DNA of 49,178 nt, from NCBI GenBank assembly GCA_011959285.1, contig BLLW01000024.1, forward strand, positions 1 through 49,178, given 5' to 3'. The notes below the pieces were generated by a model. That model worked only from the letters and a program-made list of their open reading frames with translations, was not told the origin of the DNA and made no database searches. Below are positions 1-49,178 of this stretch, one piece after another; the first letter of the stretch is position 1; each line of letters opens with the position of its first letter. This DNA comes from Lachnospiraceae bacterium (lineage in GTDB: Bacteria; Bacillota; Clostridia; Lachnospirales; Lachnospiraceae). Both the position numbers and the translations under genes were made by a program.

Positions 1-142
1 CTTTTCTTCATCCTCCATCCCCGCTGCCGCCCTTATCCTGCCGCCTTCCTCTGTGCTATGCCTATGCTTTTCCAAACAAAAGGATATAAGTGTATTATGT
101 TGTATTAGAAAATTAGTAATATAAATGGGGGGGATGTGACAT

Positions 143-1021
143 ATGTTTAGGTATAGGGATGTGGTGAAGGATTGGGTTGGTATGAGGATTGATGGAAAGG
201 CTTTGGTTAGAGGGTTGGTGTATGTTCTGCAGGGGGCTTTGATTGGGTTGGGGGCTGTGCTGCCGGGGATTAGCGGCGGGGTGTTGAGTGTCTTGTTTGG
301 GGTGTATAAGCCACTTATGGAGTTTTTGGCAAATCCGGTTTCTTGTTTTAAAAGTCATGTTCCGCGGCTTCTGCCTTATATTTTGGGGTATGTGATTGGG
401 TTTATGGGAATTGCAAATCTGCTTGCTTTTTTGCTGGAGAAGTATCCGGATCCGTCGGTTTGTCTTTTTGTGGGATTGATTGTGGGGATGCTGCCCTCGC
501 TTTGGAAGGAAGCGGGACTTTGTGGGAGGTCGGGCAGGTCGTTTGTCTCTATGGTTTTGGCTATGGCCTTTGTTTTTGCGCTGCTAATGGGTCTGCGCAT
601 GGCATCCGTAACGATTGTGCCTGGATTTGTGTGGTATGTGTTCTGCGGTTTTTGTCTGGCGCTTAGTATCATTGCGCCGGGGATGAGTTTTTCCACGCTG
701 TTGATGCCTCTGGGGCTTTATACGCCCTTTGTGGACGGTATCGGGCATATGGCGGCGGAAGTGCTGATTCCAGGAGGAATCGGGGGCGTTATTACAATCG
801 TCTTTCTGTCAAAGGCGGTCAACGCCTTGTTTGATGCGCATTATTCGGAGGCATTCCATGGTATTGTGGGGATTATTATTGCCGCTACGGTTATGATTGT
901 TCCTTTTGAGGGGCTTTCGCTTTCCAGCAGGAGCGGGCTTATCAATGTGTTTTTCCTCGCGGCAGGTGTTTTTATTGCAGGGATGATGGATAAATTTAAT
1001 GCGATGGGCAGTGAAAAATAG
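143..1021 (+). CDS. DUF368 family polyprenyl-phosphate translocase (PopT-like)
   Basis: A 292-residue, almost wholly hydrophobic integral membrane protein. Members of DUF368 are known to recycle undecaprenyl phosphate (the lipid carrier for peptidoglycan and other wall polymers) across the cytoplasmic membrane. Two P-G-x-S signatures are visible: PGISGG at residues 41-46 and APGMS at about 178-182, as expected for the family's two inverted halves. The ATG at 143 follows a run of seven G residues about 10 bases upstream. The coding strand is rich in G and T in its first 500 bases, with many GGG glycine codons, unlike its neighbours. It converges with the broken acetyltransferase gene, only 7 bases apart. 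Family call is firm; exact substrate is inferred from the family. Confidence 0.88.
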   Translation: MFRYRDVVKDWVGMRIDGKALVRGLVYVLQGALIGLGAVLPGISGGVLSVLFGVYKPLMEFLANPVSCFKSHVPRLLPYILGYVIGFMGIANLLAFLLEKYPDPSVCLFVGLIVGMLPSLWKEAGLCGRSGRSFVSMVLAMAFVFALLMGLRMASVTIVPGFVWYVFCGFCLALSIIAPGMSFSTLLMPLGLYTPFVDGIGHMAAEVLIPGGIGGVITIVFLSKAVNALFDAHYSEAFHGIVGIIIAATVMIVPFEGLSLSSRSGLINVFFLAAGVFIAGMMDKFNAMGSEK

Positions 1022-1028
1022 TTGGCTT

Positions 1029-1747
1029 CTATTGATTCATTTCATCAACTATATTTTTAGGCTTTGCTGTCATTTCTACCCATGCTGGGATGAATCCGCT
1101 CTTAATGGCATTTCGCACAGATCTGATATTAGACCATGCAGAACAATAAAAAGGCACCTTATCCCTTTTCTTCGATATTTTTGCAGCACATCCACCCCAA
1201 TCTGCCACATGGCGCTACAATCGGCTGAGCAGCCCGCAAGCCCAATAAGTTTTCCATCAGCATATGCTCCCACACCGAGAATATCCAAATTTTTCCTATC
1301 CTCACACAGTGCATTGCTCCATTCTGCTTTATATAAACTTTCAAAATCAGGCTGCTTTAAGATTTTAAGTTCAAAATCGCATGGTAAAGCATATAGTTTT
1401 TCAACATCAGGTAAATAATACTCTGCCATAAAACAAACCTTTTGCCCCTTCTCTGATAATCTCTCGTCAAGCCAATGCATATTAGGTGTTTCAAAGCAAT
1501 GATAAAATTCAAATTTATTTATATATTCCTCTACGATTTCCTTATATTCATCTCTCACCGATGCAACAATGTTATTTCCATAGGAAATCAGGTTGCAGGA
1601 AATGGGTTCTTTATAATACTTTCGTGCATCAGCCCCCAAACCCGACCTCACAATCACATGATTGCTGCAAAGAAAATCTGATGCCTTGCAATTAATATCC
1701 CGGGCAGATTGCTCCATTGCAATCCGCAATATCTCTTTATTCGTCAT
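1029..1747 (-). pseudogene. GNAT acetyltransferase with internal deletion and frameshift
   Basis: The intact first 196 residues look like a GNAT acyl-CoA N-acetyltransferase of the type starting MTNKEILRIAMEQSARD, up to the acyl-CoA-binding motif A (QKYRRKGI). After that the frame runs into unrelated sequence and stops at 1076. The next frame, from about 1155 down to a TAG at 1029-1031, encodes the expected C-terminus: VPFYCSAWSNIRSVRNAIKS, then GFIPAWVEM. About 20 residues of motif A and its helix appear to be missing. At the junction the bases AAAGGGATA fit the left frame (KGI) and also the right frame (RDKVPFY), which suggests deletion between two short direct repeats. The missing stretch binds the CoA pyrophosphate, so the protein should be inactive. 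Substrate unknown. Confidence 0.8.
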
Positions 1748-1821
1748 AATCTCACACTTTTCTAAATTTGCAGCGTCTCCCCAAACTATGCCGGGATGAA
1801 ACTCCTTTTTAATCCCTGGTT

Positions 1822-2295
1822 CTATTCAAATCCCTTCCTTTTTTTCGCTGTGTCAATCAGTTCTTTTGTCTCGTTAAAAGCGCTTGGAAGATAGCTTTCC
1901 GCCCACTCTTTCCCTGCCTTTTCCTTCTTCTTTATATCGCTCCACTTATCCAGCGCTTCTCTCGAATCAGCTGCCGTCTCCTTTCCAAAAACGTGGGGAT
2001 GGCGCCGGATCATCTTTTCACTGATGCCCTGAATAATATCATCCATTGTGAACAAACCTTCTTCTTTCGCTATCTGTGCATGCATCACTACCTGCAGAAG
2101 CAAATCTCCAAGTTCTTCCTTTAAATTATCCGAATCGCCGGTATCCTCTAAAATATTAATGCCGCAGATTACCTCTGCTGCCTCTTCGATGCAGGCGGCT
2201 TTCAGGCTAAAATGCGTCTGCTCTCTGTCCCACGGGCAGCCTCCAGGAGCGCGCAAGCGCGCTATAATATTTTGCAGCTCTTCAAACTTTGTCAT
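1822..2295 (-). CDS. mazG: MazG-like nucleoside triphosphate pyrophosphohydrolase
   Basis: A 157-residue single-domain MazG protein. The family hydrolyses NTPs or dNTPs to monophosphates and pyrophosphate, cleaning the pool or damping stringent signalling. Visible signatures are LRAPGGCPWDREQTH near the N-terminus, the metal-binding E-x-x-E motif in CIEEAAEV, and KEELGDLLLQVVMHA carrying the second acidic cluster. E. coli MazG has two such domains in about 260 residues; this is the short single-domain form, and the ending KKRKGFE looks natural rather than truncated. RBS GGAGAAAC precedes the ATG. It lies between the broken GNAT gene and the hydratase on the same strand, with a hairpin terminator separating it from the hydratase. 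Confidence 0.85.
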   Translation of the reverse strand: MTKFEELQNIIARLRAPGGCPWDREQTHFSLKAACIEEAAEVICGINILEDTGDSDNLKEELGDLLLQVVMHAQIAKEEGLFTMDDIIQGISEKMIRRHPHVFGKETAADSREALDKWSDIKKKEKAGKEWAESYLPSAFNETKELIDTAKKRKGFE

Positions 2296-2405
2296 AAGTT
2301 TCTCCTTACTATCCCTTTGATTTTACCAGTATTATAGCATCTTATTTACCAGATAAAAACCATTTGCTTTTTGTTTATGGACTTTTTATATTATTACTTA
2401 CAAGA

Positions 2406-2445
2406 ATAAACCTGCCATGACCTCTTCCGTCATCAGCAGGTTTAT
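2406..2445 (-). terminator. Hairpin terminator after the hydratase gene
   Basis: Arms ATAAACCTGC (2406-2415) and GCAGGTTTAT (2436-2445) pair perfectly, and the inner ATGAC/GTCAT extends the stem. It starts 13 bases past the hydratase stop on the minus strand. The following U-run is weak (TTTATTCTTGT), so termination may be partial. Confidence 0.6.
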
Positions 2446-2457
2446 CCATCTAAGTAA

Positions 2458-4746
2458 TTATACTCTATTGTAATTGATCAGGCATCCTTTCAGGATGATC
2501 TGACGTTCTTCGTCTGTGAGTTCGCCCAGTTTCACGGTAAACTGGGTAAGTCCTTCCTCGCCTACTTTGTATGCTTTGATCGCATCCGCCTTTTCTTCCA
2601 CTGCTTTGCGGATTTCCGGGAAGAACAGGTAGTCTTTGTTCTTAAAAGGAAGGTCTCCTTCCGGAATCAGGAAAGGAAGCATGCCCCAGTTGATCAGGTT
2701 GGAGCGATACCTTTTAGTTGCGTATTCGTTGGCAATGTTCGCCCATCCTCCAAGCACCTTCTGACAGGATGCCGCCTGTTCTCTGGCAGAGCCGTCGCCG
2801 GGTTTTACTGCAAAGATGGTAGAACCAAATCCTGTATTTTTCTTGTCCACCTGGGGGTAATCCTTTTTGATTGCATCCATCACCGGTTTTAGTTCCGGTT
2901 TGACTTCTACGGGGCATTTGTCTTCCATCACTGCCTTCTGGGCAAGCTGGATATCCTTGGCAAGTCCCACATAAGCAGGATCTTTTCTGGACAAGGTAAA
3001 CTCTGCAAGTCCCAGAGGATTGGAACGATAAGAGGACGTCTCGCCGGAGGGAATCAGTTCATCCGTTGTTGTTACCGGATCATGGATTTCGGACACCACG
3101 CGCAGAACCAGATTCTCGGGAAGTTCTGTCATTGCCGGCCAGTCCTTGATGTTCGGACCAAACTGAATCTCCACGGAAGGATCCGCCTTTCCCTTAGAAT
3201 CAAATACTCTGTTTGCGTAAATGTTTGCATCAAAGTGATACTGATATTTCTGAATCGGTCCGTCAAAGTCTGTTGCTGCCGTGAGCACCCCTTTGTTCGC
3301 TGCCGTCGCCGCAATGGAGCGGGCGTCCATAAGCGCCACAGATGAAATCTGACCGTTCTGCAGCTTGGAGCCTTCCCTGTTGGGGAAGTTTCTGGTGGAG
3401 TGGCGGATACTGAAAGCATTGTTTGCCGGGGTATCTCCTGCGCCGAAGCAGGGACCGCAGAATGCCGTCTTCATCACGGCGCCTGTCTCAAGCAGCGCTG
3501 CCGCACAGCCATTTTTGATCAGTTCCATATACACCGGCATGGACGCAGGATATACGCTTAGAGTGAATCCATCAGAACCGATATAGCTTCCCCGCATGAT
3601 ATCCGCTGCCGCACAGATATTTTCAAAACCGCCGCCTGCGCAGCCTGCGATGATTCCTTGGTCGACCAGTAGCTTGCCATCATGTACTTTATTCTTTAAA
3701 GTGAAATCCACCGCGCCGTCCAAGGAAACTGCCGCCTTTTTCTCCACATCATCCAAAATATCCAGAAGATTTGCGTTCAGCTCTTCAATCGTATAGGTGT
3801 TGCTGGGGTGGAAAGGCATAGCGATCATAGGCTTTATGGTGCTGAGGTCTATGGTAATCATGCCGTCATAATAGGTTACTTCACCCGGATTTAATTCCTT
3901 ATACTCTTCACGTCTTCCGTGAATCTCATAAAATTCTTTAATGGTGTCGTCGGTCTGCCAGATGGAAGACAGGCAGGTGGTCTCTGTGGTCATTACGTCG
4001 ATTCCAATCCTGAAATCGGCGCTGAGGGAAGCCACGCCCGGTCCCACAAATTCCATTACTTTATTCTTCACATAACCGCTTGCGAACACCTCTCCGATAA
4101 TGGCAAGGGCAACGTCCTGAGGACCTACGCCTTTCACCGGTTCCCCTGTCAGATAGACGCCCACTACGCCGGGCATATTGATGTCATAGGTCTGATTTAA
4201 GAGCTGCTTAACCAGCTCGGGACCGCCTTCTCCCATCGCCATGGTTCCAAGCGCGCCGTACCGGGTGTGGGAGTCGGAACCTAAAATCATTTTGCCGCCG
4301 CCTGCAAGCATCTCTCTTGCAAACTGGTGAATGACTGCCTGATGAGGGGGCACATAGACACCGCCGTATTTCTTTGCACAGGTAAGTCCAAACATGTGAT
4401 CATCTTCATTGATGGTTCCTCCCACTGCGCACAGAGAGTTGTGGCAGTTGGTGAGCACATAGGGGACAGGGAACTTTTCAAGCCCCGATGCCCTGGCTGT
4501 CTGGATGATTCCTACAAATGTGATATCATGGGAAGTCAGCTTGTCAAACTTGATCTTAAGCTTGTCCATGTTGTCGGATGTATTATGGTCTTTTAAAATG
4601 CCGTAAGCAATCGTCTCCTGCCTGGCTGCTTCCTTGGTGGTCTCCCTGCCCGTCTTTGCTCTCACTTCGGTTAAAGCCTGCGGGCTATCGAGAATCACTT
4701 CTGTACCGTTTACCAGATAGGCGCCACTGTCAAATACTGATATCAT
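2458..4746 (-). CDS. Aconitase-family hydratase
   Basis: A 762-residue member of the aconitase/isopropylmalate-isomerase superfamily, resembling the proteins annotated simply as hydratase (YbhJ-like). The likely [4Fe-4S] ligands are the Cys in [13 protein letters not shown] and the C-x-x-C of [30 protein letters not shown] is the substrate-loop region shared with aconitases. The C-terminal swivel domain holds [19 protein letters not shown]. The protein probably dehydrates and rehydrates a di- or tricarboxylic acid, but it is not a canonical AcnA/AcnB and no other citrate-cycle gene is beside it. The ATG follows GAGGAGGAAAGGATA. It has its own promoter and a terminator, so it is probably monocistronic. 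Confidence 0.82.
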
Positions 4747-4807
4747 TATCCTTTCCTCCTCGTTTGGTTTCTTATGTTATGGTGGATGCTTTTTGCTTTC
4801 GAGGTCT

Positions 4808-4836
4808 ATTATATGATAAAATGCGGCGGTTTGCAA
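4808..4836 (-). promoter_or_regulatory. Sigma-A promoter of the hydratase gene
   Basis: On the minus strand, TTGCAA (4831-4836), a 17-base spacer and a perfect TATAAT (4808-4813), 62 bases before the hydratase start codon. Confidence 0.75.
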
Positions 4837-4921
4837 ATGGTCACTTTCAGACTGACGGCGGAAAATCTGACAAAAAAATCAGCGTAAGCGTTTCCATACT
4901 AAAATTAAAAGTTTCCCAATC

Positions 4922-5733
4922 TTATAATCCTGATAACGTCCTCATCACCAAATCCACATCCTTATTCTCAAGCTCCTGAATAATGTGCAGATATGTCTTC
5001 TGCGTTGTTGTCATGCTTGCGTGTCCCAATCTGCGGGCAACGCTTGCAATTGACACTCCCGCAAAAAGCAGCAGGGAGGCATGGGTATGGCGCAGCCCGT
5101 GAATTGAGATTACAGAAATGCCGCACGCCCTGCAATGCCTTGTCAGCACATCATTTACCGTGGAATTATAGATTTTATCCTGTCCTACAAATATAGGCTT
5201 ATCCTCCGGCATACCTTTTATCAGTTCCGAAAATTTGACCACAATCTGCCAATCAATCTGTATCTTTCTCACAGACGATTTGTTTTTTGTGGGCAGGAAA
5301 CCGCCCTCGCCTTTGTAGTCCCATGTCTTACTGATGGATAAGGTCTGTGTGCTATCAGTGTATGAAGTTCAAACTGGTTTAAGTATTTTATCTTTTTGGT
5401 TCTCGGCGTTTTTCCTTTAATAATCGCCTTTCTTGTCGGATCACGCCCAATCATTCCCTCGTCAACGGCATCAATGATTGCCCTCTTAAGCTGGTGGTGG
5501 AAATCAAGCGTCGTCTGCCTTTCATGCTCTTTCGCATAATCATTTAAGAGCTGCTGGTAGGCGGTTCTCGATAGTTCGCACAGTTTCAATTCCGGTGCAA
5601 GTTTTTCAACCCACTTCTGCGTCATAAGGTACTTTGACATCGTTGCTTCCCTTATAGCCCCTTTCTTGTACACGTCTACCCATTGCCTGTAATACTCGTA
5701 AAAAGGTGTTTCACTGTTCATATCTTTTAGCAT
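4922..5733 (-). pseudogene. Tyrosine recombinase (phage/ICE integrase), internally deleted
   Basis: The N-terminal part (from ATG 5733, RBS GGAGG) has a SAM-like core-binding domain ending in KYLNQFELHTLIA. After about 5350 the frame is lost and stops at 5269. A second frame begins with LSISKTWDYKGEGGFLP across the same bases and runs through VRKIQIDWQIVVKFSELIKG to a normal C-terminus with the catalytic HGLRH, LGH and the tyrosine in KTYLHI. The segment between, normally about 45-60 residues and carrying the first catalytic arginine, is absent. No active integrase can be made. It marks the left side of a decayed mobile island, beside hsdR. Confidence 0.85.
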
Positions 5734-5803
5734 AAGCTGCCTCCATTTCTTGAAAACACTTACGCCGATACAAACAACCGGAAAGGACAAAACCATGTCA
5801 TGT

Positions 5804-8350
5804 TCAATGACCAGTAAGCGGCTTGATTTCCTTATCCAGCGTTTTTCTAAGTTCCGCCATCATCTGTGCATAAAATTTGAACTTGGGGAGAGCGTTCTTC
5901 CTCGACTCCTTATAGCTGGTATAATCAATCGTTGCCTTTATCCTGCTCTCGTTTGGTATTTCCCCGTTCCTGTAATGGCTTGCCGCATACATGACATCAT
6001 CCTTCGATGCATACCATATCAGACAGAAATCTGTGATTATCCGGTCTATGCAGTCCTGTTTCATACTCTCCACAATATTTAAGATGGATTTTCCTTTATA
6101 TTTTTCCGCATCCATTTCAATTTCATCAATCAGCCCGGACATGATATCCGCAATCTTCGGATTGTCCTTGCGGAGCTCCTCCACATACTGCCTTATCTCT
6201 TCAATTTTCCGCTGCCGTTCTTCGGGGGTGATATCCTCTTCCCCATCATCCGGTGTGACTATATTCTGGATTAGATTAATGATATACTCATAATCTATTT
6301 TTGTACTGCTGTATGCCATCAGCTCATAATCAGAATCTATCTGCACAGATTCAGGAATATCCTCTCCTTTGTCCGGCTTATTGTCCTGTATTTCTTTCAG
6401 CACATTAAAATAGTGCCCCGCATAATCATCGTATTCCTCCTGTGTGATGCCATATCCTTCAAGCATCCTGTCATCATAATTTGTAAATGATTTCATCTGG
6501 GCAAATAGCCTGTCAAAATTCTGGAAGATTTTAACAAATACTTCTTTTTCTTTCACTGACATTCTGGGAACCTCCGATGGAGTTTCCGCCGAAACACGCA
6601 GCGCTGAGAGCGCTTTCTCAAACGCCGCCTCTATTTCGTCCCATTCCGCCAGCAGTGCTTCCTTCGTCCCTCCTGCGGAGTACAGTTTGACTGCCTCGTC
6701 CACACATTTTTTGAATAATATAGGAGCCTGAAAGGTCACAATCTGTCCATATGCTTTATTTTTGTCATAAATACGGTTCGTCCTCGAAAAAGCCTGTATC
6801 AAATCATGGGGTCCCATCGGCTGCCTGTCAATAAAAATAGTTGACATGCATGGAGCATCAAATCCTGTAAGAAGCCGATCTACAACAATCACTATATCAA
6901 GCTGCTCACTCCTGCTCTGGAATTTGGTTTCTTTTCTTGCAAGCCTCTTATTCAAGTTCCCATTGTAACCCTGAATCTGAGAAAGTTCATATTTTGTCCC
7001 GAACATCTCATTGTAATCATCAAGGGAAGCTTGCATTTTCTGCTGATTCACCTGAGAGCCTTCCTCATTCTCGGAAACGGAATAGGTTATAGCAAATTTA
7101 GGGAAATCAGGGAGCACCCGCTTTATTTTCTCGTCTATTACGAGAGAAGTCTCCCCCCTCTTTACCTTTGCCAGCAGTTCGTAATACTTCTGTGCAAGCT
7201 GGATGGAGCTTGTTGTAAGAAGCCCTTCGTATGTCATTCCCCTGCCGTTCTGAAACCCTAATTTATGATAAGATTTGTTCAGGATTACATCCAGCACTTT
7301 CAGCATGTGCGCCTCATTGTCATATGCATTCTTGTCTGTCTCGTCAACATCCACCAAATCGTTATTTGCATAAGCCTGAAACGCCATTGTGGTCTGAGTG
7401 TCCAAATCTTTACGGTCAATCAGAAATACAGCCTTGTCAAGGGCGGGTATGTCCATCAATAGATTCCTTGTCGCCTTGTATGAAGTCAGCGTTTTCCCTG
7501 AACCTGTTGTATGCCACACATAGCCTGACCTGCCTGTTTTGGACGCTTCACGGATTGCCTCAATCGCATGGATCTGATACGGTCGCAGCAGAATCAGCTT
7601 TTTTGCATCTTCATCCAGCACGGTATATCTAGCAACCATCTCGTGTGCCGCCGGGATGCTGAGGACGCTTTTTGCAAAATCTATATAATCCGTTATTGGA
7701 TTATTGTCCTTATCAAGCCAGCCACTGATAAACTTGGGGTTCAGCTCTGTGTCGCCTGCTGCGGAAAAGTATTTCGTATTTACACTGTTGCTGATAACAA
7801 ACATCTGCACTGCCGAAAAAATACCCGTAAATTTCCCTTCCCCGATATATTTCTTAATCTGCCAGAATCCGTCCATATAGGAGTGCTGCTTATTTTTCAA
7901 TTCAATATGAATCATGGGGAGACCGTTAATTAAAAGCGTCACATCAAACCGCCTATCCCTTGCAGAAGCCTTGCTGTCCTCATCCGTCTTTAATGCGCTG
8001 TACTGGTTGATGACCTCATAGACGCTGCTTCCGCCTGCAATATGCTCATGGTTCATAACAACGAGGTGGAGGCGCTCCGTATCCCTCTGCACATGCACCT
8101 GGACTTTTCCGTTCTCTCCTACCAGCCACTCGCCTGCCTTGTAAAATGATGAAAACTGAAGCTGGTTCTTTACCTGTTCAAATTCACTTTCCGTCAGAGA
8201 TTCCCCATTCAGCCTCTCTTTATTGTTCTGCTCAAGGATATATTTGAAATTAGCCCATAAATCATTTTCCGTTTTCAAGTCTTCCCTGTATACCCACTGT
8301 GAATCTCCATAAATATCTGACACAGATTGCAATGGAGCTTTCCCTCTCAA
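5804..8350 (-). pseudogene. hsdR: Type I restriction enzyme R subunit lacking the DEAD-box segment
   Basis: An open frame of 848 codons where about 1000 are usual. The N-terminal endonuclease has the PD-ExK core (FDVTLLINGLPMIHIELKNK, residues 135-154). Helicase motif I is TTGSGKT at 281-287. The second RecA domain is present with TGFDAP and QAFSRTNR. Motifs II and III (DExH and TGTP) cannot be found; the sequence passes from DLVDVDETD directly to AYDNEAHMLKVLDVILNKS, which normally lies after the first RecA domain. This suggests an in-frame loss of roughly 150-170 residues near nucleotide 7325. The start is also suspect: the first codon is TTG and the N-terminus abuts the winged-helix remnant. 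ATP hydrolysis and translocation should be lost. No hsdM or hsdS lies in the window. Confidence 0.78.
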
Positions 8351-8748
8351 AAGCGATCTGTACGAGAGCTATCAATGACCTTACTGCTTCTGGTCTAATC
8401 ACGCAAAAGTTCGGAATGCACACACAAATGGATTACTCCGGCATACGGGAAACCGGAATTTTTGAAAAAGGGATATGAACGTCTGAAATCACCTATGGAA
8501 CGAATCCTTTATGTGAAAACACCGGTTCAGATTGAAAGACAGGTCATAAGCGGAATGCGGGCGCTGGCACATCAAACTATAATCGGTGTAAATGAACAAA
8601 ATGGTGCCGTTGCTGTTTCTAAAAAGACTGCTGCAAAAATTCCTGTAGATGCTATTTGTACCGAACAGTATTTTGGAGATTTCGGCGGATTTGTCTTTGA
8701 GGTATGGTCCTATGACCCTGCTATTTTGGCGAAAAATGCCTGTGTATA
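8332..8748 (+). pseudogene. Winged-helix transcriptional regulator remnant
   Basis: From 8332 one frame encodes MELSLSKAICTRAINDLTAS and GLITQK, the recognition part of a winged helix, then ends at 8478. The next frame continues as THKWITPAYGKPEFLKKGYE and runs on to a stop at 8748 (ILAKNACV). Adding one CA to the CACACACA run near 8418 joins the frames cleanly, so dinucleotide slippage is the simplest cause. The N-terminus is missing and overlaps the edge of hsdR. Exact family not recognised. It lies 26 bases upstream of the fic remnant on the same strand. Confidence 0.6.
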
Positions 8749-8774
8749 GGAGAAAATCAAATGGAGGTATTCCA

Positions 8775-9182
8775 ATGAGCGACTACAAACCGCCAATTCT
8801 TGACGGCAAGCGCGTTCTTGGAAACCCCAACGAGATTAGAGAGGTACAGAATGCATATGAAGCCTACGAACTAATGATGCAGTTAAATCCTGCATCCGTA
8901 GACGATCTCCTCAAAGCACACAAGCTGATGATGAGCGGTCTTGTGCCAGAAAATGGAAAGTTCCGCTCTGGCGGCGTAGGCATCTTTGACGGAGAGGTGC
9001 TGATCCACATGGCTCCTCCAGCAGAATTTGTGCCGGAGCATATTCACAACCTGTTTGCATGGTATCAACAGTCAGAACTTCACCCGCTGATTAAAAGTGC
9101 CGTCTTCCATTACGAATTTGAATTCATTCATCCCTTCGCAGAGGGGAATGTAACATTGAGACACCAGCAGAAAGCGGCGTAA
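8775..9182 (+). pseudogene. Fic family protein, 5' fragment
   Basis: Fic proteins transfer AMP or other phosphate groups to target proteins. This fragment starts at ATG 8775 (RBS GGAGG) with MSDYKPP, passes directly to ILDGKRVLGNPNEIREVQNA, and reaches the start of the catalytic loop as FEFIHPFAEGN, where unrelated sequence follows (VTLRHQQKAA, stop 9182). Family members usually have about 65 residues between MSDYKPP and the ILDGK region, including the inhibitory S/T-x-x-x-E-G/N-N helix, so an in-frame deletion near 8796 is likely. The GNGR half of the motif is absent here but is encoded at 11041 onward, on the far side of the AbiE module. Confidence 0.8.
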
Positions 9183-9227
9183 CAGCGGCAAACTACTTTG
9201 TATATAAATTTGAATAGCGTATATGCC

Positions 9228-9266
9228 AAAGGATATTTCATCTTTTATTTGATGAATATCCTTTTT
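9228..9266 (+). terminator. Intrinsic terminator between fic fragment and AbiE module
   Basis: AAAGGATATTTCATC (9228 onward) pairs with GATGAATATCCTTT (9251-9264) apart from one bulged T, followed by further T residues. It insulates the AbiE module from upstream transcription. Confidence 0.75.
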
Positions 9267-9281
9267 GAAATTTAAGGTAAA

Positions 9282-9309
9282 TTGACATTTCGACAAAGAA
9301 TGATATAAT
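9282..9309 (+). promoter_or_regulatory. Promoter of the AbiE-type module
   Basis: TTGACA (9282-9287), a 16-base spacer and TATAAT (9304-9309). A second, similar AT-rich block (TATATAATATATC, about 9338-9350) lies between this promoter and the start codon at 9365. The resemblance of the two blocks makes them candidate binding sites for the antitoxin, since AbiEi antitoxins autoregulate through repeats in their promoter. Confidence 0.7.
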
Positions 9310-9364
9310 ATATGTGAATATTGATGACGAAATTCGTATATAATATATCAAAGAGGGCGAGGGT

Positions 9365-10027
9365 ATGCGAAAAACTTATACAACTTTTGTGTGTGAACAA
9401 TTAGCAGTGGTGCCAACAGGAATACCAATTTATACAGGGCAGATTGCAAAGAAGATTGCAGCGGTTTATGATTTGGAAGAAAAAGAAGCGGCGGCAGCGG
9501 CGGCAGTTGCGGTAAAGCGTGCGCTGGATGGGAAACTTTTACCGGAACTTCGGTGCTTCCAAAAAGGAATTTACTATCGTACGGCAGTGACTCCTTTTGG
9601 TGAAACGGGAATTAACAAGGAAAAGCTGATCGCGGATAAATACTTGTTGCCGGATATTGGGTATGAAACTGGTCTGACAACCCTTCATCGTATGGGACTG
9701 ACTTCACAGATGCCACGGGAGCGTGTATTGGCGACCAATGCGGCGAAAGATTGTATGAGAACAGATAGAAAACTTGGTGTTGTGATTCGACCGCCCAAAG
9801 TTCCTGTCACAGCAGAAAATAAAGAATATCTGCAAATACTTGACGCATTGGATTTGTTAGAAAAAGCTCCGGTAGATGAAGAACACCCTTATGAGATTAT
9901 TGCGGACTATATTCAGAAGAAAGGGATGAAATATAAAGTTCTGCTGGCATTTGCTGATTGTTATTATAATCATAATACGGTATTGCGCCTTGCACATACC
10001 GCAAGTATGGGAGGAACTATGATATGA
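9365..10027 (+). CDS. AbiEi-like antitoxin (DUF6088 family)
   Basis: A 220-residue protein of the DUF6088 type, related to the AbiEi antitoxin of type IV abortive-infection modules. The N-terminal part (IPIYTGQIAKKIAAVYDLEEK, about 19-39) looks like a winged helix, followed by an Ala-rich helix and the family's GIYYRTAVTPFGETGINKEK region; the C-terminus ends with LLAFADCYYNHNTVLRLAHT. Start ATG 9365 follows GAGGGCGAGGG. Its stop overlaps the toxin start by four bases (ATGA), the usual sign of coupled translation. It probably represses its own promoter and neutralises the downstream nucleotidyltransferase. The frame is clean and complete, in contrast to everything around it. Confidence 0.82.
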   Translation: MRKTYTTFVCEQLAVVPTGIPIYTGQIAKKIAAVYDLEEKEAAAAAAVAVKRALDGKLLPELRCFQKGIYYRTAVTPFGETGINKEKLIADKYLLPDIGYETGLTTLHRMGLTSQMPRERVLATNAAKDCMRTDRKLGVVIRPPKVPVTAENKEYLQILDALDLLEKAPVDEEHPYEIIADYIQKKGMKYKVLLAFADCYYNHNTVLRLAHTASMGGTMI

Positions 10028-11013
10028 AATTACATGAAGATAAAGATGCGTTTGGTCTTTTGCTTGAAAACATACATGAAAAGACAGGATATCGAACAGC
10101 TGTACTGGAAAAGGATTACTATGTTCTGCTAATCTTGCAGGAATTATCTAATTTTCAGGCAGACGGACTTCAGGCTTATTTCAAAGGCGGAACAGCCCTT
10201 TATAAAGCCCTGAAAACGACCAACCGTTTTTCCGAGGATATTGACCTTTCCGTTGATACCAGAGGATGTAGCAGGACACAGAACGATAAACGTCTGGAAC
10301 GTGCAGCCAAGAAATATGTTTCCCTTCCGAGGGATGCGGCACAAGGGAAAACAAATCGTTCTGAGGTGATTGCGGTTTATACATATGATCCTGTTACTGC
10401 TTTTGATGCAGACGATGCACTGCAACGTTTTGGCAAACTAAAAGTGGAAGCAACTTCTTTTACGATTAGTGAGCCGGTGGAGAGTTTAGAAATATCTGCG
10501 ATGCTTTACAACCTGGCGACAGAGGAACAAAAGAAGATTCTTGAAACAGTGTATGATGTAAAGCCATTTTTTATCCAGACCATCACTTTGGAACGCATTT
10601 TTGTTGACAAACTTTTCGCTGCGGAAGCGTATGTTCGTCATTCTTCCATAAATCAACGAGCGTTTGAGGCGGCAAAGCATATCTATGATTTAGCAGTTAT
10701 TGCACAGCATCCGAAAGTATCAGCGTTGTTATCAGATTCAGATAAATTAAAGCGTCTTTTGGAGATTCGTGTGGAGGAAGAAAAAGGACGCCTTGACGGA
10801 ATACCTGGCGTTGTTCCGACAGGATTTATATTCTTTACACAGGCTGGAGATAATAGCGATGTCCGCAAAGCGTATGAAACCATGCAGAACCAATATGTCC
10901 TCAGAGAACAAGATCGAATTGAGTTTGAGACAGCGGTAAAAGCCCTGATGAATATTCAGGAGAGCTTATTGAAAAATCCTGCATGGGTAGACTTTCATAA
11001 TACAACAATTTAG
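10024..11013 (+). CDS. AbiEii/AbiGii-type nucleotidyltransferase toxin
   Basis: A 329-residue DNA-polymerase-beta-fold nucleotidyltransferase. The catalytic motif is complete: FKGGTALYKAL followed by RFSEDIDLSVD (about residues 55-82), supplying the GG-T and the paired aspartates. KPFFIQTITLERIFVDKLFA and the following Ala-rich helices match the AbiEii C-terminal domain. Proteins of this family stop growth by adding nucleotides to tRNA or other targets and provide abortive infection against phages. Translationally coupled to the antitoxin. The gene is intact and sits inside the split fic gene, so the module is probably the most recent arrival in this island. Confidence 0.88.
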   Translation: MKLHEDKDAFGLLLENIHEKTGYRTAVLEKDYYVLLILQELSNFQADGLQAYFKGGTALYKALKTTNRFSEDIDLSVDTRGCSRTQNDKRLERAAKKYVSLPRDAAQGKTNRSEVIAVYTYDPVTAFDADDALQRFGKLKVEATSFTISEPVESLEISAMLYNLATEEQKKILETVYDVKPFFIQTITLERIFVDKLFAAEAYVRHSSINQRAFEAAKHIYDLAVIAQHPKVSALLSDSDKLKRLLEIRVEEEKGRLDGIPGVVPTGFIFFTQAGDNSDVRKAYETMQNQYVLREQDRIEFETAVKALMNIQESLLKNPAWVDFHNTTI

Positions 11014-11040
11014 CAAGTTGGGAGATTTATAAATAGTTTT

Positions 11041-11526
11041 CGCATTCCCATTGTACCATTACCAGACGGCAACGGTCGCATGGGACGGATGTGGCACAGC
11101 CTCTTTCTCAGCCAGTGGAAGGAACTATTCTTCTGACTGCCGATTGAAGAATTAATTCAGTCACGGCAAAAGGAATACTACGATGCCCTCGGTGCGGAGG
11201 ACGCACAGACCGACAGCGCAGGTTTTGTGGAACTGATGCTCGAAATCATCCGGGACAGCCTGTCGGAGGTTACGATAGTTGGTCACAGTACCGATCAAGT
11301 TAGTGACCAAGTAACCGACCAAGATAAAATACCGACTGAACTGCTCCTCTCTGCTCTTGGCGATGAAACCCTCCCGGTTGCAGAGCTTATGGAACGGCTT
11401 GGACTTTCTCACAGACCGACCTTCCGCCAAAACTATCTGAATCCCGCCTTGGAGCTGAAACTTATCGAGCGCACGATTCCCGATAAGCCGAACAGTAGGA
11501 ATCAGAAATATAGAAAATCCAAATAA
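11041..11526 (+). pseudogene. Fic family protein, 3' fragment with nonsense codon
   Basis: From 11041 the frame encodes VPLPDGNGRMGRMWHSLFLS, the catalytic loop and following helix of a Fic protein, then KELFF, a TGA at 11134-11136 (one base from TGG; Trp is expected), then LPIEELIQSRQKEYYDAL. It continues to FVELMLEIIRDSL, a repeat-like VSDQVTDQ linker and a C-terminal winged helix (AELMERLGLSHRPTFRQNYL), ending at 11526. This is the rest of the gene broken at 9150. The loop codons DGN are present on both sides of the AbiE module but differ in about a third of bases, so this is not a fresh target-site duplication. Confidence 0.78.
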
Positions 11527-11598
11527 ATCGTTATCTCCCTGATTCTGATTTCAAAGGCAAACTGTCCATGTGTAGTTAAGAATAAACACGCCGAAAAT

Positions 11599-11643
11599 AG
11601 CAGGAGGCAGCGCAATGTCTTAACATCGTCTGTGCCTCCTGCT
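11599..11643 (-). terminator. Strong hairpin at the island's right edge
   Basis: AGCAGGAGGCA (11599-11609) and TGCCTCCTGCT (11633-11643) form a perfect 11-base stem; ATGT/ACAT pairs inside the loop. Read on the minus strand it lies about 47 bases after the M24 gene stop and is followed only by ATTTTCGG, so it is either a weak terminator or an RNA-stabilising hairpin. Confidence 0.5.
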
Positions 11644-11689
11644 ACAAAACTTGAAAACATTTCCATTTCAAATTGGACTGTTACATTAC

Positions 11690-13042
11690 CTAAACACTTC
11701 TTCCCACCAATTCCTGCACATTTGCCGGCAGATGGTTCAGCACTCTTACCTGTTCTCCTTCTTTGATCAGTGTCTTTTCAATCACCAGATAATCTAAGCC
11801 CGGAATCCTGACCTGCGACCAATCCTCTCCGTATCCCTTCAGTCCCACATCCATCATCAGAACGAGGTTTTCAGGAAGTTCACCATTAAATTTCTCTGAC
11901 AGCGCGCCATACATTTCCTGGCACTCGGTATAGCCAGAATTGTGGGATGTGACATAACCTTTTAGCTCACTGAACTGCTGAATGGAAATTCCCAATTTTT
12001 TCCCGATTTCCTCTTCCCTATCCTTATAATACTGGATCATTGATTTCTCATGGGTATTTCCGGGAAGTTTTTCCTTTACGATACGTTCAAATTCTTCTAC
12101 GGAAAACTGAAATGCTCCTTCTAAGAAGTTCGCCAGAACCTTATGCTGATCCGTAATTTCAGATGGATTCTTTGTGCATACTACCGATATTCTCTGTGCC
12201 CCGCAAAGCCCGTCTCGTTTAGGTGCCACGCCTATGCTTACCACTTCTCCTTCCTGTATTACCTTGTTTGTCGCCCTTCCGATCATCGTTTTGTTGCTTT
12301 CTCCGGACATGACCATGATCTTAAATCCTTGCTCATCTGCGCCCAGCTCATTTGCAACTGCATATCCCCATTGGGCAACCTGCGCTTCCGTCAGCCCGGG
12401 CTCTAAGATTCTCGCCATGGCTTCAATCATGACATCGCTGATCCGGCAGCTTTCCTCAATCAGCTTCAATTCTAATTTTGATTTATTATATTTAATTTTG
12501 TAATACTCTTCTGACAGATCGTCTATGCTGGTCTGGGGCAATTGTTCCGATAATTCCTGATACAATCCCACCGGGAAAAAGACCTTGGAGGAAAGGATCG
12601 CTGCCTTTTGCGGCTCCTTCCCGCAAGCTTCCACCACGATTGAGGCCGGCGTATTCAGATTTTTATCCGCCCTTCCCGTACCCAGATTCAGAATATCCAT
12701 AACCCTAATCTTAGCTCCTGAACGAGGGCAAAGCTGCCGTGCGACAATGGCGCTCTCCGGACCTGCCATCAAGTACAGACCGTTCTCACCCAGCACTGCT
12801 GCTATGGGTTCCACGATAATATTATTGTTTCCTGCAAGATAGGGAACATCGCCACAATAATGTTCATCCGAGTAGACAATCCCGCAGTCATATCCCTTTT
12901 GCTTTAACATGTTCCATGTATTTTCCTGACGTGTCTTAAACTCCTCGGCAGGCAGCATATATCCTTTTTCAAAAAAAGGTGCATTCTCCAACACATTCGA
13001 TACGATTTCCGCCTGCTTCATCCAATTATTTTTATCAAACAT
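11690..13042 (-). CDS. M24 (creatinase/prolidase-fold) family protein, metal ligands not conserved
   Basis: About 450 residues with the creatinase-type N-terminal domain and a C-terminal pita-bread fold. The five metal ligands of true M24 aminopeptidases are mostly replaced: the first two aspartates correspond to SIGVAPKRDG and LCGAQRI, and the glutamates to LMMDVGLKG and VRIPGLDY. The histidine in TSHNSGYTECQEM is kept. Metal-free creatinases also lack the ligands and use that histidine, so a non-metallo hydrolase is possible. The chosen start is MFDKNNW (13042, RBS GAGAGGA); upstream ATG or TTG starts in frame are alternatives. It is last in the sugar transporter operon, 58 bases after the M20 gene. 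Confidence 0.75.
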   Translation of the reverse strand: MFDKNNWMKQAEIVSNVLENAPFFEKGYMLPAEEFKTRQENTWNMLKQKGYDCGIVYSDEHYCGDVPYLAGNNNIIVEPIAAVLGENGLYLMAGPESAIVARQLCPRSGAKIRVMDILNLGTGRADKNLNTPASIVVEACGKEPQKAAILSSKVFFPVGLYQELSEQLPQTSIDDLSEEYYKIKYNKSKLELKLIEESCRISDVMIEAMARILEPGLTEAQVAQWGYAVANELGADEQGFKIMVMSGESNKTMIGRATNKVIQEGEVVSIGVAPKRDGLCGAQRISVVCTKNPSEITDQHKVLANFLEGAFQFSVEEFERIVKEKLPGNTHEKSMIQYYKDREEEIGKKLGISIQQFSELKGYVTSHNSGYTECQEMYGALSEKFNGELPENLVLMMDVGLKGYGEDWSQVRIPGLDYLVIEKTLIKEGEQVRVLNHLPANVQELVGRSV

Positions 13043-13100
13043 ACTTCCTCTCATTCCGCCGCGCAAGCGGCATCTAAATCACAGATTGAAGCGTTTACTT

Positions 13101-14402
13101 TCAATCTTGCTCCTCTACGATTCCAACCCAGTTAACAATGATATTTGCATAAACTTCTATTGCCTGAAAGAACAATTCTTTATCCATGCTTTCATCTGTC
13201 GTGTGCAGGCAGTGTAAATCGCCAGGTCCTAAGATCAGGACGGGCATATTGCCGATTTTAGCCAGCTGGGCGCCGTCGCACCCGCAGGGCAGACCTGCAA
13301 CGGTCACATCTCCCATTACTTCTTTTTCGCTTTCAATCACGCTCTGCACGAAGCTGTCTGAAATATCCGTCTCAAAGCATAACGTCTCCTGAAACCAGTT
13401 CACGCTTACGGGATGTTCGCAAAGCCATTCGTCGCCCTGGCAAGCTCTGTGCAGGCATTCTTCAACTTCCCTTTTGATGTCTTCTGATGAAATGCCGACC
13501 ATTTTATAATTGTGGTCATATTCGCTTGGAAGAAATTCAACATCAAATTTGACCACACATTTCTCCGGAACGATGGACGCCCCGATGCCGCCTTCAATAT
13601 GACCGATATTGATCGTCGGATTGCCCAAAAGCGGATGCCGCTTGGTCATCAGCCATTTATCTTCCAATTCGTGCAACGCCTCAATCAGCTTGACTGCTTT
13701 CTCTATCGCATTCACGCCCCATCCCTTGGTGCTTGCATGGGAAGAAACTCCTGTAACTGCAAACTCTGCCAAAAATGCACCTCTGTTACATGGCATAACT
13801 GTTAGCTGGGTGGGCTCCATGATAATCGCGCCGTCCGCCTTGTAACCCCGGACACAGCAGGCAATAGTTCCGTTTCCGCCGCCTTCTTCGTCAATTACAG
13901 ATTCGATAAAAATATCCCCGGCAAGTTTGATTCCCGCCTTCTGCAGACAATCCACCGCAAGGATTGCCGCTGCAAGACCGCCTTTCATATCGGTAGTTCC
14001 CCGACCGTAGAAGCGTCCTTCCCTCTCTACGCAGTTGAAGGGATCATTGCTCCACAGCTGTTTATCTCCGGGCGGAACAATGTCACAATGCCCGTTCAGC
14101 AGGATAGATCGCCCTTTGCCCCTCCCTTTAAAGGTCGCCACCACATTTTCCCGGTCTTTATAATCATGATTTGCGTTATATCCCATACAACCGCAGATTT
14201 CATCGTTATCCGGTGAAAAGGCATCCACTTCCGCCCCCATCTGTGCAAAGCGCTGCTTGAGGTAATCCTGAATTCCTTTTTCTTTTCCATATTTACCGTT
14301 TTCCAGTATGCGGCTGTCATATGCAACCATATCCTTCAGTAACGCAAAGCAGTATTCTTTATTTTTTTCTATCACTTCGTGTATTTTTTCTCTCGTACCC
14401 AT
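13101..14402 (-). CDS. M20 family metallopeptidase (ArgE/DapE-type deacylase)
   Basis: A 433-residue two-zinc amidohydrolase of the acetylornithine deacetylase/succinyl-diaminopimelate desuccinylase group. The zinc and catalytic residues are all visible: NGHCDIVPP (H and base D), GRGTTDMKGG (bridging D), IDEEGGGNGT (catalytic E and ligand E), IMEPTQL and GPGDLHCLHTTDE (last His). It should remove an acyl or aminoacyl group from an amine; the substrate cannot be read from sequence. It lies 13 bases after the sugar permease gene, so it is co-transcribed with an RbsABC-type importer, an unusual partnership suggesting that the imported molecule carries an amide or peptide bond. Confidence 0.85.
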   Translation of the reverse strand: MGTREKIHEVIEKNKEYCFALLKDMVAYDSRILENGKYGKEKGIQDYLKQRFAQMGAEVDAFSPDNDEICGCMGYNANHDYKDRENVVATFKGRGKGRSILLNGHCDIVPPGDKQLWSNDPFNCVEREGRFYGRGTTDMKGGLAAAILAVDCLQKAGIKLAGDIFIESVIDEEGGGNGTIACCVRGYKADGAIIMEPTQLTVMPCNRGAFLAEFAVTGVSSHASTKGWGVNAIEKAVKLIEALHELEDKWLMTKRHPLLGNPTINIGHIEGGIGASIVPEKCVVKFDVEFLPSEYDHNYKMVGISSEDIKREVEECLHRACQGDEWLCEHPVSVNWFQETLCFETDISDSFVQSVIESEKEVMGDVTVAGLPCGCDGAQLAKIGNMPVLILGPGDLHCLHTTDESMDKELFFQAIEVYANIIVNWVGIVEEQD

Positions 14403-14415
14403 ATCATTTACCTCA

Positions 14416-15366
14416 TCATCTTGTTTTCTTCTGCAAAGTCACTGCCAAAATAAGTACAATTCCAGTAAAGATCATCTGGTAATACCGCCCCATGCCGATC
14501 AAATCGAATCCGTTCGTGAGGACGCTCATTAAAAGCGCTCCTATCAGGCTTCCCACAACACCTCCGACGCCTCCATTGACACTTGCCCCGCCAATGACCA
14601 CAGCTGCGATTGCATTTAAGTCTAACCCGTCGCCTGCAAGAGGCTGTCCGGAATTTAACCGGGAAGCCATAATAAGCCCGCTGATTGCCGACATGGCTCC
14701 GCAGAACATATATACACGAATCTTTACCCATTCTACGGAAGTACCAGCTAACCTTGCCGCTTCTTCATTCCCGCCTATTCCAAACACAGTGGCTCCGAAT
14801 CTGGTCTTTTTCAAAAGAACATATCCAAAAACATAAGTAATGATTATGATAAAGACAGGAATCGGCAGAGCTCCTATATTTCCTCTTCCAATCACGGAAA
14901 AGCTATCCGGAAGGTTGGTCACGCTTCTTCCGCCTGTCAATACCAGCGCAAGACCTTTGGCAATCGTCATGGATGCCACGGTGGCAATAATCGGCGGTAC
15001 GCCGCCTTTAGTAATGACAAATCCATTTATAAATCCAATTACAATGCCCACAATCAGACCGCATAAGACGCCCACCACGGAATTCATGCCCCAATTTCCC
15101 ATCACCATGGCTGCCATCACCCCTGAAAGGGACACGATTGCGCCAACCGATAAATCGATTCCGCCTGATATGATTACGAACGTCATTCCAACTGCAATAA
15201 TCGCGTTAATGGAAGCCTGCCTGAATATATTCATAACATTAAACAGCGTAAAAAAGTTTTCGCTTGCCAGGCTGAAAGCCATAAATATAATGATAAGCGC
15301 TGCAAATGCAATAAACTCCCGCTGCTTTAACAGCTTAATCTTTCTTTTATTTTCCGGACCCTTCAT
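14416..15366 (-). CDS. Sugar ABC transporter permease, RbsC-type
   Basis: A 316-residue permease with 8-10 membrane segments of the ribose/galactose/AI-2 importer family. ISGGIDLSVGAIVSLSGV and GGASVNGGVGGVVGSLIGAL are the two family signatures. The start codon touches the stop of the ATPase gene (TAAATG), so the two are translated together. It would form the homodimeric channel used by the RbsA-like ATPase and the RbsB-like binding protein encoded upstream. Confidence 0.92.
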   Translation of the reverse strand: MKGPENKRKIKLLKQREFIAFAALIIIFMAFSLASENFFTLFNVMNIFRQASINAIIAVGMTFVIISGGIDLSVGAIVSLSGVMAAMVMGNWGMNSVVGVLCGLIVGIVIGFINGFVITKGGVPPIIATVASMTIAKGLALVLTGGRSVTNLPDSFSVIGRGNIGALPIPVFIIIITYVFGYVLLKKTRFGATVFGIGGNEEAARLAGTSVEWVKIRVYMFCGAMSAISGLIMASRLNSGQPLAGDGLDLNAIAAVVIGGASVNGGVGGVVGSLIGALLMSVLTNGFDLIGMGRYYQMIFTGIVLILAVTLQKKTR

Positions 15367-16854
15367 TTACTGACCTCCTGTAATGTATTTCATCATTTCA
15401 TTCAATGTAAGATTTTTTTGCTCAAATTCGCCAGTAATCCTGCCCTTATACATCGTAATGACCCTGTTGCTTACACGTAAGACTTCTTCCAGTTCTGATG
15501 AAATAAAAATCACTGACTTGTCCTGCTTTGCCAATGCATAAATTGCTTGAAAAATTTCTTCTTTCGCCCCCACATCCACGCCTCTTGTAGGTTCATCGAG
15601 AATCAAAATATCACTGTTCGCGCATAGCCACTTTCCCAAAACCACTTTCTGCTGATTTCCCCCGCTTAAGTTCAGCACCGGAAATTCCGCTGTAGGTGTC
15701 TTGATCTTTAAGTTATCGATCTGTTTCTCCGCTTCCTGTCGCTCTTTCTTCGTATTAATAAGGAAAAAGGATATAAACTTTTTCAGATTTACCATGGCAA
15801 TGTTTCTTCGGATATTCAGATTCATGAACAGACCTTGTTCTTTTCTGCTCTCGGGAAGCAGACCAATCCGATGGGAAATTGCATCCTTCGGTCCCTTTAT
15901 TCTGCATTCCTCGCCAAACACCTCTATCCTTCCATCCGTTATGGAATCTGCGCCGAAAATCGCTCTCATACATTCCGTGCGCCCAGCGCCTACCAGCCCT
16001 GCAATCCCCAGGACTTCTCCCTTTTTCAATGTGAAAGAAACGTCATGGATGTATTGATTGGATAAATTTTCAACCTTTAAGACAGGTTCAGAATCAATCA
16101 CCTTATTTTCCTTAATCTGATTGTCAATATCTTCTCCTACCATTAACTTAATGATTTCTTCTTTACTGACCTCATTCGTAACAGCGGTTTCCACAACCGT
16201 CCCGTTTCTCAAAACCGTAAGTCTGTCGCTGATTCTCGTCACTTCGTCAAGCCTGTGGGAAATATAGATGATGGAAACGCCTTTCTTTCGCAAATCTTCT
16301 ATAATATCAAAAAGCTGCTCCACTTCCTGGATTGTCAGCGTAGCTGTTGGCTCATCCATAATGAGTATCTTTGCGTTATAGGAAAGCGCCTTGGCAATCT
16401 CCACCATCTGCTGCTGCGCAACGCTTAAGTCCCTTATCTTCGCATGGACATTTAAATCCAAGTCGAATTTATTTAATAGTTCTTCCGCATTTTTATATAC
16501 TGTCTTCCAATCGATCAAACGAGTTCTGTCTGAGATTGGTTCTTCCCCAAAATAAATATTTTTCGCTACGTCTAAGTCCGAAAATAGGGTAAACTCCTGG
16601 TAGATTACGGCAATCCCTTTTTCCTTGGCATCATTGGGGGTGCGGAAAAGCTGCTTTTCACCACCCAATTCAATCCAGCCGCCGTCAGGCATATGCACAC
16701 CTGCCAGCGTCTTGATCAGAGTGGATTTCCCTGCTCCGTTGGCGCCTACCAGCGCGTGGATTTCTCCTTCTTTCAGCGAAAAATTAACCTTGTCAAGCGC
16801 CAGTACTCCCGGAAACCTTTTTGTAATATCTACTACCTTTAACAGTTCTGCCAT
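15367..16854 (-). CDS. Sugar ABC transporter ATP-binding protein, RbsA/MglA-type
   Basis: A 495-residue fusion of two nucleotide-binding domains. In the first, Walker A is GANGAGKST (residues 37-45), the signature is LSVAQQQMVEIAKAL and Walker B is ILIMDEPTATL. The second has the degenerate Walker A region (GLVGAGRTE) typical of the family, signature LSGGNQQKVVLGKWL and Walker B ILILDEPTRGVD. It energises uptake through the adjacent permease. A strong hairpin between the binding-protein gene and this gene probably lowers its expression relative to the binding protein. Confidence 0.93.
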   Translation of the reverse strand: MAELLKVVDITKRFPGVLALDKVNFSLKEGEIHALVGANGAGKSTLIKTLAGVHMPDGGWIELGGEKQLFRTPNDAKEKGIAVIYQEFTLFSDLDVAKNIYFGEEPISDRTRLIDWKTVYKNAEELLNKFDLDLNVHAKIRDLSVAQQQMVEIAKALSYNAKILIMDEPTATLTIQEVEQLFDIIEDLRKKGVSIIYISHRLDEVTRISDRLTVLRNGTVVETAVTNEVSKEEIIKLMVGEDIDNQIKENKVIDSEPVLKVENLSNQYIHDVSFTLKKGEVLGIAGLVGAGRTECMRAIFGADSITDGRIEVFGEECRIKGPKDAISHRIGLLPESRKEQGLFMNLNIRRNIAMVNLKKFISFFLINTKKERQEAEKQIDNLKIKTPTAEFPVLNLSGGNQQKVVLGKWLCANSDILILDEPTRGVDVGAKEEIFQAIYALAKQDKSVIFISSELEEVLRVSNRVITMYKGRITGEFEQKNLTLNEMMKYITGGQ

Positions 16855-16877
16855 TTATTCCGCCTTTCTCCTTTATA

Positions 16878-16917
16878 TTAGAAATGGAGAGGTATGCAAT
16901 CATCTCTCCATTTCTAA
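16878..16917 (-). promoter_or_regulatory. Intercistronic hairpin after the sugar-binding-protein gene
   Basis: TTAGAAATGGAGAG (16878-16891) and CTCTCCATTTCTAA (16904-16917) form a perfect 14-base stem with a 12-base loop. No T-run follows on the minus strand, and the ATPase gene's AAAGGAG lies immediately downstream. This fits a 3' stabiliser or partial attenuator that keeps the binding protein in excess. Confidence 0.65.
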
Positions 16918-16957
16918 GAAAGTACTGATTGAATTGGCGTTCTCCAAGCCTGCCCTA

Positions 16958-17962
16958 TTACCAGGAGAACCCTTCTGCATTTTCTTTGGAAACCATTTTC
17001 AAAGGAACTTCAATATTCTCTTCAACGCTTTCACCGTTTACCACCTTAAGCGCTGTCTGGATTCCGATTCTTCCCATCTCAGCAGGCTGCTGTGCCACGG
17101 TTCCAGCCACAATATCGCCGCTTAAGATCAGCTGGACTGCATCATCCATTCCGTCAATGCCTACCGCAATAATATCAAAATCTTTCGTGGTTGATTCAAT
17201 AGCAGATTCTACCGCAATGGAGCCATAATCATTTACTGCCAATACGGCGTCCACATCAGGGTAAGCGGAGAGAATATTATCTGCTGCTGTTACAAATGCG
17301 GTCATACTATTCTCAACTGCATCGATTTTTTGCAGGATCTCAATATCCGGATATTTTTCCAGTGCTGCCTGATACCCCTCAGCTCTTTCCTGGAAGGAAC
17401 TGATGGGAGGACCGTCCAAAATGATGACTTTTCCTTTTCCACCCAGCTTCTGTGCAACAAATTCTCCGCCCGTTTCACCTGCTGCCTTATTGTTCGATGC
17501 GATAAAAGCGGTGATGTCTCCGCCTTCTGCCATAACGTCAAGACAAATAACCGGGATTCCTGCCTCGTTTGCCATCTCCACCGCTGGTACGACAGCTTTT
17601 GAATCAACTGCGTTGAGCAGGATCGCATCAACCTTCTGTGCAATCAGATTTTCAACGCTGCTGATCTGATCCGCAACATTTAACTGGGCATCCGAAACAA
17701 TCACTTCGACTCCTGCCGCCTTAGCCTCTTCTTCCACGCCTTTTTGCATAGCCTCGAAGAATGGGCTGTTCAGCGTCATGAAAGATACGCCAACCTTTAT
17801 TTCTTTGGCTTCCGGTTCGCTGACATCTTCCGTATCGGCTGCTTCTGCCTCATTTTGGGGCTGTGTAGTTTCCTCCGTTTTCTCTTGTGTCTGCCCTGAT
17901 GAACATCCCACACACAATAAACCAAGCATCAATGACATGATAATTGCTAAACCTTTTTTCAT
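16958..17962 (-). CDS. Sugar-binding lipoprotein, RbsB-type
   Basis: A 334-residue periplasmic-binding-protein-like lipoprotein (Peripla_BP_4 type). The signal peptide ends in the lipobox LLCVGC, followed by an acidic Glu/Thr-rich linker (about 22-52) and the binding domain starting KEIKVGVSFMTLNSPFFEAM. The family recognises pentoses, hexoses or AI-2-like sugars as SNNKAAGE, GIDGMDDAV and related ligand-pocket segments show. It is the first gene of the transporter operon, with RBS AAAGGAGGAAAG and an operator just upstream at 18007-18024. Confidence 0.92.
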   Translation of the reverse strand: MKKGLAIIMSLMLGLLCVGCSSGQTQEKTEETTQPQNEAEAADTEDVSEPEAKEIKVGVSFMTLNSPFFEAMQKGVEEEAKAAGVEVIVSDAQLNVADQISSVENLIAQKVDAILLNAVDSKAVVPAVEMANEAGIPVICLDVMAEGGDITAFIASNNKAAGETGGEFVAQKLGGKGKVIILDGPPISSFQERAEGYQAALEKYPDIEILQKIDAVENSMTAFVTAADNILSAYPDVDAVLAVNDYGSIAVESAIESTTKDFDIIAVGIDGMDDAVQLILSGDIVAGTVAQQPAEMGRIGIQTALKVVNGESVEENIEVPLKMVSKENAEGFSW

Positions 17963-18006
17963 ATAACTTTCCTCCTTTGTTTTGGTATTTGAAAAAATTT
18001 ACATAA

Positions 18007-18024
18007 AATGAAATCGATTCCATT
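18007..18024. promoter_or_regulatory. LacI-family operator upstream of the transporter operon
   Basis: AATGAAATCGATTCCATT is an 18-base palindrome with a single mismatched pair. The core GAAATCGATTCC closely matches the perfect palindrome at the LacI gene start, so both are likely bound by the adjacent LacI-family regulator. It lies 45 bases before the binding-protein start codon. Confidence 0.7.
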
Positions 18025-18053
18025 TTTGCCGGCAAAAAAAGGAATGTTCCAAA

Positions 18054-19079
18054 TTATACTCCTTTTAATGTAGATTCCCGAATCTCCAGACCAACCGGGA
18101 GAATGACTTCTCTGCTGTCCCCCATATCGCCTGCGATTCTCTCTAAGAGCAGGTTCATTGCAGTTGCCCCTATTTCATAAGTGGGCTGCTTAACGGATGT
18201 AATCCTCGGATTGGAAAACTGCCTCCACTCCATATCGTCAAACGCTACAATTCCCAGCTCTTCCGGAATCCTTTTATTCAATGCTCTAGCTGCCTTCAAT
18301 ACCCCCCATAGGATAAGGTCATTGGTTGCAAACAAGGCATCACAATGCTGATTCACTAATAAATCCATGACATCTTCATAGGTATTGCTTGCTAAGAAGT
18401 CTCCGGTTTTGATAAGTTCCGGTTCCACAGTCATTCCGTTCTCTTCTAAAGCGATCTCATATCCTCTTAAACGTTCCCTGCCTGTGGTAGAATCCACGGA
18501 ACCGTTTATGATTCCGATCCTTTTATAGCCCTTTTCAATTAAATGCGTAACTGCCTGCCTGCTTCCTTCTCTATTCTGCACCAGAACGATATCGTATTTG
18601 CTCTGGATGTCGCCATTGGGTCTCCTGTCGAAAAAGACGATTTTCTGATCTCCCACAATATTATAATAATCTGCTCCCATATAAGCGCTTGATACGATCA
18701 GTCCATCCACCTTCCTGCTGATGAGTTCTTTCAGGTAGCGTCTCTCCTTCTCCGGATCGTCATCTGTGTTACAAAGGATAATGCTGTAATTCCGCTTGCT
18801 GGCTACATCCTCGATTCCTCTGACTACGGCGGTGTAAAAGGAACCCATGATATTGGAAATAATCACTCCCACCGTCTTTGTTTCATTTATTCTAAGGCTT
18901 CTTGCCAATTCGCTTGGGGCATATCCAAGTTCATTGATTACTTCTCTTACCCGTGTCTCTGTCTCCTTCTTCACTAAAGGACTGTTATTTAAAACTCTGG
19001 AGACAGTCGTTTGGGAAACCTGTGCCATCTTTGCTACCAGTGCAATATTTACATTTTCCTCTTTTGAAATCGATTTCAA
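18054..19079 (-). CDS. LacI family transcriptional regulator
   Basis: A 341-residue LacI/GalR repressor. The helix-turn-helix and hinge are NIALVAKMAQVSQTTVSRVL and LARSLRINETKTVGVI; the remaining 280 residues form a ribose-binding-like effector domain (SSAYMGADYY, FDRRPNGD, ATNDLILWG, GIVAFDDMEW). The start is a TTG at 19079 preceded by AAGGAG; the codons for MKSIS form the palindrome GAAATCGATTTC, so repressor bound to its own operator would sit on the start of its own gene. It lies between the isomerase/epimerase pair and the transporter genes, all on one strand, and should respond to the transported sugar. Confidence 0.9.
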   Translation of the reverse strand: MKSISKEENVNIALVAKMAQVSQTTVSRVLNNSPLVKKETETRVREVINELGYAPSELARSLRINETKTVGVIISNIMGSFYTAVVRGIEDVASKRNYSIILCNTDDDPEKERRYLKELISRKVDGLIVSSAYMGADYYNIVGDQKIVFFDRRPNGDIQSKYDIVLVQNREGSRQAVTHLIEKGYKRIGIINGSVDSTTGRERLRGYEIALEENGMTVEPELIKTGDFLASNTYEDVMDLLVNQHCDALFATNDLILWGVLKAARALNKRIPEELGIVAFDDMEWRQFSNPRITSVKQPTYEIGATAMNLLLERIAGDMGDSREVILPVGLEIRESTLKGV

Positions 19080-19081
19080 AA
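19062..19081. promoter_or_regulatory. Perfect 20-base palindrome over the LacI start codon
   Basis: TTTTGAAATCGATTTCAAAA is fully self-complementary and covers the TTG start codon and next four codons of the LacI gene. It matches the likely operator at 18007-18024. It also fits the CcpA cre consensus (TGWNANCGNTNWCA) exactly, so carbon catabolite control is an alternative or additional reading. Confidence 0.75.
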
Positions 19082-19217
19082 TTTTGCACTCCTTACCCTT
19101 TGTATCAATTAAATTGTAAGTTAGTGGTCATAATTTGTCAATCATTTTTTCATTCTTTTTATATACAATTACTTCCAACGCATCTATTGCACTGGTTTCT
19201 AATAGATTTAGACGGCT

Positions 19218-19898
19218 TTATTCCGCTTCCGGATACTCATTGCAGAGCAAGCGGTAAGGCGGTTCATCTTCCTCGATCTTCGGAAAACGACCTACCGGAT
19301 CGTGAAAGCGGTTGTCGGCAGTATCATCGTTGCACATAGAAACTTCGCCGATGAGAATGTCTCCCGAGCCCGGAACTACTGCAAAGCTGTGATACTGATG
19401 AGGCCACAGGGTAATGCTCTCGCCCGGTCTTAACGCTACCTGCGTACCGGCTGGCACGTAGTAAGAACGTCCGTCTGAATTTACAAGCACATCCGTGTTC
19501 GCATATCCGCCCTCTCCGTCATCATTGTAAACCTTAAGAAGCAGCGTGCCGCCTCCGCGGTTAATGATGTCCTCACTCTTTACCCAATGAAAATGGGACG
19601 GGAAGGTCTGTCCATCCTTTAAGTAAATCAACTTCTCTGCATAAACCTTTTTGTATTTCGGATTCTTCTGATTTCCGTTGCGGATAGTAATCAGCGCAAA
19701 TCCCACTTTGTCAAAATCTTCCAGACCGCAGTCTGTGATATCCCACCCCAGCATGTTGTCGCGGATTTCATCATACTCATGGTCTTTTGTCTTCCACTCT
19801 TCGGGGGACCATTTGCAAAATGGCGGCAGTTCAATCTTATGCTCTTTCAGCATGGCTTCCATTTCCCGGATGCTCTGGTTAATTTTTGAGCGCTTCAT
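19218..19898 (-). CDS. D-lyxose/D-mannose isomerase-like cupin sugar isomerase
   Basis: A 226-residue cupin isomerase like the E. coli D-lyxose isomerase. The metal site is HFHWVKSEDIINRGGG (His-x-His and Glu) with the fourth ligand in LWPHQYHSF. The C-terminal FPKIEEDEPPYRLLCNEYP is typical. The reaction would interconvert D-lyxose and D-xylulose or D-mannose and D-fructose. It begins 14 bases after the DUF4432 gene and is transcribed with it from the promoter at 21011-21039; together they would process the sugar brought in by the RbsABC-type importer. Confidence 0.87.
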   Translation of the reverse strand: MKRSKINQSIREMEAMLKEHKIELPPFCKWSPEEWKTKDHEYDEIRDNMLGWDITDCGLEDFDKVGFALITIRNGNQKNPKYKKVYAEKLIYLKDGQTFPSHFHWVKSEDIINRGGGTLLLKVYNDDGEGGYANTDVLVNSDGRSYYVPAGTQVALRPGESITLWPHQYHSFAVVPGSGDILIGEVSMCNDDTADNRFHDPVGRFPKIEEDEPPYRLLCNEYPEAE

Positions 19899-19912
19899 GG
19901 TACTTTTCCTCC

Positions 19913-20929
19913 TTATAGTTTATCCATAAAATTCATTTTTACTGTATAGCTCTTGCTCTCTCCCGGCTTCAAAATCGGAGCTTGACAGCCTTCCTGACCT
20001 GGCTTTGGACCATCTAAGAATGCATTCATGGGTTCCATCCCCATGACATACTCACCCTTGCCGAGCATCTTCCACTGGCAGAAGAAAGGAAGGTCATTTC
20101 CATCATACTGGATATTCACGCCGATACCACGCTTTTCATTAAAAACGGTATACTGGCTCATTCCATTTTGGTCCTTTTGCATCTTGTGGAAATAGCAGCG
20201 CTCTGGATAGGGATATTGGGGCGCCTCTACCTGCCTGCAGGTGTCCGCATATTTTGCTGCATGTGCCTCGCGCGGCACCGTCTCTAAGCTGTCAAAAAGA
20301 AGTCTCGTACCCTCTTCCAAAAGCGGATATCCATAGTTTAAATGCAGCGCATAGACAAACTGTCTGTTCCCAAAACCATGGTTTGTAACCGTATCTGTTA
20401 TGACAATACTGTCATTTTCATACGTAAACTCATATCGCCGGTGCAGGGTCAGATTCTCTCCGAAAATACGCGCTTCCCGCATGGTTCCTTCCAACGTGAT
20501 TGTAGGATTTTTGCCCTTTACACCGCGCTCACACTTCACATGCTCTGCCGGCGCGTTGGAAATCCTGCCGTGAAGACCAAGCTCTTCTCCGTCTACATTC
20601 CCAGGATTGCCCAGATTCTGCAGACCGCAGGTCGTAAGCATCCCCACAAAGAAGCTGCGCATCCAGCGCGCCCCTTGGGCGTCATAATACTCTGGCGCGA
20701 CAATACCGCAGGGAGCGATATAATTCATGTTCTTTCCCTTGTAGCGGACCTGGTATAAATCCATGCAGCGGTCGGGGAGTACGGTTACAGATAAATTTCC
20801 GCCGTTGGCGACTTCTATCACTTGAACACCCTTCTGAAAACCGCCCTTTAAGACAGCCTCCCGCAAAGACATGAGCTGGTTGGGATCCCCAACGTATTCC
20901 AGCCTTTCCTTATAAGCTTTACTCATCAT
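19913..20929 (-). CDS. DUF4432 family aldose-1-epimerase-like protein
   Basis: A 338-residue protein of the galactose-mutarotase-like superfamily (DUF4432). Motifs are VTVLPDRCMDLYQVRYKGKN, GLHGRISNAPAEHV and the C-terminal MGMEPMNAFLDG. The family probably interconverts sugar anomers or acts on modified sugars. Start ATG at 20929 follows AAAAGGAGGTGAAA; a GTG two codons upstream lies within the RBS and is unlikely. First gene of the two-gene sugar-modifying operon. Confidence 0.85.
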   Translation of the reverse strand: MMSKAYKERLEYVGDPNQLMSLREAVLKGGFQKGVQVIEVANGGNLSVTVLPDRCMDLYQVRYKGKNMNYIAPCGIVAPEYYDAQGARWMRSFFVGMLTTCGLQNLGNPGNVDGEELGLHGRISNAPAEHVKCERGVKGKNPTITLEGTMREARIFGENLTLHRRYEFTYENDSIVITDTVTNHGFGNRQFVYALHLNYGYPLLEEGTRLLFDSLETVPREAHAAKYADTCRQVEAPQYPYPERCYFHKMQKDQNGMSQYTVFNEKRGIGVNIQYDGNDLPFFCQWKMLGKGEYVMGMEPMNAFLDGPKPGQEGCQAPILKPGESKSYTVKMNFMDKL

Positions 20930-21010
20930 TTTCACCTCCTTTTATTCTTATTTTTCGCCTCCTAAGAGACCTTTGTAATGCACTTTCTCTGGCTTCGAGA
21001 AATTGCCCAC

Positions 21011-21039
21011 ATAGTATCATTTCGGTGCTTTGTTGTCAA
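21011..21039 (-). promoter_or_regulatory. Promoter of the epimerase-isomerase operon
   Basis: On the minus strand TTGACA (21034-21039), a 17-base spacer and TACTAT (21011-21016). It lies about 80 bases before the DUF4432 start codon. Confidence 0.75.
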
Positions 21040-21043
21040 GAAG

Positions 21044-21084
21044 TTAAAAAATGTAAAAAGGTGTGGGAATTATTCCCCCACACC
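21044..21084 (-). terminator. Terminator overlapping the PIN gene stop
   Basis: GGTGTGGG (21060-21067) pairs with CCCACACC (21077-21084). On the minus strand the hairpin is followed by TTTTTACATTTTTT. The stem includes the last codons and the TAA of the PIN toxin gene. Confidence 0.8.
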
Positions 21085-21345
21085 CTCACTTTCTAAAAAC
21101 TGTGCGACATTCATACATCTGGGATGCTCCATTTCAAGACTCAAAAAGTCTTTGTCTCCAGTAAGTATGATATCCACATTAGATATCATGGCAGCGTTTA
21201 AGATTGGCTGATCCTTTGCATCACGTATCAGTTTTTCTGCATGGTTTACTGCTGGAATCAGTTCATAAGACATTTCCGCCAAAAGGACTTCTGCATCTGG
21301 CAGGACATTAGAAAAAAGAATGTTTGTATCGATTAATACCCACAT
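21070..21345 (-). pseudogene. PIN-domain toxin with internal in-frame deletion
   Basis: PIN toxins are Mg-dependent RNases. The 91-codon frame has the first acidic residue (MWVLIDTNILFS) and the last ones (DAKDQPILNAAM, LTGDKDFLSL), but passes from residue 13 directly to LPDAEVLLAEM. Members of this family are usually about 130-140 residues, with a helix carrying an essential Glu in between. About 40 residues therefore seem to be missing near nucleotide 21303, and the product is probably inactive although the frame is open. It begins 2 bases after the AbrB-type antitoxin gene. Confidence 0.72.
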
Positions 21346-21347
21346 TT

Positions 21348-21605
21348 TTACCTTCCTTTTCCGTAACGCACTTCGTCTACAAGCGCTTGAACATCATCTT
21401 CACTGGAAATCGCCATAGCTTCAGCTACTCCTGAAAAAGCAGACTGTGCTTTACGGATTGCCTGTGCAGAAGCATTACTCAATACAACCTTTCCATCTTG
21501 CTTTTGGTAAAACAGAATCTTGTCACCGGATTTCAGACCAAGCAGACGTCGAATTTCAACCGGAACAGTAATTTGTCCATTCGCAGAAATTTTTGCTAAG
21601 TTCAT
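21348..21605 (-). CDS. AbrB/MazE-type antitoxin
   Basis: An 85-residue protein with a SpoVT/AbrB swapped-hairpin DNA-binding domain (LAKISANGQITVPVEIRRLL and GLKSGDKILFYQ) and a C-terminal tail for toxin binding. Start ATG 21605 follows AAAGGGTGATTTTT; a start three codons upstream lacks an RBS. It would bind and neutralise the PIN toxin encoded next and repress their common promoter. Its partner is shortened, so it may be a leftover antitoxin. Confidence 0.85.
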   Translation of the reverse strand: MNLAKISANGQITVPVEIRRLLGLKSGDKILFYQKQDGKVVLSNASAQAIRKAQSAFSGVAEAMAISSEDDVQALVDEVRYGKGR

Positions 21606-21649
21606 AAAAATCACCCTTTCTATTCTTGAAATCTAAAGAGAAAGTGATG

Positions 21650-21684
21650 TTACTTTTATTATACCCCGCCAAAATCAAAAGTAA
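21650..21684 (-). promoter_or_regulatory. Antitoxin promoter flanked by an inverted repeat
   Basis: TATAAT is read on the minus strand at 21658-21663, with TTTACT as a weak -35 box. TTACTTTT (21650-21657) and AAAAGTAA (21677-21684) are perfect inverted repeats on either side of it, a reasonable operator for AbrB-type autoregulation. Confidence 0.55.
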
Positions 21685-21962
21685 AGCTGGCTATGTAGAA
21701 AAATATGAGGAAACTGTATTTTTAAGAAGAAAAGAGAATGTTCATTTTTTACTTTTATTTTACTAGATACCTCTTAAATTTGGTACATCATAAATTACGT
21801 AAAATGTTTGGCTGCCCCGACTGCTAGGTGACTTATTTTTTGTAAATAAGTATATAAGTATCAAATGATAATATTTCTAATCGTCTTCAGAGTCAAATTC
21901 TTTGACAGTCTTTTTATCTGCCCTTACAGTTCAACCATAAGCAACGCAGGATAGAACAGCAT
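21685..21962. other. AT-rich gap between antitoxin promoter and methyltransferase remnant
   Basis: No open frame with a ribosome site was found here. It contains runs such as TATTTTTTGTAAATAAGTATATAAGTA (about 21833-21859, quoted by position only as a feature of base composition) and no convincing hairpin terminator. Confidence 0.
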
Positions 21963-22641
21963 TTACTTAATTGCAAAAAAACTGCCTGAACATAAGAAAA
22001 CCATAAAGGCTCCGCCCACCTGAAACCGCTCTTTTTCAGCAAGTCAAAGTGCTCCGTTATGGTGATGGGTAGTATTTCTGTTCCACGCCTTTCTATATGG
22101 CTTTGAATTTCTTGCTGCTTTCTGCCTTTTGAAAGCATATAGTTTTGCCAGCGCCTAACCGCTATAAGGTCTGCATTATCATTCTCCAATCGTATGTTTT
22201 CAAAGGTAATGAATATTCCATTTTCTTTCAAGGCTTGAAAGCAGTTTTTGACCGCGGTTTCCCTTTCTGCCCGGGGTAAATAGTAGTGGCATTGTATAGC
22301 TGTGACGATATCGAACTGTTCTCTGTTATCGAGTTCTTGTGACGAAATATTCCGATATGTAATTCCATTATCGCCTAGCATGCCATGCCTCTTGCAATTT
22401 TGAGCATTTCTCCTGAAATATCACATAATGTAAAAGTTATTTCCATCCCGGAAAGTTCTGCCAATGCCTTGCGGGCTGTCTTGCCTGTACCGCAGCCCGT
22501 ATCCAGCCAGTTTATCTTTTTAAAATTCATAGCCCGTACCATATCCATTACCTGGCTGTGAAATTCCTCGTAATACGGCAGTGCACTGCTTATTTTACTG
22601 TCATATTCAAAGGAATTAAATGCAGACATATTATCTCTCAT
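21963..22641 (-). pseudogene. Class I SAM-dependent methyltransferase, two frameshifts
   Basis: The first frame (ATG 22641, RBS GGGAGG) has the SAM motif I, NWLDTGCGTGKTARKAL, then LCDISGEMLKIARG and a stop at 22375. The next frame continues DNGITYRNISSQELDNREQF with the motif FDIVTAIQCHYYL. At the junction GGCAT is repeated in tandem (GGCATGGCATGC); removing one copy restores the frame as RGMLGDNG. Near the 3' end a base is missing before a run of seven T; with one G restored the end reads QAGFFAIK and stops at 21963, where the present frame instead runs on to 21914. Substrate unknown. Confidence 0.78.
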
Positions 22642-22689
22642 TATCAATACCTCCCAATCTCTCTTGCAGCATACACAAGTCTTATTCCT

Positions 22690-22875
22690 TCATTCCCCTT
22701 GTATACCATATTGCAGAATCCATCTATGGATTTCCTTCACCACCGGCTCTAAATCTCTTCCCATCTATGTCAGCGAGTACTCCACCTTGGGCAGAACCTG
22801 ATGATACTCTTTGCGGTTGACCAGACCGTCCCTTTCCAATTCCTTCAATTGTGCAGCCAGCATCTTGTGCGTAAT
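22690..22875 (-). pseudogene. HxlR family regulator, C-terminal remnant
   Basis: Read on the minus strand from 22875: [19 protein letters not shown], then [17 protein letters not shown], a TAG, then MGRDLEPVVKEIHRWILQYG. This is the second half of an HxlR winged helix with an in-frame stop in the wing region. The first half of the DNA-binding domain is missing. Confidence 0.72.
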
Positions 22876-22883
22876 CGGCGCAA

Positions 22884-23189
22884 ATGAAAACCATCATAGA
22901 CCTAGCACATTTTGTCATGGAACAATCGCTTTATGGAAAATATGCAATAAGCGTGACTACCTATGAAAATTACGGCGGACGGGATTGCGCTAAGGTTTTG
23001 AATAAGCTGCTGACTTATTCTGGCGCAACGCTCTGCGGAACCATTGCTTTCCGAAAAAAAGTACCCTCAAATTTACTGGAAAAACCGCGGTTAACAAAGA
23101 AAATCCAAAAAACCGCAAACAGATTTCGTGATCAAATGTTGGGAGGAGGCGAAGCTATGGAATTTATAGGGATGAAAGGAAGCGTATAA
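22884..23189 (+). pseudogene. Flavodoxin-family oxidoreductase, C-terminal remnant
   Basis: The frame begins at [20 protein letters not shown], matching the middle of flavodoxin/NADPH-dependent FMN reductase proteins (usual form PMKxFIDRLAH), and continues through TTYENYGGRDCAKVLNKLL and GTIAFRKKVPSNLLEKP. The N-terminal flavin-phosphate loop is gone. It points away from the HxlR remnant, the usual arrangement of such pairs, with their shared promoter region deleted. Its TAA touches the ATG of the AraC gene. Confidence 0.65.
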
Positions 23190-23792
23190 ATGATTTACGC
23201 CGCACAAAATGCTAATATTTATACAACTCCGCATAAAGACATCTTGGCGCATCTCCAAAACTTAATTCCATACAGCTTCCTCTCTGCTGCTGGAGTCCTC
23301 GCCTTTGATATCCCCAGGACTTATTGTAATTTCCGGCAAATCTCTTTCGGGCACAGTTTCTCCCTCTCTTACATGTACTGTCTTTTCAGGGCAGGTAAGG
23401 AATTTAAGTTTCTCCCGGTTGCATTCCATATTCCCGAGGGCGTCACCGGCGAAATCTATCAGTGTATGGATTATATCCGCAGTCATACCAACGAACCGAT
23501 CAGCATCAATGACATCGCCCGGCAGATCCACCGGAGCAGTTCCTATACCATGAAGCATTTTAAAGAAGAATTGGGTATGCCCATCAGCGCCTATATTACA
23601 AAGTGCCGTCTGGAGGATGCCAAAAGACTGCTGGCATACAGCGATAAAAGCCTAGCAGAAATCAGTGCATACCTGTGTTTCTCAAGCCAGGCCTATTTTC
23701 AAAACGTATTCAAAAAGCAGTATGGAATCACTCCCTTACAATACCGCAAGCAAGGATACGCATCTAAGACTTCTTTAAAAAGAATCCTTTGA
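23190..23792 (+). CDS. AraC family transcriptional regulator
   Basis: A 200-residue protein. The C-terminal half is a full AraC/XylS DNA-binding domain with two helix-turn-helix motifs: INDIARQIHRSSSYTMKHFK and LAEISAYLCFSSQAYFQNVF, closed by KKQYGITPLQYRKQ. The N-terminal 90 residues (NLIPYSFLSAAGVLAFDIPRT) are shorter than the usual effector domain of this group, so the gene may also have lost a segment; I cannot place a junction. The start lies directly after the flavodoxin remnant stop (TAAATG), suggesting translational coupling to a gene that is now dead. Confidence 0.75.
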   Translation: MIYAAQNANIYTTPHKDILAHLQNLIPYSFLSAAGVLAFDIPRTYCNFRQISFGHSFSLSYMYCLFRAGKEFKFLPVAFHIPEGVTGEIYQCMDYIRSHTNEPISINDIARQIHRSSSYTMKHFKEELGMPISAYITKCRLEDAKRLLAYSDKSLAEISAYLCFSSQAYFQNVFKKQYGITPLQYRKQGYASKTSLKRIL

Positions 23793-23808
23793 CGAAAAGA
23801 GGGCACTG

Positions 23809-25101
23809 TCACTCCTCTCGCCGGACAGTATCCCCCCTTTTAAATTCTCTGGTGGCAGACAAAATAATTACGCTTTCTAAATCCACCATTCCTTCTTCAA
23901 CGGCTGCCCAGTTCTCATTTTTATCAATCACCTGCACATTTACTTCATCCACATAATATTCCTGCCCGAGAATCCCTTCTCTTTCTTTCACCACATAGAC
24001 ATAATTTCTGTCATTGTCTGTATGAAGGGCAGCGGCAGGCAGACAAAGCCTGTGCTTCTCGCCCGTATCAGATCTTGCGATGCTTCCCGCCAGCCCCGGG
24101 ATTCCCATGTTTTCAGGCAGCTCTACCAATACCTCATATTTCCCAGGAATACTCCTGCTCTCCGCGAGATAAGCAACCTTCTCTTCCAGTACCTTGCCTT
24201 TTCCCTCTAACTCCACCAAGATCTCATCTCCCAGGCCGATATACTTTTTCTGCTCTTCATCTAAAGTAACTTTCAGCTGACAGGGAAGGGTCTCGTCAGA
24301 TAAAAGCAGGACCGCAGTGTCCGGCACCCGCTCTCCCGGTCTTACAAGCACTTCCGTGACCACGCCGCTATAGGGCGCCGTCACCGCCCCCTGACTCTCC
24401 AGCACGCTCTGATATTCCTGCATCTTTTCGGAGAGGGATGCCCGCTCTAATTGCGTTCTTTCCAGTTCTGCCGTGACTTCCTCCGGAAGCAAAAGGTCCT
24501 CCACCGCCCTTTCCGCCTGTTTTACCGCCTCGTCCCGCCTAGCCTTGGCATCCGCCTCGCCGTATGCGGCGCTTTGCAGCGCATCCTTCAATGCCTCGTC
24601 GCCGCCCTCTTCCTCCAAGTCCTCCTGTGCCCTGACATAGCTTTCAAGGGCGCGCCCAACCTGGGTGTCCTCGATTCTGGCAGTGGTGTCATAATCTTCT
24701 CTCGCCCGGGCAAGTTCTAACTCCTTCTTTTGCCGGGCAATTTCCTGATTGTTCAAAATAGCGTTTATCTGAAGGGAAAGCTGAGCAATCTCGTCCTGTT
24801 TCTCGTCCATCAGCTCTTTTAGGTCTGCAAGATCGATCTGCATCAAAACATCCCCTTCCTCCACCCGTTCGCCTTCCTTGGCATAAATCGAATCGATTCT
24901 GACCCCCGGCAGATAGGTCACCGTCTTTTCCCCTCCTGCCACCACGATTCCTTCCGCTTCCACTTTGTGCTCTATGTATTTCGTCTCCGGCTGACAGGTG
25001 GCCACCATAGGAAGCCGATATGCGTAGACGCTTTTAGAGATCACTGTGCAAATAACCATAAATACCAAAAAGGCAGCAAATCCTGCCATTACTTTTTTCA
25101 T
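23809..25101 (-). CDS. HlyD/MacA-type membrane fusion adaptor
   Basis: A 430-residue protein with one N-terminal membrane segment (GFAAFLVFMVICTVISKSVY), a biotinyl-lipoyl half-motif (DSIYAKEGERVEEGDVLMQI), a long alpha-hairpin coiled coil (about residues 100-230, with many Glu, Lys and Ala), the second lipoyl half (GAVTAPYSGVVTEVLVRPGE) and a beta-barrel domain. Such adaptors link an ABC or RND exporter to the outside. Here the genes before it are sugar-type importer permeases and no MacB-like exporter follows. It starts 30 bases after the permease gene and must be part of the same operon. Confidence 0.88.
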   Translation of the reverse strand: MKKVMAGFAAFLVFMVICTVISKSVYAYRLPMVATCQPETKYIEHKVEAEGIVVAGGEKTVTYLPGVRIDSIYAKEGERVEEGDVLMQIDLADLKELMDEKQDEIAQLSLQINAILNNQEIARQKKELELARAREDYDTTARIEDTQVGRALESYVRAQEDLEEEGGDEALKDALQSAAYGEADAKARRDEAVKQAERAVEDLLLPEEVTAELERTQLERASLSEKMQEYQSVLESQGAVTAPYSGVVTEVLVRPGERVPDTAVLLLSDETLPCQLKVTLDEEQKKYIGLGDEILVELEGKGKVLEEKVAYLAESRSIPGKYEVLVELPENMGIPGLAGSIARSDTGEKHRLCLPAAALHTDNDRNYVYVVKEREGILGQEYYVDEVNVQVIDKNENWAAVEEGMVDLESVIILSATREFKRGDTVRREE

Positions 25102-25131
25102 CGCTCTGTCCTCTCCTCTATCGTTTTTCCG

Positions 25132-26013
25132 TTACTCCTTCAGCCCTGAATAGATGATTCCCTGTTCCAGATAATCCTGCCCCATCACGAATACGAACAC
25201 CGCCGGTATCAACATGATCACGCTGACGCAAAAGGCATATCCCGCCTGCCCTAAAGTAATCTCCGGCAGGTACAGGGAAAGCGGCCATAAGGCTTTTTCT
25301 TCCAAAAAAGCCATAGGCTGTTCCATCAAATTCCAGTATTCCAAAAAACCCAGCACCATGGCAGAGAGCAGACCGCTTTTTCCTAGGGGAAGCCCTAATT
25401 TAACAAAAATCGCAAGTTCGCCAGCGCCGTCGATCCGCGCCGCCTCCAAAATCTGGGGCGGGATACTCCGAAATCCCCCGTAGGATAAGAAAACCGGAAA
25501 GGTGGAAAAGACTGCCGGAAGAATAATCGCCTGATGGGTGTTTAACAAGTGCAGCTTATTTAATACCAGATAACTGGAAAGCATGGTCACCTGAAAGGGC
25601 AGAAGCATCAGCACCACATAAAGGGCGAACAATGCCCTGCTTCCCTTTACCGGATAAACGGCAAAGCCCCACGCCCCGGGGACTGCCACCAGGAGCTGTC
25701 CTGCCAGAATGCATCCTGCCAGTTTCATGGAATTCCAGAACAATACAAAAAACTGAGGCGTTTCAAACAAAAGCTTTTTATAATTTGCAAAGGATGGATA
25801 ATCCGGCATCATCTTCCAGCTGATAAACTCTGCTCTCTCCGCGAACATTGCTCTAAGATATCCTGAAAGTTCATAGGTATCCATCAGGGAACCCGACAGT
25901 AAAAGCAAAAGCGGCAGGATTACCAGCACCGTGGGAATCAGCAGCAGAAAAAGGGCAAAGCCTTTTTCCGCATTTTTTATTATTTTTTGTTCTTTTATTT
26001 TAAAGCCTGTCAT
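25132..26013 (-). CDS. Carbohydrate ABC permease, MalG-type
   Basis: A 293-residue permease with six membrane segments. The EAA loop (EAARIDGAGELAIFVKLGLPLG) is the contact site for the ATPase. MalG-type length and topology, with a signature QVTMLSSYLVLNKLHLLNTH. It begins one base after the MalF-type gene and would pair with it to form a heterodimeric channel. Confidence 0.92.
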   Translation of the reverse strand: MTGFKIKEQKIIKNAEKGFALFLLLIPTVLVILPLLLLLSGSLMDTYELSGYLRAMFAERAEFISWKMMPDYPSFANYKKLLFETPQFFVLFWNSMKLAGCILAGQLLVAVPGAWGFAVYPVKGSRALFALYVVLMLLPFQVTMLSSYLVLNKLHLLNTHQAIILPAVFSTFPVFLSYGGFRSIPPQILEAARIDGAGELAIFVKLGLPLGKSGLLSAMVLGFLEYWNLMEQPMAFLEEKALWPLSLYLPEITLGQAGYAFCVSVIMLIPAVFVFVMGQDYLEQGIIYSGLKE

Positions 26014-26014
26014 T

Positions 26015-26878
26015 TTATCCTTCTCCTTTATCCCACAGCCTTTGCAGCAGAAGGATCACCATCATCAGAAAGCCGCCTGTGCACACCGCCGCTGCCGCCA
26101 TTTTATCCAGTTCCAGATTCACGAACCAGTTGTTGAACAAATGCTGCAGAAGGTAAATACTCTTATCTGGATAAGCCCCCGCTGTAAGGTACGCCTCCCG
26201 ATAAATCTTAAAGGAGTTCAGAAAGGACAGCACAACTATCGTGTAAAGGCTTCCTTTCAGATTAGGCAGAATCACATACCAAAGCCGCTGCCATTTTCCC
26301 GCGCCGTCCACCCGTGCCGCCTCCAAAAGATGGACCGGGATGCTTAAAATGCCCGCCATCCACAAAATAACAGTATAGCCCATGTTTTTCCATACGTAGC
26401 TTCCTGTGAGCACCCAGAAAGCATCCCCCGATCCTAAATACTCTCTATGCACCTCTCCCCACAGTCCCGTCCACGCGCCCAGGCTGGTGAGAAACAGGTT
26501 CAAAAACCCCTGCTTGTAAAACGTCATTTTCCACACCAGCACAATGGTTGCCGTGGGCATGGCAAATGGGAATAGATAAAGAGATTTGATCCATCCTTTC
26601 TTTTTAAGACCACAGAGCAGCAACGCTGCTGCAAATCCTGACAGCACCAAGAGCGGTATGCCCACCAACGTAAATCGGAATGTGTTCTTCACTGCCAGCA
26701 AAAATGCCTGATTTTGAAAAACGGACTGGTAATTTTTAATTCCGTTAAAGTCTCCCGTCACTGCCTCTAAGAACGACCTGCGCACCACATCTCCAAAAGG
26801 CGCCAGCACAAAGAGCAGGATTCCCGCAAATCCGGGGAAGACAAAGAAGCAGAAAAATCTTGTTTTCTTTTTTGCCAT
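26015..26878 (-). CDS. Carbohydrate ABC permease, MalF-type
   Basis: A 287-residue permease with six membrane segments, EAA loop EAARVDGAGKWQRLWYVILP and the N-terminal FFCFFVFPGFAGILLFVLAPF. It follows the large binding-protein gene after 12 bases. No ATP-binding subunit lies in this operon, so the pair must use a shared MsmK-type ATPase encoded elsewhere or serve another role. Confidence 0.92.
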   Translation of the reverse strand: MAKKKTRFFCFFVFPGFAGILLFVLAPFGDVVRRSFLEAVTGDFNGIKNYQSVFQNQAFLLAVKNTFRFTLVGIPLLVLSGFAAALLLCGLKKKGWIKSLYLFPFAMPTATIVLVWKMTFYKQGFLNLFLTSLGAWTGLWGEVHREYLGSGDAFWVLTGSYVWKNMGYTVILWMAGILSIPVHLLEAARVDGAGKWQRLWYVILPNLKGSLYTIVVLSFLNSFKIYREAYLTAGAYPDKSIYLLQHLFNNWFVNLELDKMAAAAVCTGGFLMMVILLLQRLWDKGEG

Positions 26879-26890
26879 AAAACCGCCTCT

Positions 26891-29380
26891 CTACTCCGAC
26901 ATATAGATTGCAAGCTGCTGCCAGATGGCATCTAAGGTCTCCTCAAGGCTTTGACCGCCCTGTATATACTTTGCGCCCTCTTCAAACACTGCCTCCTCAA
27001 AAACAGTATCCTCGATATAAGGGGTGTCCGCACTTTCCATCCATCCCTCAAGGGTCTTTATTTCCTCCTCATCCGGGAAATAGACATCCAGATTCACTTC
27101 CACACCATCCTCATCTACCATTGCCATCGACCCATACTGATTGTTTTCACCCAGATATTCTTCTTCCGGTGTAAAGAGTTCTTCAAGCGCCTCTTTATTG
27201 ACGGCTAGCCCGCCCAACGCGCACTGATTTTCTTTGCCCAGGAACGCCTTCAGGAAATCCACCGCTAATTCCTTTTTGGAGGATGAGGCGCTGATGCCCA
27301 GCATGGTCTGAGGCACAAAGATGTTGCTGCAAAGTCCGGTCATAGGCACCAGCAGCGTATCCTCGTATCCCTTTGCCTTGGCGGCGGAAGTGATATCAAA
27401 ATAGCCATAAGGGTATGTGGTCATACCTGCCATGAACTGGGTATAATCCCCCACGTACTCTAAGGTATTTAGACCATACAGGGAAAGCTCGTATTCCCAT
27501 TTATCTCCATACAGCTCTGAACACCAGCTGCCGGAATCGTTATACCTGTCTATGCTCTTTTGAGAGATGCCATCCATCTGCGCATCGTAGATTCTTTTAA
27601 TCTGCACAAGGAATGCTTCCACTGCTTCCCGGTCTATTTCGCCGTTGTCCTTTTTCCATGCGGGTGCACTTGCCACGGCAAAGACCTTCATAATTCCTTT
27701 TTCGGAACAAATACCCAGGATATCTTTTTCGGGATGATCCGCCCGAATCTGTTCCACTTCGTCCGCCACAGTGACAAGATCTTTCATCCCTGCAACATAC
27801 TGTTCTCTCCCCAGCATAACCGGAAGGGCTACCTGTCCTGGCGCAGCATAAATACCGGTATAGGCGCTATCCTCTCTCTTCAATGCCTGAAAAAGATTTT
27901 CAAACAGTTCTTCCTCCTTAGAAAGTCCCTCTATCGTGCCGCTTAAATCCAGAAGCAGTCCCTTTTCGATGTAGGAATCCATGGGAAGTTCATCCAGCAT
28001 CAAAAGATCGGGACCTTCCCCCGCCATGATTTCTGTATTCAACTTTTTGAGCGCATCCTCTCTGGTAATACCAGTGGTTATGCCGCTGCCCTCTGCCATG
28101 CCAATCTCATATTCCACAAATACGTCAGGATGGCTGACCTGATAGAGAGAAATTGCCGTCCTAAGGTCATAGCTTTCCTCAAGACTGTATAATTTTAATG
28201 TCTTGCTGGGAACAGAAGGCATATCAGGGTCGAAGGAAAATCTCACTAATTTGCCGCTGTTAAAGACGGCAAGAAATACTTCCTCTTCCAGCATAACCAT
28301 ATCTTTGATGCCATATTGAGGACTTCCCAGACGGGAAAGCGCGCCGTCAATCAGCTGCTCCACCCCTTCTTCGCCGATCACATGACGGTGCAGTCCTTTT
28401 TTACCTGCCAAATATAACGCGCCCTCTGTGTCAAAGAAATACGTAAGGTCATACCAGCTTCCGCCATTAAATCCCCGCTCGCCGTACTGCTCCTCCACAA
28501 ACGCCTTAAGTACAGAATCTTCTATGTATTCCTTTTGATCCATGTCATAAATGAGCGGGGTCTTAAAATCATACCCGTCTATGATCATCTTATTTTTGCT
28601 GAACTGAATCTGCATGGGTCTGCCCTCCAGCGTAAGATAAGACTCCGTGCTGCCATCCTCTTTGACTTCGTAAATCGTATCCCCATAGGTGGTTACGAAA
28701 ATCCTTCCGGTATCCGACATCCAGATTCTGTTAGGGTACATTTCATCTTCTGTAACAGAAAGGGTAATTGGGATGACTGTTCCATCCGCCTTGACCAGCG
28801 CACACTCCGGCGACAGATTGAATACGGAATCGGATTCCTGTGCATCCTCTTCCTCCTCTGCGCCGCCTTCACTTCCTTCTCCCTCGGCACCTGCTGTGCT
28901 GCCTTCGCTTCCGTCTTCTTCCGCATCTGCTGTAGTGTCTGCGCTTCCTTCCTCTTCCCCATCTTCTGCAACATCTTCCCCAGCATGATTTCTTGCCTCG
29001 TAGTCATCGTAGATAATTCCCAAGCTGCCGTCTTCTGTCATCTGTACATCCATGACATAGGTCCTACTCAGTTTGTCTTCCAGCCATCCACTGTTCCCAC
29101 TTTCCCATGTGGTCCCATTATCCTTAGACTTTAGGACACCCATCTGACGGTCCGTGATCAGCAATGTTCCATCTGAAAATCTTCTCATTCCGCTGACGGT
29201 TCCCACCATTTCGGCTAAATCAATCTCCTCCTCCGCATACCGCCCCATGGCAATGTCCGGCTCCCCGCCGGTGGGCGCTGTGCTGCTGCTTCCTTCCGTC
29301 ACGCTGGTACAGCCTGCCGCCAATGTCATCAACGCTGCCATGAGCAGACAGATAAATCTTTTGCCTGATTTTTGCTTCAT
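26891..29380 (-). CDS. Large extracellular solute-binding lipoprotein with N-terminal propeller-like domain
   Basis: About 830 residues, twice the usual length for this family. Start ATG 29380 (RBS GGAAGGAG) gives a signal peptide with lipobox TLAAGC. Residues of about 50-400 contain segments like MGVLKSKDNGTTWESGNSGW, typical of BNR or propeller repeats, interrupted by an acidic low-complexity stretch (about 130-190) built of imperfect E-G-S-x-G-x repeats. The C-terminal half is a type 1 extracellular solute-binding domain (KLNTEIMAGEGPDLLMLDEL, GISASSSKKELAVDFLKAFL). The extra domain may sense or hold a ligand outside the cell. First gene of the BlaI-type-operator operon. Confidence 0.85.
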   Translation of the reverse strand: MKQKSGKRFICLLMAALMTLAAGCTSVTEGSSSTAPTGGEPDIAMGRYAEEEIDLAEMVGTVSGMRRFSDGTLLITDRQMGVLKSKDNGTTWESGNSGWLEDKLSRTYVMDVQMTEDGSLGIIYDDYEARNHAGEDVAEDGEEEGSADTTADAEEDGSEGSTAGAEGEGSEGGAEEEEDAQESDSVFNLSPECALVKADGTVIPITLSVTEDEMYPNRIWMSDTGRIFVTTYGDTIYEVKEDGSTESYLTLEGRPMQIQFSKNKMIIDGYDFKTPLIYDMDQKEYIEDSVLKAFVEEQYGERGFNGGSWYDLTYFFDTEGALYLAGKKGLHRHVIGEEGVEQLIDGALSRLGSPQYGIKDMVMLEEEVFLAVFNSGKLVRFSFDPDMPSVPSKTLKLYSLEESYDLRTAISLYQVSHPDVFVEYEIGMAEGSGITTGITREDALKKLNTEIMAGEGPDLLMLDELPMDSYIEKGLLLDLSGTIEGLSKEEELFENLFQALKREDSAYTGIYAAPGQVALPVMLGREQYVAGMKDLVTVADEVEQIRADHPEKDILGICSEKGIMKVFAVASAPAWKKDNGEIDREAVEAFLVQIKRIYDAQMDGISQKSIDRYNDSGSWCSELYGDKWEYELSLYGLNTLEYVGDYTQFMAGMTTYPYGYFDITSAAKAKGYEDTLLVPMTGLCSNIFVPQTMLGISASSSKKELAVDFLKAFLGKENQCALGGLAVNKEALEELFTPEEEYLGENNQYGSMAMVDEDGVEVNLDVYFPDEEEIKTLEGWMESADTPYIEDTVFEEAVFEEGAKYIQGGQSLEETLDAIWQQLAIYMSE

Positions 29381-29444
29381 TTTCGATACTCCTTCCACTT
29401 TCACCAATCACGATTCATTTTCATAAATCCCTATAAGCGCATTT

Positions 29445-29498
29445 GACTACTACAATAGTCTTTTGTAATAGACTATCACAGTAGTCAATTCATGTCAA
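29445..29498 (-). promoter_or_regulatory. Promoter with twin BlaI-type operators upstream of the lipoprotein operon
   Basis: Minus-strand TTGACA (29493-29498), a 17-base spacer and TAGTCT (29470-29475). Two palindromes of form GACTA-N6-TAGTC lie at 29445-29460 and 29471-29486, separated by 10 bases; the upstream one fills the space between the -35 and -10 boxes. Sequence and spacing are the same as in front of blaI (40319-40372). Confidence 0.82.
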
Positions 29499-29500
29499 CC

Positions 29501-29536
29501 AAAAATAAAAAAGTACCCTGCTTTCACAGAATACTT
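29501..29536 (-). terminator. Terminator of the ten-gene amidoligase operon
   Basis: CAGAATACTT (29527-29536) and AAGTACCCTG (29511-29520) pair with two internal mismatches on the minus strand, followed by TTTTTTATTTTT. It lies 30 bases after the last M14-family stop and just upstream of the BlaI-type promoter. Confidence 0.72.
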
Positions 29537-29566
29537 TCTTCAAACCAAAAGGCTCTATAAATACAC

Positions 29567-30508
29567 TTATTTCACACCAAAAGGCTCTTTTACGACTTTT
29601 ATGACTGCAGAATTTGCATAAGTAAGAGGCTCATCATGAATAAAAAAGATTTTTGAATCAACCGGTGCGTACAGAGTCTCCATAATTTCACCCTCATATG
29701 GCTGAATAATATCGGCAACAGGCTGCCCCGCTTCTACCTTTTCCCCCGCCCTGACTAGCGACTCAAAAATTCCTGACTTGGCGGTCCGCACCGAAATCAT
29801 ATCCGTATCATAAAGAACCGTAGACGCAATGACCTCAGGTGCATTGTATTTTACAATTCCCATCTGGGAACAGAAATTCAGAACTGACAGAACCGCCTTC
29901 CCTGCTCCATTACGGTCTATCCTTGAAGTAGTCGTCGTATACACTGAAAATGCCTGCGTATTCCAGACCTGCCAATTATAATTCAGCGTTGCTGTATCGT
30001 AAGGTCTCACTTTCCGAATCACCACATAAGGCAGCCCGAATAATTTTGCAATCTCTGCGCTGCTGTATCCCTCATCCATAATCCTTACATGGGGTACAAA
30101 TTCCCCCGGCATATAGAAAGATGTGAACTGTATACCTAATGCATACTCCGAAGCTTCCCGGAACACCCCTTCGGCAATCCGCTGTGTCGTTTCTCCAAGA
30201 TGATAACCCGGAAACATCCTGTTGATATCTGTATTATCCGTTGGCCAGAATCTCTTTTGAATATTCATAGAGTAAGGGTTGATGGAAGGGATAATCAGAA
30301 TCTTCTTTCCTTTTGTAATCCGCTTTTCCTCTTCCAGCTGCCTGAACTTTTTGATCAGCTGGGAGCAGCAGTAAATCTGCTGTACTTCATTGCCTCTGGA
30401 ACTTCCCACAATGCAAACTGCATTTTCTCCCTCGCCGAACTCATATCCTGTAATTCTGAAATCATCGCGGTACATTCCTTTAATTTCATAGAGGATTCTT
30501 GTCTGCAT
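29567..30508 (-). CDS. AstE/aspartoacylase-like protein, zinc ligands lost
   Basis: A 313-residue paralog of the gene just upstream. The family (M14-related succinylglutamate desuccinylase/aspartoacylase) uses an H-x-x-E and a second His to bind zinc. Here the first motif reads GSSRGNEV (Arg38 in place of His, Glu41 kept) and the second reads GIQFTS (Gln127 for His), so two of three ligands are replaced. The rest of the fold (FWPTDNTDINRMFPGYHLG, C-terminal barrel KVEAGQPVADIIQPYEG) is kept. It may be a non-catalytic partner of its paralog. Starts at the last base of the preceding gene's stop. Confidence 0.8.
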   Translation of the reverse strand: MQTRILYEIKGMYRDDFRITGYEFGEGENAVCIVGSSRGNEVQQIYCCSQLIKKFRQLEEEKRITKGKKILIIPSINPYSMNIQKRFWPTDNTDINRMFPGYHLGETTQRIAEGVFREASEYALGIQFTSFYMPGEFVPHVRIMDEGYSSAEIAKLFGLPYVVIRKVRPYDTATLNYNWQVWNTQAFSVYTTTTSRIDRNGAGKAVLSVLNFCSQMGIVKYNAPEVIASTVLYDTDMISVRTAKSGIFESLVRAGEKVEAGQPVADIIQPYEGEIMETLYAPVDSKIFFIHDEPLTYANSAVIKVVKEPFGVK

Positions 30509-31452
30509 TATTCATAGACCTCCCGTCTTAATAAACGCCCCATTAAAGAACCCTCATCCACGATCGGATAATCACGTATCGTAAACAGGATTCCATCTGC
30601 CGGCGCCTTCACTTCATCCAAAATTACCCCATGTAACGGATCAGCAATCACACCGATTACTTCTCCTCTTTTCAGCTTTTCCCAGTGATGTACCTTTGGC
30701 ACGAACAGACCTCCTGTGGGAGCATTCAAATAACATACATCATCCGGATTTCTTGACACAATCGGATTTCTTGGACGCTTCACATCTCCTTTCCAGATTC
30801 CCATCTTACGCATCAAATTCAAAATGCCGTCTGTGAGCTGATTTCCATAGCTCTGTGTGAGGCGCATTCCCACTCCCATTTCAACCACCAGCGTGGGCGT
30901 CCCTGTGCTGTTCAAGCTGTATGCAAAAGTAGATTCCAGCACCGTACTTGCCCCATGCACCCAGATGAAATCCACATTCAGTTCTTCGGCAAGAGGCACG
31001 AGCTTTGCCTCATGCAGTTCATTGATCCGTATCTGCGGAATCTCAGTCAGATAAATATTGCTGGCATGGATATCAATCACACAATCTGATCCGGATACAT
31101 CTTCCATGATGCCTGCAGCCAGATATTCTGTCATATTTCCATCAATATTTCCCGGGAACAGACGGTTCATATCCAGGTCAAATGCCGGTATCCCTCTCGT
31201 AATGGAATCAATCCCCAATGGATTCATTGCCGGATAAATATCTACGATTCCTGATAATTTTTCCTTTTCTTCCATGATTCTTCTTTGCAGTTCAAAGCAT
31301 ACATACTGTCCTTCCAATTCATCTCCGTGAATGCCGGTGACTATGCTGATACGCTTTTCTGTCCCGGAACACATTTCAGGCATCAGACGGTTTCTCTTAA
31401 TCTGAAGTTCTTCGTCCACGGGCAGACTTACAGATGTTATAATATCTACCAT
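30508..31452 (-). CDS. AstE/aspartoacylase-like metallohydrolase
   Basis: A 314-residue M14-related amidohydrolase. All zinc ligands are visible: TGIHGDELEG (His42, Glu45) and VIDIHASN (His129). The C-terminal domain (GLFVPKVHHWEKLKRGEVIG, HGVILDEVKAPADG) is the lid and beta-barrel found in this family. It should cleave an N-acyl amino acid or acyl-peptide. In the present block it may remove an acyl or aminoacyl group from the product of the ATP-grasp enzyme, or from the imported compound. Tandem with a degenerate copy. Confidence 0.86.
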   Translation of the reverse strand: MVDIITSVSLPVDEELQIKRNRLMPEMCSGTEKRISIVTGIHGDELEGQYVCFELQRRIMEEKEKLSGIVDIYPAMNPLGIDSITRGIPAFDLDMNRLFPGNIDGNMTEYLAAGIMEDVSGSDCVIDIHASNIYLTEIPQIRINELHEAKLVPLAEELNVDFIWVHGASTVLESTFAYSLNSTGTPTLVVEMGVGMRLTQSYGNQLTDGILNLMRKMGIWKGDVKRPRNPIVSRNPDDVCYLNAPTGGLFVPKVHHWEKLKRGEVIGVIADPLHGVILDEVKAPADGILFTIRDYPIVDEGSLMGRLLRREVYE

Positions 31453-31470
31453 TTTTCTTCCTCTTTCACT

Positions 31471-32277
31471 TTAAATTTCCTTTACAGCTACTGCTACCTG
31501 CTGGCACTGCTGACCGCCGCCTACAACGATACCTCTGTTTAACGCGCAGTCCGCTGCGTCTCTTCCTATCCCCACATAAATATAATCTTCGTTTACAAGC
31601 TGATTGTTTGTGGGATCTAATCCATACCATTTTCCTTCCCACAAAACCTCGACCCACGCGTGGGACTCTCCTTCCCCTAGCATGAATCCTGCCGCATATC
31701 TTGCCGGAATTCGGTTCATCCGGCACAGCGAAATCAGGATATGTGCATAGTCCTGACATACCCCGCGCTTAAGTCGCCACGCATCTTCGGATGTGGTCGT
31801 CACATTTGTACAATTTTTCTCATACCGGAAATCTTCGTAAAGACATTGCATGAGTTTTACCGCCTGACCGTAGGGCGTTCCATCCGTTCTGCCTGCAAGC
31901 TTCTTTGCAAGCTCACCGCAGTAACTCTCCAATTCTTTCCCTGCCGCAGTCAGTCCGCGCAGATTAAGGTACATCCCTGGCAGTTCTCCCTTCCTCTGCC
32001 TGTTGCTATCCGCACAGCCCGTCACTGCTGTTCCGCATACGCGGCAGGAAAAAACATCATGCGCCTTTTCAATCGTGCCATATACCATCTGATTTCCAAA
32101 AGAATCCTGCCCTCTGCTCCTGTAATTTTCAGGCATAACTTCTATCTTTAACGATTCAATTCTTTGTCTGTCCATATCTGCAGGTACACACTTTAACGTA
32201 TAATGGCAATTACTTACAGGTTCACTGTAAGTAATTGTCATACAATAAATAAAATCCAGTCTTTTCATTACAGCCAT
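31471..32277 (-). CDS. Transglutaminase-like domain protein
   Basis: A 268-residue protein with the N-terminal beta domain of bacterial transglutaminase-like proteins and a papain-fold C-terminal half. The catalytic triad is clear: Cys174 in RGVCQDYAH, His206 in SHAWVEV and Asp221 in GLDPTNNQ. No signal peptide, so it is cytoplasmic. It could hydrolyse or transfer amide bonds. With alpha-E and circularly permuted ATP-grasp genes beside it, it forms a trio that recurs in many bacteria without an established function. Confidence 0.88.
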   Translation of the reverse strand: MAVMKRLDFIYCMTITYSEPVSNCHYTLKCVPADMDRQRIESLKIEVMPENYRSRGQDSFGNQMVYGTIEKAHDVFSCRVCGTAVTGCADSNRQRKGELPGMYLNLRGLTAAGKELESYCGELAKKLAGRTDGTPYGQAVKLMQCLYEDFRYEKNCTNVTTTSEDAWRLKRGVCQDYAHILISLCRMNRIPARYAAGFMLGEGESHAWVEVLWEGKWYGLDPTNNQLVNEDYIYVGIGRDAADCALNRGIVVGGGQQCQQVAVAVKEI

Positions 32278-32320
32278 GTTTCTTCCAACATCCTATACGC
32301 AGTCTTAAGGAACATGTTTT

Positions 32321-32983
32321 TTAAACAATATGTTCCACCTCATTTACAATCTTATAATAATCCACTTCGGGCTGCGTGACAAGCTTCTGTAAATTGGTTA
32401 AGGATTCCTCATGATAATTGATTCTGCTCCTCATGACTCTGGGCACCAGCCGGTTAATCTCCCTCTGCAATTCTTTTACCGGTGCGCCAAGTCTGGCATA
32501 CAGATCCACTCTTTCCACTCTTTTCCCTGCCTTAATCATATTTCGGACCTGTTCAGAATCAATCTGGTCATCAGCAATGCCCCAGAAAGCAAGAATATTA
32601 TCGATTACTCTCTGCATATCAATAAGAGGCGATCTGCTGATTTTTGCCCGATTCATATCATAGACAGCCAGCTGCACATAGGACAGCGTCTCGGAACCGA
32701 TTTCCTCACGAAGAACGATTGCATTGTCATACGCATGCAGAAGATTACTGATGATAGAATCCGGGTTTGCCTCATCAAAGGGGTATGCCTTCTGAAACAC
32801 TTCCTTCGATCCGTAAATATCCGGTATATCTATCATTTTGCAAAAGCTCTGATAGCTGTCCGCAATCTCGTCAATCATGCTGTCAAAGCTTTTTGAATAT
32901 AAACGAAGAGTGGTGTAAACCCTCTCTGAATACCTCCCAAGCCAAAACAGCCGGTCTGCCTGATCTACTGAAATAATACCCAT
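32321..32983 (-). CDS. Alpha-E domain protein
   Basis: A 220-residue all-helical protein starting MGIISVDQADRLFWLGRYSERV, the signature of the alpha-E family (COG2307), shorter than many members (about 310). It has several conserved charged positions (GRYSERVYT, LREEIGSETLSYV) but no known activity. It overlaps the ATP-grasp gene by 19 bases, indicating coupled translation and likely physical association with that enzyme. Confidence 0.85.
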   Translation of the reverse strand: MGIISVDQADRLFWLGRYSERVYTTLRLYSKSFDSMIDEIADSYQSFCKMIDIPDIYGSKEVFQKAYPFDEANPDSIISNLLHAYDNAIVLREEIGSETLSYVQLAVYDMNRAKISRSPLIDMQRVIDNILAFWGIADDQIDSEQVRNMIKAGKRVERVDLYARLGAPVKELQREINRLVPRVMRSRINYHEESLTNLQKLVTQPEVDYYKIVNEVEHIV

Positions 32984-34284
32984 GTGTCTTTAAATCCTCC
33001 TCCCTGTGATGAATTGACAATAAACGAATCCGGATTTCTGGAAAACCGCGTCAATCCGCTCTTCCAGACCATCGGTTCATCCGCCATGAGCACAAATGCA
33101 CGTAAGTCCGCTTTGCGTGCAACGACTTCGTCTCCTTCCATAATATCAATATCGCAAAAATCTATGACTTCCTGTGCGATGAACCTTCTTGGCTCTGCTT
33201 TCAGCAATGCGACAAATCTTTCCTTTTCTTCCTTCGTCATGCTGCTGCCAAAAACAACGCCATAACCGCCGGCTTCCGCCACATCTTTAAGCACCAGCTC
33301 ATCAAAATGTTCCAGCACATATTTCATATCCTCCTCATAAAAAGGCAGATAGGTAGGCGCATTGCTTAGGACGGGCTCCTCCCCCAGATAATACCGGATC
33401 ATCTTGGGAACAAAATAATAAATTCCTTTGTCATCCGCAATTCCGTTTCCCGGCGCATTCAGCAATGCCACATTTCCCTTGCGATACACATCATAAATAT
33501 GCGGGATGCCTATGACTGACTCCGGATTAAAGTTCATAGGATCCAGATATTCATCCGATATGCGGCGGTATACGGCTCCCACCCGTTCCAATTCTCCGGC
33601 ATAATTTATGTAATATAACTTATCATCTACTACTTTTAAGTCTGCCCCGCTGACCAAGTGCGCGCCTGTCTTTTCTGCCAGATAGGAGTGTTCAAAGTAT
33701 GCCGCATTGCACCTTCCCGGCGTAAGGATAACAGTATGCCCTCCCGCATTTACGTAATCAATGGTTTTCCTCAAAAGTTCTGCGTAATTGCGGTTATCCT
33801 CCAGATGAAACTTCTGGAATGTTTCGGGGCTGCTGCGCCTGCATAAATCTCTGGCAATCATAGGATAAGATGCCCCGGATGGTACACGCAGATTATCCTC
33901 CAGGATATACCAATTCCCATTTTTTCCCTGCACCAGATCGATCCCGGATATATGCGGGTAAATTCCTTTTATTGGCTGTACGCCGTCGCATTCCGCTAAA
34001 TATCCGCTGGATGCAAATATAAAATCTTCCGGAATGACATGATCCTTCACTATTTTCTTTTCACTGTATATATCGTTCAAAAAATAGTTCAGCGCCAATA
34101 CCCTCTGCTTCAATCCTTTTTCCAGATAATCAAATTCCTGCTTTTTAATGATTCGCGGAATGGCATCAAACGGAAACATCTGCTCTTTGAACTGATTATT
34201 TTTGTAAATACCAAACTTTACTCCATATCTTGCCAACAGCTCATTCACCGTATCCGTATGTTTCAATAAATCCATATCGTACAT
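32965..34284 (-). CDS. Circularly permuted type 2 ATP-grasp ligase
   Basis: About 439 residues of the COG2308-type ATP-grasp family. Typical segments are SGIDLVQGKNGNWYILEDNL, the MIARDLCRRSSPETF helix, LTPGRCNAAYFEHSYLAEK and LVLKDVAEAGGYGVVFG, which holds an ATP-binding lysine and a glycine-rich loop; the C-terminus is AFVLMADEPMVWKSGLTRFS. ATP-grasp enzymes activate a carboxylate as acyl phosphate and join it to an amine. Start ATG 34284 has RBS GGAGGG; a longer start overlapping the amidotransferase gene lacks one. Confidence 0.87.
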   Translation of the reverse strand: MYDMDLLKHTDTVNELLARYGVKFGIYKNNQFKEQMFPFDAIPRIIKKQEFDYLEKGLKQRVLALNYFLNDIYSEKKIVKDHVIPEDFIFASSGYLAECDGVQPIKGIYPHISGIDLVQGKNGNWYILEDNLRVPSGASYPMIARDLCRRSSPETFQKFHLEDNRNYAELLRKTIDYVNAGGHTVILTPGRCNAAYFEHSYLAEKTGAHLVSGADLKVVDDKLYYINYAGELERVGAVYRRISDEYLDPMNFNPESVIGIPHIYDVYRKGNVALLNAPGNGIADDKGIYYFVPKMIRYYLGEEPVLSNAPTYLPFYEEDMKYVLEHFDELVLKDVAEAGGYGVVFGSSMTKEEKERFVALLKAEPRRFIAQEVIDFCDIDIMEGDEVVARKADLRAFVLMADEPMVWKSGLTRFSRNPDSFIVNSSQGGGFKDTWVLFQ

Positions 34285-34303
34285 AAAAGTCTCCCTCCAT
34301 TGC

Positions 34304-35014
34304 TTATTTTTCTTCTGCCGCCCTGACAAATTGTTTCAAAATCTTCTTACTATTCTCATCCGTTTTGTAAGAAAATTCAGGGTGCCATTGTATACCCCAC
34401 ACGAAGCTTTTTTCCGGCATATACACAGCTTCTGCTAAACCATCCTCAGCATATGCCATTACCTTAAGCCTGTCAGATAGAATATGAATTGCCTGATGGT
34501 GGTAACTGTTTACCGCTATCTCCGGCTTTTGAATAAGTTGGTATAGCGGCAATTCCCTGACTAATCTCACCTGATGGACAGGCATGTCATAAGGCGGCTT
34601 CTGATGATGCTCAAGCGAAGAATCTTTCTGTGTCGGCAGATCCTGATACAAAGTTCCTCCCAAAACAACATTCATAAATTGAATTCCCCTGCATATGCCA
34701 AGCAGTGCTTTATCTTGATCAAGCGCCATGGAAAAAAGCTTCTTTTCCATGACATCTCTTTCTTTGCAGCACACACCGCACTCTTTTACTGCACATTCCC
34801 CATACAATTCCGGCGACACATCGTGTCCTCCTGTCAGCAGGAATCCATCACAGATTTCACACAACTGTTCCAGCTCTGTATCGTCTTCTGTGAGCGGGAG
34901 CATCACAGGGATTCCTCCAGCCTCTTCAATACCTTCCATATAGCCCGGAAGCATCCACAAGCTATCCTTTTTTTCATCGTATAATGGAATCAATCCAATA
35001 AGCGGTTTACTCAT
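34304..35014 (-). CDS. Class I glutamine amidotransferase-like hydrolase (PuuD-type)
   Basis: A 236-residue gamma-glutamyl-hydrolase of the PuuD group. The nucleophile is Cys108 in LLGICRGIQ, and the other residues are His211 and Glu213 in GIQWHPEF. TGGHDVSPELYGE is the substrate loop. The family cleaves gamma-glutamyl amides such as gamma-glutamyl-GABA. Start ATG 35014 is preceded by GAGGGC. It could undo a gamma-glutamyl bond made by the ATP-grasp ligase or present on an imported compound. Confidence 0.87.
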   Translation of the reverse strand: MSKPLIGLIPLYDEKKDSLWMLPGYMEGIEEAGGIPVMLPLTEDDTELEQLCEICDGFLLTGGHDVSPELYGECAVKECGVCCKERDVMEKKLFSMALDQDKALLGICRGIQFMNVVLGGTLYQDLPTQKDSSLEHHQKPPYDMPVHQVRLVRELPLYQLIQKPEIAVNSYHHQAIHILSDRLKVMAYAEDGLAEAVYMPEKSFVWGIQWHPEFSYKTDENSKKILKQFVRAAEEK

Positions 35015-35039
35015 TATTTTGCCCTCTTTTCCTGCCAGT

Positions 35040-35624
35040 TTACTTTTGCGCAAGACTGCAGATAATCTCTACTGCCGTGTCTATTCCTATCTTTTCGGTA
35101 TTAATTGAAAGATCATAAAAAGATGCCATTCCAAACACCGTATCTGTATAAAAAGCGCAGTATTTTTTTCTTGCATGATCGACAGACTGCAGTTTCTCAG
35201 CCAACTGCATTTCAGACATATCCGGAAATTGCTCCTTCATACGTTTTATTCTGTAATAAGACGGCGCATGAATGAACACGTGCAGCGTATAGTCGTATTC
35301 CTTTAAAATACTGCTGGCGTTTCTTCCTACAATGACACAGTTTCCCTTCTCTGCTATTTTTTGAATAACCTGTTTCTGGGCTTTAAACAAACGTTCATTC
35401 AGAGGTTTATTGTAGAAATCAAATAAACTCTGTGCAAAACCAAAATTAACCGGTACTTTTTCGTCATATAATGCAAGTTCCTGTACATCCAGATTTGACT
35501 GCTTAGCCGTCTCTAAGATAAGTTCTTTGTCGTAAAATGCATATCCTAACCGTTCCGCTGTCAGTTGCCCGATGCTTCCCCCTCCTGCGCCAAATTCCCT
35601 GCTTATCGTTATAATCTTTTTCAT
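35040..35624 (-). CDS. Cytidylate kinase-like protein
   Basis: A 194-residue P-loop kinase-like protein of the AAA_26/cytidylate-kinase-like family. The loop is SREFGAGGGSIG (residues 8-19), followed by FYDKELI, and VIVGRNASSIL near residue 95. Proteins of this family often accompany amino-acid transporters in Lachnospiraceae but their substrate is unknown. It is 16 bases downstream of the GlnQ-type ATPase gene and 25 bases upstream of the PuuD-type gene. Confidence 0.85.
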   Translation of the reverse strand: MKKIITISREFGAGGGSIGQLTAERLGYAFYDKELILETAKQSNLDVQELALYDEKVPVNFGFAQSLFDFYNKPLNERLFKAQKQVIQKIAEKGNCVIVGRNASSILKEYDYTLHVFIHAPSYYRIKRMKEQFPDMSEMQLAEKLQSVDHARKKYCAFYTDTVFGMASFYDLSINTEKIGIDTAVEIICSLAQK

Positions 35625-35640
35625 AATAATTCCCTTGTCC

Positions 35641-36381
35641 TTACAACACCTTATTCAGAAAATCTATTGTCCTGCTTTCCTGCGGATGCTCCAGTACCTG
35701 CTGCGGCGTCCCCTGCTCCACGATATACCCTCCATCCATAAATACGATTCTGTCCGCGACTTCCTTGGCAAATCCAATTTCATGAGTTACAATGATCATT
35801 GTCATACCTGCCTGTGCCAGTTCCTTCATTACTGCAAGCACTTCACCCACCATTTCAGGGTCAAGGGCTGATGTAGGTTCATCAAACAACATAATATCCG
35901 GATTCATTGCTAACGCCCTTGCAATAGCCACCCGCTGTTTCTGTCCCCCTGATAACTGGTTCGGATACGCCTGCGCCTTTCCTTCCAGCCCCACCCTTTT
36001 CAGCAATTCCATGCCGGTCTGATACGCCTCATCTTTGGTCGCCTTTTTTAACTGAATAGGCGCCATGGTAATATTTTTGATAACGTTCATGTGCGGAAAT
36101 AAATTGAAATGCTGGAATACCATCCCGATATTTTCCCGCACTTTATTCATATCTGTCCTTTTATCCGTTATCTCCCTTCCATCAACGAAAATAGTCCCTC
36201 CGGTTGCCTCTTCAAGCCGGTTAAGGCATCTTAGAAACGTTGATTTTCCGCTTCCCGAAGGTCCAATCAGAACGACTACTTCCCCTTCCGTAATCTCTAT
36301 GTCGATTTCCTTCAAAACTTCAAGTTTGCCGAAGCTTTTCTTTAAATTCCGGACCTGAATCCTTCCATTACAATTCTCCAC
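35641..36381 (-). CDS. glnQ: Polar amino-acid ABC transporter ATP-binding protein
   Basis: A 246-residue ATPase with Walker [10 protein letters not shown] (residues 40-48), signature [15 protein letters not shown] and Walker [31 protein letters not shown] is typical of polar amino-acid importers. The start is a GTG with RBS AGGAGG, overlapping the permease gene by 14 bases. Confidence 0.93.
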
Positions 36382-37039
36382 GTTTCAGCCTCCTCTCCAG
36401 CTTCTTTGCCACTTTACTAAGGGTAATGATAACAACCATATACATGACTCCCACAATTGCCCACACCTGAAGATTCAGAAAAGTATTTCCTGCAACATTT
36501 TTTCCGGTGTTGACCAGCTCGGGGAATCCAATAACCGAAAGTATGGAAGTATCTTTCAAGGTAATGATAAACTGATTGATAATCGAAGGAATCATCGTTT
36601 TTATCGCCTGCGGAATAACAACGAGACGCATGCTTTTACCATAGGACAGACCAAGGCTGCGGCTCGCTTCCATCTGTCCCTTGTCCACGCTTTCTATGCC
36701 TGCCCTTATGATTTCCGCCATGTATGCGCCGCAGTTCATAGAGAGCGTAATGATTCCTGCCGACAATGCCGACAGCCGCAATCCTGAAAATCCCAGCATC
36801 TTGGCTGCCTGAGGAATTCCGAAGTAAACAAAATAAGCCAGTACAATCAGCGGCACACCCCGTATTGCATCTACAAAAACAGTACCAAACAAATTTAATA
36901 TTCTTTTCTTTCCAACATTAAACAATGCAACGACAAGCCCAATAATCATTGCTGCCAATAGAGACAATGCGCATAGAAGCAATGTGTTACCCATAGACTT
37001 TAAAAGCATTAATCCGTATACCCGAATAATCTTAAGCAT
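36368..37039 (-). CDS. Polar amino-acid ABC transporter permease
   Basis: A 223-residue HisM/GlnP-type permease with five to six membrane segments. The ATPase-contact loop is [39 protein letters not shown] is the family signature. It is separated from the binding-protein gene by 143 bases containing a strong hairpin. Confidence 0.92.
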
Positions 37040-37133
37040 CAGCCGGTCTCTCCTTTATTCCTCACTAAGCTCCGCTCTGCTTTACAAATTGCCTTATTGC
37101 GCCAGACTGCAATCCGCTTTACAGAATGAAACA

Positions 37134-37163
37134 GGGGAATGCCGTCAGCACACAGCATTCCCC
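37134..37163 (-). promoter_or_regulatory. Intercistronic hairpin after the amino-acid-binding-protein gene
   Basis: GGGGAATGC (37134-37142) and GCATTCCCC (37155-37163) form a perfect 9-base stem about 20 bases past the binding-protein stop. No T-run follows, so it fits a transcript stabiliser or partial terminator that raises binding-protein output over permease. Confidence 0.62.
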
Positions 37164-37182
37164 ATTGAATCCCCTTGTCTTT

Positions 37183-37998
37183 CTATTTCAAATATTTATC
37201 AAGTATTTCCTGGTATATCCCGTTTTCCTTTATATTAGCCAGACCCGCATTGAACATGTCCAGCAATTCCTGATTGGATCCATCCATAATCGCAAATCCA
37301 TACGGCGCTGAACCGCTTTCTGCATCCGCTCCTATCAGTTGCTTCAATGCTACTTTGTCCAATGTTATATATGCAAGAGTAATCGGCGTATCATCCACAC
37401 AGGCAGCACTGTTTCCATTAATGACATCTTGATACATATCTGTGGATGTTTCCATTGTTGTAATCGTAAAGCCATATTGATCCATAAGACTTTCCGCATA
37501 AGTCTTACTTGCAGAACCAATCTTCACCACCACATTTTTGCCTTCCAAGTCCTCCAAGGATGTAATATCACTATCTGATGCTGCAAAAAAGGACTGAGTC
37601 GCATCATAATATCCATCTGAAAAAATCCATCCCATCTCCTTGCGTTCATCGTTAATCGTCGCTCCTGCCATCAGCGCATCCGCCTGACCTACCTGCACGG
37701 CAGCAATCCCTGCATCCCAGCCAATTGACTGCAGATCATATTTAAAGCCCTGATCCTCTGCCACTGCTGCCAGAATATCTACATCAATCCCAACAAAGTC
37801 CCCATTTGCATCGGTATACTCAAAGGGACGGAATGCGGTATCTGTTGCGACTACCCAGACCTTTTCATCCTTCGTCGCCTCCGCGTCTTCTTCCTGTACC
37901 TGCCCGCTGACCGGCTCCTGCGGGGATGAATCACCGCAGCCCAATAATGAAACTGTCATTGATGCAATTGCCAAAAAAGCCATCATTTTTCTTTTCAT
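37183..37998 (-). CDS. Amino-acid-binding lipoprotein (SBP_bac_3)
   Basis: A 271-residue family 3 solute-binding lipoprotein. Signal peptide with lipobox SLLGC, an acidic linker, then the binding domain VWVVATDTAFRPFEYTDANG and FVGIDVDILAAVAEDQGFKY. Residues that contact the alpha-amino and carboxyl groups of an amino acid (MAGATINDERKEMGWIFSD) are present. Predicted ligand is a polar amino acid or a small derivative. First gene of the ten-gene block, downstream of a promoter and terminator-like hairpin. Confidence 0.92.
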   Translation of the reverse strand: MKRKMMAFLAIASMTVSLLGCGDSSPQEPVSGQVQEEDAEATKDEKVWVVATDTAFRPFEYTDANGDFVGIDVDILAAVAEDQGFKYDLQSIGWDAGIAAVQVGQADALMAGATINDERKEMGWIFSDGYYDATQSFFAASDSDITSLEDLEGKNVVVKIGSASKTYAESLMDQYGFTITTMETSTDMYQDVINGNSAACVDDTPITLAYITLDKVALKQLIGADAESGSAPYGFAIMDGSNQELLDMFNAGLANIKENGIYQEILDKYLK

Positions 37999-38040
37999 AA
38001 TAATCCTCCTTTTTAAACAACGAATGCATCCGCCCTTACA

Positions 38041-38079
38041 AAAAAAATAAAGGCAACGGATTCATGACTCCGTTGCCTT
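38041..38079 (-). terminator. Promoter-proximal terminator/leader hairpin of the ten-gene block
   Basis: AAGGCAACGGA (38050-38060) and TCCGTTGCCTT (38069-38079) make a perfect 11-base stem with an 8-base loop, followed on the minus strand by TTATTTTTTT. The likely transcription start of the promoter at 38089-38117 falls within a few bases of the stem, so most transcripts could end after about 45 bases. Confidence 0.78.
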
Positions 38080-38088
38080 ATGCTGTTT

Positions 38089-38117
38089 AATTTATCACTC
38101 ATATATTCAGTTGTCAA
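38089..38117 (-). promoter_or_regulatory. Promoter of the ten-gene block
   Basis: Minus-strand TTGACA (38112-38117), a 17-base spacer and TAAATT (38089-38094). Confidence 0.75.
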
Positions 38118-38159
38118 GAAAATCTTTTTGGGAAGAACCAATTGCTCTTTCGCTTTCTT

Positions 38160-38198
38160 TCACAAAAGCATCGCCATATAAACCGACAGATGAATCAC
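38160..38198 (-). other. Possible remnant small gene with promoter and RBS
   Basis: A TATAAT (minus strand, 38237-38242) and AAAGGAGG precede a GTG-initiated 12-codon frame (IHLSVYMAMLL) ending at 38160. The start resembles short hydrophobic holin-like toxin peptides, but the frame is too short for one. Shown only because promoter and RBS are both good. Confidence 0.25.
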
Positions 38199-38266
38199 AT
38201 CCTCCTTTCCCTGCGGATAAGGAAATCAATTTCTATATTATACCAAAAAGGCACTTCTAAATTTAT

Positions 38267-39847
38267 CTACCACCATAACTCTGAATATGCTCTAGATTCT
38301 TTTGGCGATAAATGAATCAGACCGACAATCTCTCCTTCCTCATTCCGGTCAGTGACTACCCCCGTGTCGCCATAAGTACCGTCTGCCGACTGGCTCGCCA
38401 ACCTTCCCCTGAACCCGGTTTCCACTTCATTATCTGCCCAAAAATAAATAGGTTCTCCTTCATAATAAAGCTGGTAATCGCTATCACTTATTTCTGCACT
38501 GAGTCCATATATACCAAATTCATCAACCAATCTTTCAATAAACTGTCTCGTACTGTCTGTCAGATACGCACTTTCCTCCACCGTTACTGCTTCCGACGAA
38601 GCGCTTACCGCATACTCTATACCTTCACGCTCATTTGCCTGTTCGATTACGTCCTGCGCATTCGTCGTGTACTCCGCAGTTCCATAATCCTGAATAACCG
38701 TTACCGCCTGTATCGCATCGGCTGCATATTCCTGTTCCTGCAAAGAGGAAGGCATATCCTCCGCCACATTTACCGTCGTCCCCTCTGCAAAAGCCACATT
38801 GATCTTTCCGCTGTCAGTTTCCGATACGTCAAATACCGCTGACCGCATAGCATAAACCTCGGAATTCGTGACAAAAAAAGCAGTTAAAGCCATACTGACC
38901 GCAAAAACAGCTGCCAACACACCTGCAGGGGTCGTCTTTTTGAATGTCATAACCGCTACAATCCGCTCTTTCACGGCATTTTTTCCAAATCCCAGCCCTG
39001 TGCCGAACCCCAAATTCCTGCACGATGCCATGGTCAGCAGTGCCATCGCATAATCCCGTCTTTCTCCGCCGCTATGGCGAACCACAGTCTCGTCGCACAA
39101 AAGCTCCATATCCCTGTTAAAGAGCAGATACATCACCCACACAAGGGGATTGAACCAGTGAATGCACAGCGCCAGATGGGCAATCAGTTTTTTCAAATTA
39201 TCCCGATGTTTTATATGCACCCATTCATGCCGAAGACAGAAGCTCATCTCCTCATCTTCCTTTAAGGAAAATCCTTTGGGAAAGACAATCGCCGGATGTA
39301 TCACCCCATAAGTCACAGGTGTTGCTGTCCGGTCGGATATCTGAAATCTGATATCCCGCAGCTGCTTTTTGTCCTTCTCTTCTTTTGCTGCCAGCAAAAT
39401 CAGCCTTTCCTTCTCCTGTTCCGGCATGGGAAGTCCTTCCCTGAACAGCCTGCTGTCCCGCACATAAAGAAAAACGGAACCCAAAAGCATAGCAGCTGTC
39501 CCCAGCAGGTAAATAGTTCTCACGATAGTACCTGCATCCATCCCTTCCGCTTTATCAAAACTTATATTGGCAATTTCAGAGGTCTGCATTTCTCCAAAAT
39601 GTCCATCGTAAGTTGCAATCGTAACATGATACGCTTTATTGTTTATAACCAGACTTCCTGCATCCGCCCAAAGCGTCGGAACGGCAGGAGGAAGCGGGAT
39701 TGCCAAGGAAACCAGCAGACGCAAAATAGCAATTTCCCAAAGCAGAACCATCACTTTCTTTGGCAGGCGGTGTATCAACAGGGAGCGAAACAAAACAATC
39801 CCTAATATTAAAATTCCCGCCGTCACACTCATCTGTATCAGACTCAT
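38267..39847 (-). CDS. blaR1: BlaR1/MecR1-type M56 membrane metallopeptidase without penicillin-sensing domain
   Basis: A 526-residue membrane protein. The zinc-peptidase motif is HEWVH (residues 207-211) with the second Glu in LLCDETVV (about 252). Four membrane segments are visible, the last at about 305-325. The outer C-terminal domain of about 200 residues is rich in Asp, Glu and Thr and lacks the S-x-x-K and K-T-G motifs of a penicillin-binding domain. It should sense something other than a beta-lactam, probably envelope damage or a peptide, and cleave the BlaI-type repressor encoded 21 bases upstream. Confidence 0.87.
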   Translation of the reverse strand: MSLIQMSVTAGILILGIVLFRSLLIHRLPKKVMVLLWEIAILRLLVSLAIPLPPAVPTLWADAGSLVINNKAYHVTIATYDGHFGEMQTSEIANISFDKAEGMDAGTIVRTIYLLGTAAMLLGSVFLYVRDSRLFREGLPMPEQEKERLILLAAKEEKDKKQLRDIRFQISDRTATPVTYGVIHPAIVFPKGFSLKEDEEMSFCLRHEWVHIKHRDNLKKLIAHLALCIHWFNPLVWVMYLLFNRDMELLCDETVVRHSGGERRDYAMALLTMASCRNLGFGTGLGFGKNAVKERIVAVMTFKKTTPAGVLAAVFAVSMALTAFFVTNSEVYAMRSAVFDVSETDSGKINVAFAEGTTVNVAEDMPSSLQEQEYAADAIQAVTVIQDYGTAEYTTNAQDVIEQANEREGIEYAVSASSEAVTVEESAYLTDSTRQFIERLVDEFGIYGLSAEISDSDYQLYYEGEPIYFWADNEVETGFRGRLASQSADGTYGDTGVVTDRNEEGEIVGLIHLSPKESRAYSELWW

Positions 39848-39868
39848 TTCATACCCTCCTAAATTGTC

Positions 39869-40222
39869 TCAATTCAAGTCATCAATCAGCTTTTTGAGCT
39901 GATCCACTTCCTGCTTCGACAACTTCTTTCCATCCAAAAAGGCAGCAAAAAACTTTTCCTTGGAGCCGTCGAACATCTTATCGATCAGTTCCTCTGTCTC
40001 ATAGTCCTGCACTTCCTGTCTGGAAATCAACGGGCTGCACACAAACCCCGGCTCCTGCCTTTTGATAGCGCCTTTATCCACGCATTTTTTGATGACGGTG
40101 TAGGTAGTGTTCCTGTTCCACCCGGTCTCTTCCTTTAAAATCTTTACAATCTGCCCCGCCGGCATTTCCCCCTCCCGCCAAAGCACTTCCATTACCTTTC
40201 GTTCCGAATCAAATAATTTCAT
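39869..40222 (-). CDS. blaI: BlaI/MecI family repressor
   Basis: A 117-residue winged-helix repressor. KLFDSERKVMEVLWREGEMP and NRNTTYTVIKKCVDKGAIKR are the DNA-binding region, and the C-terminal helices form the dimer domain with the protease-sensitive segment. Start ATG 40222. It would bind the paired GACTA-N6-TAGTC palindromes at 40319-40360 and, by sequence identity, those at 29445-29486. Confidence 0.92.
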   Translation of the reverse strand: MKLFDSERKVMEVLWREGEMPAGQIVKILKEETGWNRNTTYTVIKKCVDKGAIKRQEPGFVCSPLISRQEVQDYETEELIDKMFDGSKEKFFAAFLDGKKLSKQEVDQLKKLIDDLN

Positions 40223-40318
40223 GGTACCTTCATTCCTTTCTCGCACACGACTTCTACCGTCAAATTAACTGTACCTTCATTTCAAATCAAGGCGTTGTTT
40301 CCTGCTATAAAAAAATGT

Positions 40319-40372
40319 GACTACCTAAATAGTCTATATGTTTAGACTATCACAGCAGTCACATCATGTCAA
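40319..40372 (-). promoter_or_regulatory. blaI promoter with twin operators
   Basis: Minus-strand TTGACA (40367-40372), a 17-base spacer and TAGTCT (40344-40349). Palindromes GACTA-N6-TAGTC at 40319-40334 and GACTA-N6-CAGTC at 40345-40360 are separated by 10 bases. Sequence, spacing and position relative to the promoter boxes match those at 29445-29498. Confidence 0.85.
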
Positions 40373-40409
40373 ATATAATTTTCAGGCACAACTTATTTTG
40401 CAAAAGATG

Positions 40410-40438
40410 TTGAAATACCGTCAATCTCATGCTAAAAT
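40410..40438 (+). promoter_or_regulatory. Likely promoter of the Rpn-VanW genes; remaining leader
   Basis: TTGAAA (40410-40415), a 17-base spacer and TAAAAT (40433-40438). The 180-base leader that follows has a nested inverted repeat (CAGGAAAA at 40544, TTTTCCTG at 40594, with AATGTA/TACATT inside) just before the RBS. No gene was seen in it. Confidence 0.5.
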
Positions 40439-40619
40439 TATTTTCAGAGCATTCGATTTCTATTACAGCACTGGCTGCATCTTACGAACATTCTGTTCAA
40501 ATATTTCCGAAATCCTGCTTAAAATTCCCAAAATCTAAACTTACAGGAAAACGGATGACAGAATGTAAGATGTACATTTGGTTCTAATCTGCATTTTCCT
40601 GAACAAAGGAGGAAAATGC

Positions 40620-41486
40620 ATGAAAAACAATGTAATGACCAAATTGGAAAGATTAAATCTGATTGACCGGTTCCTGTTTTCAGAAACTATGGAAGACCAT
40701 GACGCTTACGAAGCCGCGGTAAGCATTCTTTTAGAAAAAGAAATTTCACTTTTGGGAAAACCGGAAACAGAAAAGGAATTACGGATATCCCCCGATTTAA
40801 GGCAGATTAGACTTGACGTAATCAGCATAGATAGGGAACATCGGCTTTATTATACCGAAATGCAGCAACGCGATACCGGAAATCTTCGCAAAAGGAGCCG
40901 CTATTATCAGGCACAGCTTGACGCTTCTCTTTTAGAACCCGGAAGCAAGGACTTCAATCTTTTAAATGATAGCTGTTTTATATTGATTGCTCCTTTTGAT
41001 TTGTTTGACAAGGAGCTTTATCGTTATACTTTTGAAGGCACCTGCCGCGAATGCCCTGACCTTAAGCTGGAAGACGGTGCTGTCCGAGTCTTCATCAACA
41101 CCACTGGGAAAAACAAACAGGATTTTTCTCAGGAATTTCTTGATTTTATGAAATACATTAACGCAACTACAGACCAAAATGCAGATGCAACAATAAGTGA
41201 TAAGATTAAACTCATACATAATCAGGTAAAGAAAGTGAAATTATCAGAAAAAATGGGGGTAAAATACATGCAGCTATGGGAAGAAAAAGCATACATTAAG
41301 GAAGAAGGTCTCGCTGAAGGTCTTGCTGAAGGGCGTTCTAAAGGTCTTGCTGAAGGCATCAACGCATTTATCCTTGATTATCTGGAAGACGGCAAAAGCA
41401 AGAAAGTCATTATAGACAAGCTTATCCGGCGTTTTTCCTTATCTGAAGAGGAAGCGCAGCAATACTATGAAAAAAGTACCCTATAA
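40620..41486 (+). CDS. Rpn family recombination-promoting nuclease/putative transposase
   Basis: A 288-residue PD-(D/E)xK nuclease-fold protein. KELRISPDLRQIRLDVISID and YYTEMQQRD hold the nuclease core (D, then E-x-Q). The tail has the EGLAEGLAEGRSKGLAEG repeats usual for this family, followed by a short helical domain. Family members cut DNA and raise recombination. Start ATG 40620 with RBS GGAGG. No transposon ends were found around it. Confidence 0.85.
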   Translation: MKNNVMTKLERLNLIDRFLFSETMEDHDAYEAAVSILLEKEISLLGKPETEKELRISPDLRQIRLDVISIDREHRLYYTEMQQRDTGNLRKRSRYYQAQLDASLLEPGSKDFNLLNDSCFILIAPFDLFDKELYRYTFEGTCRECPDLKLEDGAVRVFINTTGKNKQDFSQEFLDFMKYINATTDQNADATISDKIKLIHNQVKKVKLSEKMGVKYMQLWEEKAYIKEEGLAEGLAEGRSKGLAEGINAFILDYLEDGKSKKVIIDKLIRRFSLSEEEAQQYYEKSTL

Positions 41487-42339
41487 TCACATTGCTGTAA
41501 GAAGGTACGCTATAGAAAACAATGCTATGCAAAAACCCATCAAACGTTCTGCTCTAAGGAGCAAATCAGGTCTTATATACTATAGTTTTCTCCGCCGCCT
41601 GCTCTGGCTTACAATGAACAGGCAGTTCGCTAAAACCAGACTGTCTTCCAGTCTGCCCTTCGTTTACTTTACACACAAGACTCCCCTTTTCCGGAAATTG
41701 AAAGATGTCGATATGTGGATGCAGCACAACAAAGTTACGAACTTAAAACTTGCCTCCGCCAGAGTAAACGGAATCGTTCTCCGTCCCGGCGAGGTATTCA
41801 GCTATTGGAAGCTGATTGGCAAGCCCTCCAGGCGCAAAGGTTATTTAGACGGGATGGTCTTAAAATCCGGCACCTTCCATGCGGGGTGCGGCGGCGGTCT
41901 CTGCCAGCTTTCCAATTTGATTTTCTGGATGACCATCCACACGCCTCTCACCGTAACAGAACGCCACCGCCACAGCTATGATGTGTTTCCTGATTCCAAC
42001 CGGACCCAGCCTTTCGGCAGCGGCGCCACCTGCTTTTATCCCCACGGAGACCTGATGATCCGAAATAATACGTCTGATACCTACCAGTTGTCCATCTGGA
42101 TGGATGATACTTACCTGCATGGACAATGGCTCGCCTCCTCCAGTCCCGAATACCACTACGAGATTGTAGAGCGGAATCATGAAATGAGAAGCGAATTTTG
42201 GGGCGGGTATAGCAGACATAACGAATTATACCAGCAAAAATATGATTTGGCAGGCAATCTGCTAGAGGAACAGTTGATTGTGCAAAATTCCGCAATTATG
42301 ATGTACGAGCCGTTTATCAGTGAGAAAACTGCAAAATAG
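41467..42339 (+). CDS. VanW family protein
   Basis: A 290-residue protein with the VanW signature region: ARVNGIVLRPGEVFSYWKLI, GYLDGMVLKSGTFHAGCGGG and LCQLSNLIFWMTIHTPLTV, then ERHRHSYDVFPDSNRTQPFG. VanW accompanies some vancomycin-resistance clusters but its own function is unknown; related proteins act at the cell wall. The start overlaps the Rpn gene by 20 bases; a second ATG at 41527 is an alternative. No van resistance genes are nearby. Confidence 0.82.
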   Translation: MKKVPYNHIAVRRYAIENNAMQKPIKRSALRSKSGLIYYSFLRRLLWLTMNRQFAKTRLSSSLPFVYFTHKTPLFRKLKDVDMWMQHNKVTNLKLASARVNGIVLRPGEVFSYWKLIGKPSRRKGYLDGMVLKSGTFHAGCGGGLCQLSNLIFWMTIHTPLTVTERHRHSYDVFPDSNRTQPFGSGATCFYPHGDLMIRNNTSDTYQLSIWMDDTYLHGQWLASSSPEYHYEIVERNHEMRSEFWGGYSRHNELYQQKYDLAGNLLEEQLIVQNSAIMMYEPFISEKTAK

Positions 42340-42360
42340 GCTCCGTTTTACATAAAAATC

Positions 42361-42392
42361 AAACCAGCCGGAAACATTACTCCGACTGGTTT
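42361..42392. terminator. Bidirectional terminator between vanW-like gene and pap
   Basis: AAACCAGCCGGA (42361-42372) pairs with TCCGACTGGTTT (42381-42392) with one mismatch. The minus-strand side is followed by GATTTTTATG; the plus-strand side by GGCTTTTG. Confidence 0.72.
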
Positions 42393-42394
42393 GG

Positions 42395-42435
42395 CTTTTG
42401 CTATCCAAGTACCTTTTGCTATCCAAGTACCTTTT
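42395..42435. repeat. 18-base tandem duplication at the pap stop codon
   Basis: CTTTTGCTATCCAAGTACC recurs with an 18-base period, so the last codons and stop of the phosphotransferase gene occur twice; the extra copy lies after the stop and does not change the protein. Confidence 0.8.
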
Positions 42436-43891
42436 CCAATTCCTCAATCACAATCTTAAGCGCTTTGATGCGGGCATATTTCTTATCCACCGACTCCAAG
42501 ATATACCATGGTGCGTAAGTCGTGCTGGTCTTTTGAATCATCTCGTCCACTGCCACCTCATATTCGTCCCACTTTTCTCTGTTGCGCCAGTCTTCCTCCG
42601 TAATCTTCCACTGCTTCCCGGGCGTGTTCTGTCTGTCGTTAAAACGGGCAAGCTGGGTATCTTTATCTATCTGCACCCAGAATTTGATGATCACTGCTCC
42701 CCAGTCATGAAGCTCCTTTTCAAACTCATTAATCTCATTGTACGCCCTCTTCCAGTCATTTTCGCTGCAGAATCCTTCCAGCCGCTCCACCATCACACGT
42801 CCATACCAGGTTCTGTCAAAGATTGCCACATGCCCCGTCTTGGGAAGTCTGGTCCAGAAACGCCACAAATAATGCCTTGCCTTTTCATGAGGTTCCGGGC
42901 TTGCAATGGGATGTACCTCATAGCCCCTCGGGTCCAGCGCGCCCGTGATGCGCTTAATGTTGCCGCCCTTTCCTGCCGCATCCCATCCCTCATAAGCAAT
43001 GATGACGGGAACGCGTTTCCTGTACAGGCGATTATGGAGCTCTCCTAAATGCTTTTGCAGTCTGTCGAGTTCCTCTTTATATTCTTCCTCTTCCATGAAC
43101 TTGTCATCCAAAGGTATCTCCGAGAGTTTGGGCATTTTCTGGAGGGGGAATACATTTTGCAATAAGGGCACTGCCATATTCCGATTCTGCATGGCAATCT
43201 CGATTCCCTGGGTCAGCGTCTCTAAAATCTGCAGCTCTGCCCATTTCTTAGATTTAGAATCAATAATATACCACGGCGCGGAAGGCGCATTGGTATCTTC
43301 CATGTACTGCCCGAACACTTCCTCACATTTTTTGTAATGCTTGTTCTGCCATCTATCATTTTCGCTGACGCGCCAGCTGGTATCGATATCCTTCTTAAGC
43401 GCAGCGATCCGTTTCTTCTGTTCCTTCTCACTGATGTGGAAGAAAAACTTCATCACCAGATAACCATTGTCCGTGAGCTGCCTCTCAAACCTCCTGATAC
43501 TGCCAATCCGCTGCTCGTAAGTTTTTTTATCCATCTCCCCGTGGAGACACTTTCTGGTCACTTCATCCATCCAGCCTGAATCCAAAAGCATGAATTTCCC
43601 CGCTTCCGGCAGCTTGGTAAAATATCTGCACAAAAATGGTTTTCTGCTCTCCTCCTCTGTGGGCTGATCCATTGTCGCCACCTTAAAAAACCTAGGATCA
43701 ATGTTCTGAATCATCTGACCTATGGCGCTGCCTTTTCCCGCGGTTCCCCACCCTTCAACTAAAACCAGCACCGGAAGCTTATGCTCCTTGATCTGCATCT
43801 GCTGACTGAAAAGCTTTTCCCGTGCACTTTTCAGCCGCTCCTTCAATGCTTCCTCCTCCGGCTTTTCCGTAAAAACGATGTTCTTCAGCAT
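42419..43891 (-). CDS. pap: Polyphosphate:AMP phosphotransferase (two-domain PPK2)
   Basis: A 490-residue protein with two tandem PPK2 domains. The first has LVEGWGTAGKGSAIGQM and the Walker-B-like LLDSGWMDEVTRK; the second has IAYEGWDAAGKGGNIKRITG and IFDRTWYGRVMVERLEGF. Class II two-domain PPK2 enzymes transfer phosphate from polyphosphate to AMP. In the first domain the second motif reads DSGWMD rather than DRSWY, so catalysis probably rests on the C-terminal domain, as in other members. Start ATG 43891 follows GGGAAGGTGG. Flanked by its own terminator. Confidence 0.9.
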   Translation of the reverse strand: MLKNIVFTEKPEEEALKERLKSAREKLFSQQMQIKEHKLPVLVLVEGWGTAGKGSAIGQMIQNIDPRFFKVATMDQPTEEESRKPFLCRYFTKLPEAGKFMLLDSGWMDEVTRKCLHGEMDKKTYEQRIGSIRRFERQLTDNGYLVMKFFFHISEKEQKKRIAALKKDIDTSWRVSENDRWQNKHYKKCEEVFGQYMEDTNAPSAPWYIIDSKSKKWAELQILETLTQGIEIAMQNRNMAVPLLQNVFPLQKMPKLSEIPLDDKFMEEEEYKEELDRLQKHLGELHNRLYRKRVPVIIAYEGWDAAGKGGNIKRITGALDPRGYEVHPIASPEPHEKARHYLWRFWTRLPKTGHVAIFDRTWYGRVMVERLEGFCSENDWKRAYNEINEFEKELHDWGAVIIKFWVQIDKDTQLARFNDRQNTPGKQWKITEEDWRNREKWDEYEVAVDEMIQKTSTTYAPWYILESVDKKYARIKALKIVIEELEKVLG

Positions 43892-44113
43892 AATACCACC
43901 TTCCCTTCTCCAATTGAATATATTCTGCATAAATATATAAATCACTATCTTTTTCGGAAATCGGCTATTTATTTAGTAACATGTTCTTTCAATAAATTAT
44001 TCTTATGTTGCGGGCACCCTCAGCACAGTTTAGCATTATCCATATTAATTTTTGCTGATGTAACTCTCTGTTAAAATAGTCATGCGTAATCTCATTTCTC
44101 AATAGTAGTTCCT

Positions 44114-44461
44114 TCAGAAATAATTTTTCTTTTTCTGTCTAAAATTAAATGTATCATAACTATTTATGCAGTATCTTAGAGAATTTCCGCCTTTATAGCT
44201 TTTCTCATCCTTTCTTAAAAAAATGACTATGTCTTTAAATGACTGCGCAAAATCATTCAATTTAACTGTGACAATATCCATGCAATCTAATTGAGCATCT
44301 GCATCTTTTGCTCCTGCGTATTTTTCACTTTATATTACAATTCTATCCGCACTGCTTTTCAAGTATTGCAGAATTTCTTCTACTTTCATCACGCTGACAG
44401 GCATTCTTTCTATTTTCTCATTTAAATTGAATGAGTTTAAATCATCCTCGGAAAATTTCAT
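44114..44461 (-). pseudogene. Partner of the nucleotidyltransferase, with nonsense codon
   Basis: From ATG 44461 the frame reads MKFSEDDLNSFNLNEKIERM, then VEEILQYLKSSADRIVI, a TAA (44330-44332), then SEKYAGAKDADAQLDCMDIV without loss of frame to a stop at 44114. Composition and helical character suggest a small all-helical protein; family not recognised. It starts in a 4-base ATGA overlap with the nucleotidyltransferase gene, a typical toxin-antitoxin arrangement. Confidence 0.55.
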
Positions 44462-44767
44462 CCAGCTGCTTTCTCCTTTATTTCTTTCATCAGCTCCCGA
44501 CATCTCTGATTAAAATCGTGCAATTCACTGGGATAGTAATCTGTGAACTGCACCTTAGAATTTAACGGAGCACAATAGACCGGCGCTTCTACAGATATAT
44601 CTATATAAAAAATATCACTCCGTATTCCACTTGCATAAAAATATTCTTCCAAATACAAACACGTTATAATCCTCTTCTCCAAACTGCATTTCCACTTCTT
44701 TTTGCAAATCCAAAAGTCTGTATAAACGTTTTATCGCCTTTTGCTCTAAAGTATTATCTCTTCCCAT
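44458..44767 (-). pseudogene. MNT-type nucleotidyltransferase remnant, catalytic motif deleted
   Basis: From ATG 44767 one frame gives MGRDNTLEQKAIKRLYRLLD and ends with NVFVFG, the start of the nucleotidyltransferase motif (usually GS-x10-D-x-D). A second frame continues YLEEYFYASGIRSDIFYID to AAG and a stop at 44458. The catalytic aspartate segment is missing between them. The junction bases (about 44640-44662) fit both VFVFG and YLEE in two frames, as if two short direct repeats recombined. Such small transferases usually act as antitoxins for HEPN-type toxins. Confidence 0.68.
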
Positions 44768-44891
44768 AGTCCCAATTCACCCCTTTTAAAACAATAATCT
44801 CTTCTTATATTCATTTTATTACAATCACTCCGCTTTTCCAATAAGAAAATAAGCCTCTTTTAGATCTAATTTACTCTCCGGTCAAGAGTGA

Positions 44892-46499
44892 TTATGTGTT
44901 TCTCATATAGAGTGTTTTTCCCTCTTTGATGGTCTCTTCCACCACAATATCCATAAGTTCCCTGGGGTCTGCCTTCAATGGATTTTTATCAAGAATGACC
45001 AGGTCTGCCAGCTTTCCTGCTTCTATCGTTCCCTTTTTATCCTCCTCATGATAGGCATATGCCGCATAAGTCGTAATGCCTTTTAATGCATCAAAAACAG
45101 ATATACTCTGCTCCTTGCCAATTTCGGCTCCTTTGCGGGTAATCCGGTTCACCGCACACCATACCGTCTGCATCATGTCCGGCTTCAACACAGGACTGTC
45201 CTGATGAAAATTATATTTCAATCCGCGTTCCAACGCTGATTTCACGGGACTGATACGGTTTCCCCGATCCAGTCCCAGATTTTTTAAATGCACATCCCCC
45301 CAGTAATAGGTATGTGCCACAAAGATGGACGGCAGCATTCCTATTTTTTTCATCTCATCCAGCTGATCATCCCGCACAGTCTGGCAATGGATCATCACAG
45401 GTCTTGTATCTGCGTATGCTTTTCCGGCAGATGCAAGCGCTTTTTCAAAGCACCGGATATATTGCTCAGATGCCTCATCCCCATTACAATGCGCCAGGAT
45501 TTGGTACCCGCCGTCAAGAGATTTCTTTATTACTTTTTCTACGGTCTCATCCGAATGGGTGGGATATCCGCAGTAACTCTCTTCTCCCTCATAAGGTCTC
45601 GACAGCCATGCCGTCCTTCCCTGAGGAGAACCGTCCAAAATAATTTTTGCGCCGCCAATCTTATAATGATTCTCATACCCATCCACCGCCTTGACATGTG
45701 CCGACAGAAGATCCGAAATCCCGTCTTCATCACTTATGGCATAAGCAACCACGTCCAGCTTAAAGACGCCTTGCTCTGCATACTTAAGAAATTGTTCCAC
45801 CCCTTCCCGATTCGTGCCTCCGTCCTGCACCGTTGTGATTCCGTATTTGAGGTAAATATCCTGCACTTCGGATAACTGCTTTATAGGATCCGCCTTGATT
45901 CTCGAAAATGCTTTCATCAGGACAGGCGCCAACGCGGGAACCTCCTCCAGATAGCCATCCAGTTCCCCCGCCTCGTCTCTTCCATAATGCCCACCTTTCG
46001 GGTCTTCTGCCGCATTTGTAAGTCCCGCAAGTTTTAAAAGCGGGGTGTTTGCCACTGCCATATGACCGGACGTGTGAAAAAGGCAGACAGGAATCATTTC
46101 TGACACCTCATCCAGTACCAGGCGCGTAGGATGAGTCTCTTCCTTTAGGAAGTTATGGTCATATCCGGTTCCCACAATGGCTCCGTCTTCTCCAATCTGT
46201 TTTTCTTCCTTATATTGATTTAAGGTCTCTACAATCTCATCAAAGGTGGTACACCCGGACAAATCTGCAAACCCCGAGAACTGCGCATACATTGAGATAT
46301 GGCTATGGGAATCAATAAAGGATGGCATCAGCGTCTTCCCTTTCAAATCTGCCTTTTCCACTTCCTCTCCCGCAAGTGCCTGGGCCTTATCAAGACTGCC
46401 TACATATTCAATCTTATCATCCCTGACCAGCACCGCCTCCGGTGCCTCCGTTTCCGCTGTCATGGTTATGATATCGCCGCCATAAAATAATTTTTGCAT
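44892..46499 (-). CDS. YtcJ-like metal-dependent amidohydrolase
   Basis: A 535-residue amidohydrolase of the YtcJ/exoenzyme-regulatory group. Metal ligands start with the SFIDSHSHISMY motif (H-x-H); further residues are ILAHCNGDEASEQYIRC and the Asp of YNFHQDSPVLKPDMM. The tail KGTIEAGKLADLVILDKNPL closes the N-terminal barrel. The substrate is unknown; relatives cleave cyclic amides or N-substituted formamides. Start ATG 46499, RBS AAAGGG. It stands alone, away from the peptide-related block. Confidence 0.87.
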   Translation of the reverse strand: MQKLFYGGDIITMTAETEAPEAVLVRDDKIEYVGSLDKAQALAGEEVEKADLKGKTLMPSFIDSHSHISMYAQFSGFADLSGCTTFDEIVETLNQYKEEKQIGEDGAIVGTGYDHNFLKEETHPTRLVLDEVSEMIPVCLFHTSGHMAVANTPLLKLAGLTNAAEDPKGGHYGRDEAGELDGYLEEVPALAPVLMKAFSRIKADPIKQLSEVQDIYLKYGITTVQDGGTNREGVEQFLKYAEQGVFKLDVVAYAISDEDGISDLLSAHVKAVDGYENHYKIGGAKIILDGSPQGRTAWLSRPYEGEESYCGYPTHSDETVEKVIKKSLDGGYQILAHCNGDEASEQYIRCFEKALASAGKAYADTRPVMIHCQTVRDDQLDEMKKIGMLPSIFVAHTYYWGDVHLKNLGLDRGNRISPVKSALERGLKYNFHQDSPVLKPDMMQTVWCAVNRITRKGAEIGKEQSISVFDALKGITTYAAYAYHEEDKKGTIEAGKLADLVILDKNPLKADPRELMDIVVEETIKEGKTLYMRNT

Positions 46500-46654
46500 A
46501 GCCCTTTTACCCTTCCTGCTTTTTCCATTATTATAACACATGACTATACAAAAATTGCATTTGCTGCCGCCGGCTTTATAACTTTCTTGAAAAAAATTAA
46601 TTTATCCTGTTTACAATTGATAGGATATAGACTCTTTATAATGGGGATATATTG

Positions 46655-47398
46655 TTATGCGTGCACATCCTTATGTTTCAAATAGAAGATTCCAATCCCC
46701 GCAAACAGCACGAGGAACACACATAACGCCGCTGCAAACCCGGTGGGACTTGAAAGTACGTCTGTGCTCTTGTTCGCATTCATGCCCACCATCATCAGCG
46801 AATACGGCCAGAACATCCCCCAGCCCTTACTGCTTAAGAGAAACCCAGCCACGCTTCCAATCAGTGCCAGCGCAATCGGCACAGCAAAGCTTCGGATCAC
46901 CATGGAAAGTACCAGCTGCAAAGCTGCCGTTATCATGCCCCCTAAACTGCCACGCAGCAGCCAGAGCAGGATTTCCAAAGGCGGGAGTCCCGGCAGACCC
47001 ACAAGTTTTCCGGACAGGATAAAAAGCAAGCCGACCCAAAGCTGCAAGAGCACCGTACAGCGCAGCGCCATCAGCAGTTTTGCCAGAAAGATATCCTTTT
47101 CCGGCGCAGGCATGGTCATCAAGCTGTTCCAATTGTAATTGAGATGCTCTACCCGCCAGATATAGGAACAGTAAATGGCAATCAAAGGACCATAGAAAAA
47201 GTTAGCATAAAATAAAGAATGCTGCGTCCACAAAGAATACCATTCCGCCTTTAATAAGCCCTGATTATTCAAATAATTTGCCCCGCCCAGTACCGTTGGA
47301 AGCAGCGGAATCGCCGCAAATACCAGCCACAGGTGGGAGTGTTTTAGTTTCATTTGTTCTGTTTTGATACATGCTGTCAGCATAAAAGCATCTTTCAT
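46655..47398 (-). CDS. Lantibiotic-immunity-type ABC permease (MutG/LanG-like)
   Basis: A 247-residue ABC-2 permease with six membrane segments. The N-terminus (LTACIKTEQMKLKHSHLWLV) and FYGPLIAIYCSYIWRVEHLN are typical of the LanG subunit. Start ATG with RBS AAAGGAG, 38 bases after the companion permease. Together the three genes would export a lantibiotic or bacitracin-like peptide from the membrane, protecting the cell. No lantibiotic precursor or synthetase was found in the window. Confidence 0.82.
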   Translation of the reverse strand: MKDAFMLTACIKTEQMKLKHSHLWLVFAAIPLLPTVLGGANYLNNQGLLKAEWYSLWTQHSLFYANFFYGPLIAIYCSYIWRVEHLNYNWNSLMTMPAPEKDIFLAKLLMALRCTVLLQLWVGLLFILSGKLVGLPGLPPLEILLWLLRGSLGGMITAALQLVLSMVIRSFAVPIALALIGSVAGFLLSSKGWGMFWPYSLMMVGMNANKSTDVLSSPTGFAAALCVFLVLFAGIGIFYLKHKDVHA

Positions 47399-47436
47399 AA
47401 AGAACTCCTTTCGTCAAAATCTTTTTTTTCAAATTC

Positions 47437-48198
47437 TCAGCCGCAGCCCGGCGTGCGGCGTATGAACAATTGCCTGCCCCAGGCATACCCGATGAGCAGC
47501 GAAGCCAAAAGCGTCACCAGCGCCGTCTGGTCCACGGGCACTTCATAGTAACTCACAATACGGCTTCCTTCATCCCAATTCTGTCCGATATATGCCAGCA
47601 GATTATAGTACGCCCACACAATCGGTCTCCAAAGCGGCGAGTACATGAACCAGCTGAACAGCCCCAGAAAAGAACCTGCCAGCCCTACAGCCAGCGGCAA
47701 AATCTGGTTGGCGCTGAACAAAGATAAAAGCATCTGAAACAGCAGCACCCCAAGGCTCACAAGTCCGCACTGCAGCAGGAAACAAATCAGATGCCGCAGC
47801 GTCATCTCTCCCACAAAGCCATGAACCCGGGCAAACACAAGCATCATTACAAGCTCCGCCGCCACATAGCCTTCCACATATACGGCGCCCGTCAAAAATT
47901 TCATATCGAACAATCGCCCCTTACGTTCCATGGTGCAAAGGAGCTTTAACGTATTTCCCTTTAGCTCCACATCACACAGGCGGCTTGCAAGCATGGCGAT
48001 CATGGTGGGCATCAAGATGGTATTCACCATGCTTATGCATAGTAGCAGCCACATCCAACTATCCTCCGCCGACTCCATATGGGTGCTGCGTACCGCCCAG
48101 GACAGCCAGAGGAAGGTAAACAAAAGAAACGCTGCCGGTACCAGCACGATTTTTTTGCGCCGCACCTTCATCCATTCCGTTTTCCATTCGCGAAACAT
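47437..48198 (-). CDS. Lantibiotic-immunity-type ABC permease (MutE/LanE-like)
   Basis: About 253 residues, six membrane segments, beginning MFREWKTEWMKVRRKKIVLV, with LPLAVGLAGSFLGLFSWFMY in the middle. The ATG at 48198 overlaps the ATPase stop by one base (TGATG). LanE/LanG permeases form a heterodimer driven by LanF. Confidence 0.82.
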   Translation of the reverse strand: MFREWKTEWMKVRRKKIVLVPAAFLLFTFLWLSWAVRSTHMESAEDSWMWLLLCISMVNTILMPTMIAMLASRLCDVELKGNTLKLLCTMERKGRLFDMKFLTGAVYVEGYVAAELVMMLVFARVHGFVGEMTLRHLICFLLQCGLVSLGVLLFQMLLSLFSANQILPLAVGLAGSFLGLFSWFMYSPLWRPIVWAYYNLLAYIGQNWDEGSRIVSYYEVPVDQTALVTLLASLLIGYAWGRQLFIRRTPGCG

Positions 48199-49112
48199 CA
48201 CAGGCTCCCCCTCCTTCCTGTCAGACTTAAGAAGATTTCCTCTAAACTCTTCTGCTTTTCTTCCACCCGGTATATACCGGCTCCGCTTTCTGCAAGGCGG
48301 TCAATCAGGCATGCCGTCTCACCATCTTCAAGCTTTGGCAGCTCCAGCGCGCCCTCGTTAAGGCTGCAGGAAATACCCTCTCTTTTTAAAACCTTGAGCG
48401 CTGCCCCCTGATTCAACGCGCACAGCCTTAAGCGCCCCCTGCTGTGTTCATGAAGGACTTCCAATTTATCCTGAAAAATTAATTGTCCATGGTTGATGAT
48501 TCCCACATAATCTGCCATCTGATCCATTTCTCCCAAAAGATGGCTGGAAACCAACACCGTCATCCCCATACGCTCCGGCAGTTCCCGGATCAGTTCCCTG
48601 ATTTCCTGAATACCTGCCGGATCAAGACCGTTGGTGGGCTCATCCAGTATCAATAGGGAGGGATTGCCAAGAAGGGCTTCGGCAAGGCCAAGACGCTGCT
48701 TCATTCCCAAAGAATACTCACGCACCTTCTTGTCCTGCTGCTCCTCCATCCGAACCAGCTTCAGAACCTTGTCTATCTCCTGTCCCGGCACCTTTTTTAA
48801 AGTCTGCACAATCTCCAGATTCTCCCGTCCGGTAAGATGTCCGTAATAGGAGGGCGACTCTATGAGGGAGCCAGTCTCTTTTAAGATAGCAATGCGGTTT
48901 TTCCGATTGACCTGCATCCCGCCTATGGTCACCTGCCCGGCACTAATCTGGATCAGGCTAAGAAGCATCTTAAGTGTGGTGCTCTTTCCCGCTCCGTTGG
49001 GACCCATAAAGCCGTAGACGCAAGCTTTCGGTACTTTCAGATCCACATCCTTTACCACCTCCTTACCCTTATACTGCTTCGTCAGCCCTTTCGTCTCTAC
49101 CATGTATTCCAT
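48198..49112 (-). CDS. Lantibiotic/bacitracin-type ABC ATP-binding protein (LanF/BcrA-like)
   Basis: About 304 residues. Walker A is GPNGAGKST, signature YSLGMKQRLGLAEALL, Walker B LLILDEPTNGLDPAGI, and the C-terminal SLEEIFLSLTGRRGSL is usual for this subfamily. Start MEYMVET at 49112 follows AAAGGAGAATGTGT. First gene of the LanFEG-type operon. Confidence 0.88.
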   Translation of the reverse strand: MEYMVETKGLTKQYKGKEVVKDVDLKVPKACVYGFMGPNGAGKSTTLKMLLSLIQISAGQVTIGGMQVNRKNRIAILKETGSLIESPSYYGHLTGRENLEIVQTLKKVPGQEIDKVLKLVRMEEQQDKKVREYSLGMKQRLGLAEALLGNPSLLILDEPTNGLDPAGIQEIRELIRELPERMGMTVLVSSHLLGEMDQMADYVGIINHGQLIFQDKLEVLHEHSRGRLRLCALNQGAALKVLKREGISCSLNEGALELPKLEDGETACLIDRLAESGAGIYRVEEKQKSLEEIFLSLTGRRGSL

Positions 49113-49155
49113 ACACATTCTCCTTTCTTTTTCCCCAAATGCATTTTCAATAAAA

Positions 49156-49172
49156 AATAGGCTTCGCCTATT
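49156..49172 (-). terminator. Terminator of a gene beyond the window edge
   Basis: AATAGGC-TTC-GCCTATT; on the minus strand the stem is followed by a run of T. It should end transcription arriving from the right and isolates the LanFEG operon, unless read through. Confidence 0.68.
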
Positions 49173-49178
49173 CAACTC

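Follow-up and report, generated by a model that had tools for sequence, protein, structure and literature searches.

A gut bacterium of the Lachnospiraceae, together with related bacteria, seems to have put a repressor and a membrane protease known from penicillin resistance to a second use, the switching on of an uncharacterised transporter operon, with a sensor in which no penicillin-binding part is recognisable. BlaI and BlaR1 are known mainly from penicillin resistance. In the stretch of DNA analysed here (49,178 nucleotides; the window), we propose with a probability of about 0.85 that blaI–blaR1 encodes a repressor/antirepressor pair with two targets, its own promoter and that of a lipoprotein–malF–malG–hlyD operon, acting by the mechanism set out below.

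Two promoters with a shared operator layout

A 54-base promoter/operator module occurs twice on the minus strand, at 40372–40319 before blaI–blaR1 and at 29498–29445 before the lipoprotein operon. Both copies read TTGACA-N17-TAGTCT and hold two 16-bp dyads separated by 10 bases (start-to-start step 26). At the blaI promoter the −35 TTGACA lies at 40372–40367, dyad 1 (GACTGCTGTGATAGTC) at 40345–40360, the TG of an extended −10 at 40352–40351, the −10 TAGTCT at 40349–40344 and dyad 2 (GACTATTTAGGTAGTC) at 40319–40334. The corresponding elements of the lipoprotein promoter are the −35 (29498–29493), dyad 1 (GACTACTGTGATAGTC, 29471–29486), TG (29478–29477), −10 (29475–29470) and dyad 2 (GACTATTGTAGTAGTC, 29445–29460). 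Directly upstream of this second promoter, a consensus scan places a terminator-like hairpin (29507–29540, minus strand), weak evidence taken alone, as the scan returned 10 in the region against 8.0 expected. The initial annotation described one arrangement at both promoters; the layout, spacing, 10-base gap and shared TCACAG all stand, but the promoter-proximal dyad of blaI is GACTG-CTGTGA-TAGTC, one mismatch from GACTA, and the remaining three window dyads are exact. The paired inverted-repeat operators typical of the BlaI/MecI family are thus present at blaI's own promoter.

On the plus strand, TCACAG fills the N6 of the promoter-proximal dyad at both sites (29476–29481 and 40350–40355). 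We first took it for operator specificity and then rejected this for an extended −10 promoter of the form TTGACA-N14-TGn-TAGTCT, in which dyad 1 occupies the spacer and its right half-site falls within the −10 hexamer. Across 37 promoters chosen by their dyads alone, TTGACA at −12, TG at +8/+9 and T at +16 relative to dyad 1 are invariant (37/37), and the dyad step ranges from 22 to 29 bp while the −35, TG and −10 end stay constant. Because TTGACA, TG and the last −10 T never vary, the shared TCACAG seems better explained by the extended −10 than by repressor recognition, a reading that distinguishes bases constrained by RNA polymerase from those constrained by the repressor.

Specificity and conservation of the operator pair

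The exact tandem-dyad pattern occurs twice in the 4.23-Mb draft genome, and the genome-wide search proposed in the initial annotation finds it only before blaI and the lipoprotein operon. With up to three mismatches the same genome gives 4 matches against 13 for a reversed control, so only exact pairs are meaningful. Single dyads (GACTR-N6-YAGTC) number 12 against 29 for the reversed control, and we rejected them as evidence; four are the window dyads. The remaining eight lack a correctly spaced TTGAC on both strands, and the loci read around them hold no second exact dyad. Single dyads are therefore at chance level, whereas the pair downstream of a −35 is above it.

The 37 genomes of the genus hold 34 exact tandem sites, against one match for the reversed control, and 31 of these precede either the lipoprotein/malF operon (19) or a blaI orthologue (12; orthologues have at least 78% identity). 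Exact sites are found at 18/20 orthologous and 0/21 paralogous lipoprotein promoters (Fisher p = 9e-10, which overstates the significance, as the genomes share one genus and are not independent), the latter count being for the exact pattern, by coordinates. For the blaI/operon survey we required both dyads, 20–40 bp apart, with at most three mismatches in total. Loss of the site from relatives that keep both operons, named by the initial annotation as grounds for abandoning its proposal, was not seen: in the 17 genomes with a blaI orthologue and the operon, the promoter comparison it had called for finds the tandem dyad before the operon in all 17 (once with one mismatch) and before blaI in 14. 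Five genomes are identical in coordinates to separately listed loci and were counted once (G215, G224, G230, G246 and G239, being L030, L031, L032, L033/L093 and L037); the lipoprotein sequence of L035 is partial. Counting all blaI orthologues of the genus, 17/20 have an operator within three mismatches over both dyads at their own promoter, four of them degenerate (G231, G217, G223 and G239; 2–3 mismatches, step 22–23), and three (G238, G243 and G213) have no blaI-side site by these limits.

Beyond the genus, the pair at up to one mismatch is found in 4 of 200 family genomes (one per genus), namely this one and three others whose exact dyads lack a correctly spaced TTGAC and in whose loci no blaI was found. 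Three genomes matching the exact pattern stand outside the genus counts: G289, from another family, has TTGACA-N6-GACTAA...TAGTC upstream of a BlaI of 40% identity, whereas in G002 and G040 a correctly spaced TTGAC is missing and the loci read contain no blaI.

The initial annotation placed the two promoters 11 kb apart, which is correct for the window, where about 8.8 kb of other sequence separates blaR1 from the lipoprotein operon. This spacing is a local arrangement, since in 11/17 genomes blaI–blaR1 directly adjoins the operon, ending at most 0.2 kb from its operator. The intervening block (29567–37998, minus strand) lies outside the proposed regulon and is absent between blaR1 and the operon in L030, L031, L032 and L037, the last being the named strain Parablautia intestinalis D8-82, in which the whole cluster is present. 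It contains two AstE/AspA-like genes, transglutaminase-like, alpha-E, ATP-grasp, glutamine amidotransferase-like and cytidylate kinase-like genes and an amino-acid ABC transporter; Pfam searches cover one AstE/AspA, the ATP-grasp and an SBP_bac_3 gene, and the remaining names were read from sequence.

Repressor, protease and transporter operon

BlaI (39869–40222, minus strand, ATG at 40222, 117 aa) is a BlaI/MecI-family repressor by Pfam (PF03965, 2.5e-26; 92.7 bits against a cut-off of 22.6), and phmmer matches it to MecI and BlaI chains. S. aureus BlaR1 cleaves BlaI at Asn101-Phe102 (PMC9834060); Ala94-Phe95 of the window protein aligns with this bond, placing alanine rather than asparagine at P1. 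Each of the 19 orthologues that could be read has the surrounding FFAAFL, G243 being the one of 20 without a reading.

The adjoining BlaR1-like membrane protease (38267–39847, minus strand, 526 aa) has an M56 domain at residues 3–298 (146 bits) with HEWVH at 207; all 20 BlaR1-like proteins match M56, with H207, E208 and H211 of the HExxH invariant, as befits an antirepressor. A Foldseek search of the PDB with the whole model (linker 326–426 unreliable) returns BlaR1 cryo-EM chains as best matches and beyond these only weak ones (E 0.57 and worse), which do not inform on the fold of the sensor domain. That C-terminal domain (427–526) comprises about 100 residues of alpha+beta structure. The penicillin-binding sensor with SxxK that defines a strict beta-lactam BlaR1/MecR1 was not found: none of the 20 proteins matches the PF00905 transpeptidase, the window protein has no SxxK after residue 320, and it scores 84.7 bits on NCBIfam blaR1_generic against a cut-off of 400. 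The same genome encodes a separate M56 protein that does match PF00905 (1.7e-35) and adjoins its own BlaI (contig C18).

The target operon (all minus strand) opens with an 829-aa lipoprotein (26891–29380, ATG at 29380), modelled as an N-terminal beta-rich part, propeller-like by secondary structure only, and a clear C-terminal solute-binding-protein fold; its SBP_bac_1 score of 24.7 is just below the cut-off of 26, and we found no relatives in IMG/VR. MalF-type (26015–26878; PF00528, 4.3e-13) and MalG-type (25132–26013; PF00528, 6.1e-10) ABC permeases follow, and the last gene encodes an HlyD-type membrane fusion protein (23809–25101; PF13437, 9.2e-07) whose RND_mfp subfamily match is below cut-off. 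A solute-binding protein with two permeases is the composition of a carbohydrate ABC importer, and sugar transport is putative.

A proposed circuit and its alternatives

From the sequences, their conservation and co-occurrence and the encoded domains, we infer binding, cleavage, induction and a ligand in the following scheme. BlaI dimers would occupy both dyads of each promoter. Since dyad 1 sits between −35 and −10 and reaches into the −10 hexamer with its right half-site, bound BlaI would shut out RNA polymerase there, and dyad 2 would cover the start region. A signal reaching the BlaR1-like protein at its extracytoplasmic C-terminal domain would lead its cytoplasmic M56 protease to cut BlaI, probably near Ala94-Phe95, switching on both operons and with them the sugar-binding-type lipoprotein, the permease pair and the HlyD-type adaptor. 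The initial claim that BlaI represses both promoters thus gains comparative support from the site's presence wherever orthologue and operon occur together.

The genome holds 11 BlaI-family matches, making cross-regulation conceivable, and another paralogue, or several jointly, might control the lipoprotein promoter while the neighbouring BlaI mainly controls itself. A truncated close paralogue (C56:5571-5897) strongly resembles this BlaI in its recognition region (KNTTYTLIKR against RNTTYTVIKK); in other genomes a paralogue branch of 52–60% identity lies beside GACTA dyads, with those of G222 and G206 downstream of tandem pairs; and in G236 and G242 the operator precedes the operon with no blaI orthologue detected, in G236 for about 11 kb further up the contig, in G242 on a contig that stops about 2.9 kb upstream. 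Yet the site tracks the orthologue in 17/17 genomes, the only operon lacking a site is that of G225, a genome with no detected orthologue despite a 57% paralogue, and the 7 (of 10) other BlaI loci of the genome whose upstream regions were read have different dyads or none, leaving control by paralogues improbable. We consider it more improbable still that the second operator was merely duplicated with its promoter and survives as a remnant before a constitutive operon: duplication could yield two near-identical promoters, but both operators are kept across the genus while the step between dyads drifts around a fixed promoter, and paralogous lipoprotein promoters lack the site.

What the BlaR1-like protein senses is a separate matter. 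The pair might answer to beta-lactams or the peptidoglycan damage they cause, with the operon serving resistance or repair. The protease half is BlaR1-like, the C. thermocellum authors place such regulons in the beta-lactam response (PMC8457756), and a peptidoglycan fragment is a reported trigger in B. licheniformis (PMC3305447). Against this stand the missing transpeptidase match and SxxK and the separate PF00905-bearing M56 protein on C18, and we regard the idea as unlikely; classical binding of a beta-lactam is likewise an unlikely signal. The initial suggestion of a set not tied to beta-lactams is therefore favoured by the sensor's domain content. Tentatively, at somewhat under even odds, the dual-target pair may represent a new class of BlaR1-type receptor, in which a conserved extracytoplasmic alpha+beta domain of about 100 residues replaces the penicillin sensor. 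By cutting BlaI, the M56 protease of such a receptor would induce a transporter, and the compound being sensed would be handled by that transporter's own large lipoprotein and HlyD-type adaptor, making a closed circuit unrelated to beta-lactams.

Comparison with known systems

The BlaI–BlaR1 and MecI–MecR1 systems of S. aureus act through paired operators. They share with the window a BlaI/MecI-family repressor and an M56 membrane protease, and differ in their sensor, a penicillin-binding domain rather than a small alpha+beta domain without a PBP match, and in their targets, beta-lactamase or PBP rather than a transporter operon. Control of more than one resistance gene by one repressor is described there (blaZ and mecA; PMC9834060). 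The C18 system of the same genome likewise sets BlaI beside an M56 protease; its sensor is of the transpeptidase type, and the long inverted repeat found upstream contains TTGTAAT/ATTACA. With MalEFG-like carbohydrate uptake ABC transporters the operon has in common a solute-binding fold, two permeases and the lack of an ATPase gene, and it departs from them in the extra N-terminal beta-rich half of its lipoprotein and the terminal HlyD-type adaptor.

Titles and abstract openings in the open PMC literature yielded nothing on this regulon; subscription journals lie mostly outside that search, and we make no claim of absence from print. A close counterpart is in C. thermocellum, where BlaI_1845 (Clo1313_1845) binds GACTAT, present as four copies in two inverted pairs at its own promoter, and is autoregulated with blaR1 in the operon; its sole target is this operon, which includes a putative peptidoglycan-synthesis gene, and BlaI_0696 has three target promoters (PMC8457756). 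GACTA-type tandem operators, autoregulation, blaR1 and small closed regulons are common to both organisms. The section consulted describes no lipoprotein, ABC permease or HlyD target, whereas the window has one. Tandem GACTA operators of BlaI were thus already known, and it is the target and the sensor that look new: a clearly delimited, genus-wide BlaI regulon that pairs a non-penicillin sensor with a transporter as target. With two promoters, one repressor, one receptor and a relative that has a strain name, it makes directly testable what is sensed by BlaR1-like proteins lacking a penicillin domain.

Paired operators at two promoters

The operon promoter-operator (29498–29445, minus strand) stops 64 bases short of the lipoprotein start codon (ATG at 29380), and its counterpart (40372–40319, minus strand) lies upstream of the blaI ATG (40222). 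Each reads TTGACA-N6-dyad-N10-dyad, the shared arrangement described in the initial annotation, whose account needs one amendment: GACTA-N6-TAGTC is exact in three of the four dyads, and the blaI-proximal dyad starts GACTG. Searching the rest of the 4.23-Mb, 317-contig draft genome, as had been proposed, revealed no third copy of the exact pair, confining it to these two places; the eight remaining single dyads lack an appropriately spaced −35, and no further exact dyad lies close to any of them.

Aligning 37 promoters (20 operon, 17 blaI) on the promoter-proximal dyad, with TTGACA, TG and T left out of the selection criteria, places TTGACA at a constant distance from that dyad, TG at +8/+9 and T at +16 relative to it in 37/37. 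Extended −10 promoters follow a TGn rule, and from these three invariant features together we read TTGACA-N14-TGn-TAGTCT as a putative promoter of this kind. The identical inner bases remarked on earlier at both promoters are real and would be explained by this element. The second dyad lies at a distance of 22 to 29 bp with more variable inner bases, suggesting that two dimers bind independently and do not form a single rigid complex.

Conservation of the site across the genus

Among 37 genomes, a blaI orthologue (at least 78% identity) occurs in 20, a lipoprotein orthologue (at least 54%) in 20 and both in 17. Relatives keeping both were checked for loss of the site, which stands ahead of the operon in 17/17 (one mismatch in the G238 copy) and ahead of blaI in 14. 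Counting all operons, it is present in 20/21, including G223 (L131; genome 59% complete), where it directly precedes malF-malG-hlyD and the lipoprotein gene was not found; the sole exception, G225, has no detected blaI orthologue. Genomes G236 and G242 have the site with no blaI orthologue detected, which counts against the pairing. Overall, 17 of the 20 blaI orthologues are preceded by the site (four degenerate: G231, G217, G223 and G239).

Exact tandem sites number 34 in the 37 genomes, versus one match to the reversed control pattern, and 31 fall at operon or blaI promoters; the others lie ahead of a BlaI paralogue (G222) or ~2.4 kb (G232) and ~8 kb (G240) from one. They mark 18/20 orthologous but 0/21 paralogous lipoprotein genes (P = 9 × 10−10), and occur in 19/20 genomes with a blaI orthologue against 4/17 without (P = 1.4 × 10−5); as the genomes are related, both values overstate the significance. 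The initial observation is right, and its interpretation, BlaI control of both promoters, is well supported by this comparison.

A second BlaI branch (52–60% identity) is associated with GACTA tandem dyads at steps of 29–31 (L137:13989 in G240; L124, G232 C106:20575; L138:181 in G222; L077), which stand ahead of the paralogue itself in G222 and L077, and in G240 ahead of a small secreted-looking protein, the nearest BlaI being ~8 kb away. In G289, from another family, TTGACA-N6-GACTAATGTGTTAGTC precedes a 40% identical BlaI and an M56 gene (L118), a case by which the predicted operator architecture extends past the family.

Named genomes yielded 12 loci containing the lipoprotein. Four (L030, L031, L032 and L037) have the order blaI-blaR1-operator-lipoprotein-malF-malG-hlyD, with blaI also preceded by an operator; L033 has the operator, its contig ending 3.2 kb upstream, and that genome's blaI with its operator is on a different contig. 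The other seven (43–51% identity) show neither site nor blaI within the stretch examined; the closest BlaI that their genomes encode has 31–59% identity. Loci L038, L039 and L040 carry 2–3 divergent lipoprotein genes in tandem ahead of malF-malG-hlyD, with no BlaI sites in the stretch examined.

A variable junction

The 11-kb separation of the promoters holds in the window and is not general: blaR1 ends at most 0.2 kb from the operator in 11/17 genomes with both. The gap is 0.66 kb in G231, 0.9 in G245, 1.85 in G238, 4.6 in G243 and, at the same place, ~8.8 kb in the window; in G246 blaI-blaR1 and the operon are on separate contigs. In L030 (lipoprotein 99% identical) blaR1 lies ~0.2 kb from the lipoprotein gene, and its match to the window runs ~23 bases beyond the blaR1 stop before the window diverges into a block of other genes. 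This block (29567–37998; circularly permuted ATP-grasp, alpha-E, transglutaminase-like and AstE/AspA-like genes and an amino-acid ABC transporter) was not seen at that place in L030, L031, L032 or L037. The junction tolerates insertions, and the operator remains with the operon; after separation the operon probably does not rely on transcription running through from blaI, yet it retains an operator copy of its own.

Proposed sensor and target

BlaI is a BlaI/MecI-family repressor, and the adjoining gene encodes a 526-residue M56 protease whose M56 half aligns with Staphylococcus aureus BlaR1. Its C-terminal part is modelled as a low-confidence linker leading into a confident α+β domain (427–526), with many residues invariant across 20 orthologues. 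A profile of this domain matched 40/4,938 reading frames in the collected loci, all within orthologous-cluster loci. The proposal that the set is not tied to β-lactams gains from the lack of a transpeptidase match in 20/20 sensor orthologues and of SxxK beyond residue 320 in the window protein.

The genome has a distinct M56 protein with a transpeptidase domain (PF00905), adjoining its own BlaI on contig C18 (L019:631–2427, minus strand; L005) with a TTGTAAT/ATTACA inverted repeat upstream; this is likely its true penicillin sensor. A close BlaI paralogue (54%; C56:5571–5897, L013) adjoins another BlaI-M56 pair and appears truncated at the 5′ side.

The operon encodes the large lipoprotein, two ABC permeases and an HlyD-type protein, with no ATPase gene within it; ATPase sharing is common among such importers in Firmicutes. 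The lipoprotein model (mean pLDDT 75) predicts a β-rich N-terminal half and a solute-binding-protein fold, its closest PDB match being a sugar-binding protein of Clostridium thermocellum.

Comparison with known systems

Searches of the open-access literature found no report of a regulon in which BlaI is combined with such a sensor and such a transporter target. The mechanism would follow, by analogy, the known BlaI/BlaR1 family, in which S. aureus BlaR1 cleaves BlaI directly at Asn101-Phe102 (PMC9834060). Both this kind of operator and the notion that BlaI governs a small regulon have precedent in C. thermocellum: BlaI_1845 recognises GACTAT, with four such sites forming two inverted pairs at its own promoter, and BlaI_0696 has three targets (PMC8457756).
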